Source of the DNA: Prorocentrum cordatum
Taxonomy: Eukaryota; Sar; Dinophyceae; Prorocentrales; Prorocentraceae
Assembly (NCBI GenBank): GCA_963575745.1
Contig: CAUYUJ010001750.1
Span: forward strand, 31,001 to 95,000
Direction: 5' to 3'
DNA length: 64,000 nucleotides
The position numbers and the translations under genes are program-made. The notes below the pieces were generated by a model. That model had not been told where the DNA came from. It was given only the letters and a program-made list of their open reading frames with translations, and searched no databases. Position 1 is the stretch's first letter, and every line of letters begins with the position of its first letter. Shown here in pieces: positions 1-64,000 of the stretch.

Positions 1-396
1 GCAAAACTGTTTGTATTGTTCGATTCATCCTGAGAGGTGCTGTCGGTTTCCTGCACTTAACTCGGGCTGTAGGGGGGGCTGCAGGGCTGGTAATCACAGA
101 AATCGATTCAGAGACATCAGACGCGTCCGGCTGTCGCATGCAGAGATCTGAACTCGGTCTGATACTCGAGCTAGGTTTGATTAACTATTCGTATTGTTCG
201 AGTACTCTTCAGAGGTGCTGTCGATTCACGTAACTCGGGCTGTAGAAGAGCTACAGAGCTCGTGCAGAAAACAATTGAAGCATCAGGGGCGTTGGGCAAT
301 TACATTGGAGAGATCTGAAACTGCTTCCGCCGCAAACATATTTTTTAGTGTAATTTTTGTTCGACATTATATGTTGTAAGGAAGCTGTACGAGTGC
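1..396 (+). repeat. alpha-module satellite monomers, ~178 bp
   Basis: About two diverged head-to-tail monomers. Each carries the string TTGTTCGAGTCATC or a close variant, then a conserved palindromic stretch (CTGTAG, short spacer, CTACAG) and a GACATCAG-CGCGTCCGCCTG segment. The same monomer recurs through the first 50 kb. Short ORFs through it are not conserved in frame between copies, so it is read as non-coding. Confidence 0.85.
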
Positions 397-427
397 CCGG
401 CGGTAGAAAAGGTTGACAGTTTACCGG
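397..427 (+). repeat. module-boundary hairpin, degenerate
   Basis: The left arm reads CCGGCGGTAG and the right arm TTACCGG then diverges. The loop keeps GGTTGACAG. This is a decayed copy of the hairpin described at 7,887. Confidence 0.7.
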
Positions 428-429
428 CA

Positions 430-600
430 AGGGTTTAATATTGGAAGCCAGACGGTAGTGGTGCCCGACAGGAGCTTCTTCACGGCGGTCCACGTTCCTC
501 GCAGCGGCTTTTTCGAGCCGGAACTGGTCCGGGAGAGCTTCCGGCAAGCTTCCATGCGTGCCTCAACGCGTGCTGGCACGCGCGCACGCGTGTAGCGTTT
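430..600 (+). repeat. dispersed GC-rich repeat, single copy
   Basis: Homologous to the two tandem copies at 33,296-33,905. It shares GGAGAGCTTCCGGCAAGC and the GCGTGC...GCACGC palindromic stretch. No coding potential was recognised. Confidence 0.7.
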
Positions 601-1524
601 CTGCCAGCGAGTTGGCTCGAACAATCTCGACAGAACTTTTGCTGACTTTTGCTCGCTTGAAATTTTGTCCTCGAAATTCAATAATTCGTTTGAGCTCTAG
701 TATTTTTTCCCGTGATATTCGATCTTATTCTGGCTCGCCATCTTGATTCCATCGGGTGAATATTACTATCGAAAAGCACTGTGGCGGGATCGGCTGTTAT
801 AAGTCATCTTGATACGCGGTGATGGTTTTCTGAAAATAACTCGAGCTTTTGGACAGCTACAGATAAGCACAGCGAGTCGATGTAGAATATTTAGGCGCGT
901 TCGCCTGTTGAATCCAGAGGTCTGAACTTGGTCTGTTAGCCGAGCTAGGTCCGCAACCCTATTCGTATTATTCGAGTGATCTTGAGACACTCTCGGTTTT
1001 CTGTACTTAACTCGAGCTGTAGGACAGCTACAGAGCTGATATTTACAGAAACCGATTCAGAATCATCAGTTGCGTTTGTCTATCGAATCCGGAGCTCTGA
1101 ACTCGGTCTGCTGCCCGATCTAGAATCGCGAAACTTCGTATTGGTCGAGTCATCTTGAGAAGTGCTCTCGGTTTTCCTTGCCTAACGCGCTGAGGAGGGC
1201 TACAGTGCAGGTGGTCACAGGAATCGATTCGAAGACATCAGGCGGGTTCGCCTGTCGAATCCAGAGCTCGGAACTCGGTCTGCTGCCCGAATTAGGTCTT
1301 CGAAACTACTGTATTGTTCGAGTCATTCTGAGAGGTGCTGTCGGTTTTCTGCACTTAACTCGGGCTGTAGGGGCCTGCATGGCTGTGACAGGAGTCGATT
1401 CGCAGACATCAGACGCGTCCGCCTGTTGCATTCAGAGGTCGAAAAATATTCACTATGAGTCGGAATGTGGGTAGGTGCTATCGGTTTTCTCAACTTAAGT
1501 CGAGCTAGGAAGCTCTACGAGTCT
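601..1524 (+). repeat. alpha module: leader plus diverged monomers
   Basis: The leader (CTCGACAGAACTTTTGCTGAC..., CGTGATATTCGATCTTATTC) runs to about 790. About four ~178-bp monomers follow. The module ends at GGAAGCTCTACGAGTCTCCCGG, where element A interrupts the hairpin. No gene seen. Confidence 0.8.
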
Positions 1525-1529
1525 CCCGG

Positions 1530-3707
1530 GGATTCGAATGGAAGATCGAGTCGCTCGAGGTCGCGTTTATCGGTTTCTCGGAGAAGCCAAAACAGCCTAT
1601 CCTGGTTCGGGTTCAGGATCAGATGGTGCCGTTCAAAGTAGTTGACGAGATGAATGTCTTGGGGAACAGCATATACTGTAGCTATAGGGAGGCACACCAA
1701 GACCTTCGGCGACGGATCGGGTCCGCACGACGAGCCTTCCATGCGCATGCAGCCTATTTTAGATCGAAGGCAGTCCCTTTTTCGGCCAAGTGTAGGAGTT
1801 ATATCACTCGGGTTCAGAGCATCCTCACCTATGGAAGTCAAGGTATTAGTTGGGACAGGGACTCTTTGCATAGCCTGAATGTCTTTGAGGGAAATTGCCT
1901 TTACCAGATGACGTCACCCCAAAAGCCTGCCTCCGAAAGTTGGGTAGTTTGGAAGCCAGCTCGACTCAGAATTGCTAGACGGATGTTCTTTGAAGCCAAG
2001 TGCCAGAGTGCAGTGCAGAGAGTCCTTTATTCCTTGTGGCAGCTCGGAGCGGACATAGCATCATATTTCGGAGCCAATGTCGATAGCGGATATCAGATTC
2101 CTGAGTCGGAGCTGAGCCCAGGGATGGTCGCGGTCTCTTCAGTTACCAATGGGATGGTGGAGGTCTCTTCAGTTACCAATGGGATGGGTGCTGTCTCTTC
2201 AGTTACTAATGGGATGGGTGCGGTCTCTTCAGATACGAAGGGGATGGGTGTGGTCTCTTCTGATATGCATGGGATGGTCTCTTCTTCAGTTACCAATGGG
2301 ATGGGTGTGGTCTCTTCAGTTACTAATGGGATGGTGGAGGTCTCTTCAGTTACCAAGGGGATGGGTGCTGTCTCTTCAGTTACTAATGGGATGGGCGCGG
2401 TCTCCTCAGATACGAATGGGATGGGCGCGGTCTCCTCAGATATGCATGGGATGGTCTCTTCTGCTATGCCCTCTGATAGGGCCTCTTCTTCTCGAGATAT
2501 TGAAGTTCCCTGTGAGCGGGGGGGGCCTAGGGATCCCCCCAGGCCCCCCCCGAAGCGTCGGAGGATGGCAGTTCCTGGACCTGGACAACAGACGGTGTTT
2601 CCTCGTGCGCATCGAGACGCACGCCGGCTTCTGATGTGCTGTACCCCGAGGTGGGAGGAGAAAAGGACACTTGAGTCAAAATATTTGCGTTCCCAGTGGA
2701 AGTGGAAGGAGGCCTCGAAACTGACACGATTAGGCAGTGCTAAGGGGCAGGCGACGGGTGAACATCCTTGGTGTTTCATGTTCCAGACGATATTTCCCTC
2801 GTTTGTGAATCTGGAGGATCGTTGGTGGAGGGCGTGTTCTTTCTCTTACTCTGACTTCGTTCAGTATTGCAGGCAGTTCCTGGAAGCTTGTACTTTGGGT
2901 TCTCTGTTTGACTTGTTTGTTGTCCGTGGAGGAACTGGAGGACGAGGAAACTACATGAAGGAGAGGGGGGAGGAGATGATGGCTCGTCCGTTGTCGGTGA
3001 AGGAGTCTGAGAAGCTGGCCCAGAGATTGGCCTCGAACAATGAACAGGAGCCGACTTGGGATCTGAGTGATGACGGGATCGGTCTGGAGCTGACGGGAGA
3101 TTCGCTTCTTATCTGTAATTGGATCAACGGTCTCTGGAAGGTTGAGGGTGGAGAAGGAGGAGATGGGGCTTCTTATCGTAGGCGGGTTGCAAATATTATT
3201 TCTCTGTTGGAAGAATTGGAGGAGGAAGGAGTACGACCCCCCTCATGGGGCAACGACTTTATTCGACACATATATCGGGAGAGTAACACAGTAGCTGATG
3301 AACTTACCCATCTAGCACGGGAAGGCCAGATATTCAGAGAGCTGTTCCACCACCATATCTTTCGCCCTGATGTTCAAGACAACTTTCGAGTTATTGGCCT
3401 CCGCGGATCCTTCGACGGCGGAGTGTGTGCCCAAGGTGTGGGCGTCGGCTGGTTTCTGCAGATTGGATATATCCCTCGCTTCCATGATCCGTACCCTGAC
3501 CCTGAACATAGAGATAAGAGAGCTCGGGTAGTCTCCCTCTTCCCCCAAGCCTCCTCTCCTTGTCCAATCATATGGGAAGTAGTAGGGCGTTGTGCACAGG
3601 CACTCCCCTCCCATAGCAGTATCACTGACGCTGAGCTTTCGGGTCTCGAGGGCCTCTTGCGGGCCGCAGCCCAGGTGGCCCAAGACCTCCAGCTGCAGAG
3701 AGACTAG
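1530..3707 (+). pseudogene. LINE ORF2 C-terminal part: end of RT, repeat linker, permuted RNase H-like domain
   Basis: The uninterrupted frame runs from the element's truncated 5' end to TAG at 3,705-3,707 (725 codons); the first ATG is 1,623. Residues 1-190 match the post-catalytic RT region of elements C and E (MNVLG, RRIGSARRAF, RVQSILTYG, FEGNCLYQM). Residues about 195-315 are a decapeptide minisatellite. The last ~200 residues contain, in order, GDSLLICNW (about 3,099), YRESNTVADELTHLAR (about 3,276), LRGSFDGG (about 3,400) and TDAELSGLEGLL (about 3,625). These are RNase H-like motifs in permuted order. Endonuclease and RT catalytic motifs are missing, so the copy cannot move by itself. 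The long open frame without stops suggests a fairly young insertion. Confidence 0.8.
2120..2470 (+). repeat. 30-bp coding minisatellite
   Basis: Eleven to twelve units of 30 bp encode SSVTNGMGAV-like decapeptides. A longer duplication is visible: the string from VEVSSVTNGM to SDMHGMVSS occurs at about 2,158-2,290 and again at about 2,335-2,463. The unit keeps the reading frame. Confidence 0.9.
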
Positions 3708-3790
3708 GTAGGCACTTAACGGGCGCTGGGGCGCTCGGTGCCTGGTCAGCCTCCCCAAAAAAAAAACGAAGGTTGACGGTTCACCGCCGG

Positions 3791-5886
3791 CGCCCAGTCG
3801 TAGAGCTTCCCTTAGCAAGTTGTTGCTGGAAGCTTAGAGTAATTTCGGAGCGCTGGAGAGCTAGTGCCTCGTAGAACTCTGACGGTAGAAGGGCTAGAGG
3901 AATTCGGCGACAGGGTGGAGCTAGTTGGCGAAATGTCGAAAAGGGACGCGATCATACCTTCCGCGGCCTGGCTCAGCCGATTTTGCAGTTCTAACAATTC
4001 GTTTGGGCTGCTATTTGCGCAGAGCGAAGCTTGGCATTACAGAAGTTACCTCACAAATTCTTAGTTCATTCCGTCGAAAAATTCTCCCGAGCGAAGCCAG
4101 GGACCGACTTCACGTTGGCAGTCCAAAAATGCAATTTTCCAGTTTTGCAGAAAATGCCATCAGAAGCTATCTGCTTGCACTTCTAGTTCTCTCAGGCGCC
4201 TGCTTGCACTTCTAGTGCCTCGTAGAGCTCTGATGGTAGAAGAGCTAGAGGAATTCGGCGACAGGGTGGAGCTAGTTGGCGAAATGTCGAAAAGGGACGC
4301 GATCATACCTTCCGCGGCCTGGCTCAGCCGATTTTGCAGTTCTAACAATTTGTTTGGGCTGCTATTTGCGCAGAGCGAAGCTTGGTATTACAGAAGTTAC
4401 CTCGCAAATTCTTAGTTCATTCCGTCGAAAAATTCTCCCGAGCGAAGCCAGGGACCGACTTCACGTTGGCAGTCCAAAAATGCAATTTTCCAGTTTTGCA
4501 GAAAATGCCATCAGAAGCTATCTGCTTGCACTTCTAGTTCTCTCAGGCGTCTGCTTGCACTTCTAGTGCCTCGTAGAGCTCTGATGCTAGAAGAGCTAGA
4601 GGAATTCGGCGACAGGGTGGAGCTAGTTGGCGAAATGTCGAAAAGGGACGCGATCATACCTTCCGCGGCCTGGCTCAGCCGATTTTGCAGTTCTAACAAT
4701 CGTTTGGGCTGCTATTTGCGCAGAGCGAAGCTTGGCGTTACAGAAGTTACCTCACAAATTCTTAGTTCATTCCGTCGAAAAATTCTCCCGAGCGAAGCCA
4801 GGGACCGACTTCACGTTGACAGTCCAAACATGCAATTTTCCAGTTTTGCAGAAAATGCCATCAGAAGCTTTCTGCTTGCACTTCTAGTTCTCCCAGGCGT
4901 CTGCTTGCACTTCTGGTGCCTCGTAGAGCTCTGATGGTAGAAGAGCTAGAGGAATTCGGCGACAGGGTGGAGCTAGTTGGCGAAATGTCGAAAAGGGACG
5001 CGATCATACCTTCCGCGGCCTGGCTCAGCCGATTTTGCAGTTCTAACAATCGTTTGGGCTGCTATTTGCGCAGAGCGAAGCTTGGCATTACAGAAGTTAC
5101 CTCACAAATTCTTAGTTCATTCCGTCGAAACATTCTCCCGAGCGAAGCCAGGGACCGACTTCGCGTTGGCAGTCCAAAAATGCAATTTTCCAGTTTTGCA
5201 GAAAATGCCATCAGAAGCTATCTGCTTTCACTTCTAGTTCTCTCAGGCGTCTGCTTGCACTTCTAGTGCCTCGTAGAGCTCTGATGGTAGAAGAGCTAGA
5301 GGAATTCGGCGACAGGGTGGAGCTAGTTGGCGAAATGTCGAAAAGGGACGCGATCATACCTTCCGCGGCCTGGCTCAGCCGATTTTGCAGTTCTAACAAT
5401 TCGTTTGGGCTGCTATTTGCGCAGAGCGAAGCTTGGCATTACAGAAGTTACCTCGCAAATTCTTAGTTCATTCCGTCGAAAAATTCTCCCGAGCGAAGCC
5501 AGGGACCGACTTCACGTTGGCAGTCCAAAAATGCAATTTTCCAGTTTTGCAGAAAATGCCATCAGAAGCTATCTGCTTGCACTTCTAGTTCTCTCAGGCG
5601 TCTGCTTGCACTTCTAGTGCCTCGTAGAGCTCTGATGGTAGAAGAGCTAGAGGAATTCGGCGACAGGGTGGAGCTAGTTGGCGAAATGTCGAAAAGGGAC
5701 GCGATCATATCTTCCGCGGCCTGGCTCAGCCGATTTTGCAGTTCTAACCAGTCGTTTGGGCTGCTATTTGCGCAGAGCGAAGCTTGGCATTACAGAAGTT
5801 ACCTCACAAATTCTTAGTTCACTCCGTCGAAAAATTCTCCCGAGCGAAGCCAGGGGCCGACTTCACGTTGGCAGTCCAAAAACACC
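3791..5886 (+). repeat. gamma satellite, 351-bp unit, about six copies
   Basis: The phrase CTCGTAGAGCTCTGATGGTAGA and its flanks recur at about 3,868, 4,219, 4,570, 4,920, 5,270 and 5,621, giving periods of 350-351 bp. Copies are very similar, which indicates recent homogenisation. The ~62-96-residue frames in each unit shift with one-base indels (for example AATTCG versus AATCG), so they are not taken as genes. The last unit is truncated at about 5,880 and passes into a beta-like fragment. Confidence 0.92.
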
Positions 5887-6737
5887 TCGTAGAGCTCTTC
5901 GGCATCGATGAGCTAGAGGAATTCCGGCGCGGGGTGGAGCTAGTTGGCCGACCCGACCAAAAGAGACAATGTGATAACCTTGGGTCGGTTTTGCTTTGAT
6001 TTGAAAGATATTTGACAATTCATTTAGAGAACCGGTATTTTTCTCACGTGTAGTGGGTTATGCCGCGTCTGCCAGTTAAATTCTCAGGTCCGTAGCTGCA
6101 ATATTACTATCAAAAGACTTGCTGGAACCAATGCGTTCCGAGTCATCTTGACACGCGTTCGCGGTTTTCTGTACTTAACTCGAGATTCCGAGAGCTACAG
6201 AGCTGATACTTACAGAAACCGATTCAGAATGATCAGGCGCGTTCGCCTGTTGCATCCAGAGGCCTGAACTCGGTCTGCTACTCGAGCTAGGTCCGTAAAA
6301 GTCATCTTCACCAGTGATGCCGGTTTTCTGTACTCAACTCAAGATTCAGAGGAGCTACAGAGCTGGTGCGCACATAAACTGATTCAGTATCACCAGGCGC
6401 TTGCGTCTGTTGCATCGAGAGGCCTGAACTCGTTCTGCTAGTCGAGCTAGGTCCACAACACTATTCGTATTTCTCAAGTTCTCTTTAGAGGCGCTGTCGG
6501 TATTCTGCACTTAACTCTAGCTGTAGCACAGCTACAGAGGTGGTACGCACAGAAACCGATACATAATCATCAAGTGCGTTTGGCTGAAGCATCTAGAGCT
6601 CTGAACAGAGTCTGCTTCTCGAGCTAAGTCTGCAAAACTATTTGTATGCGGTCGATTTTTTAGAGTTTTTTGGTTCTCGCTTTAGCTTGCTTCACGTGTT
6701 CCGAGGAGCTGGGCAAGAAAAGAGCTCTACGAGGTCC
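5887..6737 (+). repeat. beta-like fragment plus diverged alpha monomers
   Basis: Starts with CTCGTAGAGCTCTTCGGCAT and GAGCTAGAGGAATTCCGGCG, also found near 11,730, 23,790, 32,690 and 32,745. A beta segment (GACAATGTGATAACCTTGGG, ATTTGAAAGATATTTGACAA) and three diverged alpha monomers follow. No gene seen. Confidence 0.75.
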
Positions 6738-6774
6738 CCGGCGGTAATTAACCAGGTTGACGGTTTACCGCCGG
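6738..6774 (+). repeat. module-boundary hairpin
   Basis: Perfect 10-bp arms CCGGCGGTAA / TTACCGCCGG. The loop is 17 nt, longer than usual. Confidence 0.9.
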
Positions 6775-7886
6775 CGCCCAGTTGGCAAGAAAAATCTCGA
6801 CGGACATTTTGAGGAATTTTGGTCGGTTGAAAATTTTGTTCTCGAAATTCAACAATTCGTTAGGGCTCTAGTATTTTTTCCGTGATATTCGATCTTATCC
6901 CCGCTCGCCATTTTGATCTCAGCTCGATCGGGTACCTTTTACTGCCAGAAAGCGTCCAGGCGGGATCAGCCGTTTCGAGTCATCTTAATACGCGCTGTCG
7001 GTTTTCTGAAGATAACTCGAGCTTTAGGACAGCTACAGAGCTGGTAAGCACAGCTAATCGATTCAGAATGATCAGGCGCGTTCGCCTGTTGAACCCAGAG
7101 GTCTGAACTCGGTCTGCTAGCCGAGCTAGGTCCGCAATCCTATTCGTATTATTCGAGTCATCTTGACAGACGCTCTCGATTTTCTGTACTTAACTCGAGC
7201 TACAGGACAGCTACAGAGCTGATGCGTACAGAACCTGATTCAGAATCATCAGTGGCCGTTGTCTGTTGAATCTAGAGCTCTGAACTCGGTCTGCTGCCCG
7301 ATCTAGAATCGCGAAACTATTCGTATTGTTCGAGTCATCTTGAGAGATGCTGTCGGTTCTCTGCACTCAACTCGGGCTGTGGGGGGGCTGCATGGCTGGT
7401 AATCACTGGAATCGATTCGGAGACATCAGGTGCGTCCGCCTTTCGAATCCAGAGCTCCGAACTCTGTCTGCTGCCCGAACTAGGTCCGCGAAACTATTCG
7501 TATTGTTCGAGTCATCCTGAGAGGTGCTGTCGGTTTCCTGCACTTAACTCGGGCTGTAGGGGGCTGCAGGGCTGGTAATCACAGGAATCGATTCAGAGAC
7601 ATCAGACGCGTCCGCCTGTCGCATGCAGAGGTCTGAACTCGGTCTGATACTCGAGCTAGGTTTGCCAAACTATTCGTATTGTTCGAGTCATCTTGAGAGG
7701 TGCTGTCGATTTACGCACGTAACTCGGGCTGTAGGAGAGCTACAGAGCTCGTACAGAAGACAATCCAGAAGCATCGGGGGCGTTCGGCTGTTACATCGGA
7801 GAGGTCTGAAATTGCTTGGGCTGAAACACTACTTTATCAGTGTTTTTTTTCGACATTATATGTTGTCAGGAAGCTCTACGAGTCCC

Positions 7887-7920
7887 CCGGCGGTAACGAA
7901 GGTTGACGGTTTACCGCCGG
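7887..7920 (+). repeat. module-boundary hairpin (type example)
   Basis: Arms CCGGCGGTAA (7,887-7,896) and TTACCGCCGG (7,911-7,920) are perfectly complementary with a 14-nt loop containing GGTTGACGG. The left context is GGAAGCTCTACGAGTCCCCC and the right context GCGCCCAGT. Position GGTTG^ACGG in this loop is where the retroelements of this window are inserted in other copies. Confidence 0.95.
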
Positions 7921-9035
7921 CGCCCAGTTCCGGGGCGCTGGAGAGCTAGTTGGCAAGAAAAATCTCGACGGACCTTTTGGTCACTTTTGGTCGGTTGAAA
8001 ATTTTGTTCTCGAAATTCCTCAATTTGTTTGAGCTCTAGTATTCTTTCCCGTGATATTCGATCTTATCCCCGCTCGCCATCTTGATCTCAGCTCGATCGG
8101 GTACCTTTTACTGCCAAAAAGCACACGGGCGGGATCGGCCGTTTCGAGTCATCTTGATACGCGCTGTCGGTTTTCTCAAGATAACTCGAGCTTCAGGACA
8201 GAGCTGGTAAGCACAGCTAATCGATTCAGAATGAGCAGGCGCGTTCGCCTGTTGAAACCAGAGGTCTGAACTCGGTCTGCTAGCCGAGCTAGGTCCGCAA
8301 ACCTGTTCGTATTATTCGAGTCATCTTGACAGACGCTCTCGGTACCTAACTCGAGCTACAGGACAGCTACAGAGCTGATGCGTACAGTTTTTGATTCAGA
8401 ATCATCAGTGGTTATTATCTGTTGAATCCAGAGCTCTGAACTCGGTCTGCTGCCCGATCTAGAATCGCGAAACTATTCGTATTGTTCGAGTCATCTTGAG
8501 AGATGCTATCGGTTCTCTGCAATTAACTCGGGCTGTAGGGGGGCTGCATGGCTGGCAATCACTGGAATCGATTCGGAGACATCAGGCGCGTCCGCCTTTC
8601 GAATCGAGAGCTCTGAACTCTGTCTGCTGCCCGAACTAGGTCCGCGAAGCTATTCGTATTGTTCGAGTGATCCTGAGAGGTGCTGTGGGTTTCCTGCACT
8701 TAGCTCGGGCTGTAGGGGGGGCTGCAGGGCTGGTAATCACAGGAATCGATTCAGAGATATCAGAACGCGTATGCAGAGGTCTGAACTCGGTCTGATACTC
8801 GAGCTAGGTTTGCCAAACTCTTCGTATTGTTCGAGTCATCTTGAGAGGTGCTGTCGATCTACGCACGTAACTCGGGCTGTAGGAGAGCTACAGAGCTCGT
8901 ACAGAAGACAATCCAGAAGCATTGGGGGCGTTCGGCTGTTGCATCCGAGAGGTCTGAAATTGCTTGGGCTGAAAAACTATTTGTTCAGTGTATTTTTTTC
9001 GACATTACATGTTGTCAGGAAGCTCTACGAGTCCC

Positions 9036-9069
9036 CCGGCGGTAACAAAGGTTGACGGCTTACCGCCGG
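9036..9069 (+). repeat. module-boundary hairpin
   Basis: Perfect TAA/TTA-type arms, 14-nt loop; one loop base differs (GACGGC). Confidence 0.92.
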
Positions 9070-10177
9070 CGCCCAGTTGGCAAGTCAAATCTCATCGGAC
9101 CTTTTGCTGACTTTTGGTCGGTTGAAAATTTTGTTCTTGAAATTCCTCAATTCGTTTGAGCTCTATTTTTTTCATGATATTCGATCTCATTCCCGCTCGC
9201 CATCTTGATCTCAGCTCGATCGGGTACCTTTTACTGCCAAAAAGCGTCCAGGCGGGATCGGTCGTTTCGAGTTATCTTGATACGCGCTGTCGATATATCG
9301 AACTTAACTCGAGATATAGGACAGCTACAGAGCTGGTAAGCACACCTTATCGATTCAGAATGATCAGGCGCGTTGGGCTGTTGCAACCAGAGGTCCGAAC
9401 TCGGTCTGCTAGCCGAGCTAGGTCCGCAAACCTATTCGTATTATTCGAGTCATCTTGATAGGCGCTCTCGGTTTCTGTACTTAACTCGAGCTTTACGACA
9501 GCTACAGAGCTGATACTTACAGAAACCGATTCGGAATCGTCAGTCGCGTTCGTCTGTTGACTCCAGAGCTCTGAACTCGGTCTGCTGCCCGATCAGAATC
9601 GCGAAACTGTTCGTATTGTTCGAGTCATCTTGAGAGGTGCTGTCGGTTTTCTGCACTTAACTCGGGCTGTAGGCAGACTACAGGGCTGGTGATCACAGCA
9701 ATCGATTGGGAGACATCAGGCGCGTCCGCCTGTGGAATGCAGAGCTCCGAACTCGGTCTGCTGCCCGAACTCGGTCCGCGAAGCTGTTCGTATTGTTCGA
9801 GTCATCCTGAAAGATACTGTCGGCTTTCTGCACTTAACTCGGGCTGTAGGGGGGCTGCAGGGCTGGCAATCGCAGGAATCGATTCAGAGACATCAGACGC
9901 GTCCGCCTGTCGCATTCAGAGGTCTGAACTCGGTCTGATACTCGAGCTGGGCTTGCCAAACTCTTCGTTTTGTTCGAGTCATCTTGAGAGGTGCTCTCGA
10001 TTGACGCACGTAACTCGGGCTATAGGAGAGCTATAGAGCTCGTACAGAAGACAATCCAGAAGCATCGGGGGGCGTTCGGCTGTTGCATCGAGAGGTCTGA
10101 AATCGCTTGGGCTGAAAAAATATTCGTTCTCTGCAATTTTTCAATATTATATATTGTCAGGAAGCTCTACGAGTCCC

Positions 10178-10211
10178 CCGGCGGTAACAAAGGTTGAGGG
10201 TTTACCGCCGG
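10178..10211 (+). repeat. module-boundary hairpin
   Basis: Perfect TAA/TTA-type arms; the loop has GGTTGAGGG, one change. Confidence 0.92.
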
Positions 10212-10517
10212 CGCCCAGTTGGCCGACCCGACCAGAAGAGACAATGTGACAACTTTCGGTCGGTTTTTGCTAAGATTTGAAAGATATTTGACAATTCATT
10301 TTGAGAAAGCAGATTTTTCGCACCTGTGAACAATTATGAGGGCCTCTGCGTCTTAATATGAGCTCTGTAGGCGCACATTTACTATCAAAACACTTGGCGG
10401 AACCAATTTCATATCGACATGAAAAAAATCAATTTTGCCTTTTTCGCGAAATGCTTCCAGAAGCTCTCTCTGTCGATTCTAAGCACTCTCACCCGTGGAA
10501 GGAGCTCTACGAGGTTC
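10212..10517 (+). repeat. beta module
   Basis: About 300 bp running from TTGGCCGACCCGACCAGAAG through ATTTGAAAGATATTTGACAA, GGCCTCTGCGTCTTAATATG and ATGAAAAAAATCAATTTTGC to GGAGCTCTACGAGGTTCC, the left context of a TGA-type hairpin. No gene seen. Confidence 0.85.
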
Positions 10518-10550
10518 CCGGCGGTGACCAGGTTGACGGTTAACCGCCAG
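10518..10550 (+). repeat. module-boundary hairpin, broken stem
   Basis: Left arm CCGGCGGTGA, right arm TTAACCGCCAG. Two changes break the pairing. Confidence 0.8.
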
Positions 10551-11685
10551 CGCCAGTAATTCCGGCGCGCTGGAGAGCTAGTTGGCAAGAAAAATCTCGA
10601 CGGACCTTTTGTTGATTTTTGGTCGGTCGAAAATTTTGTTTTCAAAATTCAACAATTCGTTTGAGCTCTAGTATTTTTTTCTGACCATATTCGATCTTAT
10701 TCCCGCTCGCCATTTTAATCTCAGCTCGATCGGGTAAGTATTTCTGCAAAAAATCGTCGCGGCGGGATCGGCTGTTTCGAGTCATCTTAATAGGGGTTGT
10801 CGGTATTTTGTACTTAACTCGAGCTGTAGGGCAGCTACAGAGCTGATTCTCACAGAAATCGATTGCGAATCACCAGGCGCGTTCGTCTGTTCCATTTAGA
10901 GGTCTGAACTCGGTCTGCTGCCCGAGCTAGGTTTGCGAAACTATTCGTATTATTCGAGTCATCTTGAGAGATGCTGTCAGTTTTCTCCACTTAACTCGGG
11001 CTGTAGGGGGGCTACAGGGCTCGTACTCACAGGAATCGATTCGGAGACATCAGAGGCGTCCGCCTGCCAAATCCAGAGCTCAGAATTCGGTGTGCTGCCC
11101 GAGCTAGATCCGCAAAACTATTTGTATTCTTCGAGTCATCTTGAGAGGTGCTGTACGTTTTCTGCACTTAAGTCGAGCTGTGAGGGGGCTCCAGGGCTGG
11201 TAATCACTGGAATCGATTCGGAGACATCAGTCGCGTCCGCCTGTCGCATTCAGAGCTCTGGACTCGGTCTGCTGCCCGAGCTAGGTCCGCGAAACTATTT
11301 GTATTGTTTGAGTCATCTTCAGAGGTGCAGTCGGTTTTCTGCACTTAACTCGGGCTCTACGGGGGCTGCAGGGCTGGTTATCACAGGAATCGACTCGGAG
11401 ACTTCAGGCGCGTCCGCCTTTCGCATTCAGAGGGCTGAACTCGGTTTGATACTCGAGCTGGATTCGCGAAACTATTTGTATTGTTCGAGTGATCTTGAGA
11501 GGTGCTGTCGATTTTCGCACGTAACTCGGGCTGCAGGAGAGCTACGAACGCACAGAAACATATCCAGAAGCATGAGGGGCGTTCGGCTGTTGCATCGAGA
11601 GGTCTGAAATCGCTCAGGCTGACAAACTATTCGTTCTCTGTAATTCTTTCGACATTCTATATGGTCAGGAAGCTCTACGAGTCCC
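10551..11685 (+). repeat. alpha higher-order unit
   Basis: Leader at 10,570-10,770, then about five monomers. The monomers at 10,930-11,460 keep one frame open for 224 codons, but that frame is broken in sister units, so no gene is called. Confidence 0.85.
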
Positions 11686-11719
11686 CCGGCGGTAAGAAAG
11701 ATTGACGGTTTACCGCCGG
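11686..11719 (+). repeat. module-boundary hairpin
   Basis: Perfect TAA/TTA-type arms; loop has GATTGACGG. Confidence 0.92.
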
Positions 11720-12086
11720 CGCCCAGTCCCTCGTAGAGCTCTTCGGCATCGATGAGCTAGAGGAATTCCGGCGCGGGGTGGAGCTAGTTGGCCCACCCGG
11801 CCGGTGCGGACAATGTGACAACTTTTGGGTGATTTCGCGAATATTCGAAAGATATTTGACCATTTATTTTGAGAAAGCAGATTTTTCGCCCCTGTGGGCG
11901 ACTATGAGGGCCTCTGCGTCTTAATATGAGCTCTCTAGCTGCATTTTTACTATCCAAACACTTGGCGAAACCAACTTTATGTCGACCTGAAAAAAATCAT
12001 GTTTTCTCTTTTTCGAGAAATGCTTCGAGAAGCCCTCTCTTTTGATGCTGAGCACTCTTTGGTGTGCAAGGAGCTCTACGAGGTTC
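11720..12086 (+). repeat. beta module with GAGCTAGAGGAATTCC prefix
   Basis: Prefix CTCGTAGAGCTCTTCGGCAT, then the beta body to GGAGCTCTACGAGGTTCC. No gene seen. Confidence 0.83.
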
Positions 12087-12119
12087 CCGGCGGTGACTAC
12101 GTTGACGGTTCACCGCCGG
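12087..12119 (+). repeat. module-boundary hairpin, TGA/TCA type
   Basis: Arms CCGGCGGTGA / TCACCGCCGG pair perfectly, 13-nt loop. The A-to-G change in the left arm is matched by T-to-C in the right arm relative to the 7,887 type. Confidence 0.92.
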
Positions 12120-12429
12120 CGCCAGTTGGCCGACCCAGCGAGAAAGGACAAAGTGATAACTTTTGGGTTGTTGTACGAAAAATTGAAGGATATGTGACAA
12201 TTAATTCATTTTGAGAAACCAGATTGTTCGCACCTGTAGTGGGTTTTGCCGCGCTCGCCAGTAAAATTTTCAGGTCCGTAGGTGCAAAATTACTATCAAA
12301 ACACTTGGGGGAACCGACGTTCGATAAAACCAGAAAAACGTGATTTTTCGAGTTTCTCAGGTCTTGCTCTAGACGCTTTCTTCATGCTCACCGAGGAGCG
12401 CCGTGCAATAAAAGAGCTCTACGAGGGCC
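12120..12429 (+). repeat. beta module variant
   Basis: Beta variant ending in GTTCTCAGG/CTTGCTCTAGACGCTTTCTT and AAAGAGCTCTACGAGGGCC. The same variant precedes 6,738, 20,417 and, less closely, 24,133. No gene seen. Confidence 0.8.
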
Positions 12430-12462
12430 CCGGCGGTAACCTGGTTGACGGTTTACCGCCGG
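12430..12462 (+). repeat. module-boundary hairpin
   Basis: Perfect TAA/TTA-type arms, 13-nt loop with CCTGGTTGACGG. The right context is GGTTCCCAG, the same allele that hosts element B. Confidence 0.92.
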
Positions 12463-13761
12463 TTCCCAGTAATTCCGGGGCGCTGGAGAGGTAGTTGGCA
12501 AGAAAAATCTCGACGGACCTTTTGCTGACTTTTGGTCGGTTGAAAATTTTGTTCTCGAAATTCAACAATTCGTTTGAGCTCTAGTATGTTTCCCATGATA
12601 TTCGATCTTATTACCGCTCGCCATCTTCATCTCAGCTCGATCGGGTAGCTTTTACTGCCAAAAAGCAGGCAGGCGGGATCGGCCGTTTCGAGTCATCTTG
12701 ACACGCGATATCGGTTTTCTGAACATAACTCGAGCTTTAGGACAGCTACAGAGCTGGTAAGCACAGCTAATCGATTCAGAATGATCAGGCGCGTTCGTCT
12801 GTTGAATCCAGAGGTCTGAACTCGGTCTGCTAGCCGAGCTGGATTCGCAAACCTATTCATATGATTCGAGTCATCTTGACAGACGCTATCGGTTTTCTGT
12901 ACTTAACTCGAGCTACAGGACAGCTACAGAGCTGATGCGTACAGAAACCGATTCAGAATCATCAGTGGTAGTTGTCTGTTGAATCCAGAGCTCTGAACTC
13001 GGTCTGCTGCCCGATCTAGAATCGCGAAACTATTCGTATTTCTCGAGTCATCTTGAGAGCTGCTGTCGGTTTTCTGTACTTAGCTGGGGCTGCAGGGGGG
13101 CTACAGTGCTGGTAGTCACAGAAATCGATTTGGACATCAGGCGCGTCCGCCTGCTCAGAACTCGGTCTGCTGCCCGAACTAGGTCCGCGAAACTATTCGT
13201 ATTGTTCGAGTCATCTTGAGAAGTGCTCTCGGTCTTCTGCACTCAACTCGGGCTGAGGGGGGCTACAGTGCTGGTGGTCCCAATAAGCGATTTACAGACA
13301 TGAGGCGCGTCCGCCTGTCGAATCCAGAGCTCGGAACTCGGTCTGCTGCCCGAACTAGGTTCGCGAAACTATTGTATTGTTCGAGTCATCCTGAGAGGTG
13401 CTGTCGGTTTTCCGCACTTAACTCGGGCTGTAGGGGGGCTGCAGGGGTGGTAATCACAGGAGTCGATTCGCAGACATCAGATGCGTCCGCCTGTCGCATT
13501 CAGAGGTCTGAATTCGGTTTTATACTCGAGCTGGGTTGCCAACCTATTTGTTTTTTTAGAGTCATCTTGAGGGGTGCTGTCGATTTACGCACGTAATTCG
13601 GGCTGTAGGAGACCTACAGAGCTCGTTAGGAAGACAATCCAGAAGCATCGGGGGCGTTCGGCTGTTGCATCGAGAGGCCTGCAATCGCTTGGGCTGAAAA
13701 ACTATTCGTTCTCTGCAATTTTCTTCCACATTATATATTCTCAGGAAGCTCTGCGAGTCCC

Positions 13762-13795
13762 CCGGCGGTAACAGAGGTTGACGGTTTACCGCCGG
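13762..13795 (+). repeat. module-boundary hairpin
   Basis: Perfect TAA/TTA-type arms, 14-nt loop. Confidence 0.92.
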
Positions 13796-14902
13796 CGCCC
13801 AGTTGGTAAGAAAAATCTCGACGGCCCTTTGGATGACTTTTGGTCGGTTGAAAATTTTGTTCTCGGAATTCAACAATTCGTTTGAGCTCTAGTATTTTTT
13901 CCCGTGATATTCGATCTTATTCCCGCTCGTCATCTTGATCTCAGCTCGATCGGGTACGTTTTACTGTCAAAAAGCAGGCAGGCGGGATCGGCTGTTTCAA
14001 GTTATCTTGATACGCGATGACGGTTTTCTGAACATAACTCGAGCTTCAGGACAGCTACAGAGCTGGTAAGCACAGCTAATCGATTCAGAATGATCAGGCG
14101 CGTTCGCCTGTTGAACCCAGATGTCTGAACTCGGTCTGCTAGCCGAGCTAGGTCCACAAACCTATTCGTATTCTTCGAGTCATCTTGACAGACGCTCTCG
14201 GTTTTATGTACTTAACTCGAGCTATAGGACAGCTGCAGAGCTGATACGTACAGAATCTGATCGGGAATCATGAGTGGTCGTTGTCTGCTGAATCCAGAGC
14301 TCTGAACTCGGTCTGCTGCCCGATCTAGAATCGCGAAACTATTCGTATTGTTCGAATCATCTTGAGAGATGCTGTCGGTTTTCTGCACTTACCCCGGGCT
14401 GTAGGGGGGCTGCATGGCTGGTAATCACTGGAATCGATTCGGAGACATCAGGCGCGTCCGCCTTTCGAATGCAGAGCTCCGAACTCTGTCTGCTGCCCGA
14501 ACTAGGTCTGCGAAACTATTCGTATTGTTCGAGTCATCCTGAGAGGTGCTGTCGGTTTCCTGCACTTGACTCGGGCTGTAGGGGGGGCTGCAGGGCTGGT
14601 AGTCACAGAAATCGATTCAGAGACATCACACGCGTCCGCTGTCGCATGCAGAGGTGTGAACTCGGTCTGATACTAGCTTTGCCAAACTATTCGTATTGTT
14701 CGAGTCATCTTGAGAGGTGCTGTCGATTTACGCACGTAACTCGGGCTGTAGGAGAGCTACAGAGCTCGTAGAGAAGACAATCCAGAAGCATCGGGGGCGT
14801 TCGGCTGTTGCATCTGAGAGGTTTGAAATTGCTTGGGCTGAAAAACTATTCGTTCTCTGCATTTTTCCACATTATGTATTGTCAGGAAGCTCTACGAGTC
14901 CC

Positions 14903-14936
14903 CCGGCGGTAACAAAGGTTGACGGTTTACCGCCGG
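14903..14936 (+). repeat. module-boundary hairpin
   Basis: Perfect TAA/TTA-type arms, 14-nt loop. Confidence 0.92.
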
Positions 14937-16117
14937 CGCCCAGTAACTCGTAGAGCTTCCCTTAGCAAGTTATTGCTGGAAGCTTAAGAGTAATTCCGGG
15001 GCGCTGGAGAGCTAGTTGGCAAGGAAAATCTCGACGGACCTTTTGCTGACTTTTGGTCGGTGGAAAATTTCGTTCTCAAAATTCAACAATTCCTTTGAGC
15101 TCTAGTATTTTTTCCCATGATATTCGATCTTATTCCCGCTCGCCATCTTGGTCTCAGCTCGATCGGGTACCTTTTACTGCCAAAAAGCAGGCAGGCGGGA
15201 TCGGCCGTTTCGAGTCATCTTGATGCGCGATGACGGTTCTCTGAACATAACTCGAGCTTTTGAACAGCTACAAAGCTGGTAAGCACAGCTAATCGATGTA
15301 GAATGATTAGGCGCGTTCGACTGTTGAATCCAGAGGTCTGAACTCGGTCTGTTAGCCGAGCTAGGTCCGCAAACCTATTCGTATTATTCGAGTCATCTTG
15401 AAAGACGCTCTCGGTTTTCTGTACTTAACACGAGCTGTACGACAGATACAGAGCTGATATTTACAGAAACCGATTCAGTATCATCAGTTGCGTTCGTCTG
15501 TCGAATCCAGAGTTCTGAACTCGGTCTGCTGCCCGATCTAGAACTGCGAATTTATTCGTATTGGTCGAGTCATCTTGAGAAATGCTCTTGGTCTTCTTCG
15601 CTCAACTCGGGCTCGGGGGGGCTATAGTGCTGGTGGTCACAGGATTCGATTTGCAGACATCAGGCGCGTCCGGCTCTCGAATCCAGAGCTCGGAACTCGG
15701 TCTGCTGCCCGAACTAGGTCTGCGAAACTATTGTATTGTTCGAGTCATCCTGAGAGGTGCTGTCGGTTTTCTGCACTTGACTCGGGCTGTAGGGGGGCTG
15801 CAGGGCTGGTAATCACAGGAGTCGATTCGCAGAGATGAGACGCGTCCGCCTGTCGCATTCAGAGGTCTGAACTCGGTTTGATAGTCGAGCTGGGTTGTCA
15901 AACTATTCGTTTTGTTAGAGACATCTTGAGAGGTGCTGTCGATTTACGCACGTAACTCGGGCTGTAGGAGGGCTACAGAGCTCGTAAAGAAGACAGTCGA
16001 GAAGCATCGGGGGCGTCCGGTTGTTGCATCGAGAGGTCTGAAATCGCTCGGGCTGAAAAACTATCCGTTCTCTGCATTTTTTCACATTAAATATTGTCAG
16101 GAAGCTCTACGAGTCCC

Positions 16118-16151
16118 CCGGCGGTAAGGAAGGTTGACGGTTTACCGCCGG
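16118..16151 (+). repeat. module-boundary hairpin
   Basis: Perfect TAA/TTA-type arms; loop GGAAGGTTGACGG. Confidence 0.92.
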
Positions 16152-17353
16152 CGCCCAGTTGGTCGACCCGACCAGAACGGACAAACTGATAACTTAACTC
16201 GTAGAGCTTCCCTTAGCAAGTTATTGCTGGAAGCTTAAGAGTAATTCCGGGGCGCTGGAGAGCTAGTTGGCAAGAAAAATCTCGACGGACCTTTTGCTGA
16301 CTTTTGGTCGGTTGAAAATTTTGTTCTCGAAATTCAACAATTCGTTTGAGCGCTAGTATTTTTTCCCGTGATATTCGATCTTAATCCCGCTCGCCATCTG
16401 GATCTCAGCTCGATCGGGTACATTTTACTGTCAAAAAGCAGGCAGGCGGGATCGGCCATTTCAAGTCATCTTGACACGCGCTGACGGTTTTCTGAACATA
16501 ACTCGAGCTTCAGGACAGCTACAGAGCTGGCAAGCACAGGTAATCGATTCAGAATGATCAGGCGCGTTCGCCTGTTGAAACTAGAGGTCTGAACTCGGTC
16601 TGCTAGCCGAGCTAGGTCCTCAAACCTATTCGTATTATTCGAGTCATCTTGACAGACACTCTCGGTTTTCTGTACTTAACTCGAGCTATAGGACAGCTAC
16701 AGAGCTGATACTTACAGAAACCGATCCAGAATGATCAGTCGCATTTGTCTGTTGAATCCAGAGCTCTGAACTCGGTCTGCTGCCCGATCTAGAATCGCGA
16801 AACTATTCGTATTGTTCGAGTCATCTTGAGAAGTGCTCTCGGTTGTCTGCACTCAACTCGAGCTGGGGGGGGGCTACAGTGCTGGTGGCCACAGGAGTCG
16901 ATTTGAGGACATCAGGCGCGTCCGCCTGTTGAATCCAGAGCTCGGAACTCGATCTGCTGCTTGAACTAGGTCCGCAAAACTATTGTATTGTTCGGGTTAT
17001 CCTGAGAGGTGCTGTCGGTTTTCTGCACTTAACTCGGGCTGTAGGTGGGCTGCAGGGCTGGTAATCACAGAAGTCGATTCGGAGACATCAGACGCGTCCG
17101 CCTGTCGCATTCAGAGGTCTCAACTCGGTCTGATACTCGAGGTTTGCCAAACTATTCGTATTGTTCGAGTGATAGATGCTGTTGATTTACGCACGTAACT
17201 CGGGCTGTAGGAGAGCTACAGAGCTCGCAAAGAAGACAATATCGGGGGCGTTCGGCTGTTGCATCGAGAGGTCTGCAATCGCTTGGGCTGAAAACTATTC
17301 GTTCTCTGCATTTTTCTCCACTTTATATATTGTCAGGGAGCTCTACGAGTCCC

Positions 17354-17387
17354 CCGGCGGTAAGGAAGGTTGACGGTTTACCGCCGG
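17354..17387 (+). repeat. module-boundary hairpin
   Basis: Perfect TAA/TTA-type arms, 14-nt loop. Confidence 0.92.
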
Positions 17388-17657
17388 CGCCCAGTTTGGG
17401 TGGTTTTGCGAAAATTTCAAACATATTTGACCATTTATGTTGAGAAAGCGGATGTTTACGCGTAGCATTTGTATCTAAACTTCATTCTCAGAGCATCTCA
17501 GTTCTCTGGAGAGAGTTTTACTATCCGAAAATGAGCGGGAACCAACATTGGAGTGACGTCGAAGAATGAAAAGTTGATGTTTTTCGAGAACGGCTGCGAG
17601 AAGCTGTCTGCTTCGATTCTGAGCACTTTCGTGCCTGTAAGGAGCTCTACGAGGTTC
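17388..17657 (+). repeat. beta module variant
   Basis: Variant with GAGAGAGTTTTACTATCCGA and GAGCGGGAACCAACATTG. A close relative lies at 18,609-18,931 and another at 42,362-42,658. No gene seen. Confidence 0.8.
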
Positions 17658-17690
17658 CCGGCGGTGACTAGGTTGACGGTTCACCGCCGG
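17658..17690 (+). repeat. module-boundary hairpin, TGA/TCA type
   Basis: Perfect arms; loop CTAGGTTGACGGT, the allele that hosts elements G and H. Confidence 0.92.
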
Positions 17691-18574
17691 CGCCAGTTCG
17701 GACGCACTGGCGGGCTAGTTGGCTCGAAAAATCTCGACGGAACTTTTGGTGATTTTTGCTCAGTTGAAAATTATGTTCTCAAAATTTGAACATTCGTTAG
17801 ATCTCAGTGCGACTCGCCATCTTGATGTCAGCTCGATCGGGTGAATATTATAATCGAAAAGCACTGTGGCGGGATCGGTTTGCGAGTACTATGTTGGTAG
17901 GTGCTGTCGGTTATCTCAACTTATGGCAAGCACAGCTTTCGGGTTCAGAATGATGATGCGCGTCTACATGTGACGGGAGAATATTCAGCGCTGGATATGT
18001 AAGAAATTATGATCGAAAAACCTCTTTGCATTAGTATTACACTTGATTGAGTGATTTGGTTTTCTCAACTTAACTCGAGCTGTAGGGCAGCTACAGAGCT
18101 CTGCGCATAGCGCCGGAGCTCTCGAAGTGAGCTAGAATTCGAGAATCGATTGAAAAACTTATTGACTATGAGTCGGAATGTTGGTAGGTTCTCTCGGTTT
18201 TTTTTCAGCTTAACTCGAGCTGTAGGCGAGCTACAGAGCTCCTAGGCGCAGCAATCGGAAGAGAATGATCAGGCGCGCTATTTGACAGTATCTAGACATC
18301 TGAACTCAGTCTGCTATCAGCGCTCGGACTGAACAACTGTTCGTACTCTGCTAATTTCCTGGAGATGGTATTGGTTTTCTTGGTTTTACTTGTGCTGCAG
18401 ATGGGCTACAGAGCTGGTCAGCAGAGCAATTGAAAGGGAAGGAAATCATCAGGGGCGCTAGTGCAATGTATCTATACACTTGAAATCAGTCTGCTATCAG
18501 CGCTCGGGCTGAAAAAATTCGTTCTCTGCTGATTCTTTGGAGATGATATATGGCAAGGAAGCTCTACGAGTCTC
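17691..18574 (+). repeat. diverged alpha-type monomers
   Basis: Short leader, then about four old monomers. Each retains the AACTCGAGCTGTAGG...CTACAGAGCT inverted stretch, but the rest has drifted. No gene seen. Confidence 0.75.
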
Positions 18575-18608
18575 CCGGCGGTAACCAAGGTTGACGGTTT
18601 ACCGCCGG
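18575..18608 (+). repeat. module-boundary hairpin
   Basis: Perfect TAA/TTA-type arms, 14-nt loop. Confidence 0.92.
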
Positions 18609-18931
18609 CGCTCAGTTCCGGCGACGGGTGAAGCTAGTTGGTCGACCCGACCAGAACGGACAAACTGATAACTTTTGGGTGGTTTTGCGAATATTTGAAA
18701 GACATTTGACCATTCATTTTGAGAAAGCAGATTTTTACGCGTAGCATGTGTATCTAAACTTCATTCTTAGAGCAGCTCAGCTCTCTGGAGAGAGTTTTAC
18801 TGTCCGAAAATGAGCGGGAACCGACATCGAGTGACATCGAAAAATGAAAAGTTGATGTTTTTCAAGAAAGGCCGCGAGAAGCTGCTTCGATTCTGAGCAC
18901 TTCCGTGCCTGTAAGGAGCTCTACGAGGTTC
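18609..18931 (+). repeat. beta module variant
   Basis: Close relative of 17,388-17,657. No gene seen. Confidence 0.8.
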
Positions 18932-18964
18932 CCGGTGGTAACTAGGTAAACGGTTCACCGCCGG
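18932..18964 (+). repeat. module-boundary hairpin, degenerate
   Basis: Left arm CCGGTGGTAA faces right arm TCACCGCCGG, with two unpaired positions; loop TAGGTAAACGG. Confidence 0.8.
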
Positions 18965-20075
18965 CGCCAGTTGGCAAGAAAAATCTCGACGGACCTTTTG
19001 CTGACTTCTGGTCGGTTGAAAATTTCATTCTCGAAATTCCTCAATTCGTTTGAGCTTTAGTATTCTTCCCCGTGATATTCGATCTTATTCCCGCTCGCCA
19101 TCTTGATCTCAGCTCGATCGGGTACCTTTTACTGCCAAAAAGCACACAGGCGGGATCGGCCGTTCCGAGTCATCTTGTTACGCGCTCTCGGTATACTGGA
19201 CTTAACACGAGATAGAAGATAACTACAGAGCTGGTAAGCACATCTCATCGATTCAGAATGATTAGGCGCGTTCGCCTGTTGCACCCAGAGGTCTGAACTC
19301 GGTCTGCTAGCCGAGCTAGGTCCGCAAACCTATTCGCATTATTCGAGTCATCTTGACAGGCGCTCTCGGTTTTCTCTACTTAACTCGAGCTATATGACAG
19401 CTGCAGAGCTAATACTTAGAGCAGCTGATTCAGTATGATCAGTCGCGTTCGTCTGTCCAATCCAGAGCTCTGAACTCGGTTTGCTGTCTGATCTAGAATC
19501 CCAAAACTATTCGTATTGTTCGAGTCATCTTGAGAGGTGCTGTCGATTTTCTGTACTTAACTCGGGCTAGGGCGGCTACAGTGCTGGTAGTCACAGACAT
19601 CGATTTGGAGACATCAGCCGCGTCGTCTGTCAAATCCAGAGCTCGGAACTCGGTCTGTTGCCCGAACTAGGTCCGCAAAACTATTCGTATTGTTCGAGTC
19701 ATCCTGAGAGGTGCTGTCGGTTTTCTGCACTTAACTCGGGCTGTTGGGGGGGATGCAGGGCTGGTAATCATAGGAATCGATTCAGAGACATCAGGCGAGC
19801 CCGCCTGTCGCATTCAGAGGTCTCAACTCGGTTTGATACTCGAGCTAGGTTTGCCAAACTGTTCGTATTGTTCGAGTTATCTTGAGAGGCGCTGTCAATT
19901 TACGCACGTAACTCGGCTGTAGGAGAGCAGAGAACTCGCACAGAAGAGAATCCAGAAGCATCCGGGGCGTTCGGCTGTTGCATCGAGAGGTCTGAAATCG
20001 TTTGGGCTAAAAAACTAGTCGTTTTCTGCAATTTTTTCTCGGCATTATATATTGTCAGGAAGCTCTACGAGTCCC
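18965..20075 (+). repeat. alpha higher-order unit
   Basis: Leader plus about five monomers. No gene seen. Confidence 0.85.
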
Positions 20076-20109
20076 CCGGCGGTAGGAAAGGTTGACGGTT
20101 TACCGCCGG
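20076..20109 (+). repeat. module-boundary hairpin, one mismatch
   Basis: Left arm CCGGCGGTAG, right arm TTACCGCCGG. Confidence 0.85.
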
Positions 20110-20416
20110 CGCCCAGTTGGTCGACCCGGCCTTAAGAGACAAAGTGGTGACTTTGGGTCGGTTTTGCAAAGATTTGAAAGATATTTGACAATTCATTTTG
20201 AGGAACCAGATTTTTCGCACCTGTAATGGGTTATGACGCGTGCGCCTCTAAAATTTCCAGGCCAGTAGGTACAGTATTACTACCAAAACAATTGGAGCAA
20301 CCGACGTCATATCAAAATCGAAACACGTAATTTTTCTAGTTTTTCGGGGCTCGCCCTAGAAGCTTCCTTCATGTGTTCCGAGGAGCGCGGTGTCAGAAAA
20401 GAGCTCTACGAGGGTC
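20110..20416 (+). repeat. beta module variant
   Basis: Ends AAAGAGCTCTACGAGGGTC, then CCGGCGGT (20,417-20,424), where element B interrupts the hairpin. No gene seen. Confidence 0.8.
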
Positions 20417-20424
20417 CCGGCGGT

Positions 20425-22462
20425 CATGTTGATCCGACAGCTTCGCTGCACACGTACAGTCAGGCTCACACACATGTCCATTCGTCTTTGCCTGTGCCTC
20501 AGTTGTCTGGCCAACGTTCTTTGGAGTCCGCGCCCAGCTTTATTCAGACAGCTACGCTGCACACTCACAGTGATGATTCAACACATGTCCATTCTTTGTT
20601 GCCTGTGCCGCAGGTGGATGACCGTTCTTTCGACACGTTGCCCAGTTATATTCAGACAGCTACGCTGCACACGAACAGTGGAGTGCATACACACCCTCGT
20701 TCGATGTCTTCTGTGCCGCAGGCTGAGAGAGGAAGTTCTTTCGATCAGTTGCCTTGTTATATTCCGACAGCTACGCTGCACACACACAGTACACACTCTA
20801 TTCATTCTCATTGTCCGCCTCGTGCTTTGTCTCAGAGTGAGTGTTTCGCCTGAGCCCCAGAGACCTGCGGCTATGTTTGATAGCCGTGGGGGACTGACGG
20901 AGCACAAAAAAGATTGTCAACGTTCTTCTGGTCGTGTGTCGTCTGCGTCCAGTATAAGAGTTTCTTTGGAGCCGAACAAAAAGGATGCTCATTGTTCTTC
21001 TGGTCGTGTGTCGTCTGCGTCCAGAATAAGAGTTCCTTTGAGTGATCCGCTGCAGGTGGCGCATCTGTTTGAGTGCGCCAGGCTCCTGGAAGAAAGGAGC
21101 AGCCAGCGCGAATCCCAAGGCGCTGTCAGTCCTGCGGCCACAGCCCCCCCAGTCGAAGGCGAGAGCGACCCCACGCCCGCGGCCAAGAACCGTCGCAGGC
21201 AGATTGTGGAGACCCGTCTGGCCGCCAGGGGAGAGAAGCGGTGCCCTGGCCCGAGTCTCACGGCGAGCCAGGAGGAGCTCGCCAAGCGTGTCAGACAGCC
21301 CCAGCGCCCATGCGACAAAAGAGATCGGGATGAAATATGTTCGCCAAGGGGCAGTCAAAAGAGACGGTGTATTGCTCAGGTGAATGATGACCCCATCGCT
21401 TCCGCCGATAGTCTGTCTGCTGCCCCACAGGGAAGTAAGCGACCACGGGACCCCCCCTCTTCTAACCATGATAGTGAGCCGCGAGAGGCACGACCCTCTG
21501 GCGCAAACGTGAATGTCTTCAAACTCAACGCCTACTCTCAGGCGCGGTTGGGCATGATGCATGCGTCAGGTGACTGGGCCGCTCATCGTCGCGCGTTCGC
21601 TGCACGCTCGAGGGATTCCCAGGCTGCTCTTCTTGGATGGCGTGGTGGTACTAAATACGTCGGTTGGAGAAAATGGGAAGATGTCTTCATTGCGGATCAA
21701 GATGGCAATACTAAATGGTGGGAGACTATGACGTTTGGGAAAGAAGATTGGTCGATTTTCGTTGAGAAGTTGCTCAAAAGATTGCACCTGCCCGCCATTC
21801 TTGACTATCTGGCCAAACCTAGAGTTTCGGTTGCCCGTACGGAGGAGGAGGAGACGAAAGTTAATAATGATAGGATTGCGCGTCGCATTGCTCATAACTT
21901 TGAAAATGAGACTATCTTTGACTATGAGGCGGATAAGATTCCATTTGAAATACTGGGTGACAGCTTGTGTGTGGTCCAATGGATAAGAGGGCACTGGAGG
22001 TGCACGAACATGGGCTATAATAACACCTTGGAGGCGGCACAAAACACTCTTGATGCTATAACGGACACCTGTTTGAGAACTGCGTGTGCGGGGGCTGACC
22101 CAATCAAACATCTTTATAGGGAGGGTAACAGTTATGCTGATGAACTCACGTGGGCTTGCAGAGCTTGCCCACACACATCGAAGAGAAACGAGTATCTTGC
22201 CCCTTTATATACTTCGAAAGTGTTAGGATTGAGGGGTTACTTCGACGGAGGCACCTCGGATATTGGGGCTGGGGGAGGCTGGTGGCTGCAGGCTTTTGTA
22301 GAACATAAAAATGCTATACAGTGTCACGTGATTGCCGAGGAGGCGTTTGGCCTCGATAGGGAGTCAACCGTGACGGTCTGTGAGTTAACGGCCGCCTCGA
22401 AGCTAATTCACGCAATCTCGCAGATTGCGTCTGTTATAGATAGCGTCTCACACGCTCGGTAG
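20425..22462 (+). pseudogene. LINE ORF2 C-terminal part: repeat linker and permuted RNase H-like domain
   Basis: The open frame, in phase with the conserved C-terminus, runs through the element to TAG at 22,460-22,462. The first part is a four-fold 108-111-bp repeat. The middle is a basic, low-complexity linker. From about 21,520 the protein matches element C: NAYSQARLGMMHASGDWAAH, then an ~80-residue Trp-rich domain. Then come FEILGDSLCVVQWIRGHW (about 21,946), LYREGNSYADELT (about 22,111), LRGYFDGG (about 22,226), WWLQAF and TVCELTAASKLI (about 22,370). Endonuclease and RT are absent. The AEL box reads CEL here. A second frame is open across the repeats (to 20,853). Confidence 0.75.
20438..20800 (+). 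repeat. 108-111-bp tandem repeat, four units, each with a micro-hairpin
   Basis: CAGCTTCGCTGCAC or CAGCTACGCTGCAC occurs at 20,438, 20,549, 20,657 and 20,768. The unit is a multiple of three. Each start carries CAGC-N3-GCTG, the same short palindrome found in the 3' tails of the other elements. Confidence 0.85.
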
Positions 22463-22553
22463 AGCCACTTGCGCCTGGTGGCCGCGGGGAGCACCGCTGC
22501 TTGCATGTGCTGGAGGACCCCACCGCAAAGCCCGCAAAAACCTGGTTGACGGT

Positions 22554-22610
22554 TTACCGCCGGTTCCCAGTTTTCGACATTAGATATTGTCGGGAAGCTC
22601 TACGAGTCCG
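22554..22610 (+). repeat. right half-hairpin and short alpha end fragment
   Basis: The right arm completing B's target, followed by the last ~45 bp of an alpha module (TTTTCGACATTAGATATTGT...). No gene. Confidence 0.75.
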
Positions 22611-22644
22611 CCGGCGGTAAGGAAGGTTGACGGTTTACCGCCGG
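22611..22644 (+). repeat. module-boundary hairpin
   Basis: Perfect TAA/TTA-type arms, 14-nt loop. Confidence 0.92.
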
Positions 22645-23711
22645 CGCCCAGTTGGCAAGACAAACTCAACGGACCTTTTGGTGACTTTTGGTCGGTTGAA
22701 AATTTTGTTCTCGAAATTCAACAATTCGTTTAAGCTCTTGTATTTTTTCGCATGATCTTCGATCTTATTCCTGCTTGCCATCTTGATTTCAGCTCGATCG
22801 GGTACCTTTTACTGCCAAAAAGCAGGCAGGCGGGATCGACCGTTTCAAGTCTTCTTGATACGCGCTCTCGGTATATTGGACTTAACTCGAGATGCAGGAG
22901 AGCAATAGAGCTGGTAAGCACACCTTATCGATTCAGAATCAGGCGAGTTTGTCTGTTGCTTCCAGAGATCTGAACTCGGTCTGCCAGCCGAGCTAGGTCC
23001 GCAAACCTATTCGTATTATTCGAGTCATCTTGACAGGCGCTCTGGGTTTTCTGTATTTAACTCAAGCTATACGACAGCTACAAAGTTAATACTTAGAGAC
23101 ACTGATTTGGAATAATCAGTCGCGTTTGTTTGCTGAATACAGACCTCTGAACTCGGTCTGCTGCCTGATCTAGAATCGCGAAACTATTCGTATTTGATCT
23201 TGAGAGGTGCTGTCGGTTTTCTTTATCTAACTCGGGCTATAGAGGGGCTGCCTGGTAGTCACAGGAATCGATTTAGAGACATCAGGCGCGTCCGCCTTTC
23301 GAATCCAGAGCTCCGAACTCTGTCTGCTGCCCGAACTAAGTCCGCGAAACTATTCGTATTGTTCGAGTCATCCTGAGAGCTTTCGGTTTTCTGCACTTAA
23401 CTCGGGCTGTAGGGGGGGCTGCAGGGCTGGTAATCACAGGAATCTTTTCAAAGACATCAGGGGCGTCCGCCTGTCGAATCCAGAGCTCTGAACTCGTCTG
23501 ATACTCGAGCTAGGTTTGCCACTATTCGTACTGTTCGAGTCATCTTGAGAGGTGTTGTCGATTTACGCACGTAACTCGGGCTGTAGGAGAGCTACAGAGC
23601 TCGTACAGAAGACAATTTAGAAGCATCGGGGGCGTTGCGTGGGCTGAAACACTATTCGTTCTCTCCAATTTTTTTCGACACTATATATTGTCAGGAAGCT
23701 CTACGAGTCCC
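22645..23711 (+). repeat. alpha higher-order unit
   Basis: Leader plus about five monomers, some with short deletions (for example near 23,500). No gene seen. Confidence 0.85.
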
Positions 23712-23745
23712 CCGGCGGTAAGGAAGGTTGACGGTTTACCGCCGG
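23712..23745 (+). repeat. module-boundary hairpin
   Basis: Perfect TAA/TTA-type arms, 14-nt loop. Confidence 0.92.
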
Positions 23746-24132
23746 CGCCCAGTGATCGACCCGGCCAGAAAGGACTATGTAGCACCTTACCTCGTAGAGC
23801 TCTTTGGCATCGATGAGCTAGAGGAATTCCGGCGCGGGGGGCAGCTAGTTGGCCAACCCGGCCCAGGCGGACAATGTGGTGACCTCGGGTCGGTTTTTCA
23901 AAGATTGCGAGAGATTTTGAAATTCGTTTTGAGAATTCGAATCTTCATTCTATGCAGTGAATCATAGCGCTTTCGATGGTGCAATCCTCAGGGCTCTAGC
24001 TGCATTACCATAAAAATACTAGGGGGAACCAGCATTGTAACACCGAAAACAATATATCTTTGTTTTATTGAGAAGCGATTCGCTGCTGTTATCTGGAAGC
24101 GAACTTGGTCTATTCAGAGCTCTACGAGGGTT
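23746..24132 (+). repeat. beta module variant with GAGCTAGAGGAATTCC prefix
   Basis: Prefix as at 11,720, then a diverged beta body ending ATTCAGAGCTCTACGAGGGTT. No gene seen. Confidence 0.78.
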
Positions 24133-24165
24133 CCGGCGGTAACCTGGTTGACGGTTTACCGCCGG
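24133..24165 (+). repeat. module-boundary hairpin
   Basis: Perfect TAA/TTA-type arms, 13-nt loop of the CCTGGTTG allele; right context GGCTCCCAG. Confidence 0.9.
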
Positions 24166-24480
24166 CTCCCAGTTGGTCGACCCGGCCAGAAAATAAGATG
24201 TGATAACTTTGGGTCGGTTTTGCTGGGATTTGAAAGATATTTGACAATTCATTTTGAGAAAGCAGATTTTTCGCACCTGTAGACGACTATGAGAGCCTCT
24301 GCGTCTTAGTTTGAGCTCTGTAGGCACATTTTTACTATCAAAACACTTGGCGCAACCAACTTCACGTCAACGTTTTTTTTTTTTTTTTTTTTTTTTTTGT
24401 TTCTTTCCAAGAAATGCTTCGAGAAGCTCTCTCTTTCGATTCTGAGCAATCTCACGCGTGCAAGGAGCTCTACGAGGTTC
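24166..24480 (+). repeat. beta module with 26-T run
   Basis: Beta body. An unbroken run of 26 T (24,373-24,398) replaces the A/T-mixed segment of sister copies, probably expansion of a short T run. Ends GGAGCTCTACGAGGTTC before the interrupted hairpin arm at 24,481-24,490. Confidence 0.8.
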
Positions 24481-24498
24481 CCGGCGGTGACCAGGTTG

Positions 24499-24600
24499 CT
24501 GCTGTCCCTCCTCGGGGATCTCAGCGGTGGCCTGGCCCGTCGGGGGCCTCCTCAAGCCTGTCTCCTCAGGCTGCCCCCTGGGCGGCCGTGGGCGCGCGTG
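24499..24600 (+). promoter_or_regulatory. structured 5' leader of element C
   Basis: Shared almost base for base with D (30,633-30,733) and for ~60 bp with G (42,677-42,735). The first six bases CTGCTG can pair with CAGCGG at about 24,531, enclosing a CCC-TCCTC-GGGG hairpin. Further in, AGCCTG and CAGGCT pair over a 6-nt loop, inside GGGGGC...GCCCCC. Likely roles are promoter, RNA packaging or 5' processing; this is inference. Confidence 0.6.
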
Positions 24601-24622
24601 GGTGCGCGCTGGCCCATAAGTT

Positions 24623-26122
24623 GTGTACTTCGTCGGCTGCAACCTCCTGGACGTGCTGCGCATAGGTCGCTGCATTTGTTCTCTGCTTGTGTTAGTGGGT
24701 GAGCCCACACGTGCCGCTGGAGGCGCAAGGCCGCTACTTGTTGCACTTGTATCTTTGCTGTTTGCTTGTGATACTCTTGGGAGCCCAGCACTTACCAGTT
24801 TTGCTCTGGCAGTTGAGAAGGACACTTTGACCGTATTTGTTGCAGCAGATCTCATCACGTACCGACATTCACCTTCACGGGGTTGGGATAAGTTTCTTGA
24901 AGAACTCGAGAACGAACACTATCGTGATCTGGAGGCTAGTAGGTGCCCTACTTGTCGAGCTTATCGGTATTCTACTTCCAGTTGTGGGCAGTGTGATCTT
25001 AAGAGAAAAATGGTTCCGACTTCTGATGATGATATGGGAACTGAGGGCAACGGAGAGAAACGACAGAGGAAGCTCCTGGAAGATAGACGTCTTCTTGGTG
25101 ATGCCGAGGGAGGTGGAGGAGGGGCAGGTAGTGGGAATGGAAGTGGTAGTAGTGGAGGAGGAGGAGGTGAAGCTGGAGATCTGGCCACTATGCTCCGTGC
25201 ACAGTTCGATGCCATGCGTGAAGATATGCAGAGGATGCTTATGCAGAACTCTGTTGACATCAAAGAGCAGATTCAAACGAGGGTATCAGAGCAGGTTGCC
25301 CCTATTGCTTCGTCGGTGCAGGAGATTCGTTCAGCTCAGGAGGCCCAGGCGAAAGAGATCAAAGCACTTCAGTCCCAGATGAACTCTAGGGATCCCTGGG
25401 CAGATTCAGCATCTCTGGGAGGTGCGTCTACTCGTGATTCTCGTACTGCTGACTTCCACAGGCCCTTTGTACCACATGTTCCGACTTGGATCCAGGTGAG
25501 CGGCTTCGCGCAAGAGGACCCCCGAAAGGTTGAAACTCGAGATAAGGCCAAGATCCAGGTCACCACGGTTAGGAACATGATAGGTAAGTTGTACACACTA
25601 TCGCAAGCACGGGAGAGTGACGTTACTAAGATCTTCGACAGGGGTAGGACGGACGGGGACATCGCTTCCAATCGATTTGGTGTGACCAAGTTTCGCATAT
25701 ACTTCATGCCAGGGACTTCGAAAGAGACGGTCTGGGAAGTACGCAACGAGTGGGCCTCAGCCTGGTCCAATTCGTGCCCTGATCTGGTCGGTTGTCAGAA
25801 CAGTTTTGGACCATACAAAGATCGACACCTCGGTTGGTTTGTCCAACCTGCACCACAGGACCGACGTCGAGTGGGGCAGACTCGCAAGGCGACTGCGATC
25901 TTTCATAAGCTCAAGACTGTTGCCACCGCTCTCATCACTTTTGAGCCTGAAGGGCCTGCAAAGGCTTGGGCATACCTGCAGAAGGATAGTCAGAGTGATA
26001 AAGTTTGTGTAGGTACGTGGACGGATACCGTGGGATGGAAGTTCGTGGCCGAGCGGGTCCAGCACATCGATTCAGATCTGGACTGCAAGACTTGGGAGAG
26101 GCAGGTGAATAGCAGCTCGTGA
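24623..26122 (+). CDS. LINE ORF1 protein: zinc ribbon, coiled coil
   Basis: The open frame ends at TGA 26,120-26,122. Numbered from the TTG at 24,623, the conserved segment RGWDKFLEELENEHYRDLEA lies at about 86-105. A CPTC-x9-CGQC zinc-ribbon pattern lies at 108-124, a Gly/Ser-rich linker at ~160-185 and a probable coiled coil at ~187-252. A basic-aromatic C-terminal half is shared with E's ORF1 (FRIYFMPGTSKETVWEV versus VKVGFKEGTPRDTLWRI). The first in-frame ATG is at 25,010, after the zinc ribbon, so a start from ATG would lose it; the true start is unknown. ORF1 proteins of LINEs bind element RNA and act in ribonucleoprotein formation; that role is inferred. ORF2 follows in the same frame after the TGA. 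Confidence 0.75.
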   Translation: MYFVGCNLLDVLRIGRCICSLLVLVGEPTRAAGGARPLLVALVSLLFACDTLGSPALTSFALAVEKDTLTVFVAADLITYRHSPSRGWDKFLEELENEHYRDLEASRCPTCRAYRYSTSSCGQCDLKRKMVPTSDDDMGTEGNGEKRQRKLLEDRRLLGDAEGGGGGAGSGNGSGSSGGGGGEAGDLATMLRAQFDAMREDMQRMLMQNSVDIKEQIQTRVSEQVAPIASSVQEIRSAQEAQAKEIKALQSQMNSRDPWADSASLGGASTRDSRTADFHRPFVPHVPTWIQVSGFAQEDPRKVETRDKAKIQVTTVRNMIGKLYTLSQARESDVTKIFDRGRTDGDIASNRFGVTKFRIYFMPGTSKETVWEVRNEWASAWSNSCPDLVGCQNSFGPYKDRHLGWFVQPAPQDRRRVGQTRKATAIFHKLKTVATALITFEPEGPAKAWAYLQKDSQSDKVCVGTWTDTVGWKFVAERVQHIDSDLDCKTWERQVNSSS

Positions 26123-29100
26123 CGGTGCCCAGCTTCTGTTGGAGGTTGGAACGTTCGGAGGTTGGGAAGATACACCTCCGAGTGCATGAATCACATTGCC
26201 GAATTAAAGATTTCCATCGTCGGGGTCCAAGAGAGCCAGTTCTTACACGACTTGGATCTTGCAGATGCGGGTTGGGATATACATCGCTCGGCAGATGAAG
26301 GGGAGAACGTGGGGAGACGGGCTGCCATCTTGTGCCGAGGTGTATGGAGACATCTGCTTATCGATGTTGTGTGTGGTCGTCGCTGGGTCATTGCGATCTT
26401 TCGCAAGCTCATCTTCGTTTCTGTCTATCTCCCTCATAAGGAGTCTGAGCGGGGTGCACAGGGTGAAGCACGCCGTTCTCCTGAAGGGTTTCTCGCTAGT
26501 TTCAAGCTCTATACGGACGTGTTATCGGATCTTGTTGCACATGTCTCTGCGGCCAAAAAGCGATTTCACATTGAGGAGGTTGTTATCTCGGCTGACGCCA
26601 ACGTGGAGGTTTTCCCGCACCACAGGATCAATGGGGTGGAGGTTACGGGGGAGGCGGTGAATGGGCCTATACGTAAGAGGGGGAGGTCTAGTGGAGGTGA
26701 CGAAAGTAGAGCCAACAGGATGAGGGAGATGTACTCGGGGGCCTTTCTGAAGACCATGGGGGCCCTCAAGTTGCAGCTAGCCAACACTTTTGGGAATCGT
26801 CAGCCTACTTGGAGACACAATTCGAGCACATACGAGCACGTCTATGATTATCTTGCGGTCCCAGCTTCCTGGATGACTCCAGAGGTGACTTGTTCTTGGG
26901 TTGTGCCGTCCCAGGTCCCACGGTCGGAGGCGACGGAAAGGACGTTCAGCGATCACAAGCTCTTGTGTGCCGAGATGCCCGCCCAGCATGCTCAGTTGAG
27001 GTATCGACGCCGGCCTCAGCTCAAGACCTGGAAGCTTCAGCCAGGGTTCGAGCTCCAGCAAACAGCCGGCTTGGAGAGAGCGATCTGCCAGCCCGAGCTC
27101 GTGAATCAGATCCACACGGACGTAGGTTTTGAGGTCATGACACAGAGTATACTTGAGGGTGCCAGTGAGACTTTGGATATCTCCCGTTCTCGTGGTCAGC
27201 CTGTTTCAGACTATCCCAGATATTCGGAGGAGGATTTACTGATAAAGGAGGAGTTCTTTAAGGTCAGGAAGAGGTGGAGGATGGCACGATGTGGTGGGGC
27301 TAACGTGGGACAGGAGGAGTACGAGAGAGTCCAGGAGGAGTATAAGGGGACAGCTAGGAGGTGGCGTCGAGTACGTAAGCGTCATGATCGTGCATGTGAG
27401 CTTTATCGTATTCGTGACGGTGTCCGTCGTAGGCCTGTTATTACGCACATGTATGTGGACGGGGTCCTCACGCGTGACCAGGAGAAGTGGATTGAGGGCC
27501 TTCGGCGTCATGGGCTCCTGAGGTACTCTAGCGATCCCCACCGACAGGACACCAACGCGTGCTTGGATGAGCTTAAGAACCAGTGTAAGGCCCTGCGAGA
27601 CTCTGGAGAGCCCCACCGCAACCCGATCAACATGGGTCTCTTGCTGGAGGCACGGTCTAGACTCAGGGAAGGACGGGCAACAGGTGCAGACGGGGTGACG
27701 TCATCGGTGCTCAAAGCATTGCCATGGGAAGCCCTCCGACACATACTTACCCTATTCCGTTTGCTGTATGATCAGAAACATGTTTCACCGAAGTCCTGGA
27801 GAGAGATCTTGGTATGCTTGATGCCTAAGAATCCCAAGGCTCGTGATTTTGAAGAAACGCGGGCCCTTTCACTTCTTTCTCATTTTGGTAAGTGGTATAG
27901 CAGTTGTCTATGTGTACTTCTAGAGCACCGCGTTCGGCAGGCTGCACCGCCAGGTTGCAACTTATATGGCTTTATCGCGGGGCACAAATGTTATGAGGTC
28001 ACGGCCCCCCTCAAACGTCTTGCTCAACACGGCGTTGTGTGGGGGAAGGAGGAGAGTCTTTATCTTGCAAGTGCTGATATTGAAAAGGCGTTTGATAATT
28101 TCACGGTGAGATGTGCAGCAGAGGCGCTTTTATTCCATCATGTCCATCCTGCCCTTGTGTATGCTGTCTTTGAGAGTTATGCTTGTAATACGGCAGAGAT
28201 CAGCTTCCAACAGTGTTCTACGACCATCTCGTGGGATACTTGCATACGTGCAGGTTCCTTGGAGGCGCCTTTGCTATTTGTTGCCCAGACACTCCGTATG
28301 CTTGCACCAGTGACGGCAGGTTGGAGGCAGTCTGGATACGGCGTCAGGCTCACTGATGAGGCATCCAATCTTATGGTCAACCACTGGTTGTGGGCAGACA
28401 ATATTTTGCTGGCAGCAGCTTCCAGGCGAGAATTGACCCATATGCTCGAGGACTTGACTGGGGTCCTCCATCGCTTCGGTTTCAACTGGAAAGCATCTTC
28501 GATGGAGTTCTTGGCTTGTGGCGTCCAAGGTCCATTGCAGGATATCCGCCTGCCGGTGCCGGGGCTCCTGCCTGCTGAGATGGGTAGGAAGCGTTCTCGT
28601 GGGGCTTCCCAGAGCGCCGCAGGCCCTTCGGAGGAGATGATAGTGAGGCAGGTGGAGAGGATGGAGGTTCTTGGCACGCTATTGGACGTACGATTTCAGG
28701 ATCATGAGGACATTAAGCACCGACTGGAGAAAGCACGGCGGGTCTTTATGAGTGAGATTTCTTTTTACTCGTCGCCCGTGGTTCCGCTTCGTTGTAAGTT
28801 TCAGCGTTATGATAGCAGGGTCAGAAGTTGCTTTCTGTACGGTTTGGAGGGTACGACTCTGGATTCGAGTAGTCTCCAACAGATACATGCAGCTGAAGGC
28901 AACTTCTTGTCCACCATGAGACGTCTCAAAAAGAAGATCACGGAGTCTTGGGGAGAGTACTGGGGCAGGAGGATTAAAGGTGGTCGTCGCTTATTGAAGT
29001 GGGCCCGTAAGCCTTCGATGGTCCAGCTCGCCCTTCATCGCCAGTGGCTCTTCGCCAAACATGTTGTGAGCACGATCCATGAGGAGCATAGTCGGGTGGA

Positions 29101-30391
29101 TGAGGACGCACTCAGTCAGGGCATTCTTTATCATGAACCACGAGATCCTGATATTTTTGGTGGTTCGCAGCGTTCCTTGGAGTTATCGGCTCCCTCGCCT
29201 ACCCCGAATGCCAGACAGCTCAACAGTTCGTGTAGGAGAAAGGCACAGAGCGCATCTTCCTTGGAAAATAGGTCAGTTCGCAGACGTATATCGGAGAACA
29301 CAGCACATGAGCATCATGATTCACAACATGTACATGAGCCTGTTCGTAAGCGGGTACGCCATACCTATGCACGGGAGGAGGAAGGAGGATTGCCCACTGC
29401 CAGTATGCAGAGCGCCTTGACGATGATGCACGCGTCGGGGGAGTGGACTGAGCAGCGTGACGTACATGTTAGAGCTCTCCCTGGGGGCCGAAGGTTTACC
29501 AGAGCCTGTCGTCATCGAGTCTTGACGGGACTTAGGCCTTGGTTCGAGGTCTTCGAGCACACGCACGGGGTTCATTGGGATCGTACGATGGTCTGGAATG
29601 AAACTGGCTGGCGTTCTTTCCTGGTGGGTACCCTGGCCGCCCTGGACTTGGATGATCTTCTCGAGTTCTGCCTTCTTCGGGATCCCTTCACGGGTGAGTT
29701 CAAGCAGGAGGAGGAGGGGGAGGAGAAGTCAGAGGAGCAGCAACGACGGGAAAATGAACGGGTGGCGAAACGACTGGCCGCGATAAATGATGATGAAACC
29801 ACTTGGCGTGGGGAAGGGGGTGGATATGGCTTGGAGCTCCGTGGGGATAGCCAGTGTGTTGTGCGCTGGCTTAATGGACGATATCGCTGTCACAATGAAG
29901 TATATCGCCGCACGATCAAGGGTATGCAGAACCGCCTTCACAGAATGAGTGAGGACCATCATCTTGTCACGGCTGAAGTGGGAAGGGATATGTGGAAATG
30001 GGTGTATAGGGAGGGCAACGATGAGGCGGACCATGAGACACATCTTGCACGTGAGGGTAAAGTAACTTCTGATGTTCGTTGGAATCATAACATTCTTTAT
30101 CATATTAGATCGGGTCATTATATTGTTCGTGCACTTAGAGGAGCTTTTGACGGTGGGCGGTGTGAACGTGGCACTTCGTGTGGTTGGGTTATGGATGCTT
30201 ATCTTGTTCCCTCTCTTCCTCCTCACCAACTTCCCCCTGGACTTGTGCAGGGCGGATGGCACCCTGGAGTTGGCCGCAGAGGTTTCATGGTCCCTAGCCA
30301 CTGCACGATCACACAGGCTGAGTTAGCAGCTGCACATTCGCTTCTCAATGGCATTGCCGAGATGTGTATACACGTACAGCTTGGCCGGTGA
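26123..30391 (+). CDS. LINE ORF2 polyprotein: APE endonuclease, reverse transcriptase, permuted RNase H-like domain
   Basis: The frame continues directly after ORF1's TGA. Numbering below starts at TTG 26,162. GWNVRRL, the first strand of an exo-endo-phosphatase fold, lies just before residue 1. Endonuclease residues are VQES (E24), SADANV (D145, N147) and SDH (D264, H265). RT motifs are RATGADG (~507), motif A ADIEKAFD (D639, D645), motif B RAGSLEAPLLF, and motif C WADN (D746, N747 instead of the second Asp). The C-terminus has GDSQCVV (D1229), REGNDEAD (D1290), FDGG (D1330) and AEL (E1387), RNase H motifs in permuted order. The protein would nick the target, prime cDNA synthesis there and remove template RNA. 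The first ATG is at 26,186, after the first endonuclease strand. No internal stop, so possibly still active. Confidence 0.88.
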   Translation, partial: RCPASVGGWNVRRLGRYTSECMNHIAELKISIVGVQESQFLHDLDLADAGWDIHRSADEGENVGRRAAILCRGVWRHLLIDVVCGRRWVIAIFRKLIFVSVYLPHKESERGAQGEARRSPEGFLASFKLYTDVLSDLVAHVSAAKKRFHIEEVVISADANVEVFPHHRINGVEVTGEAVNGPIRKRGRSSGGDESRANRMREMYSGAFLKTMGALKLQLANTFGNRQPTWRHNSSTYEHVYDYLAVPASWMTPEVTCSWVVPSQVPRSEATERTFSDHKLLCAEMPAQHAQLRYRRRPQLKTWKLQPGFELQQTAGLERAICQPELVNQIHTDVGFEVMTQSILEGASETLDISRSRGQPVSDYPRYSEEDLLIKEEFFKVRKRWRMARCGGANVGQEEYERVQEEYKGTARRWRRVRKRHDRACELYRIRDGVRRRPVITHMYVDGVLTRDQEKWIEGLRRHGLLRYSSDPHRQDTNACLDELKNQCKALRDSGEPHRNPINMGLLLEARSRLREGRATGADGVTSSVLKALPWEALRHILTLFRLLYDQKHVSPKSWREILVCLMPKNPKARDFEETRALSLLSHFGKWYSSCLCVLLEHRVRQAAPPGCNLYGFIAGHKCYEVTAPLKRLAQHGVVWGKEESLYLASADIEKAFDNFTVRCAAEALLFHHVHPALVYAVFESYACNTAEISFQQCSTTISWDTCIRAGSLEAPLLFVAQTLRMLAPVTAGWRQSGYGVRLTDEASNLMVNHWLWADNILLAAASRRELTHMLEDLTGVLHRFGFNWKASSMEFLACGVQGPLQDIRLPVPGLLPAEMGRKRSRGASQSAAGPSEEMIVRQVERMEVLGTLLDVRFQDHEDIKHRLEKARRVFMSEISFYSSPVVPLRCKFQRYDSRVRSCFLYGLEGTTLDSSSLQQIHAAEGNFLSTMRRLKKKITESWGEYWGRRIKGGRRLLKWARKPSMVQLALHRQWLFAKHVVSTIHEEHSRVDEDALSQGILYHEPRDPDIFGGSQRSLELSAPSPTPNARQLNSSCRRKAQSASSLENRSVRRRISENTAHEHHDSQHVHEPVRKRVRHTYAREEEGGLPTASMQSALTMMHASGEWTEQRDVHVRALPGGRRFTRACRHRVLTGLRPWFEVFEHTHGVHWDRTMVWNETGWRSFLVGTLAALDLDDLLEFCLLRDPFTGEFKQEEEGEEKSEEQQRRENERVAKRLAAINDDETTWRGEGGGYGLELRGDSQCVVRWLNGRYRCHNEVYRRTIKGMQNRLHRMSEDHHLVTAEVGRDMWKWVYREGNDEADHETHLAREGKVTSDVRWNHNILYHIRSGHYIVRALRGAFDGGRCERGTSCGWVMDAYLVPSLPPHQLPPGLVQGGWHPGVGRRGFMVPSHCTITQAELAAAHSLLNGIAEMCIHVQLGR

Positions 30392-30410
30392 TTGTTTGTG
30401 TACTATATCT

Positions 30411-30622
30411 GCACAGCTCCGCTGTTGTAAGATACATGCTTAGCCCCACTGTTTCTTTGATGTGTGTATATTCCTGTGCAGCTACGCTGTTGTATCATAT
30501 CTGCACAGCTACGCTGACTTGTATATCACACAGCTCCGCTGTTAGTGCTTAGGTTGCCTGTAGGTAATCCTACCGCTGGCCCTGCCCCCTAAGGGGGCTC
30601 GAATCGGGCCCCGCAGACCGCA
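30411..30622 (+). promoter_or_regulatory. 3' tail of element C with micro-hairpins
   Basis: ACAGC-N3-GCTGT or a shortened form occurs at about 30,413, 30,479, 30,504 and 30,529; the central base varies (TCC, TAC) while the arms are kept. Then come GGTAATCCTACC, CCCCCTAAGGGGGC and a tandem CCGCAGA CCGCAGA end. The likely role is recognition of the RNA 3' end by the RT. H repeats the last ~180 bp. Confidence 0.65.
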
Positions 30623-30824
30623 GACCAGGTTGCCGCTGTCCCTCCTCGGGGATCTCGGCGGTGGCCTGGTCCGTCGGGGGCCTCCTCAAGCCTGTCTCCT
30701 CAGGCTGCCCCCTGGGCGGCCGTGTGCGCGCGGGCGGGCCGTGCGATGGCGGCTTGAGCACCTCTTGTCTCTGCAGTGGGTGGAGTCAGATTTGTTGTGT
30801 GAGTACCCCTTGCTGTGTGTTGCC

Positions 30825-32087
30825 ATGACAACGCAATTTTGTACCTCGTCGACTTCTACTCTGTATGCCATCTCCTATCCCGTTTCTTCTTCCCCATCCT
30901 CGTCGTGGCGGCGGAGAGCGAAAAGGCTGAGACTCGCCATGTTTCGACAAGCCCTCTTTGACATCCATCCTCTGCGGTGCGTTCCAGTGGGGATGCAGTC
31001 TCCAGAGGTGGTGCAGTCTCCAGCCGTGGTGCAATCTCCAGAGATCCGTGTGCTAGAGGCTCTTGATGTGATGACTGAGTCTTTCGACGGAGTCGCTAAA
31101 CCCGATGGGCCAACTGAACGTGGGAAAGCTTTGTCGTCCTATTCTGTTGCTTGTTCTCCAGATGCGGTGCAGTCTCCAGATGGTGTGCTGGGTTCTGTCT
31201 CTTTTCTTCCTGGTGTTCAGAATGAGGAGTTGCAGGACGAGGATTTGCAGAATGAGGATTTGCAGAGTGAGGAGGTGCTGAATGAGCAGTTGCATTATTC
31301 TCAGCATACTGTTTCTTTGGATTCCAGCTCTGAAGTTTGCCGCGCTTCATCTCCGGACGCTCCGTCGGATTGTCTTGGGAAGGCTGGGCAGGAAGATCTT
31401 AAGGTGTGGAAGGAGGTGGAGGAGTCTCCTGATGTGGTGCAGCCTCGAGATGTGCTGCAGTCTTCGGAGGGTGTGCTGCAGTCGATACTGGTTTCTGTCT
31501 CTATTGACCCTGCGGTTCTGAATGAAGATTGGCAGGACATTCTTAATAAGGTGATTGACGATGAGGTCGCGCATGTTCAGTCTGATGCTGCGGTTGACTG
31601 GAGCTCTTCAGTAACTATCAACAACAACAAAAACTCGGAAGTGGTTTCTGTTTCTGTTGATCCAGGTGTTCTGAAAGAGGAGTTGCATGATGAGGAGTTG
31701 CAGGGTGAGGAGTTGCAGAATGAGGAGTTGCGGAATGAACAGTTGCATTTTTCTCATTATAAAGATTCTATGACTTCACACCCTGGGAGTTCCACGACTG
31801 GGAGTTTATCTAATGCAGTTGTGAGTTCAGCAGTGACGGAGGACGAGTGTCAAGCTGCCAGGGACTGGGCCCTTGCCGGTGTCGATGTCAGTGCTCTTTG
31901 GCGTGAGCTACACCGACTCCCGAGGCAGGAGCTTCAGCGTAGGACTGAGGCTCTTCATGCACACAGGCTGCAAATGGGAATTGAAAGTTCCGAGGAGGAT
32001 GATTCGCAACAAGGGGGTCCTCAGAGTTCTACTTCCAGGAGTGCATTGACGCGGAGCGGCAAGAAGCATCGGAAACGGCACAGATGA
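30825..32087 (+). CDS. unknown acidic repeat protein carried by element D
   Basis: The frame is open from the element's first bases; the ATG at 30,825 is the first in frame (421 codons to TGA 32,085-32,087). Features: short repeats SPEVVQSPAVVQSPE near the start, and two related acidic stretches rich in EELQ/DLQ pentamers (about 31,210-31,300 and 31,660-31,750), each ending NEQLHYS or NEQLHFS. A more ordinary-looking segment (DECQAARDWALAGVDVSALW to HRLQMGIES) is followed by a very basic tail SGKKHRKRHR. No family recognised. It could be an ORF1-like RNA-binding helper or a captured host gene; neither can be shown here. Confidence 0.6.
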   Translation: MTTQFCTSSTSTLYAISYPVSSSPSSSWRRRAKRLRLAMFRQALFDIHPLRCVPVGMQSPEVVQSPAVVQSPEIRVLEALDVMTESFDGVAKPDGPTERGKALSSYSVACSPDAVQSPDGVLGSVSFLPGVQNEELQDEDLQNEDLQSEEVLNEQLHYSQHTVSLDSSSEVCRASSPDAPSDCLGKAGQEDLKVWKEVEESPDVVQPRDVLQSSEGVLQSILVSVSIDPAVLNEDWQDILNKVIDDEVAHVQSDAAVDWSSSVTINNNKNSEVVSVSVDPGVLKEELHDEELQGEELQNEELRNEQLHFSHYKDSMTSHPGSSTTGSLSNAVVSSAVTEDECQAARDWALAGVDVSALWRELHRLPRQELQRRTEALHAHRLQMGIESSEEDDSQQGGPQSSTSRSALTRSGKKHRKRHR

Positions 32088-32646
32088 TGCACATGTGATT
32101 GATCCTGCACGCTTGATTTGTCATTGCGTTGCCTTTCTTCATGCCTGTGTGTTGTCGTGCATGCGCGTGTGTTGCTTCCTTGATTTGAGTGCTCATTGAC
32201 CTTTGAACGTGACTTTCCGTGATTTGTCACGTGGTGCCTCAAAGTAGGCCTTTGATCTGGTCGACACCAGGTTTCACTTAGACATGGTTTCACACGTCCA
32301 GGTTCCACTTAGGCATGGTGTCAAAGCACGCTCGCTATCTCAGTTCTCTTAGTTCCGTGTTCTTTCTCAGTGGTGTTGAGACGGTAATCGCTGTATAAAC
32401 CAGTGGTTACTGTATGGTCTCTCACTGCTTCTTGCTGTCTTGTACAGCTTCTTTGATCATCTTTGTCGTTTTGTATTCTAGTGTATTGGCAGTCTTGTGC
32501 ATATCTGTACAGCTTCGCTGTTTGATGCACCTCTGCTTTTATCTTTGCAGCTTCGCTGTCTTCCTGTACAGCTTCGCTGTTTAGGTTCTTTGTGTTTAGG
32601 CCTGCTCCCATGGGAGCTCGAACCGGCCTTCGCAAAAGACGCAAAA
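32088..32646 (+). promoter_or_regulatory. 3' region of element D
   Basis: Non-coding. It contains GTCGACACCAGGTTTCACTT with a near repeat 20-odd bp on, one TGAGACGGTAATCGCTGTAT unit, three CAGCTTCGCTG palindromes (about 32,507, 32,548 and 32,569) and the CGCAAAAGACGCAAAA end. Confidence 0.6.
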
Positions 32647-32671
32647 GACCAGGTTGACGGTTCACCGCCGG
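32647..32671 (+). repeat. right half of the hairpin interrupted by C and D
   Basis: GACCAGGTTG, ACGGT, then TCACCGCCGG (32,662-32,671), which pairs perfectly with the left arm 24,481-24,490 more than 8 kb away. Confidence 0.92.
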
Positions 32672-33091
32672 CGCCAGTCGGCATCGATGAGCTAGAGGAA
32701 TTCCGGCGCGGGGTGAAGCTGGTTGGTCGACCCGACCAGAAAGCTCTTCGGCATCGATGAGCAAGAGGAATTCCGGCGCGGGGTGGAGCTAGTTGGTCGA
32801 CCCGACCAGAAAGGACAATGTGATAACTTTGGATCGTTTTTTGCGAATATTTGAAAGATATTTGACCATTTATTTTGAGAGAGCAGATTTTTCCAACCTG
32901 AAGAAGGTTATGAGAGCCTCTGCGTCTTAATTTGAGCTGTCTAGGCGGACTTTTTCAACCGAAACACTTGGCGGAACCAACTTCGCTTCGACATGAAAAA
33001 AATCAATGTTCAATTTTTCGGGAAATGCCTCGAGAAGCTTTCTCTTTCGACTCTGAGATCTCCCACGCGTGAAATGAGCTCTACGAGGTTC
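32672..33091 (+). repeat. beta module with duplicated prefix
   Basis: The GAGCTAGAGGAATTCCGGCG prefix occurs twice (about 32,690 and 32,760), then the beta body to ATGAGCTCTACGAGGTTC. No gene seen. Confidence 0.8.
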
Positions 33092-33124
33092 CCGGCGGTG
33101 ACCAGGTTGACGGTTCACCGCCGG
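33092..33124 (+). repeat. module-boundary hairpin, TGA/TCA type
   Basis: Perfect arms, 13-nt loop with CCAGGTTGACGG; an empty site of the same allele that holds C and D. Confidence 0.93.
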
Positions 33125-33905
33125 CGCCAGTTGGTCGACCCGACCAGAAAGGAAAATGTATAACTTTGGATCGGTTTTGCTAAGATTTGGGAGATAATCC
33201 ATTTATTCTGGAAAAACAGACTTTTACGTGGAGCATTGGTACATAAACTTTGTTCCCACACCGGCTTCTCTCTCTAGAGCCTGTTTTCTTATCCCGGAGA
33301 GCTCTCTGAGAGCTAGAGAGTTTTAGATTAGAAGCCGGACGGGTGATGCCCGCCAGCAGCCCATCTAGGCCGGTCCAGGATCCTCGCAGCGGCTTGTAAA
33401 ACCTCGCAGCGGATCCGGGGAAGCTTCCGGCAAGCATCTACGCGTGCCTGCGCTCCAGGCATCGTTTCAGAAGCGCTGCGGGGGCCCCCCAGAGCTCCAG
33501 AAGTGCTTCACGAGGGCGTCCGCGGGCTCGCCAGGAAAGCTTTCCGAGGTGTTCTTGATCTGGGTCTGGGGCGCTATCAAATCGGACAACTAGGAGAAAC
33601 CGACATCACTTTGACGCCGAAAAATTCCCGGAGAGCTCTCTGAGAGCTAGAGGGTTTTAGATTAGAAGCCGGACGATGGTGGTGCCCGCCAGCAGCCCAT
33701 CTCCGCCCAGAATCCCCGCAGAGACTTGTAAAACCTCGCAGCCCGTCCGGGAGAGCTTCCGGCAAGCGTCCAGCGTGCCTGTGCGCGTGCAGGCACGCGT
33801 GGAAGCGTTGCTGGCAGCGCTTCAAGAGCGCTGCAGGGAAGCCCCCAAAGCCCCAGAAGAGCTTCACGAGAGCGTCCAAGGGGGCTCGCCAGGAAAGCTT
33901 TCCGG
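33125..33905 (+). repeat. beta start and dispersed GC-rich repeat, two tandem copies
   Basis: After ~110 bp of beta sequence, a ~270-340-bp unit occurs at 33,296-33,550 and 33,636-33,905 (GAGAGCTCTCTGAGAGCTAG, GTTTTAGATTAGAAGCCGGA ... CTCGCCAGGAAAGCTTTCCG). The second copy has a 9-bp palindrome, GCGTGCCTG (33,773-33,781) / CAGGCACGC (33,790-33,798). A third copy is at 430-600. No gene seen. Confidence 0.8.
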
Positions 33906-35003
33906 TGCAAGAAAAATCTCGACGGACCTTTTGCTGACTTTTAGTCGGTTGAAAATTTTGTTCTCGAAATTGAGCCATTCGTTAGAGCTCTAGCATTTTC
34001 CCGTCATATTCGATCTTATTTCCGCTCGACATCTTGATCTCAGCTCGATCGGGTACCTTTTACTGCCAAAAAGTGTCCAGGCGGGATCCGCCGTTTCGAG
34101 TCATCTTGATACGCGCTCTTGGTATATTGGACTTAACTCGAGATACAGGACAGCTACAGAGCTGGTAAGCACAGCTTATCGATTGAGAATGATCAGCCGC
34201 GTTCGTCTGTTGCATCCAGAGGTCTGAACTCGGTCTGCTAGCCGAGCTAGGTCTGCAAGCCTATTCGTATTATTCGAGTCATCTTGACAGGCGCTCTCGG
34301 TTTTCTGTACTTTTCTCGAGCTATATGACGACAGAGCTGATACTTACAGGAACCGATTCAGAATCATCAGTCGCGTTCGTCTGTTGAATCCAGAGCTCTG
34401 AACTCGGTCTGCTGCCCGATCTAGAACCCCGAAACTATTCGTATTGTTCGAGTCATCTTGAGAGGTGCTGTCGGTTTTCTGTACTTAACTCGGGCTGTAG
34501 AGGGGCTACAGTGCTGGTAGTCACAGGAATCGATTTGGAGACATCAGGCGCGTCCGCCTGTCGAATCCAGAGCTCGGAACTCGGTCTGCTGCCCGAACTA
34601 GGTTCGCGAAACTATTCGTATTATTCGAGTCATTCTGAGAGGTGCTGTCGGTTTTCTGCACTTAACTCGGGCTGTAGGGGGGGCTGCAGGGCTGGTAATC
34701 ACAGGAATCGATTCAGAGACATCAGACGCGTCCGCCTGTCGCATTCAGAGGTCTGAGCTCGGCCTGATATTCGAGCTAGGTTTGCCAAACTATTCGTATT
34801 GTTCGAGTCATCTTGAGAGGTGCTGTCGATTTACGCACGTAACTCGGGCTGTAGAAGAGCTACAGAGCTCGTACAGAAGACAATCCAGAAGCATCGGGGG
34901 CGTTCGGCTGTTGCATCGAGAGGTCTGAAATCGCTTGGCCTGAAAAACTCTTTGTTCCCTGCATTTTTTTCGACATTATATATGGTCAGGAAGCTCTACG
35001 AGT
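33906..35003 (+). repeat. alpha higher-order unit
   Basis: Leader plus about five monomers, ending GGAAGCTCTACGAGTCC, where element E interrupts the hairpin. No gene seen. Confidence 0.85.
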
Positions 35004-35191
35004 CCCCCGGCTCAAGAACGTCTCGGCTCAAGAACGTCTCTGCCTGGGTAACCTCCAGACGTTCTAGCGAGCCTTCGCCTCGGGGTGTGAGCCTGGCTAG
35101 CCTGGGTTCCCTCGAGGTTTTTGTCTGCTTACACTACATCTCGTGTATTGTACGCTGAATTCTTCTTCGTGGTATTGAGATACTTTCTGGT

Positions 35192-36669
35192 GTGCCGCAC
35201 TGCTGTCTATTGTCCGTCTGCATATATTATCTCTTATTGAATGGGTGGAAGTTTCTTGTGTGCTGGATCGTTGTTGACACAACGTCGTACGACAGCCCCG
35301 AGGCCCAGCTGGCCTTGAGGAGAGAGATCGGTCTCGAGCATTGGGGTGAAAGTACTGAGGAGTGGTTTCGTCGTCAAAAGAATCTGGACATACCCACTGA
35401 GGATTACCAGGACGATAGGGTCAACTTCGATTACCTTGAGGAATACCAACCGTGGGATCAGAAAGACTTGCAGGCACTGGAGGCAGCATCAAACAAACGT
35501 CAACGTGAGGGCGATAAGAACTGGTTAGATAAATACGGATTGAACGGTAATATTCTTGAATATATGACTCAGGTTGCTGCAGCGGCGGATGCCGCAATGA
35601 CGGGAGAGGGTGAGATTCGATCAAAACGTGCACGTGGCCCAGAGATTGAGGAGGAGAGGAAAGTGATGTTAGCGCAGGAGAAGGATCCATTCAAACAGAT
35701 GATGATGAAGCATGTTTGGAAAACGGAGGATGCACATGAGGATCTCATCCATGTTGTTCAATCGACGAAGACTGACATCAAAAGAGTTGATGACACACTT
35801 AAGTTGCATACGGAGCGCATGGACAAATCAGATGCACGGACAGATATCCTGGAGAAACAGGTTAAGCAAATTTTGGCTGGATCTCCTGCTGCATCGGTTT
35901 CGACTAGTGTGGGCCCTGGCGGCTCCTCTGGTGGAGGTGTTGGTTCGGTCCCTCACGTGCAACAAGGACGATCGAGCCAGTTTACACCAACTTACCTCGA
36001 ACTTAAAGGGTGGGTTACAGATTGGTCGAATCAAGTAAATCGGGGAAATCAAATGATGCCCTGGGCGGATGCGTCACAGCTAATATCGAATATGATTGGA
36101 ACACTTCAGGGGGAGGAAAGGAATGCTTACGACAAAGATAAAACTGAACGATTAAACGGAGGAAGATATATGTACGGAAGTGTGAAGGTCGGTTTCAAAG
36201 AAGGGACACCACGGGACACTCTTTGGAGAATATAAAGAAATGTATGGATATGGTCTGTAAGGAACCAGCCGATCGTATTGCCCCGCCCCCAGGTTATACA
36301 TATCCAAATGCCGATGTTCTCGTTCAAGATATGGACACGCCAGTCGATCCCAGAAAGATTCGTACGTTAGTGGAGTGTGCACCCTGGAAGCGTGATCATG
36401 TGAAAGCGGTTGCTCGTTTCTGTGGGACTTGGCGAAGTATGACATCGGCTCATGTTCAAATCGAGATCCGTGGGGAGGTGGGGCCACCGAGGAGTCAGAT
36501 TTGGACTCAAGCTGTTCCGAATCTCCGACCCGTCTGTTTTGCGACGTATACGAACACCACAGGGGCTTGGGTTCTTCATGCTGACGCATGGGCTCGTATT
36601 GTTTCTATGTATCCTGCGCTGACGGTCCCCATGAATGACATACTTCAGGAAGTGAATCGTAGGCAGTGA
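35192..36669 (+). pseudogene. LINE ORF1 of element E, one frameshift
   Basis: The first frame runs to 36,235; the conserved sequence then continues in another frame (36,223-36,669), so a single small indel near 36,225-36,235 splits the gene. The N-terminal part is acidic (GLEHWGESTEEWF, DYQDDRVNFDYLEEYQPW). A probable coiled coil follows at about 35,700-35,870 (KTDIKRVDDTLKLHTERMD), then a Ser/Gly linker. The C-terminal part aligns with C's ORF1. No CxxC zinc ribbon is seen, unlike C. As in C, no in-frame ATG precedes the conserved N-terminal part; the first is at LEYMTQVAAA. The last codon is followed by TGA and, in the same frame, ORF2. Confidence 0.72.
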
Positions 36670-39600
36670 CGTTTGCGGCGCCTCGTCAGAGGCATACATT
36701 TGGCGAGCTGGAACCTGAACAAAGCAGGTGAGGCTCATTTTAAATGTGCTGAGATTCTCCATCATATGAGGGCATGTGGTGGGCTCTTTGCATGTCAGGA
36801 AACTCAATACCTTGTGCATGGTGAATTTGAACGCTTGGGGTGGCGCATCAAAACTAGTTCGTGTAGCAAGGCAGCTCTCATCTTCGACAGATCTTGGGCG
36901 GCTGCCGTCCGCATGTTCTTTACTTGTTTCACGAGGTTCGTTATCGGCGTCTTTGGGTCAGAAAAGTCACCACTTATTATTGTGTCAGCGTATTTGCCAG
37001 ACCCTCATGTGGAGGATTGTGTAGAGATAGCTGCGGAGGTCTATGAGCAGATCAGTCGTGCTCGTAATGTTCTCCGCACTAAGTTTCCTCTGGCCAGCTT
37101 TTGTGTTCTGCTCGATGCAAATGTGGAGATTCCGCCTGGATGCAAGTTTACGTATAATGGGGAGGAGTATGGGGCTACTGGAGAGGAGGGTACTCGTACG
37201 GACAGAAGGTGGGAGAGAGGAGGGGATGGTACACAGCAGATTGAGAGGAGGAGTCGGAGGAGGAGGCTGAAGGAGCTGCTCTTAGAGTTCATGGAATCAC
37301 ATGGACTGAAGGCCGCCAACACTTTCAGCACTAGGAGGCATACCTGGGAGTCGTGGGGGGAGAACAAGTTTCTGACTTCGAAGAGGGTCCTGGATTACCT
37401 ACTGGTCCCTCATCGCTGGGAGTTCTCGGATCTGGAGGTGAAGTGGTGTTTCAAGAGGGGTGGGAAGAAGCAGTTCAGTAGATTATCCGATCACGCTATC
37501 AGCACGGCGAGTTTCACTGACCCTGGGAATGTGATTGTTCGTCGCCCTGACCCCCAGCCTGGTCAGAAGTCGAGGCCGTCCCTGGTCGGATACAAGTGTT
37601 CGACTTGGGCTGATGAGCATCAGGCTCGGCAGCATGTGGATTTGAATCTAGGCGGTGCGGCCTTCGCTCGTTCAAGGTGTCCGTCTGTGACCTGTCCACA
37701 GTGCTTGCAGAGTACTATGCTGGAGGCGTACTTATCACCGACGGTGGACTACTCCACCACGGGTGCGAGAAGACCAAGAGAGCCGTCCAGGCCGGTGCAG
37801 CTCACAAGAGCCGAGGAGGAGGTTAAGATGTGTCCGAAGGAGGATGTGGAGAGGTTGAGGAAGTTAAAGAATGGGGCCAATCGTCTACGCAGAAGTTACC
37901 GACGTGATATGATTATGTGCAGATGCCCCCCAACAAAGCGTAAGATCATATATACTATCAAACATTTAGTGGTGGATGGGAGGGAGACGGAGGACCGTGA
38001 GGAGTGGAAGGAGGAGCTCGACAAGTTCGTTCGTTTCAAGGTGTCGTCCGAGGAGGTACGCAATTCCACCAACAGTATGATGGAGGAGATCAGGATGAGG
38101 GCTGTACATGAGGTACGATCCACATCAGTTGTGGGAATTAGTATGGCGCTGCTTCTCAGAGCACGTGCTCGGCTGAAGACCCAGAGGGCTACTGGGCCAG
38201 ACGGGATACCGTGCGAGATTCTAAGGAGCTTGCCGTGGTGTGCTCTCAGAGCGATCCAGAAGTTGTTCGATAAAATCATCAAGCTCACGATTCCGTATCC
38301 TCAGTCGTGGCGTGAGATTCTCGTCTCTTTTATGCCCAAAATTCCAGGGATTACTAAGTTAAAAGACGGTCGTTTGCTGTGTATGCAGAATGCTGTTTCG
38401 AGATGGTTCAGTTCCTGTATTGTTCTCCTGGTTGAGGGCCATATTGAAAGAAACGGAGTGTTTCGTCATATTGGGTTGTATGGTTTCCAGGAACACCGTC
38501 GTACACACGAAATCACGGCTAGCATCAAACACATAGGTCAACATGCTGCACAATGAAGAAAAGGGGAAACGGCACACTTGGCGAACGCTGATGTCTTCCA
38601 GGCGTTCGATCACTGCACGGTGGCCAATGTCAGGCGCGGGTTGGATCATGCGAGTGTGCCCCTATACCTACAGTATGCTCTACTTAACCCCTTGTGCGAA
38701 TGTGTAGGCACTGTCTATTATGATGGGATTGAGGTTTTGGAGGTAAGGTGGGACAAATGTATTCGGACGGGAGGGCCTGAGGGCCCGTTGGCTTTCAACC
38801 TTATTGTTGCTGCTATGTGGAGTTCCACGATTCGAGAATGGGACGTACCAGGACTAGGTTATCGTATTGAGTTTGCGACTGGCTCGACTAGCTGTGTTTC
38901 GATTATTAATCACTTCCTTTGGGCGGACAACTGTTATGTTCTGGCTCGGAGTCGGGAGGAACTCACGCGCATGATATACGGTCTAGCTACACAGTTACAT
39001 GACTATGGCATGAAATGGAAAGAGTCCAGTCTATTGTACATGGTGTTCGGGGTTGATCCTCCGCGAGATGCGGAAGGGGAAATATTACGCACTGCTGATC
39101 TTGTTCTCTCGATGGGGTCGGAGGAGTCGGGAGTGTATCGATTTAGAGGGGTGACGGAGATGGAGGTGCTTGGGGCTCATATTTGTTCTGAACTACATGT
39201 GAATGAGCATCCAGATTTGGATGCTAGTATTGACTCTGCTCGCAGGGCTTTCTCGGGGCAGGCGACCTTCTTCCGCTCCACGGCCATCCCGTTGAAAGAT
39301 AAGTATGAGAGGTATGCACAGAGGGTTCAGAGTATTGTTCTCTACGCGGCGGAAGGATGTACGGTCGACTCTAGTTCATTGAGTGCCCTTCATATCTTTG
39401 AGGGTAAGTGCCTGGCTGTAATGTCTCGTTGTATACGGAGGGATGAGGAAAGTTAGCAGGAATGGAATACGAGGAGGTATGAACGTGCGAGACAAAAAAT
39501 TCATGATGCACACTATGCGGGTATTGCACAGAAGTTTCTCAGAGTGCACTGGATGTGGGCAATCGACATCCATGATTTTGCCCATAGGTTGATCACATAT

Positions 39601-40630
39601 CGGGAGGCGCTGGAGTCAAACTCGACAAGAGCTTGGAGAGATTCTCGCTTCTCATGCCTGGCGTTTGGCCGACTGTGGGATAGAATGAGGACAGATTCAA
39701 GCGAGGCTCTCAGATGTTGGGGGAATTGGAAGGAGGCCAGCTCAATGAAACGACATCGGGGGGGGGCAGGAGAGTGTAGGACCTCGTCCGTGGTACTATT
39801 CATTGGAATCGTTTTATGGTTTATCCTGGTGGGAGTTCTTTGCTGGAAGTTTTGAACGTTTCATGGATTTCGCTGCACGTGTTTGTTCTAGTACTATGTT
39901 GAAGTATTTCCAAAAGAAGTGCAAAGGTCTGGCGTCCTCAGGGGTGCCTGTGTTCTTGAACTTGGATGAGGATGGAGGGGTTCATGTTGGTCAGGATCGG
40001 GAGGATACACCAGCATATAGGGATCGTCTCAGCAAACGTATTGCGTTGCATAACATGCGTTGTACCCAGTGGGACCTCGAAACGGATGGGATACCACTGG
40101 ATATCCAAGGGGACTCACTGCTTGTGATTAACTGGCTCTGTGGGAAATGAAAAGTATTAGCTCAGGTATATCAGAAAAGGGTGGATACTCTGATTAAAAA
40201 GTTGGACGAGATGCAGGAAACATACTCGGTGAGGCCTCCAGAGGCTGGCCGTGACTTCTTCTCTCATTATTTTCGGGAATGGAACCAGAGAGCTGACTTA
40301 CTGACCCATCAGGCCCGTCAGGGCCACGTGTACGCCGATTTCGTTTACCTCAGCGATTTTGAATCTCAGTGTTATACTCCTTGCCTTATCAAAGCCGGCT
40401 TTGATGGGGGCGTTTGTAGCCGCGGAAGTGCCTGTGGTGTGTGGATACAGATTGGTCTGCGAAACAAATATATCTTCTCGCGGACCGACATCATTTTCAA
40501 GGATGTGTATCTTGCGGCTTGGTGTCTGCCACCAAGCGCCACTGTTACAGATGCGGAACTATCAGCGGCGGAGCGCATATGCGATGTGCTCCCACAGGTA
40601 GTGCAGACCTTCTTTGATCATTCGCAGTGA
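36670..40630 (+). pseudogene. LINE ORF2 of element E: endonuclease, RT, permuted RNase H-like domain
   Basis: Continues in frame after ORF1's TGA (36,667-36,669). Endonuclease: LASWNLN (~36,705), CQETQ (~36,797), LLDANVE (~37,110), SDHAIS (~37,487). RT: RATGPDGIP (~38,190), ADVFQAFD (~38,587), RTGGPEGPLAF (~38,765), LWADN (~38,918). RNase H-like: QGDSLLVINW (~40,108), FREWNQRAD (~40,270), GFDGG (~40,397), TDAELSAAE (~40,547). Lesions: TGA 38,554, TAG 39,454, TGA 40,148 and an extra G in a run of nine near 39,760, each absent from the copy at 44,983-47,952. The frame otherwise matches C's domain order and length. Confidence 0.85.
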
Positions 40631-40890
40631 TAAGTCACACATTGTTTCTTCTTTATCTGTGTTCTTGTTTATTCCAACAGCTTCGCTGTTCACTGACTCA
40701 TTCGTTTGTCTTTTGTGTGCTTTGCGTTTGATTGTGTCATTGCGGCATGTGATTCTCTTTATTCCTTCAGCTTCGCTGTGTGGTATAAGAGCTGACTGCT
40801 TGCGTGATAAATAAGAGGCTCTGTTCCGCCTGTTACTTTGTTGGACCTGGCCTTAGTGGCCAAGATGGTCCCAGCAAAGACGCAAAAAAG
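40630..40890 (+). promoter_or_regulatory. 3' tail of element E
   Basis: Contains AACAGC-TTC-GCTGTT at about 40,676 and CAGCTTCGCTG at about 40,768, then the A-rich CGCAAAAAAG end. Confidence 0.6.
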
Positions 40891-40898
40891 AAAGGTTG

Positions 40899-41023
40899 AT
40901 AGTGCGGCACTCTCGATTGATCCAACTTCAACAGTGACTGATGCCGAGATCTCGGCCGTTGAGCATACGATTATAATCTTGCCGCGGGTTGTACAAGCGT
41001 ATTTCGGACAGGATATGATGTGA
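40899..41023 (+). pseudogene. C-terminal end of RNase H-like domain in E2
   Basis: The translated end STVTDAEISAVEHTIIILPR then VVQAYFGQ aligns with E's own C-terminus (ATVTDAELSAAERICDVLPQ then VVQTFFDH). Only the permuted domain's last motif (AE) survives. Confidence 0.75.
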
Positions 41024-41222
41024 TTTTGATTGTGCTCACTCACGCCATGCCTTTGTTTGTCGTGTGTGTGTGTGCTTGACCTCTCATCCTCCTAATAAGA
41101 GTTGGCTTTCGCCTCTGATCGTTTGGATCGGTGAGGCTTCCGCCTACTCCCGATGCGCCCGCTCCTTGCTTCCGACTAGGCTGGAAAGCCTGCGCAGTCG
41201 ACCGCAAAGTCCGCAAAAAAGA
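40899..41222 (+). mobile_element. LINE fragment E2, 3' end only
   Basis: Starts directly after E's AAAGGTTG and ends CCGCAAAGTCCGCAAAAAA before GAGAGGTTGACGG and the arm TTACCGCCAG (41,235-41,244). It is a severely 5'-truncated relative of E whose left target copy was used again by E. Confidence 0.75.
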
Positions 41223-41244
41223 GAGGTTGACGGTTTACCGCCAG

Positions 41245-42327
41245 CGCCCAGTACAAATTTGAGGTACCTCGTAGAGCACTTTGGCATCGGTGAGCTCGAG
41301 GAATGCCGGCGCGGGCGGGAGCTAGTAACTCGTAGAGCTTCCCTAAGCTAGTTTCTGGAAGCTGAAGAGTAATTCCGGCGTGCTGGAGAGCTAGTTGGCA
41401 AGAAAAGTCTCGATGGACCTTTTGCTGACTTTTGGTCGTTTGAAAATTTTGTTCTCGAAATTCAACCATTCGTTGGAGCTCTAGTATTTTTCCGTGATAT
41501 TCGAGCTTATTTCCGCTCGCTGTCTCGATCTGAGCTCGATCGGGTACCTTTCACTGCCAAAAAACGTCGGGATCGGCCGTTTCGAGTCATCTTGACAGGC
41601 GTGGTCGGTTTTCGTATTTAACTCAAACTATAGGACAGCTACGGAGCTGATACTTACAGAAACCGATGCACAATCATCAGACGTGTTCGTCTGTTGAATC
41701 GATAGCTCTGAACTCGGTATGCTGCTCGAGCTATGTCCGCGAAACTATTTGTATGGTTCGAGTCATCTTAAGAGGTGCTGTCAGCTTTCTGTACTTAACT
41801 CGGGCTGTAGTGCGGCTACAGGGCTGGTAATGACGGATCCGATTTAGAGAAAAGAGCCACGTCTGCCTGTCGAATCTCGAGTCCGAACTCGGTCTGCTGC
41901 CCAAGCTAGGTCCGCGAACTTATTCGTATTGTTCGAGTCATTTTCAGAGGTGCTGTCGGTTTTCTGCACTTAACTCGGGCTGTGTGTGTGTGTGGGGGGG
42001 CTAGAGGGCTGGTAATCACAGGAATTGATTTGAAGACATGAGGCGCGGCCGCCTGTCGCATTGAGAGGTCTGATCTCGGTCTGATACTCGAGCTAGGTTC
42101 GCGAAGCTATTCGTATTGTTCGACTCATCTTGAGAGGTGCTGTCGGTTTTCGCACGTAACTCGGGCTGTAAGAGAGCTACAGAGCTCGTACGCACAGAAA
42201 ACGATCCAGAAACATGAAAGGCGTTCGGCTGTTTCATTGAGAGGTCTAAAATTGCCCGGGCTGGAGAACTATTTGTTCTCTGCAATTTTTTCCGACATTC
42301 TATATGCTCCGGAAGCTCTACGAGTCA
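41245..42327 (+). repeat. alpha module after E2
   Basis: Short CTCGTAGAGC... fragments to ~41,395, then leader and about four monomers. One monomer carries a (TG)n-G run at about 41,980-42,000 that differs in length from the second copy. No gene seen. Confidence 0.82.
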
Positions 42328-42361
42328 CCGGCGGTAAGAAAGGTTGACGGTTTACCGCCGG
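42328..42361 (+). repeat. module-boundary hairpin
   Basis: Perfect TAA/TTA-type arms; left context CGAGTCA. Confidence 0.92.
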
Positions 42362-42658
42362 CGCCCAGTTGGTCGACCCGACGAGAACGGACAAAGTGAT
42401 AACTTTTGGGTGGTTCTGCGAATATTTGAAAGAAATTTGATCATTTATTTTGAGAAAGCAGATTTGTACGCGTAGCATTAGAATCTGAAGTTCATTCTTA
42501 AAGCAGCTCAGCTCTCCAGAGAGAGTGTTACTATCTGAAAATCAGCGGGAACCGACATCGGAGTGACATCGAGAAGTGGAAAGTTGACGTTTTTCGAGAA
42601 AGGGCCCGAGAAGCTGTCTACTTCGATTCTGGTGCCTGCAAGGAGCTCTACGAGGTTC
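42362..42658 (+). repeat. beta module variant
   Basis: Related to 17,388-17,657. Ends GGAGCTCTACGAGGTTC before the interrupted hairpin arm. No gene seen. Confidence 0.8.
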
Positions 42659-43118
42659 CCGGCGGTGACTAGGTTGTCGCTGTCCCTCCTCGGGGATCTC
42701 AGCGGTGACCTGGCCCGTCGGTGGCCTCCTCGAGCCGCATTGTGCGGACAGGTGTCTGTGTGCACACACGTATCGTACATTCACTGTACAGGGGCCGTCC
42801 CATATCTTCGTGTACTTCGTCGGCTGTGACGACCTCCTCTCCGTGGGCCTACAGACGATAGGCGCCAGGTTCTCTGTTGTGTCAAGTGAGACAGCTCCCG
42901 TCGGAGCAGGTGCATAGGCCGCTTGCTTTGTTTGTACTCGTTACATTTGTTATCTTGTACTTCCAGGCCGCCTGCTTTGTACTTGTTGCATTGTCTGCTT
43001 GCACTTCCAGGCCGCTTGTGGTGTACTTGCTGCATGCGTTATCTTGTTCGAGTTGCTCTCAGCACGTATCCAATTTTGATTTGGTCGCAGTCGGAGTACT
43101 CTTTTCGCAACGCAGTGG

Positions 43119-43236
43119 GAACCTTCGAGGGGTGGTTGGAATCGTTTCTTTCGAGAGCTTGAGGCTGACCTTTACGACGAACGTGAGCATACGACTCTTG
43201 TCTTACCGCGGGTTGTTACGGCATACTTCGGACTTT
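43119..43236 (+). pseudogene. ORF1 N-terminus fused to RNase H C-terminus in G
   Basis: One frame reads EPSRGGWNRFFRELEADLYD, which aligns with C ORF1 (PSRGWDKFLEELENEHYRDL), and continues straight into EHTTLVLPRVVTAYFG, which aligns with the E2 C-terminus (EHTIIILPRVVQAYFG). The whole endonuclease, RT and most of RNase H are missing between them. The join coincides with GAGCATACGA, present in E2 at the matching place. Confidence 0.7.
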
Positions 43237-43404
43237 GTGTTTGCGTTGTCTCTTGCCTTGCTGTGTGTGTGTGTGTGTCGGGCATGCGCGCATGTTGGTA
43301 TAAGAGTTCCGCGTGTTCTTCACTTTGTTTGGAATAAGAGTTTTGCATTTGCCCACTCCCACTCCAAGAGTGGTGGGCATCTTGCCTGACTATGTATGCC
43401 ACCC

Positions 43405-43725
43405 GTTTTGTCTCAGTGGTGTTGAGACGGTAATCGCTGTATAAAACAGTGGTTACGTGCAAAAGTCGTTGCTGTGTTTCACGTGCGTGGTCTTTCAGAG
43501 GTGCTGAGACGGTAATCGCTATATGTGGTTACTGCATGGTCTCGCATTGCTTCGAAGTGTACTCGTCATTCTAGTTGTTAGTTTTGTGTTTGTCTCAGTT
43601 GTGTTGAGACGGGAATCGCTGTATAAACCAGTGGTTGCTGTATGGTCTCTCACTGCTTTTATTTTCAGTGGTGCTGAGACGGTAATCGCTATATGTGGTT
43701 ACTGCATGGTCTCGCACTGCTTTGC
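43405..43725 (+). repeat. TGAGACGGTAATCGCT repeat block in G
   Basis: Four diverged units of ~80-100 bp (about 43,411, 43,493, 43,596 and 43,668) with TGAGACGGTAATCGCT and, in two, AACCAGTGGTT-type palindromes. D has a single unit at ~32,335-32,440. Confidence 0.75.
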
Positions 43726-43919
43726 TTCCCTCGTTCTATTTGTCTTCTCGTGTATTGGCAGTCTTGTGCATATCTGTACAGCTTCGCTGTTTGATGCACT
43801 TCTGCTTTAATCTTCCAGCTTCGCTGCCTCTGTGCAGCTTCGCTGTTAGTATATTACGTGTCCTGGGCTGCTCCCTTGGGAGCTCGAATCGGCCAACGCA
43901 GACATCGCAGACTAGGTTG

Positions 43920-44029
43920 ACGGTTTACCGCCAGCGCCAGTTTGTCTAGAAATGCTCCGAGAAGGTGTTTGCTTTCAATCTGAGCACTCTTACGCGTGGG
44001 AGGAGCTGTGCGAGGTTCCCGGCGGTGAC
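43920..44029 (+). repeat. hairpin right arm of G and short beta end
   Basis: ACGGT, TTACCGCCAG (43,925-43,934), then the last ~85 bp of a beta module up to CCGGCGGTGA (44,019-44,028), the left arm of H's target. Confidence 0.75.
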
Positions 44030-44206
44030 AGCTGTTTCTTCGATGTGTGTATATATCTGTACAGCTACGCTGTTGTAATATATCTGCACAGCTACGCTGA
44101 CCTGTATATCCGCACAGCTCCGCTGTTAGTGCTTAGGTTGCCTGTAGGTAATCCTACCGCTGGCCCTGCCCCCTAAGTGGGCTCGAATCGGGCCCCGCAG
44201 ACCGCA
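44030..44206 (+). mobile_element. element H, tail-only copy of a C-type LINE
   Basis: About 177 bp matching C's last ~180 bp (30,445-30,622), with micro-hairpins CAGCTACGCTG (twice) and CAGCTCCGCTG and the end CCCCGCAGACCGCA. Followed by GACTAGGTTGACGG and TTACCGCCGG (44,222-44,231). Extreme 5' truncation stops right after the hairpin's left arm. Confidence 0.8.
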
Positions 44207-44231
44207 GACTAGGTTGACGGTTTACCGCCGG

Positions 44232-44982
44232 CGCCAGTCTAAAACCATCTAGCTCTCAGAGAGCTCTCCGGGAACAGTTCTATAGCTTATAGAACCAAGA
44301 AAAACAGTACCACTAGGGGGAAAGTAGCAAACTACAAATCCGTGTTTGGCGTCTGCGCTCACAACAGACCCAAACCAAGCGTCTAGATGCTTCGCGCCTC
44401 ATGATCTGCTTCTAATTTTTGGCTGAATAGCTGAGTTCAGTGGAGAAATTCACCATCTATCGGTCGAGTACAGTTAGTTTTGCGAACCTGGCTCAGGTAG
44501 CAGACCGAGTGCAGACCTCTCGATGCAATAGACGAACGCATCTGATGCTTCTGGATCGGTTTCTGTGCGTACCAGCTCTGTAGCTTTCCTACAGCCCGAG
44601 TTCAATGCAGAACGCGCACCTAGTAGCAAAAACCCACTTCAGACCTCTAGATGCAACAGACGAACCGGCCTGATAATTCCAAATCAGATTCTGCGCGTAT
44701 CACCCCTGTAGCTCTCCTACAGCCTGAGTTACGTGCGAAAACCGACAGCACCTCTCAAGATGACTCGAACGATACGAATAGTTTCGCAGACCCATCTCGA
44801 GTAGCAGGATTTCAGACCTCTGGATGCAACAGAGGAACGCGCCAAAACTGGCGCCGGCGGTTAACCGTCAACCAGGTTACCGCCGGGGCCCTCGTAGAGC
44901 TTTTTTCTCGCACGGCGCTTCTCGGTACACATGAAGGAAGAGTCTGGAGCAATATCCAAATTAGCCTGGCGAAGGACCCAAC
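44232..44982 (-). repeat. inverted alpha segment with inverted hairpin
   Basis: The only long minus-oriented alpha block in the window (repeated in duplication copy 2). The monomers read as reverse complement (CTGATGCTTCTGGATCGG, CTCTGTAGCTTTCCTACAG). The hairpin at 44,854-44,886 is also reversed (CCGTCAACCAGG in the loop) and has one misaligned arm. No gene seen. Confidence 0.8.
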
Positions 44983-47952
44983 CGGCCTTCGCTCGTTCAA
45001 GGTGTCCGTCTGTGACCTGTCCACAGTGCTTGCAGAGTACTACGCTGGAGGCGTACTTATCACCGACGGTGGACTACTCCACCACGGGTGCGAGAAGACC
45101 AAGAGAGCCGTCCAGGCCGGTGCAGCTCACAAGAGCCGAGGAGGAGGTTAAGATGTGTCCGAAGGAGGATGTGGAGAGGTTGAGGAAGTTAAAGAATGGG
45201 GCCAATCGTCTACGCAGAAGTTACCGACGTGATATGATTATGTGCAGATGCCCCCCAACAAAGCGTAAGATCATATATACTATCAAACATTTAGTGGTGG
45301 ATGGGAGGGAGACGGAGGACCGTGAGGAGTGGAAGGAGGAGCTCGACAAGTTCGTTCGTTTCAAGGTGTCGTCCGAGGAGGTACGCAATTCCACCAACAG
45401 TATGATGGAGGAGATCAGGATGAGGGCTGTACATGAGGTACGATCCACATCAGTTGTGGGAATTAGTATGGCGCTGCTTCTCAGAGCACGTGCTCGGCTG
45501 AAGACCCAGAGGGCTACTGGGCCAGACGGGATACCGTGCGAGATTCTAAGGAGCTTGCCGTGGTGTGCTCTCAGAGCGATCCAGAAGTTGTTCGATAAAA
45601 TCATCAAGCTCACGATTCCGTATCCTCAGTCGTGGCGTGAGATTCTCGTCTCTTTTATGCCCAAAACTCCAGGGATTACTAAGTTAAAAGACGGTCGTTT
45701 GCTGTGTATGCAGAATGCTGTTTCGAGATGGTTCAGTTCCTGTATTGTTCTCCTGGTTGAGGGCCATATTGAAAGAAACGGAGTGTTTCGTCATATTGGG
45801 TTGTATGGTTTCCAGGAACATCGTCGTACACACGAAATCACGGCTAGCATCAAACACATAGGTCAACATGCTGCACAATGGGGAAAAGGGGAAACGGCAC
45901 ACTTGGCGAACGCTGATGTCCTCCAGGCGTTCGATCACTGCACGGTGGCCAATGTCAGGCGCGGGTTGGATCATGCGAGTGTGCCCCTATACCTACAGTA
46001 TGCTCTACTTAACCCCTTGTGCGAATGTGTAGGCACTGTCTATTATGATGGGATTGAGGTTTTGGAGGTAAGGTGGGACAAATGTATTCGGACGGGAGGG
46101 CCTGAGGGCCCGTTGGCTTTCAACCTTATTGTTGCTGCTATGTGGGGCTCCACGATTCGAGAATGGGACGTACTAGGACTAGGTTATCGTATTGAGTTTG
46201 CGACTGGCTCGACTAGCTGTGTTTCGATTATTAATCACTTCCTTTGGGCGGACAACTGTTATGTACTGGCTCGGAGTCGGGAGGAACTCACGCGCATGTT
46301 ATACGGTCTAACTACACAGTTACATGACTATGGCATGAAATGGAAAGAGTCCAGTCTATTGTACATGGTGTTCGGGGTTGATCCTCCGCGAGATGCGGAA
46401 GGGGAAATATACGCACTGCTGATCTTGTTCTCTCGATGGGGTCGGAGGAGTCGGGAGTGTATCGATTTAGAAGGGTGACGGAGATGGAGGTGCTTGGGGC
46501 TCATATTTGTTCTGAACTACATGTGAATGAGCATCCAGATTTGGATGCTAGTATTGACTCTGCTCGCAGGGCTTTCTGGGGGCAGGCGACCTTCTTCCGC
46601 TCCACGGCCATCCCGTTGAAAGATAAGTATGAGAGGTATGCACAGAGGGTTCAGAGTATTGTTCTCTACGCGGCGGAAGGATGTACGGTCGACTCTAGTT
46701 CATTGAGTGCCCTTCATATCTTTGAGGGTAAGTGCCTGGCTGTAATGTCTCGTTGTATACGGAGGGAAGGGGAAAGTTATCAGGAATGGAATACGAGGAG
46801 GTATGAACGTGCGAGACAAAAAATTCATGATGCACACTATGCGGGTATTGTACAGAAGTTTCTCAGAGTGCACTGGATGTGGGCAATCGACATCCATGAT
46901 TTTGCCCATAGGTTGATCACAGATCGGGAGGCGCTGGAGGCAAACTCGACAAGAGCTTGGAGAGATTCTCGTTTCTCATGCCTGGCGTTTGGCCGACTGT
47001 GGGATAGAATGAGGACAGATTCAAGCGAGGCTCTCAGATGTTGGGGGAATTGGAAGGAGGCCAGCTCAATGAAACGACATCGGGGGGGGCAGGAGAGTGT
47101 AGGACCTCGTCCGTGGTACTATTCATTGGAATCGTTTTATGGTTTATCCTGGTGGGAGTTCTTTGCTGGAAGTTTTGAACATTTCATGGATTTCGCTGCG
47201 CATGTTTGTTCTAGTACTATGTTGAAGTATTTCCAAAAGAAGTGCAAAGGTCTGGCGTCCTCAGGGGTGCCTGTGTTCTTGAACTTGGATGAGGATGGAG
47301 GGGTTCATATTGGTCAGGATCGGGAGGATACACCAGCATATAGGGATCGTCTCAGCAAACGTATTGCGTTGCATAACATGCGTTGTACCAGTGGGACCTC
47401 GAAACGGATGGGATACCACTGGATATCCAAGGGGACTCACTGCTTGTGATTAACTGGCTCTGTGGGAAATGGAAAGTATTAGCTCAGGTATATCAGAAAA
47501 GGGTGGATACTCTGATTAATAAGTTGGACGAGATGCAGGAAACATACTCGGTGAGGCCTCCAGAGGCTGGCCGTGACTTCTTCTCTCATTCTTTTCGGGA
47601 ATGGAACCAGAGAGCTGACTTACTGACCCATCAGGCCCGTCAGGGCCACGTGTACGCCGATTTCGTTTACCTCAGCGATTTTGAATCTCAGTGTTATACT
47701 CCTTGCCTTATCAAAGCCGGCTTTGATGGGGGCGTTTGTAGCCGCGGAAGTGCCTGTGGTGTGTGGATACAGATTGGTCTGCGAAACAAATATATCTTCT
47801 CGCGGACCGACATCATTTTCAAGGATGTGTATCTTGCGGCTTGGTGTCTGCCACCAAGCGCCACTGTTACAGATGCGGAACTATCAGCGGCGGAGCGCAT
47901 ATGCGATGTGCTCCCACAGGTAGTGCAGACCTTCTTTGATCATTCGCAGTGA
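44983..47952 (+). pseudogene. LINE ORF2, duplicated copy of E: RT and permuted RNase H-like domain
   Basis: The copy starts inside ORF2, after the endonuclease region. RT motifs are present: RATGPDGIP (~45,515), ADVLQAFD (~45,912), RTGGPEGPLAF (~46,090), LWADN (~46,243). RNase H-like motifs follow in the same permuted order (GDS ~47,435, FREWNQRAD ~47,595, GFDGG ~47,722, AELSAAE ~47,875). It lacks E's three stops. It has two one-base deletions of its own: a T near 46,410 (AAATATACG) and a C near 47,389 (GTACCAG). The upstream extension of the open frame into the inverted repeat is accidental. Confidence 0.85.
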
Positions 47953-48220
47953 TAAGTCACACATTGTTTCTTCTTTATCTGTGTTCTTGTTTATTCCAAC
48001 AGCTTCGCTGTTCACTGACTCATTCGTTTGTCTTTTGTGTGCTTTGCGTTTGATTGTGTCATTGCGGCATGTGATTCTCTTTATTCCTTCAGCTTCGCTG
48101 TGTGGTATAAGAGCTGACTGCTTGCGTGATAAATAAGAGGCTCTGTTCCGCCTGTTACTTTGTTGGACCTGGCCTTAGTGGCCAAGATGGTCCCAGCAAA
48201 GACGCAAAAAAGAAAGGTTG

Positions 48221-48545
48221 ATAGTGCGGCACTCTCGATTGATCCAACTTCAACAGTGACTGATGCCGAGATCTCGGCCGTTGAGCATGCGATTATAATC
48301 TTGCCGCGGGTTGTACAAGCGTATTTCGGACAGGATATGATGTGATTTTGATTGTGCTCACTCACGCCATGCCTTTGTTTGTCGTGTGTGTGTGTGCTTG
48401 ACCTCTCATCCTCCTAATAAGAGTTGGCTTTCGCCTCTGATCGTTTGGATCGGTGAGGCTTCCGCCTACTCCCGATGCGCCCGCTCCTTGCTTCCGACTA
48501 GGCTGGAAAGCCTGCACAGTCGACCGCAAAGTCCGCAAAAAAGAA
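48221..48545 (+). mobile_element. LINE fragment E2, duplicated copy
   Basis: Second copy of 40,899-41,222, with the RNase H-like end at about 48,221-48,345. One codon differs (HAI versus HTI). Confidence 0.75.
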
Positions 48546-48565
48546 AGGTTGACGGTTTACCGCCA

Positions 48566-49645
48566 GCGCCAGTACAATTGAGGTACCTCGTAGAGCACTT
48601 TGGCATCGGTGGGCTCGAGGAATTCCGGCGCGGGCGGGAGCTAGTAACTCTTAGAGCTTCCCTAAACTAGTTTCTGGAAGCTGAAGAGTAATTCCGGCGT
48701 GCTGGAGAGCTAGTTGGCAAGAAAAGTCTCGATGGACCTTTTGCTGACTTTTGGTCGTTTGAAAATTTTGTTCTCGAAATTCAACCATTCGTTGGAGCTC
48801 TAGTATTTTTCCGTGATATTCGAGCTTATTTCCGCTCGCTGTCTCGATCTGAGCTCGATCGGGTACCTTTCACTGCCAAAAAACGTCGGGATCGGCCGTT
48901 TCGAGTCATCTTGACAGGCGTGGTCGGTTTTCGTATTTAACTCAAACTATAGGACAGCTACGGAGCTGATACTTACAGAAACCGATGCACAATCATCAGA
49001 CGTGTTCGTCTGTTGAATCGATAGCTCTGAACTCGGTATGCTGCTCGAGCTATGTCCGCGAAACTATTTGTATGGTTCGAGTCATCTTAAGAGGTGCTGT
49101 CAGCTTTCTGTACTTAACTCGGGCTGTAGTGCGGCTACAGGGCTGGTAATGACGGATCCGATTTAGAGAAAAGAGCCACGTCTGCCTGTCGAATCTCGAG
49201 TCCGAACTCGGTCTGCTGCCCAAGCTAGGTCCGCGAACTTATTCGTATTGTTCGAGTCATTTTCAGAGGTGCTGTCGGTTTTCTGCACTTAACTCGGGCT
49301 GTGTGTGTGGGGGGGGGGCTAGAGGGCTGGTAATCACAGGAATTGATTTGAAGACATGAGGCGCGGCCGCCTGTCGCATTGAGAGGTCTGATCTCGGTCT
49401 GATACTCGAGCTAGGTTCGCGAAGCTATTCGTATTGTTCGACTCATCTTGAGAGGTGCTGTCGGTTTTCGCACGTAACTCGGGCTGTAAGAGAGCTACAG
49501 AGCTCGTACGCACAGAAAACGATCCAGAAACATGAAAGGCGTTCGGCTGTTTCATTGAGAGGTCTAAAATTGCCCGGGCTGGAGAACTATTTGTTCTCTG
49601 CAATTTTTTCCGACATTCTATATGCTCCGGAAGCTCTACGAGTCA
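48566..49645 (+). repeat. alpha module, duplicated copy
   Basis: Copy of 41,245-42,327; the TG/G run near 49,300 is shorter in TG and longer in G. No gene seen. Confidence 0.85.
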
Positions 49646-49679
49646 CCGGCGGTAAGAAAGGTTGACGGTTTACCGCCGG
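49646..49679 (+). repeat. module-boundary hairpin
   Basis: Perfect TAA/TTA-type arms; copy of 42,328-42,361. Confidence 0.92.
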
Positions 49680-49976
49680 CGCCCAGTTGGTCGACCCGAC
49701 GAGAACGGACAAAGTGATAACTTTTGGGTGGTTCTGCGAATATTTGAAAGAAATTTGATCATTTATTTTGAGAAAGCAGATTTGTACGCGTAGCATTAGA
49801 ATCTGAAGTTCATTCTTAAAGCAGCTCAGCTCTCCAGAGAGAGTGTTACTATCTGAAAATCAGCGGGAACCGACATCGGAGTGACATCGAGAAGTGGAAA
49901 GTTGACGTTTTTCGAGAAAGGGCCCGAGAAGCTGTCTACTTCGATTCTGGTGCCTGCAAGGAGCTCTACGAGGTTC
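49680..49976 (+). repeat. beta module, duplicated copy
   Basis: Copy of 42,362-42,658. No gene seen. Confidence 0.85.
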
Positions 49977-49994
49977 CCGGCGGTGACTAGGTTG

Positions 49995-51224
49995 TCGCTG
50001 TCCCTCCTCGGGGATCTCAGCGGTGACCTGGCCCGTCGGTGGCCTCCTCGAGCCGCATTGTGCGGACAGGTGTCTGTGTGCACACACGTATCGTACATTC
50101 ACTGTACAGGGGCCGTCCCATATCTTCGTGTACTTCGTCGGCTGTGACGACCTCCTCTCCGTGGGCCTACAGACGATAGGCGCCAGGTTCTCTGTTGTGT
50201 CAAGTGAGACAGCTCCCGTCGGAGCAGGTGCATAGGCCGCTTGCTTTGTTTGTACTCGTTACATTTGTTATCTTGTACTTCCAGGCCGCCTGCTTTGTAC
50301 TTGTTGCATTGTCTGCTTGCACTTCCAGGCCGCTTGTGGTGTACTTGCTGCATGCGTTATCTTGTTCGAGTTGCTCTCAGCACGTATCCAATTTTGATTT
50401 GGTCGCAGTCGGAGTACTCTTTTCGCAACGCAGTGGGAACCTTCGAGGGGTGGTTGGAATCGTTTCTTTCGAGAGCTTGAGGCTGACCTTTACGACGAAC
50501 GTGAGCATACGACTCTTGTCTTACCGCGGGTTGTTACGGCATACTTCGGACTTTGTGTTTGCGTTGTCTCTTGCCTTGCTGTGTGTGTGTGTGTCGGGCA
50601 TGCGCGCATGTTGGTATAAGAGTTCCGCGTGTTCTTCACTTTGTTTGGAATAAGAGTTTTGCATTTGCCCACTCCCACTCCAAGAGTGGTGGGCATCTTG
50701 CCTGACTATGTATGCCACCCGTTTTGTCTCAGTGGTGTTGAGACGGTAATCGCTGTATAAAACAGTGGTTACGTGCAAATTCGTTGCTGTGTTTCACGTG
50801 CGTGGTCTTTCAGAGGTGCTGAGACGGTAATCGCTATATGTGGTTACTGCATGGTCTCGCATTGCTTCGAAGTGTACTCGTCATTCTAGTTGTTAGTTTT
50901 GTGTTTGTCTCAGTTGTGTTGAGACGGTAATCGCTGTATAAACCAGTGGTTGCTGTATGGTCTCTCACTGCTTTTATTTTCAGTGGTGCTGAGACGGTAA
51001 TCGCTATATGTGGTTACTGCATGGTCTCGCACTGCTTTGCTTCCCTCGTTCTATTTGTCTTCTCGTGTATTGGCAGTCTTGTGCATATCTGTACAGCTTC
51101 GCTGTTTGATGCACTTCTGCTTTAATCTTCCAGCTTCGCTGCCTCTGTGCAGCTTCGCTGTTAGTATATTACGTGTCCTGGGCTGCTCCCTTGGGAGCTC
51201 GAATCGGCCAACGCAGACATCGCA
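49995..51224 (+). mobile_element. element G, duplicated copy
   Basis: Target repeats GACTAGGTTG at 49,985-49,994 and 51,225-51,234. The ORF1/RNase H fusion remnant lies at about 50,437-50,554. The TG microsatellite near 50,580 is shorter than in copy 1. Confidence 0.8.
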
Positions 51225-51344
51225 GACTAGGTTGACGGTTTACCGCCAGCGCCAGTTTGTCTAGAAATGCTCCGAGAAGGTGTTTGCTTTCAATCTGAGC
51301 ACTCTTACGCGTGGGAGGAGCTGTGCGAGGTTCCCGGCGGTGAC

Positions 51345-51521
51345 AGCTGTTTCTTCGATGTGTGTATATATCTGTACAGCTACGCTGTTGTAATATATCT
51401 GCACAGCTACGCTGACCTGTATATCCGCACAGCTCCGCTGTTAGTGCTTAGGTTGCCTGTAGGTAATCCTACCGCTGGCCCTGCCCCCTAAGTGGGCTCG
51501 AATCGGGCCCCGCAGACCGCA
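51345..51521 (+). mobile_element. element H, duplicated copy
   Basis: Copy of 44,030-44,206; hairpin arms at 51,334-51,343 and 51,537-51,546. Confidence 0.8.
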
Positions 51522-51546
51522 GACTAGGTTGACGGTTTACCGCCGG

Positions 51547-52298
51547 CGCCAGTCTAAAACCATCTAGCTCTCAGAGAGCTCTCCGGGAACAGTTCTATAG
51601 CTTATAGAACCAAGAAAAACAGTACCACTAGGGGGAAAGTAGCAAACTACAAATCCGTGTTTGGCGTCTGCGCTCACAACAGACCCAAACCAAGCGTCTA
51701 GATGCTTCGCGCCTCATGATCTGCTTCTAATTTTTGGCTGAATAGCTGAGTTCAGTGGAGAAATTCACCATCTATCGGTCGAGTACAGTTAGTTTTGCGA
51801 ACCTGGCTCAGGTAGCAGACCGAGTGCAGACCTCTCGATGCAATAGACGAACGCATCTGATGCTTCTGGATCGGTTTCTGTGCGTACCAGCTCTGTAGCT
51901 TTCCTACAGCCCGAGTTCAATGCAGAACGCGCACCTAGTAGCAAAAACCCACTTCAGACCTCTAGATGCAACAGACGAACCGGCCTGATAATTCCAAATC
52001 AGATTCTGCGCGTATCACCCCTGTAGCTCTCCTACAGCCTGAGTTACGTGCGAAAACCGACAGCACCTCTCAAGATGACTCGAACGATACGAATAGTTTC
52101 GCAGACCCAGCTCGAGTAGCAGGATTTCAGACCTCTGGATGCAACAGAGGAACGCGCCAAAACTGGCGCCGGCGGTTAACCGTCAACCAGGTTACCGCCG
52201 GGGCCCTCGTAGAGCTTTTTTCTCGCACGGCGCTTCTCGGTACACATGAAGGAAGAGTCTGGAGCAATATCCAAATTAGCCTGGCGAAGGACCCAACC
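51547..52298 (-). repeat. inverted alpha segment, duplicated copy
   Basis: Copy of 44,232-44,982; reversed hairpin at 52,169-52,201. No gene seen. Confidence 0.82.
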
Positions 52299-52329
52299 AC
52301 ATGCAGCTGCGAGTACCGCAAGGATACCA

Positions 52330-53300
52330 GTGTCAAGCTCCCCCCGACCTTCGGTGGAGGTCCCTATGGGGCTACGAAGCGTGTGAGGGGTGTGCCGAAA
52401 TGGGTGTTGGGGAGTGCCGAAATGTGTGGTGGGGAGGCATGCGAGCCCTGCCACAGGAACCTTCGGTGGAGCTCCCTATGGGGCCACAAAACGTGTGAGG
52501 GGTGTGCCGACATGGGTGGTGGGGGGGCATGCGAACTCTGCCACTGGGGCCTTCGGTGGAGCTCCCTATGGGGCCACGAAACGTGTGAGGGGTGTGCCGA
52601 AATGTGTGGTCGGGAGGCATGCGAACCCCGCCACTTGTGTCTTCGGTGGAGCTCCCTATGGGGCACGGAAGCGTCGTGAGGGGTGTCGCCGGAAATGGGT
52701 GGTGGGGAGGCATGCGAACGCAGCCACTGGGGCCTTCGGTGGAGCTCCCTATGGGGCCACGAAACGTGTGAGGGGTGTGCCGAAAGGGGTGGGGGGGAGG
52801 CATGCGAACGCAGCCACTGGGGCCTTCGGTGGAGCTCCCTATGGGGCCACGAAACGTGTGAGGGGTGTGCCGAAATGGGTGGTGGGGACGCATGCGAACG
52901 CAGCCACTGGGGCCTTCGGTGGAGCTCCCTATGGGGCCACGAAACGTGTGAGGGGTGTGCCGAAATGGGTGGTGGGGAGGCATGCGAACGCAGCCACTGG
53001 GGCTTTCGGTGGAGCTCCCTATGGGGCCACGAAACGTGTGAGGGGTGTGCCGAAATGGGTGGTGGGGAGGCATGCGAACGCAGCCACTGGGGCCTTCGGT
53101 GGAGCTCCCTATGGGGCCACGAAACGTGTGAGGGGTGTGCCGACATGGGTGGTGGGGAGGCATGCGAACGCAGCCACTGGGGCCTTCGGTGGAGCTCCCT
53201 ATGGGGCCACGATACGTGTGAGGGGTGTGCCGAAATGGGTGGTGGGGAGGCATGCGAATGCAGCCACTGGGGCCTTCGGTGGAGCTCCCTATGGGGCTTA
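52330..53300 (+). repeat. 90-bp satellite
   Basis: GGAGCTCCCT recurs every 90 bp at 52,741, 52,831, 52,921, 53,011, 53,101, 53,191 and 53,281; earlier copies are less regular. The unit is GGAGCTCCCTATGGGGCCAC, GAAACGTGTGAGGGGTGTGC, CGAAATGGGTGGTGGGGAGG, CATGCGAACGCAGCCACTGG, GGCCTTCGGT. It is a multiple of three, so long frames are open on both strands; both strands and several frames being open argues for satellite rather than gene. Confidence 0.93.
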
Positions 53301-55420
53301 CACGAAACGCGCCCTGGTTGGTGGAACCGCAAATGCGAACGCCACCCCCAAAACACTGGGGCTTCGGTGGAGCCCCCTAATGTGGCCACGAATGTGCCGA
53401 ATGCGAAGACCCCCACTGGGGCCTTCGGTGGAGCTCCCTATGGGGCTACGAAACGCTGCCCTGGGTGGGGGAATCCGCATGCGAACACCCCCACTGGGGC
53501 CTTCGGTGGAGCTCCCTATGGGGCCACGAAACGCTGCCCTGGGTGGGGGAACCGCATGCGAACACCCCCACTGGGGCCTTCGGTGGAGCTCCCTATGGGG
53601 CTACGAAACGCTGCCCTGGGGGGGGAACCGCATGCGAACACCCCCACTGGGGCCTTCGGTGGAGCTCCCTATGGGGCCACGAAACGCTGCCCTGGGTGGG
53701 GAACCGCATGCGAACACCCCCACTGGGGCCTTCGGTGGAGCTCCCTATGGGGCTACGAAACGCTGCCCTGGGTGGGGGAACCGCATGCGAACACCCCCAT
53801 TGGGGCCTTCGGTGGAGCTCCCTATGGGGCCACGAAACGCTGCCCTGGGTGGGGGAACCGCATGCGAACACCCCCACTGGGGCCTTCGGTGGAGCTCCCT
53901 ATGGGGCAACGAAACGCTGCCCTGGGTGGGAGAACCGCATGCGAACACCCCCACTGGGGCCTTCGGTGGAGCTCCCTATGGGGCCACGAAACGCTGCCCT
54001 GGGTGGGGGAACCGCATGCGAACACCCCCACTGGGGCCTTCGGTGGAGCTCCCTATGGGGCTACGAAACGCTGCCCTGGGTGGGGGAACCGCATCGAACA
54101 CCCCCACTGGGGCCTTCGGTGGAGCTCCCTATGGGGCCACGAAACGCTGCCCTGGGTGGGGGAACCGCATGCGAACACCCCCACTGGGGCCTTCGGTGGA
54201 GCTCCCTATGGGGCCACGAAACGCTGCCCTGGGTGGGGAAACCGCATGCGAACACCCCCACTGGGGCCTTCGGTGGAGCTCCCTATGGGGCTACGAAACG
54301 CTGCCCTGGGTGGGGGAACCGCATGCGAACACCCCCACTGGGGCCTTCGGTGGAGCTCCCTATGGGGCCACGAAACGCTGCCCTGGGTGGGGAACCGCAT
54401 GCGAACACCCCCACTGGGGCCTTCGGTGGAGCTCCCTATGGTGCTACGAAACGCTGCCCTGGGTGGGGGAACCGCATGCGAACACCCCCACTGGGGCCTT
54501 CGGTGGAGCTCCCTATGGGCCCGAAACGCTGCCCTGGGCACTCAGGATCCGCCATGCGAAACACCCCCACGGGGCCTTCGGTGGAGCTCCGCTATGGGGC
54601 TCTCGAAAGACGCCTGTCGCTGCCCTGGGTGTGGGAACCGCATGCGAACACCCCCACTGGGGCCCTTCGGGGGAGCTTCCCTATGGGGCCACGAAGCGCT
54701 GCCCTGGGTGGGGGAAAAACCCGCATGCGAACACCCCCGGGGGGCCTTCGGTGTGAGCTCCCGATGGGGCCACGAACACGCTGCCCTGGGTGGGGGAACC
54801 GCATGCTGAACACCCCCCTGGGGCCTGCTTCGGTGGAGCCCATTGGGGCTATATGAAACGCGTGGCCCTGTGTGGGATGCGACAACAACCCCCCTGGGGC
54901 CTTCGGTGGAGACTCCCTATGGGGCCTACGAAACGCTCCGCCGTCTCGGGTGGTGGGAACCGCATGGAGAAGCATCCCCCGCTTGGGGCTTTCGGGGTGG
55001 AGGCCTCGCCCTATGGGGCTACGAACGCTGGCCTGGTTGGTGTTACGGCCATGCGAACACCCCCACTGGGGCCTTCGGTGGAGCTCCCTATGGGGCCACG
55101 AAACGCTGCCCTGGGTGGGGGAACCGCATGCGAACACCCCCACTGGGGCCTTCGGTGGAGCCCCCTATGGGGCTACGAAACGCTGCCCTGGGTGGGTGAA
55201 CCGCATGCGAACACCCCCACTGGGGCCTTCGGTGGAGCTCCCTATGGGGCCACGAAACGCTGCCCTGGGTGGGGGAACCGCATGCGAACACCCCCACTGG
55301 GGCCTTCGGTGGAGCTCCCTATGGGGCCACGAAACGCTGCCCTGGGTGGGGGAACCGCATGCGAACAACCCCACTGGGGCCTTCGGTGGAGCTCCCTATG
55401 GAGCCACGAAGCGCTTGTAA
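53301..55420 (+). repeat. 77-bp satellite
   Basis: Shares the CACTGGGGCCTTCGGTGGAG core with the 90-bp array but has GCTGCCCTGGGTGGGGGAAC and CGCATGCGAACACCCC in place of the other half. Spacings are 76-78 bp. Because 77 is not a multiple of three, each frame cycles through three readings, which explains the 463-788-codon frames. A decayed stretch lies at 54,520-55,050, with regular units on both sides. No gene called. Confidence 0.92.
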
Positions 55421-56520
55421 TGGGTGGGTGAAAACGCAGAGAGGAGGGAGGAGAGGGAGGAGGAGTGAGGAGGAGGGGGAGGAGGAGGAGAGGAGGAGAG
55501 GAGGAGAGGAGAGGACGCGGGCACCGTCTCTTCAAAACGAGGACCCAACACCACAGGATGGTTGGGAACAACACAACAGTGATGTTCCGTTGGTTTTGGA
55601 AGGATGTTGGCCTCGTCGGGGCTTCCTTGGAGAGCTCTTTGGCCACTTAGAGCCGTCTTGGAACTTTCTTCGGGCATGTTGGATTGGAAGCCATCTTGAG
55701 GCCCCTGGCGCTACCTTGATCCATCTTGGAGGCCATCTTGGGCTCTCTGAGGCCGCTCGCGAAACCCCCCGTCCAGGTCCAGGGGAGGGGGTAGATGGAG
55801 GGGTGAACCCCTCCCCGAAGAGGAAGAAGGGGGTGGAAGAGGAAACGCCCTAGACCACCTACGCCCAGAGGGCTGGTGGGGTTTTGTGCGCGGACAAGCG
55901 GGGCCGAGCGCTGAGGCCCTGGCCCTGGCGCGGACAAGATTGAACTCGCTGCCCAAGCGTTCTATCTCGTCCTCCTGCACAAACGGACGCGCCGAGCCGC
56001 CCGATTGTCGGAATCCGATGGAACCCAGCGACAGTCCGAAGATGTCAAACCGTGCGTTTCCCTATTTGGTTTGAATAGTGCACCCTTCCAGCTTTTTTCA
56101 AGCTCTGGCCGCCGACGATGCCCGCAGGGAGCCCCGGAATGGCTCAAGACGGCCCCGGACACCCTCAAGGATAGCCCCAAGACGCCCCTGGAGCCTCCCG
56201 CCGCCGCCCACGCCTGCTCCGACACGGGCCCATGGAGGCCCACCAAGGCCGCCACAGTGCGCGGCATGACCGCCCGAGGGCGAAATTTGACGCGGGGTCT
56301 GGGACCGAGGACGAAGCCCCGCGAGCTTGAGAACAAAATTTAACGCGAGGTCCGCGGCTCCCAGGGTCCCTCGATGAGGCCTCCGGTCTGCCGCAGACAG
56401 AATTCACAGACTGTCCAGGCGTCGAAGTTTGTCCTTCAGCTCTCCACGGCTCCAGGAGCGTCTCGGTGCAGAAGGACTGGAGATGCGCTGTTCGGGAATT
56501 TCCCCCCCTTCCTTGCTGAA
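55421..56520 (+). other. GC-rich non-repetitive sequence, no gene recognised
   Basis: Opens with a ~75-bp purine tract (55,438-55,512, GGAGGAGGAGGAGAGGAGG type). Then come GCCATCTTGAGG / GGCCATCTTGGG repeats near 55,690-55,740 and a mixed GC-rich stretch. Open frames occur on both strands, as expected for high GC, and none shows a domain I recognise. Confidence 0.5.
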
Positions 56521-56553
56521 AGATGACGTAGTCCACGGGTCAGCCCATAACTG
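56521..56553 (+). pseudogene. PPR-unit fragment 1
   Basis: GATGACGTAGTCCACGGGTC translates as DDVVHGSAHN, the lead-in that precedes PPR repeats elsewhere in this window. The PPR part itself is missing. Confidence 0.45.
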
Positions 56554-56704
56554 CCGGCCCCTAGGGGCGCCCTCCTGCCCCTCCCCACCCTCCCGCCAGC
56601 CAGGCCGAAGGGCCGGCCAGCTCTTCAGCAAGAAGTGGGAAGCCACCGTGGAGCCTAATCTAATTCATTAAATGCGCCTGGCGGCACTCCCCCTCCCCCC
56701 GCGA

Positions 56705-56776
56705 GTGGACGTAGTCCACGGATCAGCCCTAGTCTATACTACAATGCAGGGCCCCGCGCGTGCGAGAAGGGCGATT
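56705..56776 (+). pseudogene. PPR-unit fragment 2
   Basis: The palindrome GTGGAC-GTA-GTCCAC (56,705-56,719), then HGSALVY and, after a frame shift, YYNAGPRACEKG. A broken PPR start compared with the unit at 58,963. Confidence 0.55.
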
Positions 56777-57975
56777 CTGGTCAAAAAGCGTAGCAGGCCC
56801 AAGACACGCCAAGAGGGCCCCAAGTGGCCCCCAAGACGGCCCCAGGGGGCCCCGGGACGCCCCAAGATGGGCCCAAGACGCGCCAAGAGGGCTTCAAGAG
56901 GCCCCCAAGACGGCCCCAGAGGGCTCCGGGACGCCCCAAGATGGGCCCAAGACGCCGAAGATTGGGCCAAGACGGCCCCAGAGGCGGCCAAAATGCCCCA
57001 AGAGGCCTCCCAAGAGGCTTCCCAGCAGGGCCCCGAGCGGGAGAAATCGTCGATTTCCATTGTGTTTTTCAATGTTTTTCGCATTCTCCCCTTTTCGCCG
57101 TCCCTGCGCTCCAAGACGGCCCAAGAGGTCCCCAAGACCGCTCCAAGACCACCGACGAGGCCCGCAAAAAGGCCTCAAGACGGGCCAAGAGGGCCCCCAG
57201 ACGGTCCCAAGACGCCCCAAGACAGCCCAAGACGGCCCCCCAAGACGGCCCCAGAGGGCCCTGGGACGCCCCAAGATAGGCCCAAGACGCGCCAAGAGGG
57301 CCCCAAGAGGCCCCCAAGACGGCCCCAGAAGGCTCCGGGACGCCCCAAGATGGGCCCAAGACGCCGAAGATTGGGCCAAGACGGCCCCAGAGGCGGCCAA
57401 AATGCCCCAAGAGGCCTCCCAAGAGGCTTCCCAGCAGGGCCCCGAGCGGGAGAAATCGTCGATTTCCATTGTGTTTTTCATGTTTTTCGCATTCTCCCCT
57501 TTTCGCCGTCCCTGCGCTCCAAGACGGCCCAAGAGGTCCCCAAGACCGCTCCAAGACCACCGACGAGGCCCGCAAGAGAGCCTCAAGACGGGCCAAGAGG
57601 GCCCCCAGACGGTCCCAAGACGCCCCAAGACAGCCCAAGACGGCCCCCCAAGACGCCCCCAGAGGGCCCCGGGACGCCCCAAGATGGGCCCAAGACGCGC
57701 CAAGAGGGCCCCAAGAGGCCCCCAAGACGGCCCCAGAGGGCTCCGGGACGCCCCAAGATGGGCCCAAGACGCCGAAGATTGGGCCAAGACGGCCCCAGAG
57801 GCGGCCAAAAGGCTCCAAGAGGCCTCCCAAGAGGCTTCCCAGCAGGGCCTCGAGCGGGAGAAATCGTCGATTTCCATTGTGTTTTTCGGTGTTTTTCGCA
57901 TTCTTCCCTTTTCGCCGGCCCTGCGCTCCAAGACGGCCCAAGAGGTCCCCAAGACCGCTCCAAGACCCGAGCGGC
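56777..57975 (+). repeat. ~409-bp tandem repeat, three units
   Basis: GAGAAATCGTCGATTTCCAT recurs at 57,041, 57,450 and 57,858. Each unit ends with CGCTCCAAGACGGCCCAAGA and GGTCCCCAAGACCGCTCC. Inside each unit is a shorter CCCCAAGACGGCC / GGCCCCAAGAGG repeat. GAAATCG-T-CGATTTC is a 7-bp palindrome. Long frames are open on both strands, so no gene is called. Confidence 0.88.
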
Positions 57976-58460
57976 GCGAATGGCCAAGACGGTCCAAGAT
58001 GGCTCTCAGAGGGCCTCTGAGGGCCACTATCGCTTACTGTAGGTTCGTTCTGGGCGCCAAATGGACCTGCGGACAATTTTTCTAAGAAAAAGTGCTTGCA
58101 GACCCCTTTGGGGGCCACTTGACATGGCATGGTGACGTTTTCTTGTCGTGACGGCTCCGGTGGGTTGCATGCGCGGCTGACAGCTGGGCCATTTGAGCCC
58201 GCGAGGCTCTGGAAGGCGAAGGCTCCGAGGTGATGGCAAGATGCCTGGAGGAGAGCGTGGATTCGTCGGGGCGCCCGAGCGGTGCGAATGGCCAAGATGG
58301 CTTAAAGATGGCGTGGGGCCTTGGCAAACTCTTCGGGCCAAGCAGACCGGACCCCTGGGACAGCAGCCACTTGATATGACCCTGGGACCTCTCCGCATTC
58401 TTCGGACGAGCACCTGGGGGGCCCAGGAGATTCGGACAAGTCTTCCCCATTCCTTGCCCT

Positions 58461-58517
58461 GTCCCGTTCTGTTCGCCCGAAGGCCTCCACAGACCCTCTG
58501 GGCGAACAGAATGGGAC
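58461..58517 (+). repeat. 18-bp inverted repeat
   Basis: GTCCCGTTCTGTTCGCCC (58,461-58,478) pairs with GGGCGAACAGAATGGGAC (58,500-58,517), 17 of 18 positions (the other a G-T pair), around a 21-nt loop. The rest of 57,976-58,960 is GC-rich with no gene recognised. Confidence 0.85.
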
Positions 58518-58962
58518 ATGGCGAACACACCCTCCCGTTGGCGGTGATGCGACTTGATCGCACCATCAAGGCGCGCCCAGAGGTGATGGCCGACCCAACA
58601 GCGGTTTCTCTAAAGATTGTACAGGATTTCAAGTTTTCTTGAAGCTCTCTTGGGCCCTCCCTGTAGATCCTTGCGAGCCTCCCCGGCGCTTTCGGTGGCT
58701 TTCCCCGATGACCTCCCGAGCCTTTCCCCGAGCGCTCCTGAGACGCCTCAGATGGGCTTCGACTTCGACGCCCATCCCCGAGAGACTTCGAAACTGTCCT
58801 CAATAGGAGGGGGGTGAACGAGCAGTTCGCTGGGCCAAGCTGCTGGAGCGCTGCAAGAGCTCGGACACGAAGGCGCGGTCTCGCTGCCGCCGCCCGAGCC
58901 GCCGCCGTGTTTGTAGATTTTCGGTACAATCTGCGCCGTTCCTCCGAGAACCATTCCAGGAA

Positions 58963-59118
58963 GATGTCGTGGACGGAGTCCACGGGTCAGCCCTAGTCAG
59001 CTACAACGCTGGGATCAGCGCGTGCGAGAAGGGCGCGCAGTGGCAGCGGGCGCTGGCGCTGCTGAGCGAGATACGAGAGGTGAAGCTGGAGGCCGACGTG
59101 CTCTATAACTACCTGCAG
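58963..59118 (+). CDS. single PPR repeat unit (exon-like)
   Basis: Translates as DVVDGVHGSALVSYNAGISA, then CEKGAQWQRALALLSEIREV and KLEADVLYNYLQ. This is one 35-residue pentatricopeptide repeat with the dinoflagellate-type NAGISACEKG signature. PPR proteins bind organelle RNA; that role is known for the family and not shown here. GTGGAC-GGA-GTCCAC (58,969-58,983) lies at its start. The flanks have no PPR similarity, so it is either one exon of a gene with long introns or a dispersed fragment. Splice sites could not be fixed. Confidence 0.6.
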
Positions 59119-60780
59119 CTGTTCCTCTTTTTACTTTTTAAAAAGCTGGGGGGACCACCACCCCCAAAACCGGACCTCCAGGATCCCGGGTTTCGGGGCC
59201 CCCCGAACACCCTTGCAAACGGTCCCCCAGACCGTCCCGGACCTCAGCGTTCAGCAGGGTCTTGCCAGCAGACCCCTGGCGATCAGAGCGGTGATCAGGA
59301 ATTCCGAAGAGAGACCCAAGACAGCACAAGAGCGCTCCCGCGTTGAAACGCAGCACGAACCGTGCCCAAAACGTCCGTGTCAATGCGTTGCTTGTTGTCT
59401 CAGCGTGTTGGCCCACGTTTTGGCGAATGTATCGCGTCAGACCTACGTCTTCAGTCTCCGTGCGGAGCTCCGTATAAAGGCGCTACGTGTTGCGCGTTGC
59501 GCCTCGGGGCAGCTGCGCTCCGAAGACAGCCCAGCCAGACCCCGACGACCGTCCCGCGAGGCCAAAATCATTGATTTTCCCACGGCTTTCGAAGATGATT
59601 CATTCAGGAGGGAAAGAAACACATAGACAGAATCGATCGTCGACTCCCAGGAGGACATGGGAAAATATGGGAAGCGGGGGAAACGAAAACCAAGAACATA
59701 TAGGAACATATAGGGAAAAGTGTTATATGTGTCTATTCACTTGTGTCTCCCAGGGCCCCTTCATTCATGTTTTCGCCAATTCGGGCCACGCACGGCCCCA
59801 GCCGGCAGCAGGCTGCAGGGCCACTCCAGATCGCCCCAGGACGGCCCAGGAGGCCCCGCCAAGTGTTGAGTCCGGCTTGTCCCTCTACAGGAGGAATGGC
59901 CCCAGAAGGCCCGAAGCCTGCCCAAGGGAAGCCCAAGACAGCCTCATAGAGCTCCTGGTGGCCCCCAAGGCATCCCCAAAAGTGCACTAGGTGCTGTCCA
60001 CGACGCACCAAGACAGCCCGAGACCCCCAAAATGGCCCCAAGACGGCCCAAGAGCCAAGAGGTCCCCAGGACGGCCCAAGAGGACCCTGGAGGACCCCGA
60101 TGACGGCCCCACGGAAGAAAAAGAAAGGGCAAACCGTACAGTTCACAAGATTTTCTACGTGCTCCCCAAGACGGGCCCAGAACGGCCCCATAGAGCTCCA
60201 GGTCTTTGTACGATCGCACCGAGGTGGTCCAAGAGGCCCTCACGGACCTACCAAGACGGCCAACAAAAGCCCCAAGACGGCGCAAGAAGCGCCGGTCCTT
60301 TGGCAAGACGGCCTACGCCGCCAGGGTCAAGGGGCCCTGAAGTCGGCCATGGCCCAGACGGTGGGGAAACGCCACAGGAGCTGCCCAGGAGCGCCCAAAC
60401 AAGATTCCCAGACGGCCCCAGACCTCCACCATGGCCCGAAGATGGCACAAGGGCCTCCCGGCACGGCCCAGGAGGGCCCACGAGGACGCAGAAGACGGAC
60501 CCACGAGAGCAGAAATGAAGCAGCAACCGTGCGTTTTCCAATGTTACCCATACCCTCTCCGTGGGAGGCCCAGAATGGCCACACGCGCCCCGCGATGGCC
60601 CACAAGGCCCAGACGAGCACAACAGGCAGCCCAAGAGGGCCCCCAACCAGCCCAAGACAGGCCACCGCCGGCTTGCTGGAGCTTCAGGTGGCCCCTAAGA
60701 CGCACCACGAGCTGCCCCAGAGGGCCCACACTGGGCTCCAGAAGGCTGACGGCGACCCCCGACGGATGCCACAACGGCCC
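59119..60780 (+). other. GC-rich spacer, no gene recognised
   Basis: From about 59,820 to 60,480, CCCCAAGACGGCC / GCCCAAGAGG-type short repeats like those at 56,800 recur loosely. An A-rich stretch (59,595-59,740, with AACATATAGGAACATATAGG) interrupts the GC-rich sequence. It could be an intron between PPR units; that is inference. Confidence 0.5.
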
Positions 60781-61160
60781 CCCTTGTTGTAGCATCCGTC
60801 GGGTGCTCCATGAAGGGCCGTGAGGAACCCCTCTTGGCCCCCCTTCGGCCGTTTTCGGGCCTTCGTAAGCGAGCCCCCGCGGAGACTACAACGCAGCCCC
60901 CTTGCTGCAGTATCCGTCGGGGGCCTTCACCGTCTTCTCAGGGGAGCTGTCTGGCGCTTCCTGGGGACGTCCTGGACCTCTCTGTGGACGTCTGCTGGCG
61001 CTGACGGCCCTGCTTCGGAGAGGCCCACGAGCTCCAGTGAGGCCGACGCCATGCTATAACGGACTCCCCTGTCGCAGCATCCGTCGGGTGCCCCCTTGGG
61101 AGGGCCGTGCGGAGCGCCCGTTGGTCGCCTGGTTGGGCCTTTTTCGGGCCACGCCAGGAG
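60781..61160 (+). repeat. GCATCCGTCGGGTGC repeat, three copies
   Basis: GTAGCATCCGTCGGGTGC (about 60,788), GCAGTATCCGTCGGGGGC (about 60,906) and GCAGCATCCGTCGGGTGC (about 61,075). The first and third continue with similar AGGGCCGTG..GGA and TTTCGGGCC stretches. No gene seen. Confidence 0.75.
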
Positions 61161-61164
61161 CCTC

Positions 61165-61262
61165 TCGGGAGGAGGGAGGAGGGAGGAGGGAGGAGGGAGG
61201 AGGGAGGAGGGAGGAGGAGGGAGGAGGGAGGGAGGGAGGGAGGGAGGGAGGGAGGGAGGGCG
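61165..61262 (+). repeat. GGGAGGAGGGAGG microsatellite
   Basis: About 95 bp of GGGAGGA and GGGA repeats with many G-runs on one strand, able to form G-quadruplexes. Confidence 0.9.
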
Positions 61263-61478
61263 AGGTTGGCGTGGTTTGAGGTTGGCGGAAAAAAAAGCTG
61301 CAAGAGGCCCCCGTCACGACCCCGGGGGCGCCCGAGCTGCTCCACTTCGACGAGCTAGCTGTTCCCCCACGGCGTGCGAGCCCCACGGCGGAGCACACCG
61401 TGGATGGAATCCGCGGGTCCACACTGGTCGCGTCGGCCAAAAATCATTGGTCGTGATTTCGAGCCAAGACCTGCAAAA

Positions 61479-61619
61479 GATGACGTGGACGAAGTCCACG
61501 GGCTTGCCCTTGTCAGCTACAGCGCTGGGATCAGCGCCTGCGAGAAGGGCGAGCAGTGGCAGCGCGCTCTGGCGCTGCTCGGCGAGATGCGGGAGGCGAA
61601 GGTGGAGCCCACCGCCGCC
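61479..61619 (+). CDS. single PPR repeat unit (exon-like)
   Basis: Translates as DDVDEVHGLALVSYSAGISA then CEKGEQWQRALALLGEMREA and KVEPTAA. It begins with the palindrome GTGGAC-GAA-GTCCAC (61,485-61,499), as at 58,969. One full repeat, then unrelated Pro-rich sequence. The 61,620-62,470 flank is GC-rich with loose CCAAGACGGCC repeats and no other domain. Confidence 0.62.
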
Positions 61620-62475
61620 TTACCCACCCACACTGGGCATATGCGCGTGCCAGGAGGCCCCGTCGAGTCTCCCTTCCCCGTGGCGTCTGCACGGCTCCGC
61701 CCCGGGGGCGGCGCCGGCCTGCCCCGAGAGCGACCCTTCGAGCGGCAACAACAACAAGAACCAAACAGAGCGCTCACACGCAGCGCAGCAGGGCCCCCAG
61801 ACGACCCGAGAAGGCCCCCATCAGGTTCCACAGGGGTGCCCGTGTGGCCTCCGAGCGGGCTACGAGGAGGATGCATGTCTAGTGGTTTCCATTTCCTCTC
61901 GCGATCGCTTCTCCAGCCATACGACGTCCCCAGAGAGCTCCCAAGGGCTCCCAAGAGAGCCTCTGCGACGGCCCAGGAGACCTTCAAGACACTGCTTTGC
62001 GGACTCCCAAGACGGCCGCCCCCCCCGGACGGCCCCGAGGGAGGCCCAACAGGGCAAACTTTGGAGGCGGCCTTCGGGACATTCCCCAGAGACTCGCGGA
62101 AAGATCCAGTAGCTCCCTCGAAACGGCTCTGACATGCTCCTTGGCAACCCCAGCTGACTGCAAGAACCCACACCCCACAGGTTCCCAGAAGGCCTTCAGC
62201 AGCTCCCTCCAAACGGCTCCTGTAGGCTTATAGAAGCACGCGGTGTTTGAACCAAGAACCAGACCACACCTCTTGGGACACCTCTCGTGCGGGAGGGCTT
62301 GCAGAAAATGCGGCCCTTCCTGCGCCGAGCGTGTCCCGAGAGGTGTGGTGTGTGTGCGCGTTCGTGTTCACATCATGTTGGGTCTTATCCCTCTCATTCC
62401 CGCCGTCGCTCTCCTCCGCCGCAGGCGTTCCTGCTCACGGAGTCGGAATCTCACGATTTCCCGGAAGGGGGAAGA

Positions 62476-62665
62476 CGAGGACGAGGAGGAGGAGGAGGAG
62501 GAGGAGGAGGAGGAGGAGCAGCAGGAGCTGGAGGACGAGGACGGGCCACGCACAACGACGAGGAGAAGGGAATGGACTGGAGGAGGAGGAGGAGGAGGAG
62601 GAGGAGGAGGAGGAGGAGGAGGAGGAGGAGGCGGAGGAGGAGGAGGAGGAGGAGGAGGAGGAGCC
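62476..62665 (+). repeat. (GGA)n tract
   Basis: About 190 bp of GGA/GAG triplets with one interruption (about 62,519-62,576). It reads as poly-Gly, poly-Glu or poly-Arg by frame, so the long frames here are low-complexity artefacts unless they are part of the PPR frame that stays open to 63,133. Confidence 0.9.
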
Positions 62666-62744
62666 AAGCACGCGGCGGATGAGGAACTGCTGCTGTTGCT
62701 ACTGGCAATGAGCAGCTGCGAGGGCACTCTGACCGCTGGCATTC

Positions 62745-62983
62745 GTGGACGGAGGCCCACGGGTCAGCCCCAGTCTCTTCCTTATGGCAGACGGAAGCGC
62801 GTGCGAAATGGGCAAGCACGGCCCCCCCCCCCTGGAGGGCCACTTTCTCGACACCCCTCACGAGGATCTTCGCCTCCGAGTCATATCTTCTCTATGGCAG
62901 ACGGAAGCGCGTGCCAAATGGGCAAGCACTGCCCCCCCCCCCCCCTGGAGGGCCACTTTTTCGACACCCCTCACGAGGATCTT
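62745..62983 (+). repeat. PPR lead-in fragment and ~117-bp tandem duplication
   Basis: Starts with GTGGACGGAGGCCCACGG, a changed version of the PPR lead-in palindrome. Then TATGGCAGACGGAAGCGCGT to ACGAGGATCTTCGCC occurs twice (about 62,783-62,875 and 62,896-62,985), with C-runs of different length. Confidence 0.8.
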
Positions 62984-63133
62984 CGCCCCTGTGTCAGCTA
63001 CAACGCAGGGGTCAGCGCTTGCGAGAAAGGCGAGCAGTGGCAGCGGGCGCTGGCGCTGCTCCGTGATATGTGGCAGGCGAAGCTAGAGCTCAGCGTCATC
63101 TCTACTGCGCTGCAGGGCCCCGCCCTGCCCTGA
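62984..63133 (+). CDS. single PPR repeat unit (exon-like), with stop
   Basis: Translates as RPCVSYNAGVSACEKGEQWQ then RALALLRDMWQAKLELSVIS and ends TALQGPALP before TGA at 63,131-63,133. It is a full PPR repeat and the only one directly followed by a stop in frame, so it could be the 3' end of a PPR gene. The frame upstream is open through the duplicated stretch. Confidence 0.58.
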   Translation, partial: RPCVSYNAGVSACEKGEQWQRALALLRDMWQAKLELSVISTALQGPALP

Positions 63134-63164
63134 TGGCCGCTGCAGGAGAGCCGCTGCCCTGATG

Positions 63165-63515
63165 GCTCCTCATCCTCCTCCTCTTCCTCCTCCTCCTCCT
63201 CCTCTTCTTCCTCCTCCTCCTCCTCCTCCTCCTCCTCCTCCTCCTCCTCCTCTCCTCCATCCTCCTCCTCCTCTCCATTCCTTCCTCCTCCCTCCTCCTC
63301 ACTCCTCTGCCTCCTCCTCCTCCTCCTCCTACTCTTCCTCCTCCTCCCCCTCCTCCTCCAACGCTCCTCCTCTCTCTTCTCCCTTCCTCCTCCTTCCTCC
63401 TCCTCTCCTCTCCTCCCTCCTCACCTACTCCTCCTCCGCCTCCTCCTCCGCCTCCTCCTCCTCCTCCTTCCTCCTCCTCCTCCTCCTCCTCCTCCTCCTC
63501 CTCCTCCTCCTCCAT
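63165..63515 (+). repeat. (CTC/TCC)n polypyrimidine tract
   Basis: About 350 bp of almost pure pyrimidine, TCC-based, able to form triplex DNA. The opposite strand gives meaningless Gly/Glu/Arg frames. Confidence 0.92.
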
Positions 63516-64000
63516 GTCCTCCCCCCGTGATCGTGCACCTGGATGCCACTAGTGGTCGTATCCTTGCTCCTGGCCCTCGAAGGCCCCCCGAGGCGCCCTC
63601 AGGGCCCCCAAACGCTCCCCAGACGCCCGCGCCGCGGCGCCAAGAGGGTCCCAAGAGGCCTTCGAGATGGCCCCAGGGGGGCTCCGAGGCGGTCCGAGAG
63701 CGCTCCAGGCCGTCCGCGTCGGCCGCCGCGCGGCCCAAGGGGCCCCCGAGGCGCTCCACGAGGTCTCCGGGAGGAGTCTCCAGACAGCCCCAAGAAGAAG
63801 AACAATTCATTCAATTTTGGCCTATAAGGTCCGACACATCGTGTGGGCACCTTCCTCTGCAAGTTGCCCAGGTCCGGGGCGATGTCTGTGTGTGACGGGT
63901 TGCCTGCGGGCGTCAGCGTGTCTGCACGGGCTACAGCTTGCTTTTTGTACTGAACGCTGTCCTTTCGCCTGCCGCTTTGCGATGCTAAATTCTGTGAATG
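63516..64000 (+). other. GC-rich end of window, no gene recognised
   Basis: Loose CCAAGAGGCC / GGCCCCC repeats to ~63,780, then a lower-GC stretch to the end. Open frames exist on both strands without a recognisable domain. Confidence 0.45.

Follow-up and report, generated by a model that had tools for sequence, protein, structure and literature searches.

Considered together, our motif comparisons, profile alignments and structural models indicate that, in a group of LINEs, ORF2 very probably ends in a circularly permuted type 1, archaeal-type RNase H of ~190 residues. The chain would enter the fold at the canonical β4 (GDSxxVV), continue through αB and αC/D to the REGNxxAD helix, cross a linker of 35-40 residues, and then form β1-β2-β3 (FDGG..GW) and αA (AEL), which would be the end of the protein. 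We observe this order in four LINE lineages, here called A, B, C and E, all of which lie on the + strand of the window (the whole 64,000-nucleotide stretch of DNA that was analysed), and the presence of LINEs suggests that the host is a eukaryote. What is new here is the archaeal-type signature D-E-D-R-D in a permuted order, with entry at β4, not β1, and the end at αA.

Motif order and putative active-site residues in four lineages

The permuted domain of LINE C (29801..30388, + strand as for every feature located below) is defined by alignment and an AlphaFold model and carries GDSQCVV, YREGNDEAD, FDGG and AEL. The original prediction had read the motifs of C in the order GDSxxVV, REGNxxAD, FDGG..G and AEL with D1229, D1290, D1330 and E1387 as the acids, an order which we confirm and in which each of these residues could be located. 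D1229 (29846..29848) corresponds to the third catalytic acid of canonical RNase H and aligns to the canonical DS, and REGNDEAD (30008..30031) supplies both R1283 at the archaeal-type R position and D1290 (nt 30029) as the fourth acid. D1330 (30149..30151), the counterpart of the first catalytic acid, aligns to the canonical DG, and E1387 (30320..30322) is that of the second, with the tail of the four-sequence profile falling on canonical columns 43-63.

The permuted order had also been claimed for A, B and E, and the motif positions within each domain agree with this. In LINE A the domain (3060..3704) forms the C-terminus of ORF 1623-3707, with GDS starting at 3096, RESNTVAD at 3276, FDGG at 3411 and AEL at 3630, and in LINE B it forms the C-terminus of ORF 20390-22462 (domain 21881..22459, also modelled with AlphaFold), with GDS at 21956, REGNSYAD at 22118, FDGG at 22241 and CEL, in place of AEL, at 22379. 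Both copies of E are held in a direct tandem duplication of 7.3 kb units (37658-44983 and 44983-52298) that may be real or an assembly effect; since these units are 99.3% identical we count E as one lineage, making four in total. The first E copy (40094..40627), which had been placed at 40,108-40,560, has the expected motif order but not an intact frame because of an in-frame TGA at 40148, whereas the second (47416..47949, 98.3% identical to the first) is open, with GDS at 47431, REWNQRAD at 47596, FDGG at 47722 and AEL at 47875. When the permuted order was written as a regular expression and applied to six frames, with matches free of stops, it occurred at four places (A, B, C and the second copy of E), and an expression for the canonical RNase H order gave 0 matches in any of the six frames of the window. 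As had been argued from the divergence of the proteins, we reject an artefact of assembly as the source of the permuted order, since that order is identical in four diverged lineages within open frames.

Alignment of the four domains revealed 25 invariant columns, which include GDS, W, G, R-E-x-N-x-x-A-D, F-D-G-G, two more glycines and T-x-x-E-L. The four putative catalytic acids are among them, as predicted and also where B has CEL, and all five positions of the D-E-D-R-D active site are invariant across A, B, C and E. This is seen against a domain identity of C of 34% to A, 34% to B and 30% to E, and a per-half pairwise identity among the lineages of 27-42%. At codon positions 1/2/3 the identity is 0.45/0.55/0.31 in the first half and 0.47/0.51/0.29 in the second (6 pairs pooled in each case), and positions 1 and 2 compared with position 3 indicate that both halves diverged under constraint at the protein level. 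Moreover, the spacing from the last to the first catalytic aspartate is 40 (C), 39 (A), 35 (B) and 36 (E) residues, and a distance of 35-40 residues in all four lineages favours one chain closing on itself over two independent halves.

We also found a 34-aa tail segment (STVTDAEISAVEH..., STVTDAEISA) at 40904..41005, with a second copy at 48226-48327, that shares 53% identity with the E tail. In this second copy, the numbers of identical nucleotides at codon positions 1, 2 and 3 are 23, 23 and 5 out of 34, which suggests that the segment is old and was once coding; it probably marks the 3' end of a further, fifth lineage that is strongly truncated at its 5' side and shares this C-terminus.

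Homology of the two halves and structural models

A profile of the four domains was searched against 177,635 distinct PDB sequences and gave 8 matches up to E 10, of which ranks 1-4 and 6 were RNases H. The top matches were to S. tokodaii RNase HI (E 0.0016 and 0.0018), followed by RNases H at ranks 3, 4 and 6 (E 0.023, 0.21 and 0.54), and profile columns 13-81 align to S. tokodaii RNase HI residues 73-129, which are its second half. When compared by hhalign to a canonical reference alignment (27 RNases H, archaeal-type and related, 7 of them actinobacterial and 20 from viral contigs; 135 columns), the first half aligned to canonical columns 70-134 with E 1.2e-11. These profile comparisons make the homology between the first half and the canonical second half clear. 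Searched as a single sequence, the full ORF2 of C matched nothing among the PDB sequences at E 1 or below, and Pfam RVT_3 (PF13456) scored at most 15.4 bits in native order against a gathering cut-off of 21.6 and was not listed for the full-length ORFs or for the E domain in native order. Rotating the sequence had been proposed as a check; against RVT_3 the rotated domains scored at most 15.5 bits against the same 21.6 and no match extended into the first half.

The hhalign solution that comes next without overlapping this one places FDGG..GW, from the second half, on canonical columns 6-26 (β1) with catalytic D on D (E 0.018), and the tail alone aligns best to the columns of the AEL helix (43-63). 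Against the first 72 canonical columns, the observed scores were reached by column shuffles in 0/300 cases for the second half, 0/300 for its head and 1/300 for its tail. The DGG..AEL motif pair in canonical order, at a spacing of 28-90 residues, is present in 4/4 family members and 19/27 canonical sequences, and was retained in all four rows in 0/200,000 column shuffles of the second half; 7 of the 8 canonical sequences that lack the pair are actinobacterial, with A before DGG. As a profile the second half alone scores 17.8-20.6, near background, and its single sequences score 12.3-18.1, at background; upstream windows reach up to 17.2 and a negative-control alignment of a conserved upstream segment 17.4. 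Homology of the second half is supported by position, order and shuffles and not by its standalone score, which is not significant.

A permuted protein is expected to align unbroken across the junction of a canonical profile that is doubled end to end. In B, residues 22-181 align unbroken to doubled-profile columns 68-193, as far as the AEL helix (81.6 versus 69.9 with the single profile), and C crosses the junction as far as β1-β2 (83.8 versus 75.3). No gain from doubling was found for A (70.0 versus 69.7) or E (74.4 versus 74.5). Shuffles of the second half matched the gain in 1/150 cases for B and 0/150 for C. Because the second-half score alone is weak, the case for permutation rests on the agreement of these results.

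Structural models of C and B were built with AlphaFold, and each is predicted as one domain (pTM 0.78 and 0.74 for the two models) with the element order β4-αB-αD-αE, linker, β1-β2-β3-αA. Strand β5 is not clearly modelled, short strands at 73-75 (C) and 87-89 (B) preceding its expected place, and residues 78-88 of the C model have pLDDT <50. The structure searches used here compare in chain order. The 50 Foldseek matches listed contain no whole-domain RNase H, only half-domain matches to RNase H, and the best RNase H match in a structure search of a viral library covers 76 columns (E 0.049). In the B model, the C-terminal half could be superposed on LC11-RNase H1, over residues 3-70 of the latter. 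A VIA search with the C model did not have RNase H among the matches listed, and we do not count this against the RNase H reading. PelC was the top Foldseek match for both models (E 5.7e-4 and 1.2e-4), at an rmsd of about 10-14 Å and a TM of at most 0.30 by model length, and a PelC-like fold was rejected on these values. The homology of the first half, the acid-on-acid placement of the second and the two models, which show most of the expected element order, together support circular permutation of RNase H, as originally predicted.

Host elements, predicted activity and alternative readings

ORF2 of LINE C (26162..30391) is a single ORF of 1409 aa, in which the reverse transcriptase (RT, residues 563-778) is followed by a linker and the C-terminal permuted RNase H. 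The RNase H domain thus lies downstream of RT, as it does in E, there after frame breaks. Pfam RVT_1 (PF00078) matches C (E 7.3e-8, 32.8 bits against a cut-off of 29.6) and the second E copy (30.3 bits against 29.6) and gave no match in the A or B ORFs; A keeps only part of a C-like thumb region, and a thumb region was looked for in B and none found. No Pfam match to an APE-like or restriction-like endonuclease was found in C or E, and an N-terminal pattern that may be APE-like is discernible by eye only. Motif C of LINE RTs is usually xADD. Here it is WADN, in C (28391-28402) as in both E copies (38920-38931 and 46245-46256), and none of the window's three forward frames contains [FYW]ADD; since WADN replaces the usual motif, the C and E copies may not be active elements.

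Scans for relatives of C alone, of the four-domain alignment and of the RT alignment found none in viral contigs, and for the four-domain alignment also none in bacterial and archaeal genome contigs; tblastn found no homologues among phages and none among plasmids. Within 20438-51430 we noted 27 occurrences of CAGCTNCGCTG on the + strand and 0 on the - strand, 8 of which duplicate another 8 via the 7.3-kb tandem duplication. Some of its sites follow the stop codons of ORF2 in C and E, and it is possibly a 3'-end recognition repeat. The GC content (2-kb windows) rises at about 52 kb, from 0.48-0.54 (1-52000) to 0.60-0.66 (52000-64000), and long tandem arrays with units of 77, 90 and 408 bp occur beyond about 52 kb. 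The window has no match to the dinoflagellate spliced leader (up to 3 mismatches), no tRNA and no Rfam match at gathering score, and none of these searches lends support to a dinoflagellate host.

Target-primed reverse transcription leaves the cDNA paired with its template RNA, which can be removed by an RNase H acting in cis, and the position of the permuted domain behind RT in C and E suits it to this task. We consider it likely that D-E-D-R-D form one two-metal active site with the predicted activity of cutting the RNA of an RNA:DNA hybrid, and cutting of the RNA strand after target-primed reverse transcription would free the cDNA for second-strand synthesis. Of the original description as a working, permuted fold, the permuted part is supported, and the working part is suggested by conservation. 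A variant compatible with permutation is that the domain keeps the RNase H fold but is catalytically dead and serves for binding or as a tether. The WADN motif in the RT of C and E would fit this, as would the dual-RNase H LTR elements, in which, according to the part of PMC5348765 available to us, the original domain loses catalytic residues and is tether-like. However, the invariance of D-E-D-R-D over four lineages that are 27-42% identical in each half argues against loss of catalysis, and we regard the dead domain as unlikely.

A second reading is that the GDS..REGN half is the remainder of one RNase H and the FDGG..AEL half the beginning of another, and that activity, if any, arises through a swapped dimer of two ORF2 molecules. 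Each half alone does resemble half a canonical domain, and some LTR retrotransposons carry 'dual' RNase H domains (available text of PMC5348765), but the linker is nearly constant (40/39/35/36 residues in C/A/B/E), both halves are under similar constraint and AlphaFold gives one domain in both models. Upstream, where a missing half might be sought, no remnant was detected. It had been recognised in advance that a complete canonical RNase H upstream would make the motif matches coincidental, and neither the canonical-order expression nor profile windows detected one. Profile windows of six upstream ORF pieces had best scores of 11.2-17.2 with no first half seen. For five of the six pieces the best window fell within canonical columns 68-132, and for the second E copy it scored 12.5 over six residues, at columns 4-9; the remaining stretches 38554-40093 (first E copy) and 1301-1622 (A), in three frames each, scored at most 15.5. 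Weighing these points, we find independent half-domains highly improbable.

Between RT and RNase H we observed a conserved segment at 29399-29800 (C), 21527-21880 (B), 2598-3059 (A) and 39776-40093 (E), which in B and C carries MMHASG(E/D)W. As a candidate remnant of a second β4-half (17.4, columns 73-91) it was judged a chance match; by eye, only A has D at the catalytic-D position, where B and C have Q.

The least credible reading, a different α/β domain with chance RNase H-like motifs beside a genuine, though partial, second half of an RNase H, could appeal to a second half that alone scores near background and to chain-order searches that rank PelC and others first, yet it is set against an ordered motif pair found in 4/4 lineages and in none of the 200,000 shuffles, a head and tail that align to the expected canonical columns with their acids matched, the superposition of the C-terminal half of the B model on LC11-RNase H1, and the poor fit of PelC.

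As for the origin of the circular permutation, an RNase H was probably duplicated in tandem and the outer halves were then lost, all before the four lineages separated; no intermediate was found, and upstream no remnant of the missing halves was detected.

Comparison with known RNase H systems

RNase H is among the best-studied folds, serves as a model for protein folding, and completes reverse transcription. If the permutation is true, a natural rearrangement that keeps the catalytic residues would mean that RNase H connectivity is not fixed in evolution, and rotating the gene back would test whether chain order matters for RNase H-RT coupling. It would also mean that searches with canonical profiles can undercount retroelements that bear RNase H.

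A 2025 preprint (CIRPIN, PMC12667903) reports, in its available part, one pair of RNase H-like domains from AFDB clusters that are related by a novel circular permutation, so that permutation within the RNase H-like superfamily is not unprecedented; the available passages on that pair name no protein or organism, and 'retrotransposon' and 'reverse transcriptase' appear nowhere in the main text. In the superfamily classification PMC3985635 'permut' occurs 0 times in the main text, and no retroelement with a naturally permuted RNase H is described in the available portions of the literature including PMC5408684, PMC7824862, PMC3578095, PMC4640811 and PMC5348765. On balance we favour the view that no natural circular permutation of a catalytically complete RNase HI had been described before this one, that it is fixed in a whole LINE clade belonging neither to plants nor to oomycetes, and that canonical profiles detect it only poorly; this clade may need the new termini to dock RNase H on RT.

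Among known elements, the plant L1 (Ta11), oomycete L1-like and Utopia LINEs are alike in combining a LINE RT with an archaeal-type RNase H. The I-group LINEs carry an RNase H downstream of RT as well, which is in canonical order and of the H subtype. This group includes I, R1, Loa, Tad1 and others (clade list in the available part of PMC4640811). The RNases H of the plant and oomycete LINEs were found or aligned by ordinary domain alignments, with no mention of permutation in the parts of those sources at hand, and retrotransposons with archaeal-type RNase H in Repbase Update come from higher plants and oomycetes only (PMC5348765, as far as its text was available). In oomycete Utopia it is the whole RNase H domain that has moved, and it sits upstream of RT (available text of PMC4640811). 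D-E-D-R-D, with R in fourth place, is given as the signature of archaeal-type RNase H in the accessible passages of PMC4640811 and PMC5348765. The closest known system is archaeal-type RNase HI itself (S. tokodaii ST0753, PDB ID 2ehg/3aly; RVT_3), which provides the best-matching solved sequences and shares D-E-D-R-D; however, its canonical order is β1-β2-β3-αA-β4-αB-αD-β5-αE, whereas the domain described here runs from β4 to αE and then from β1 to αA, and falls below the Pfam cut-off.
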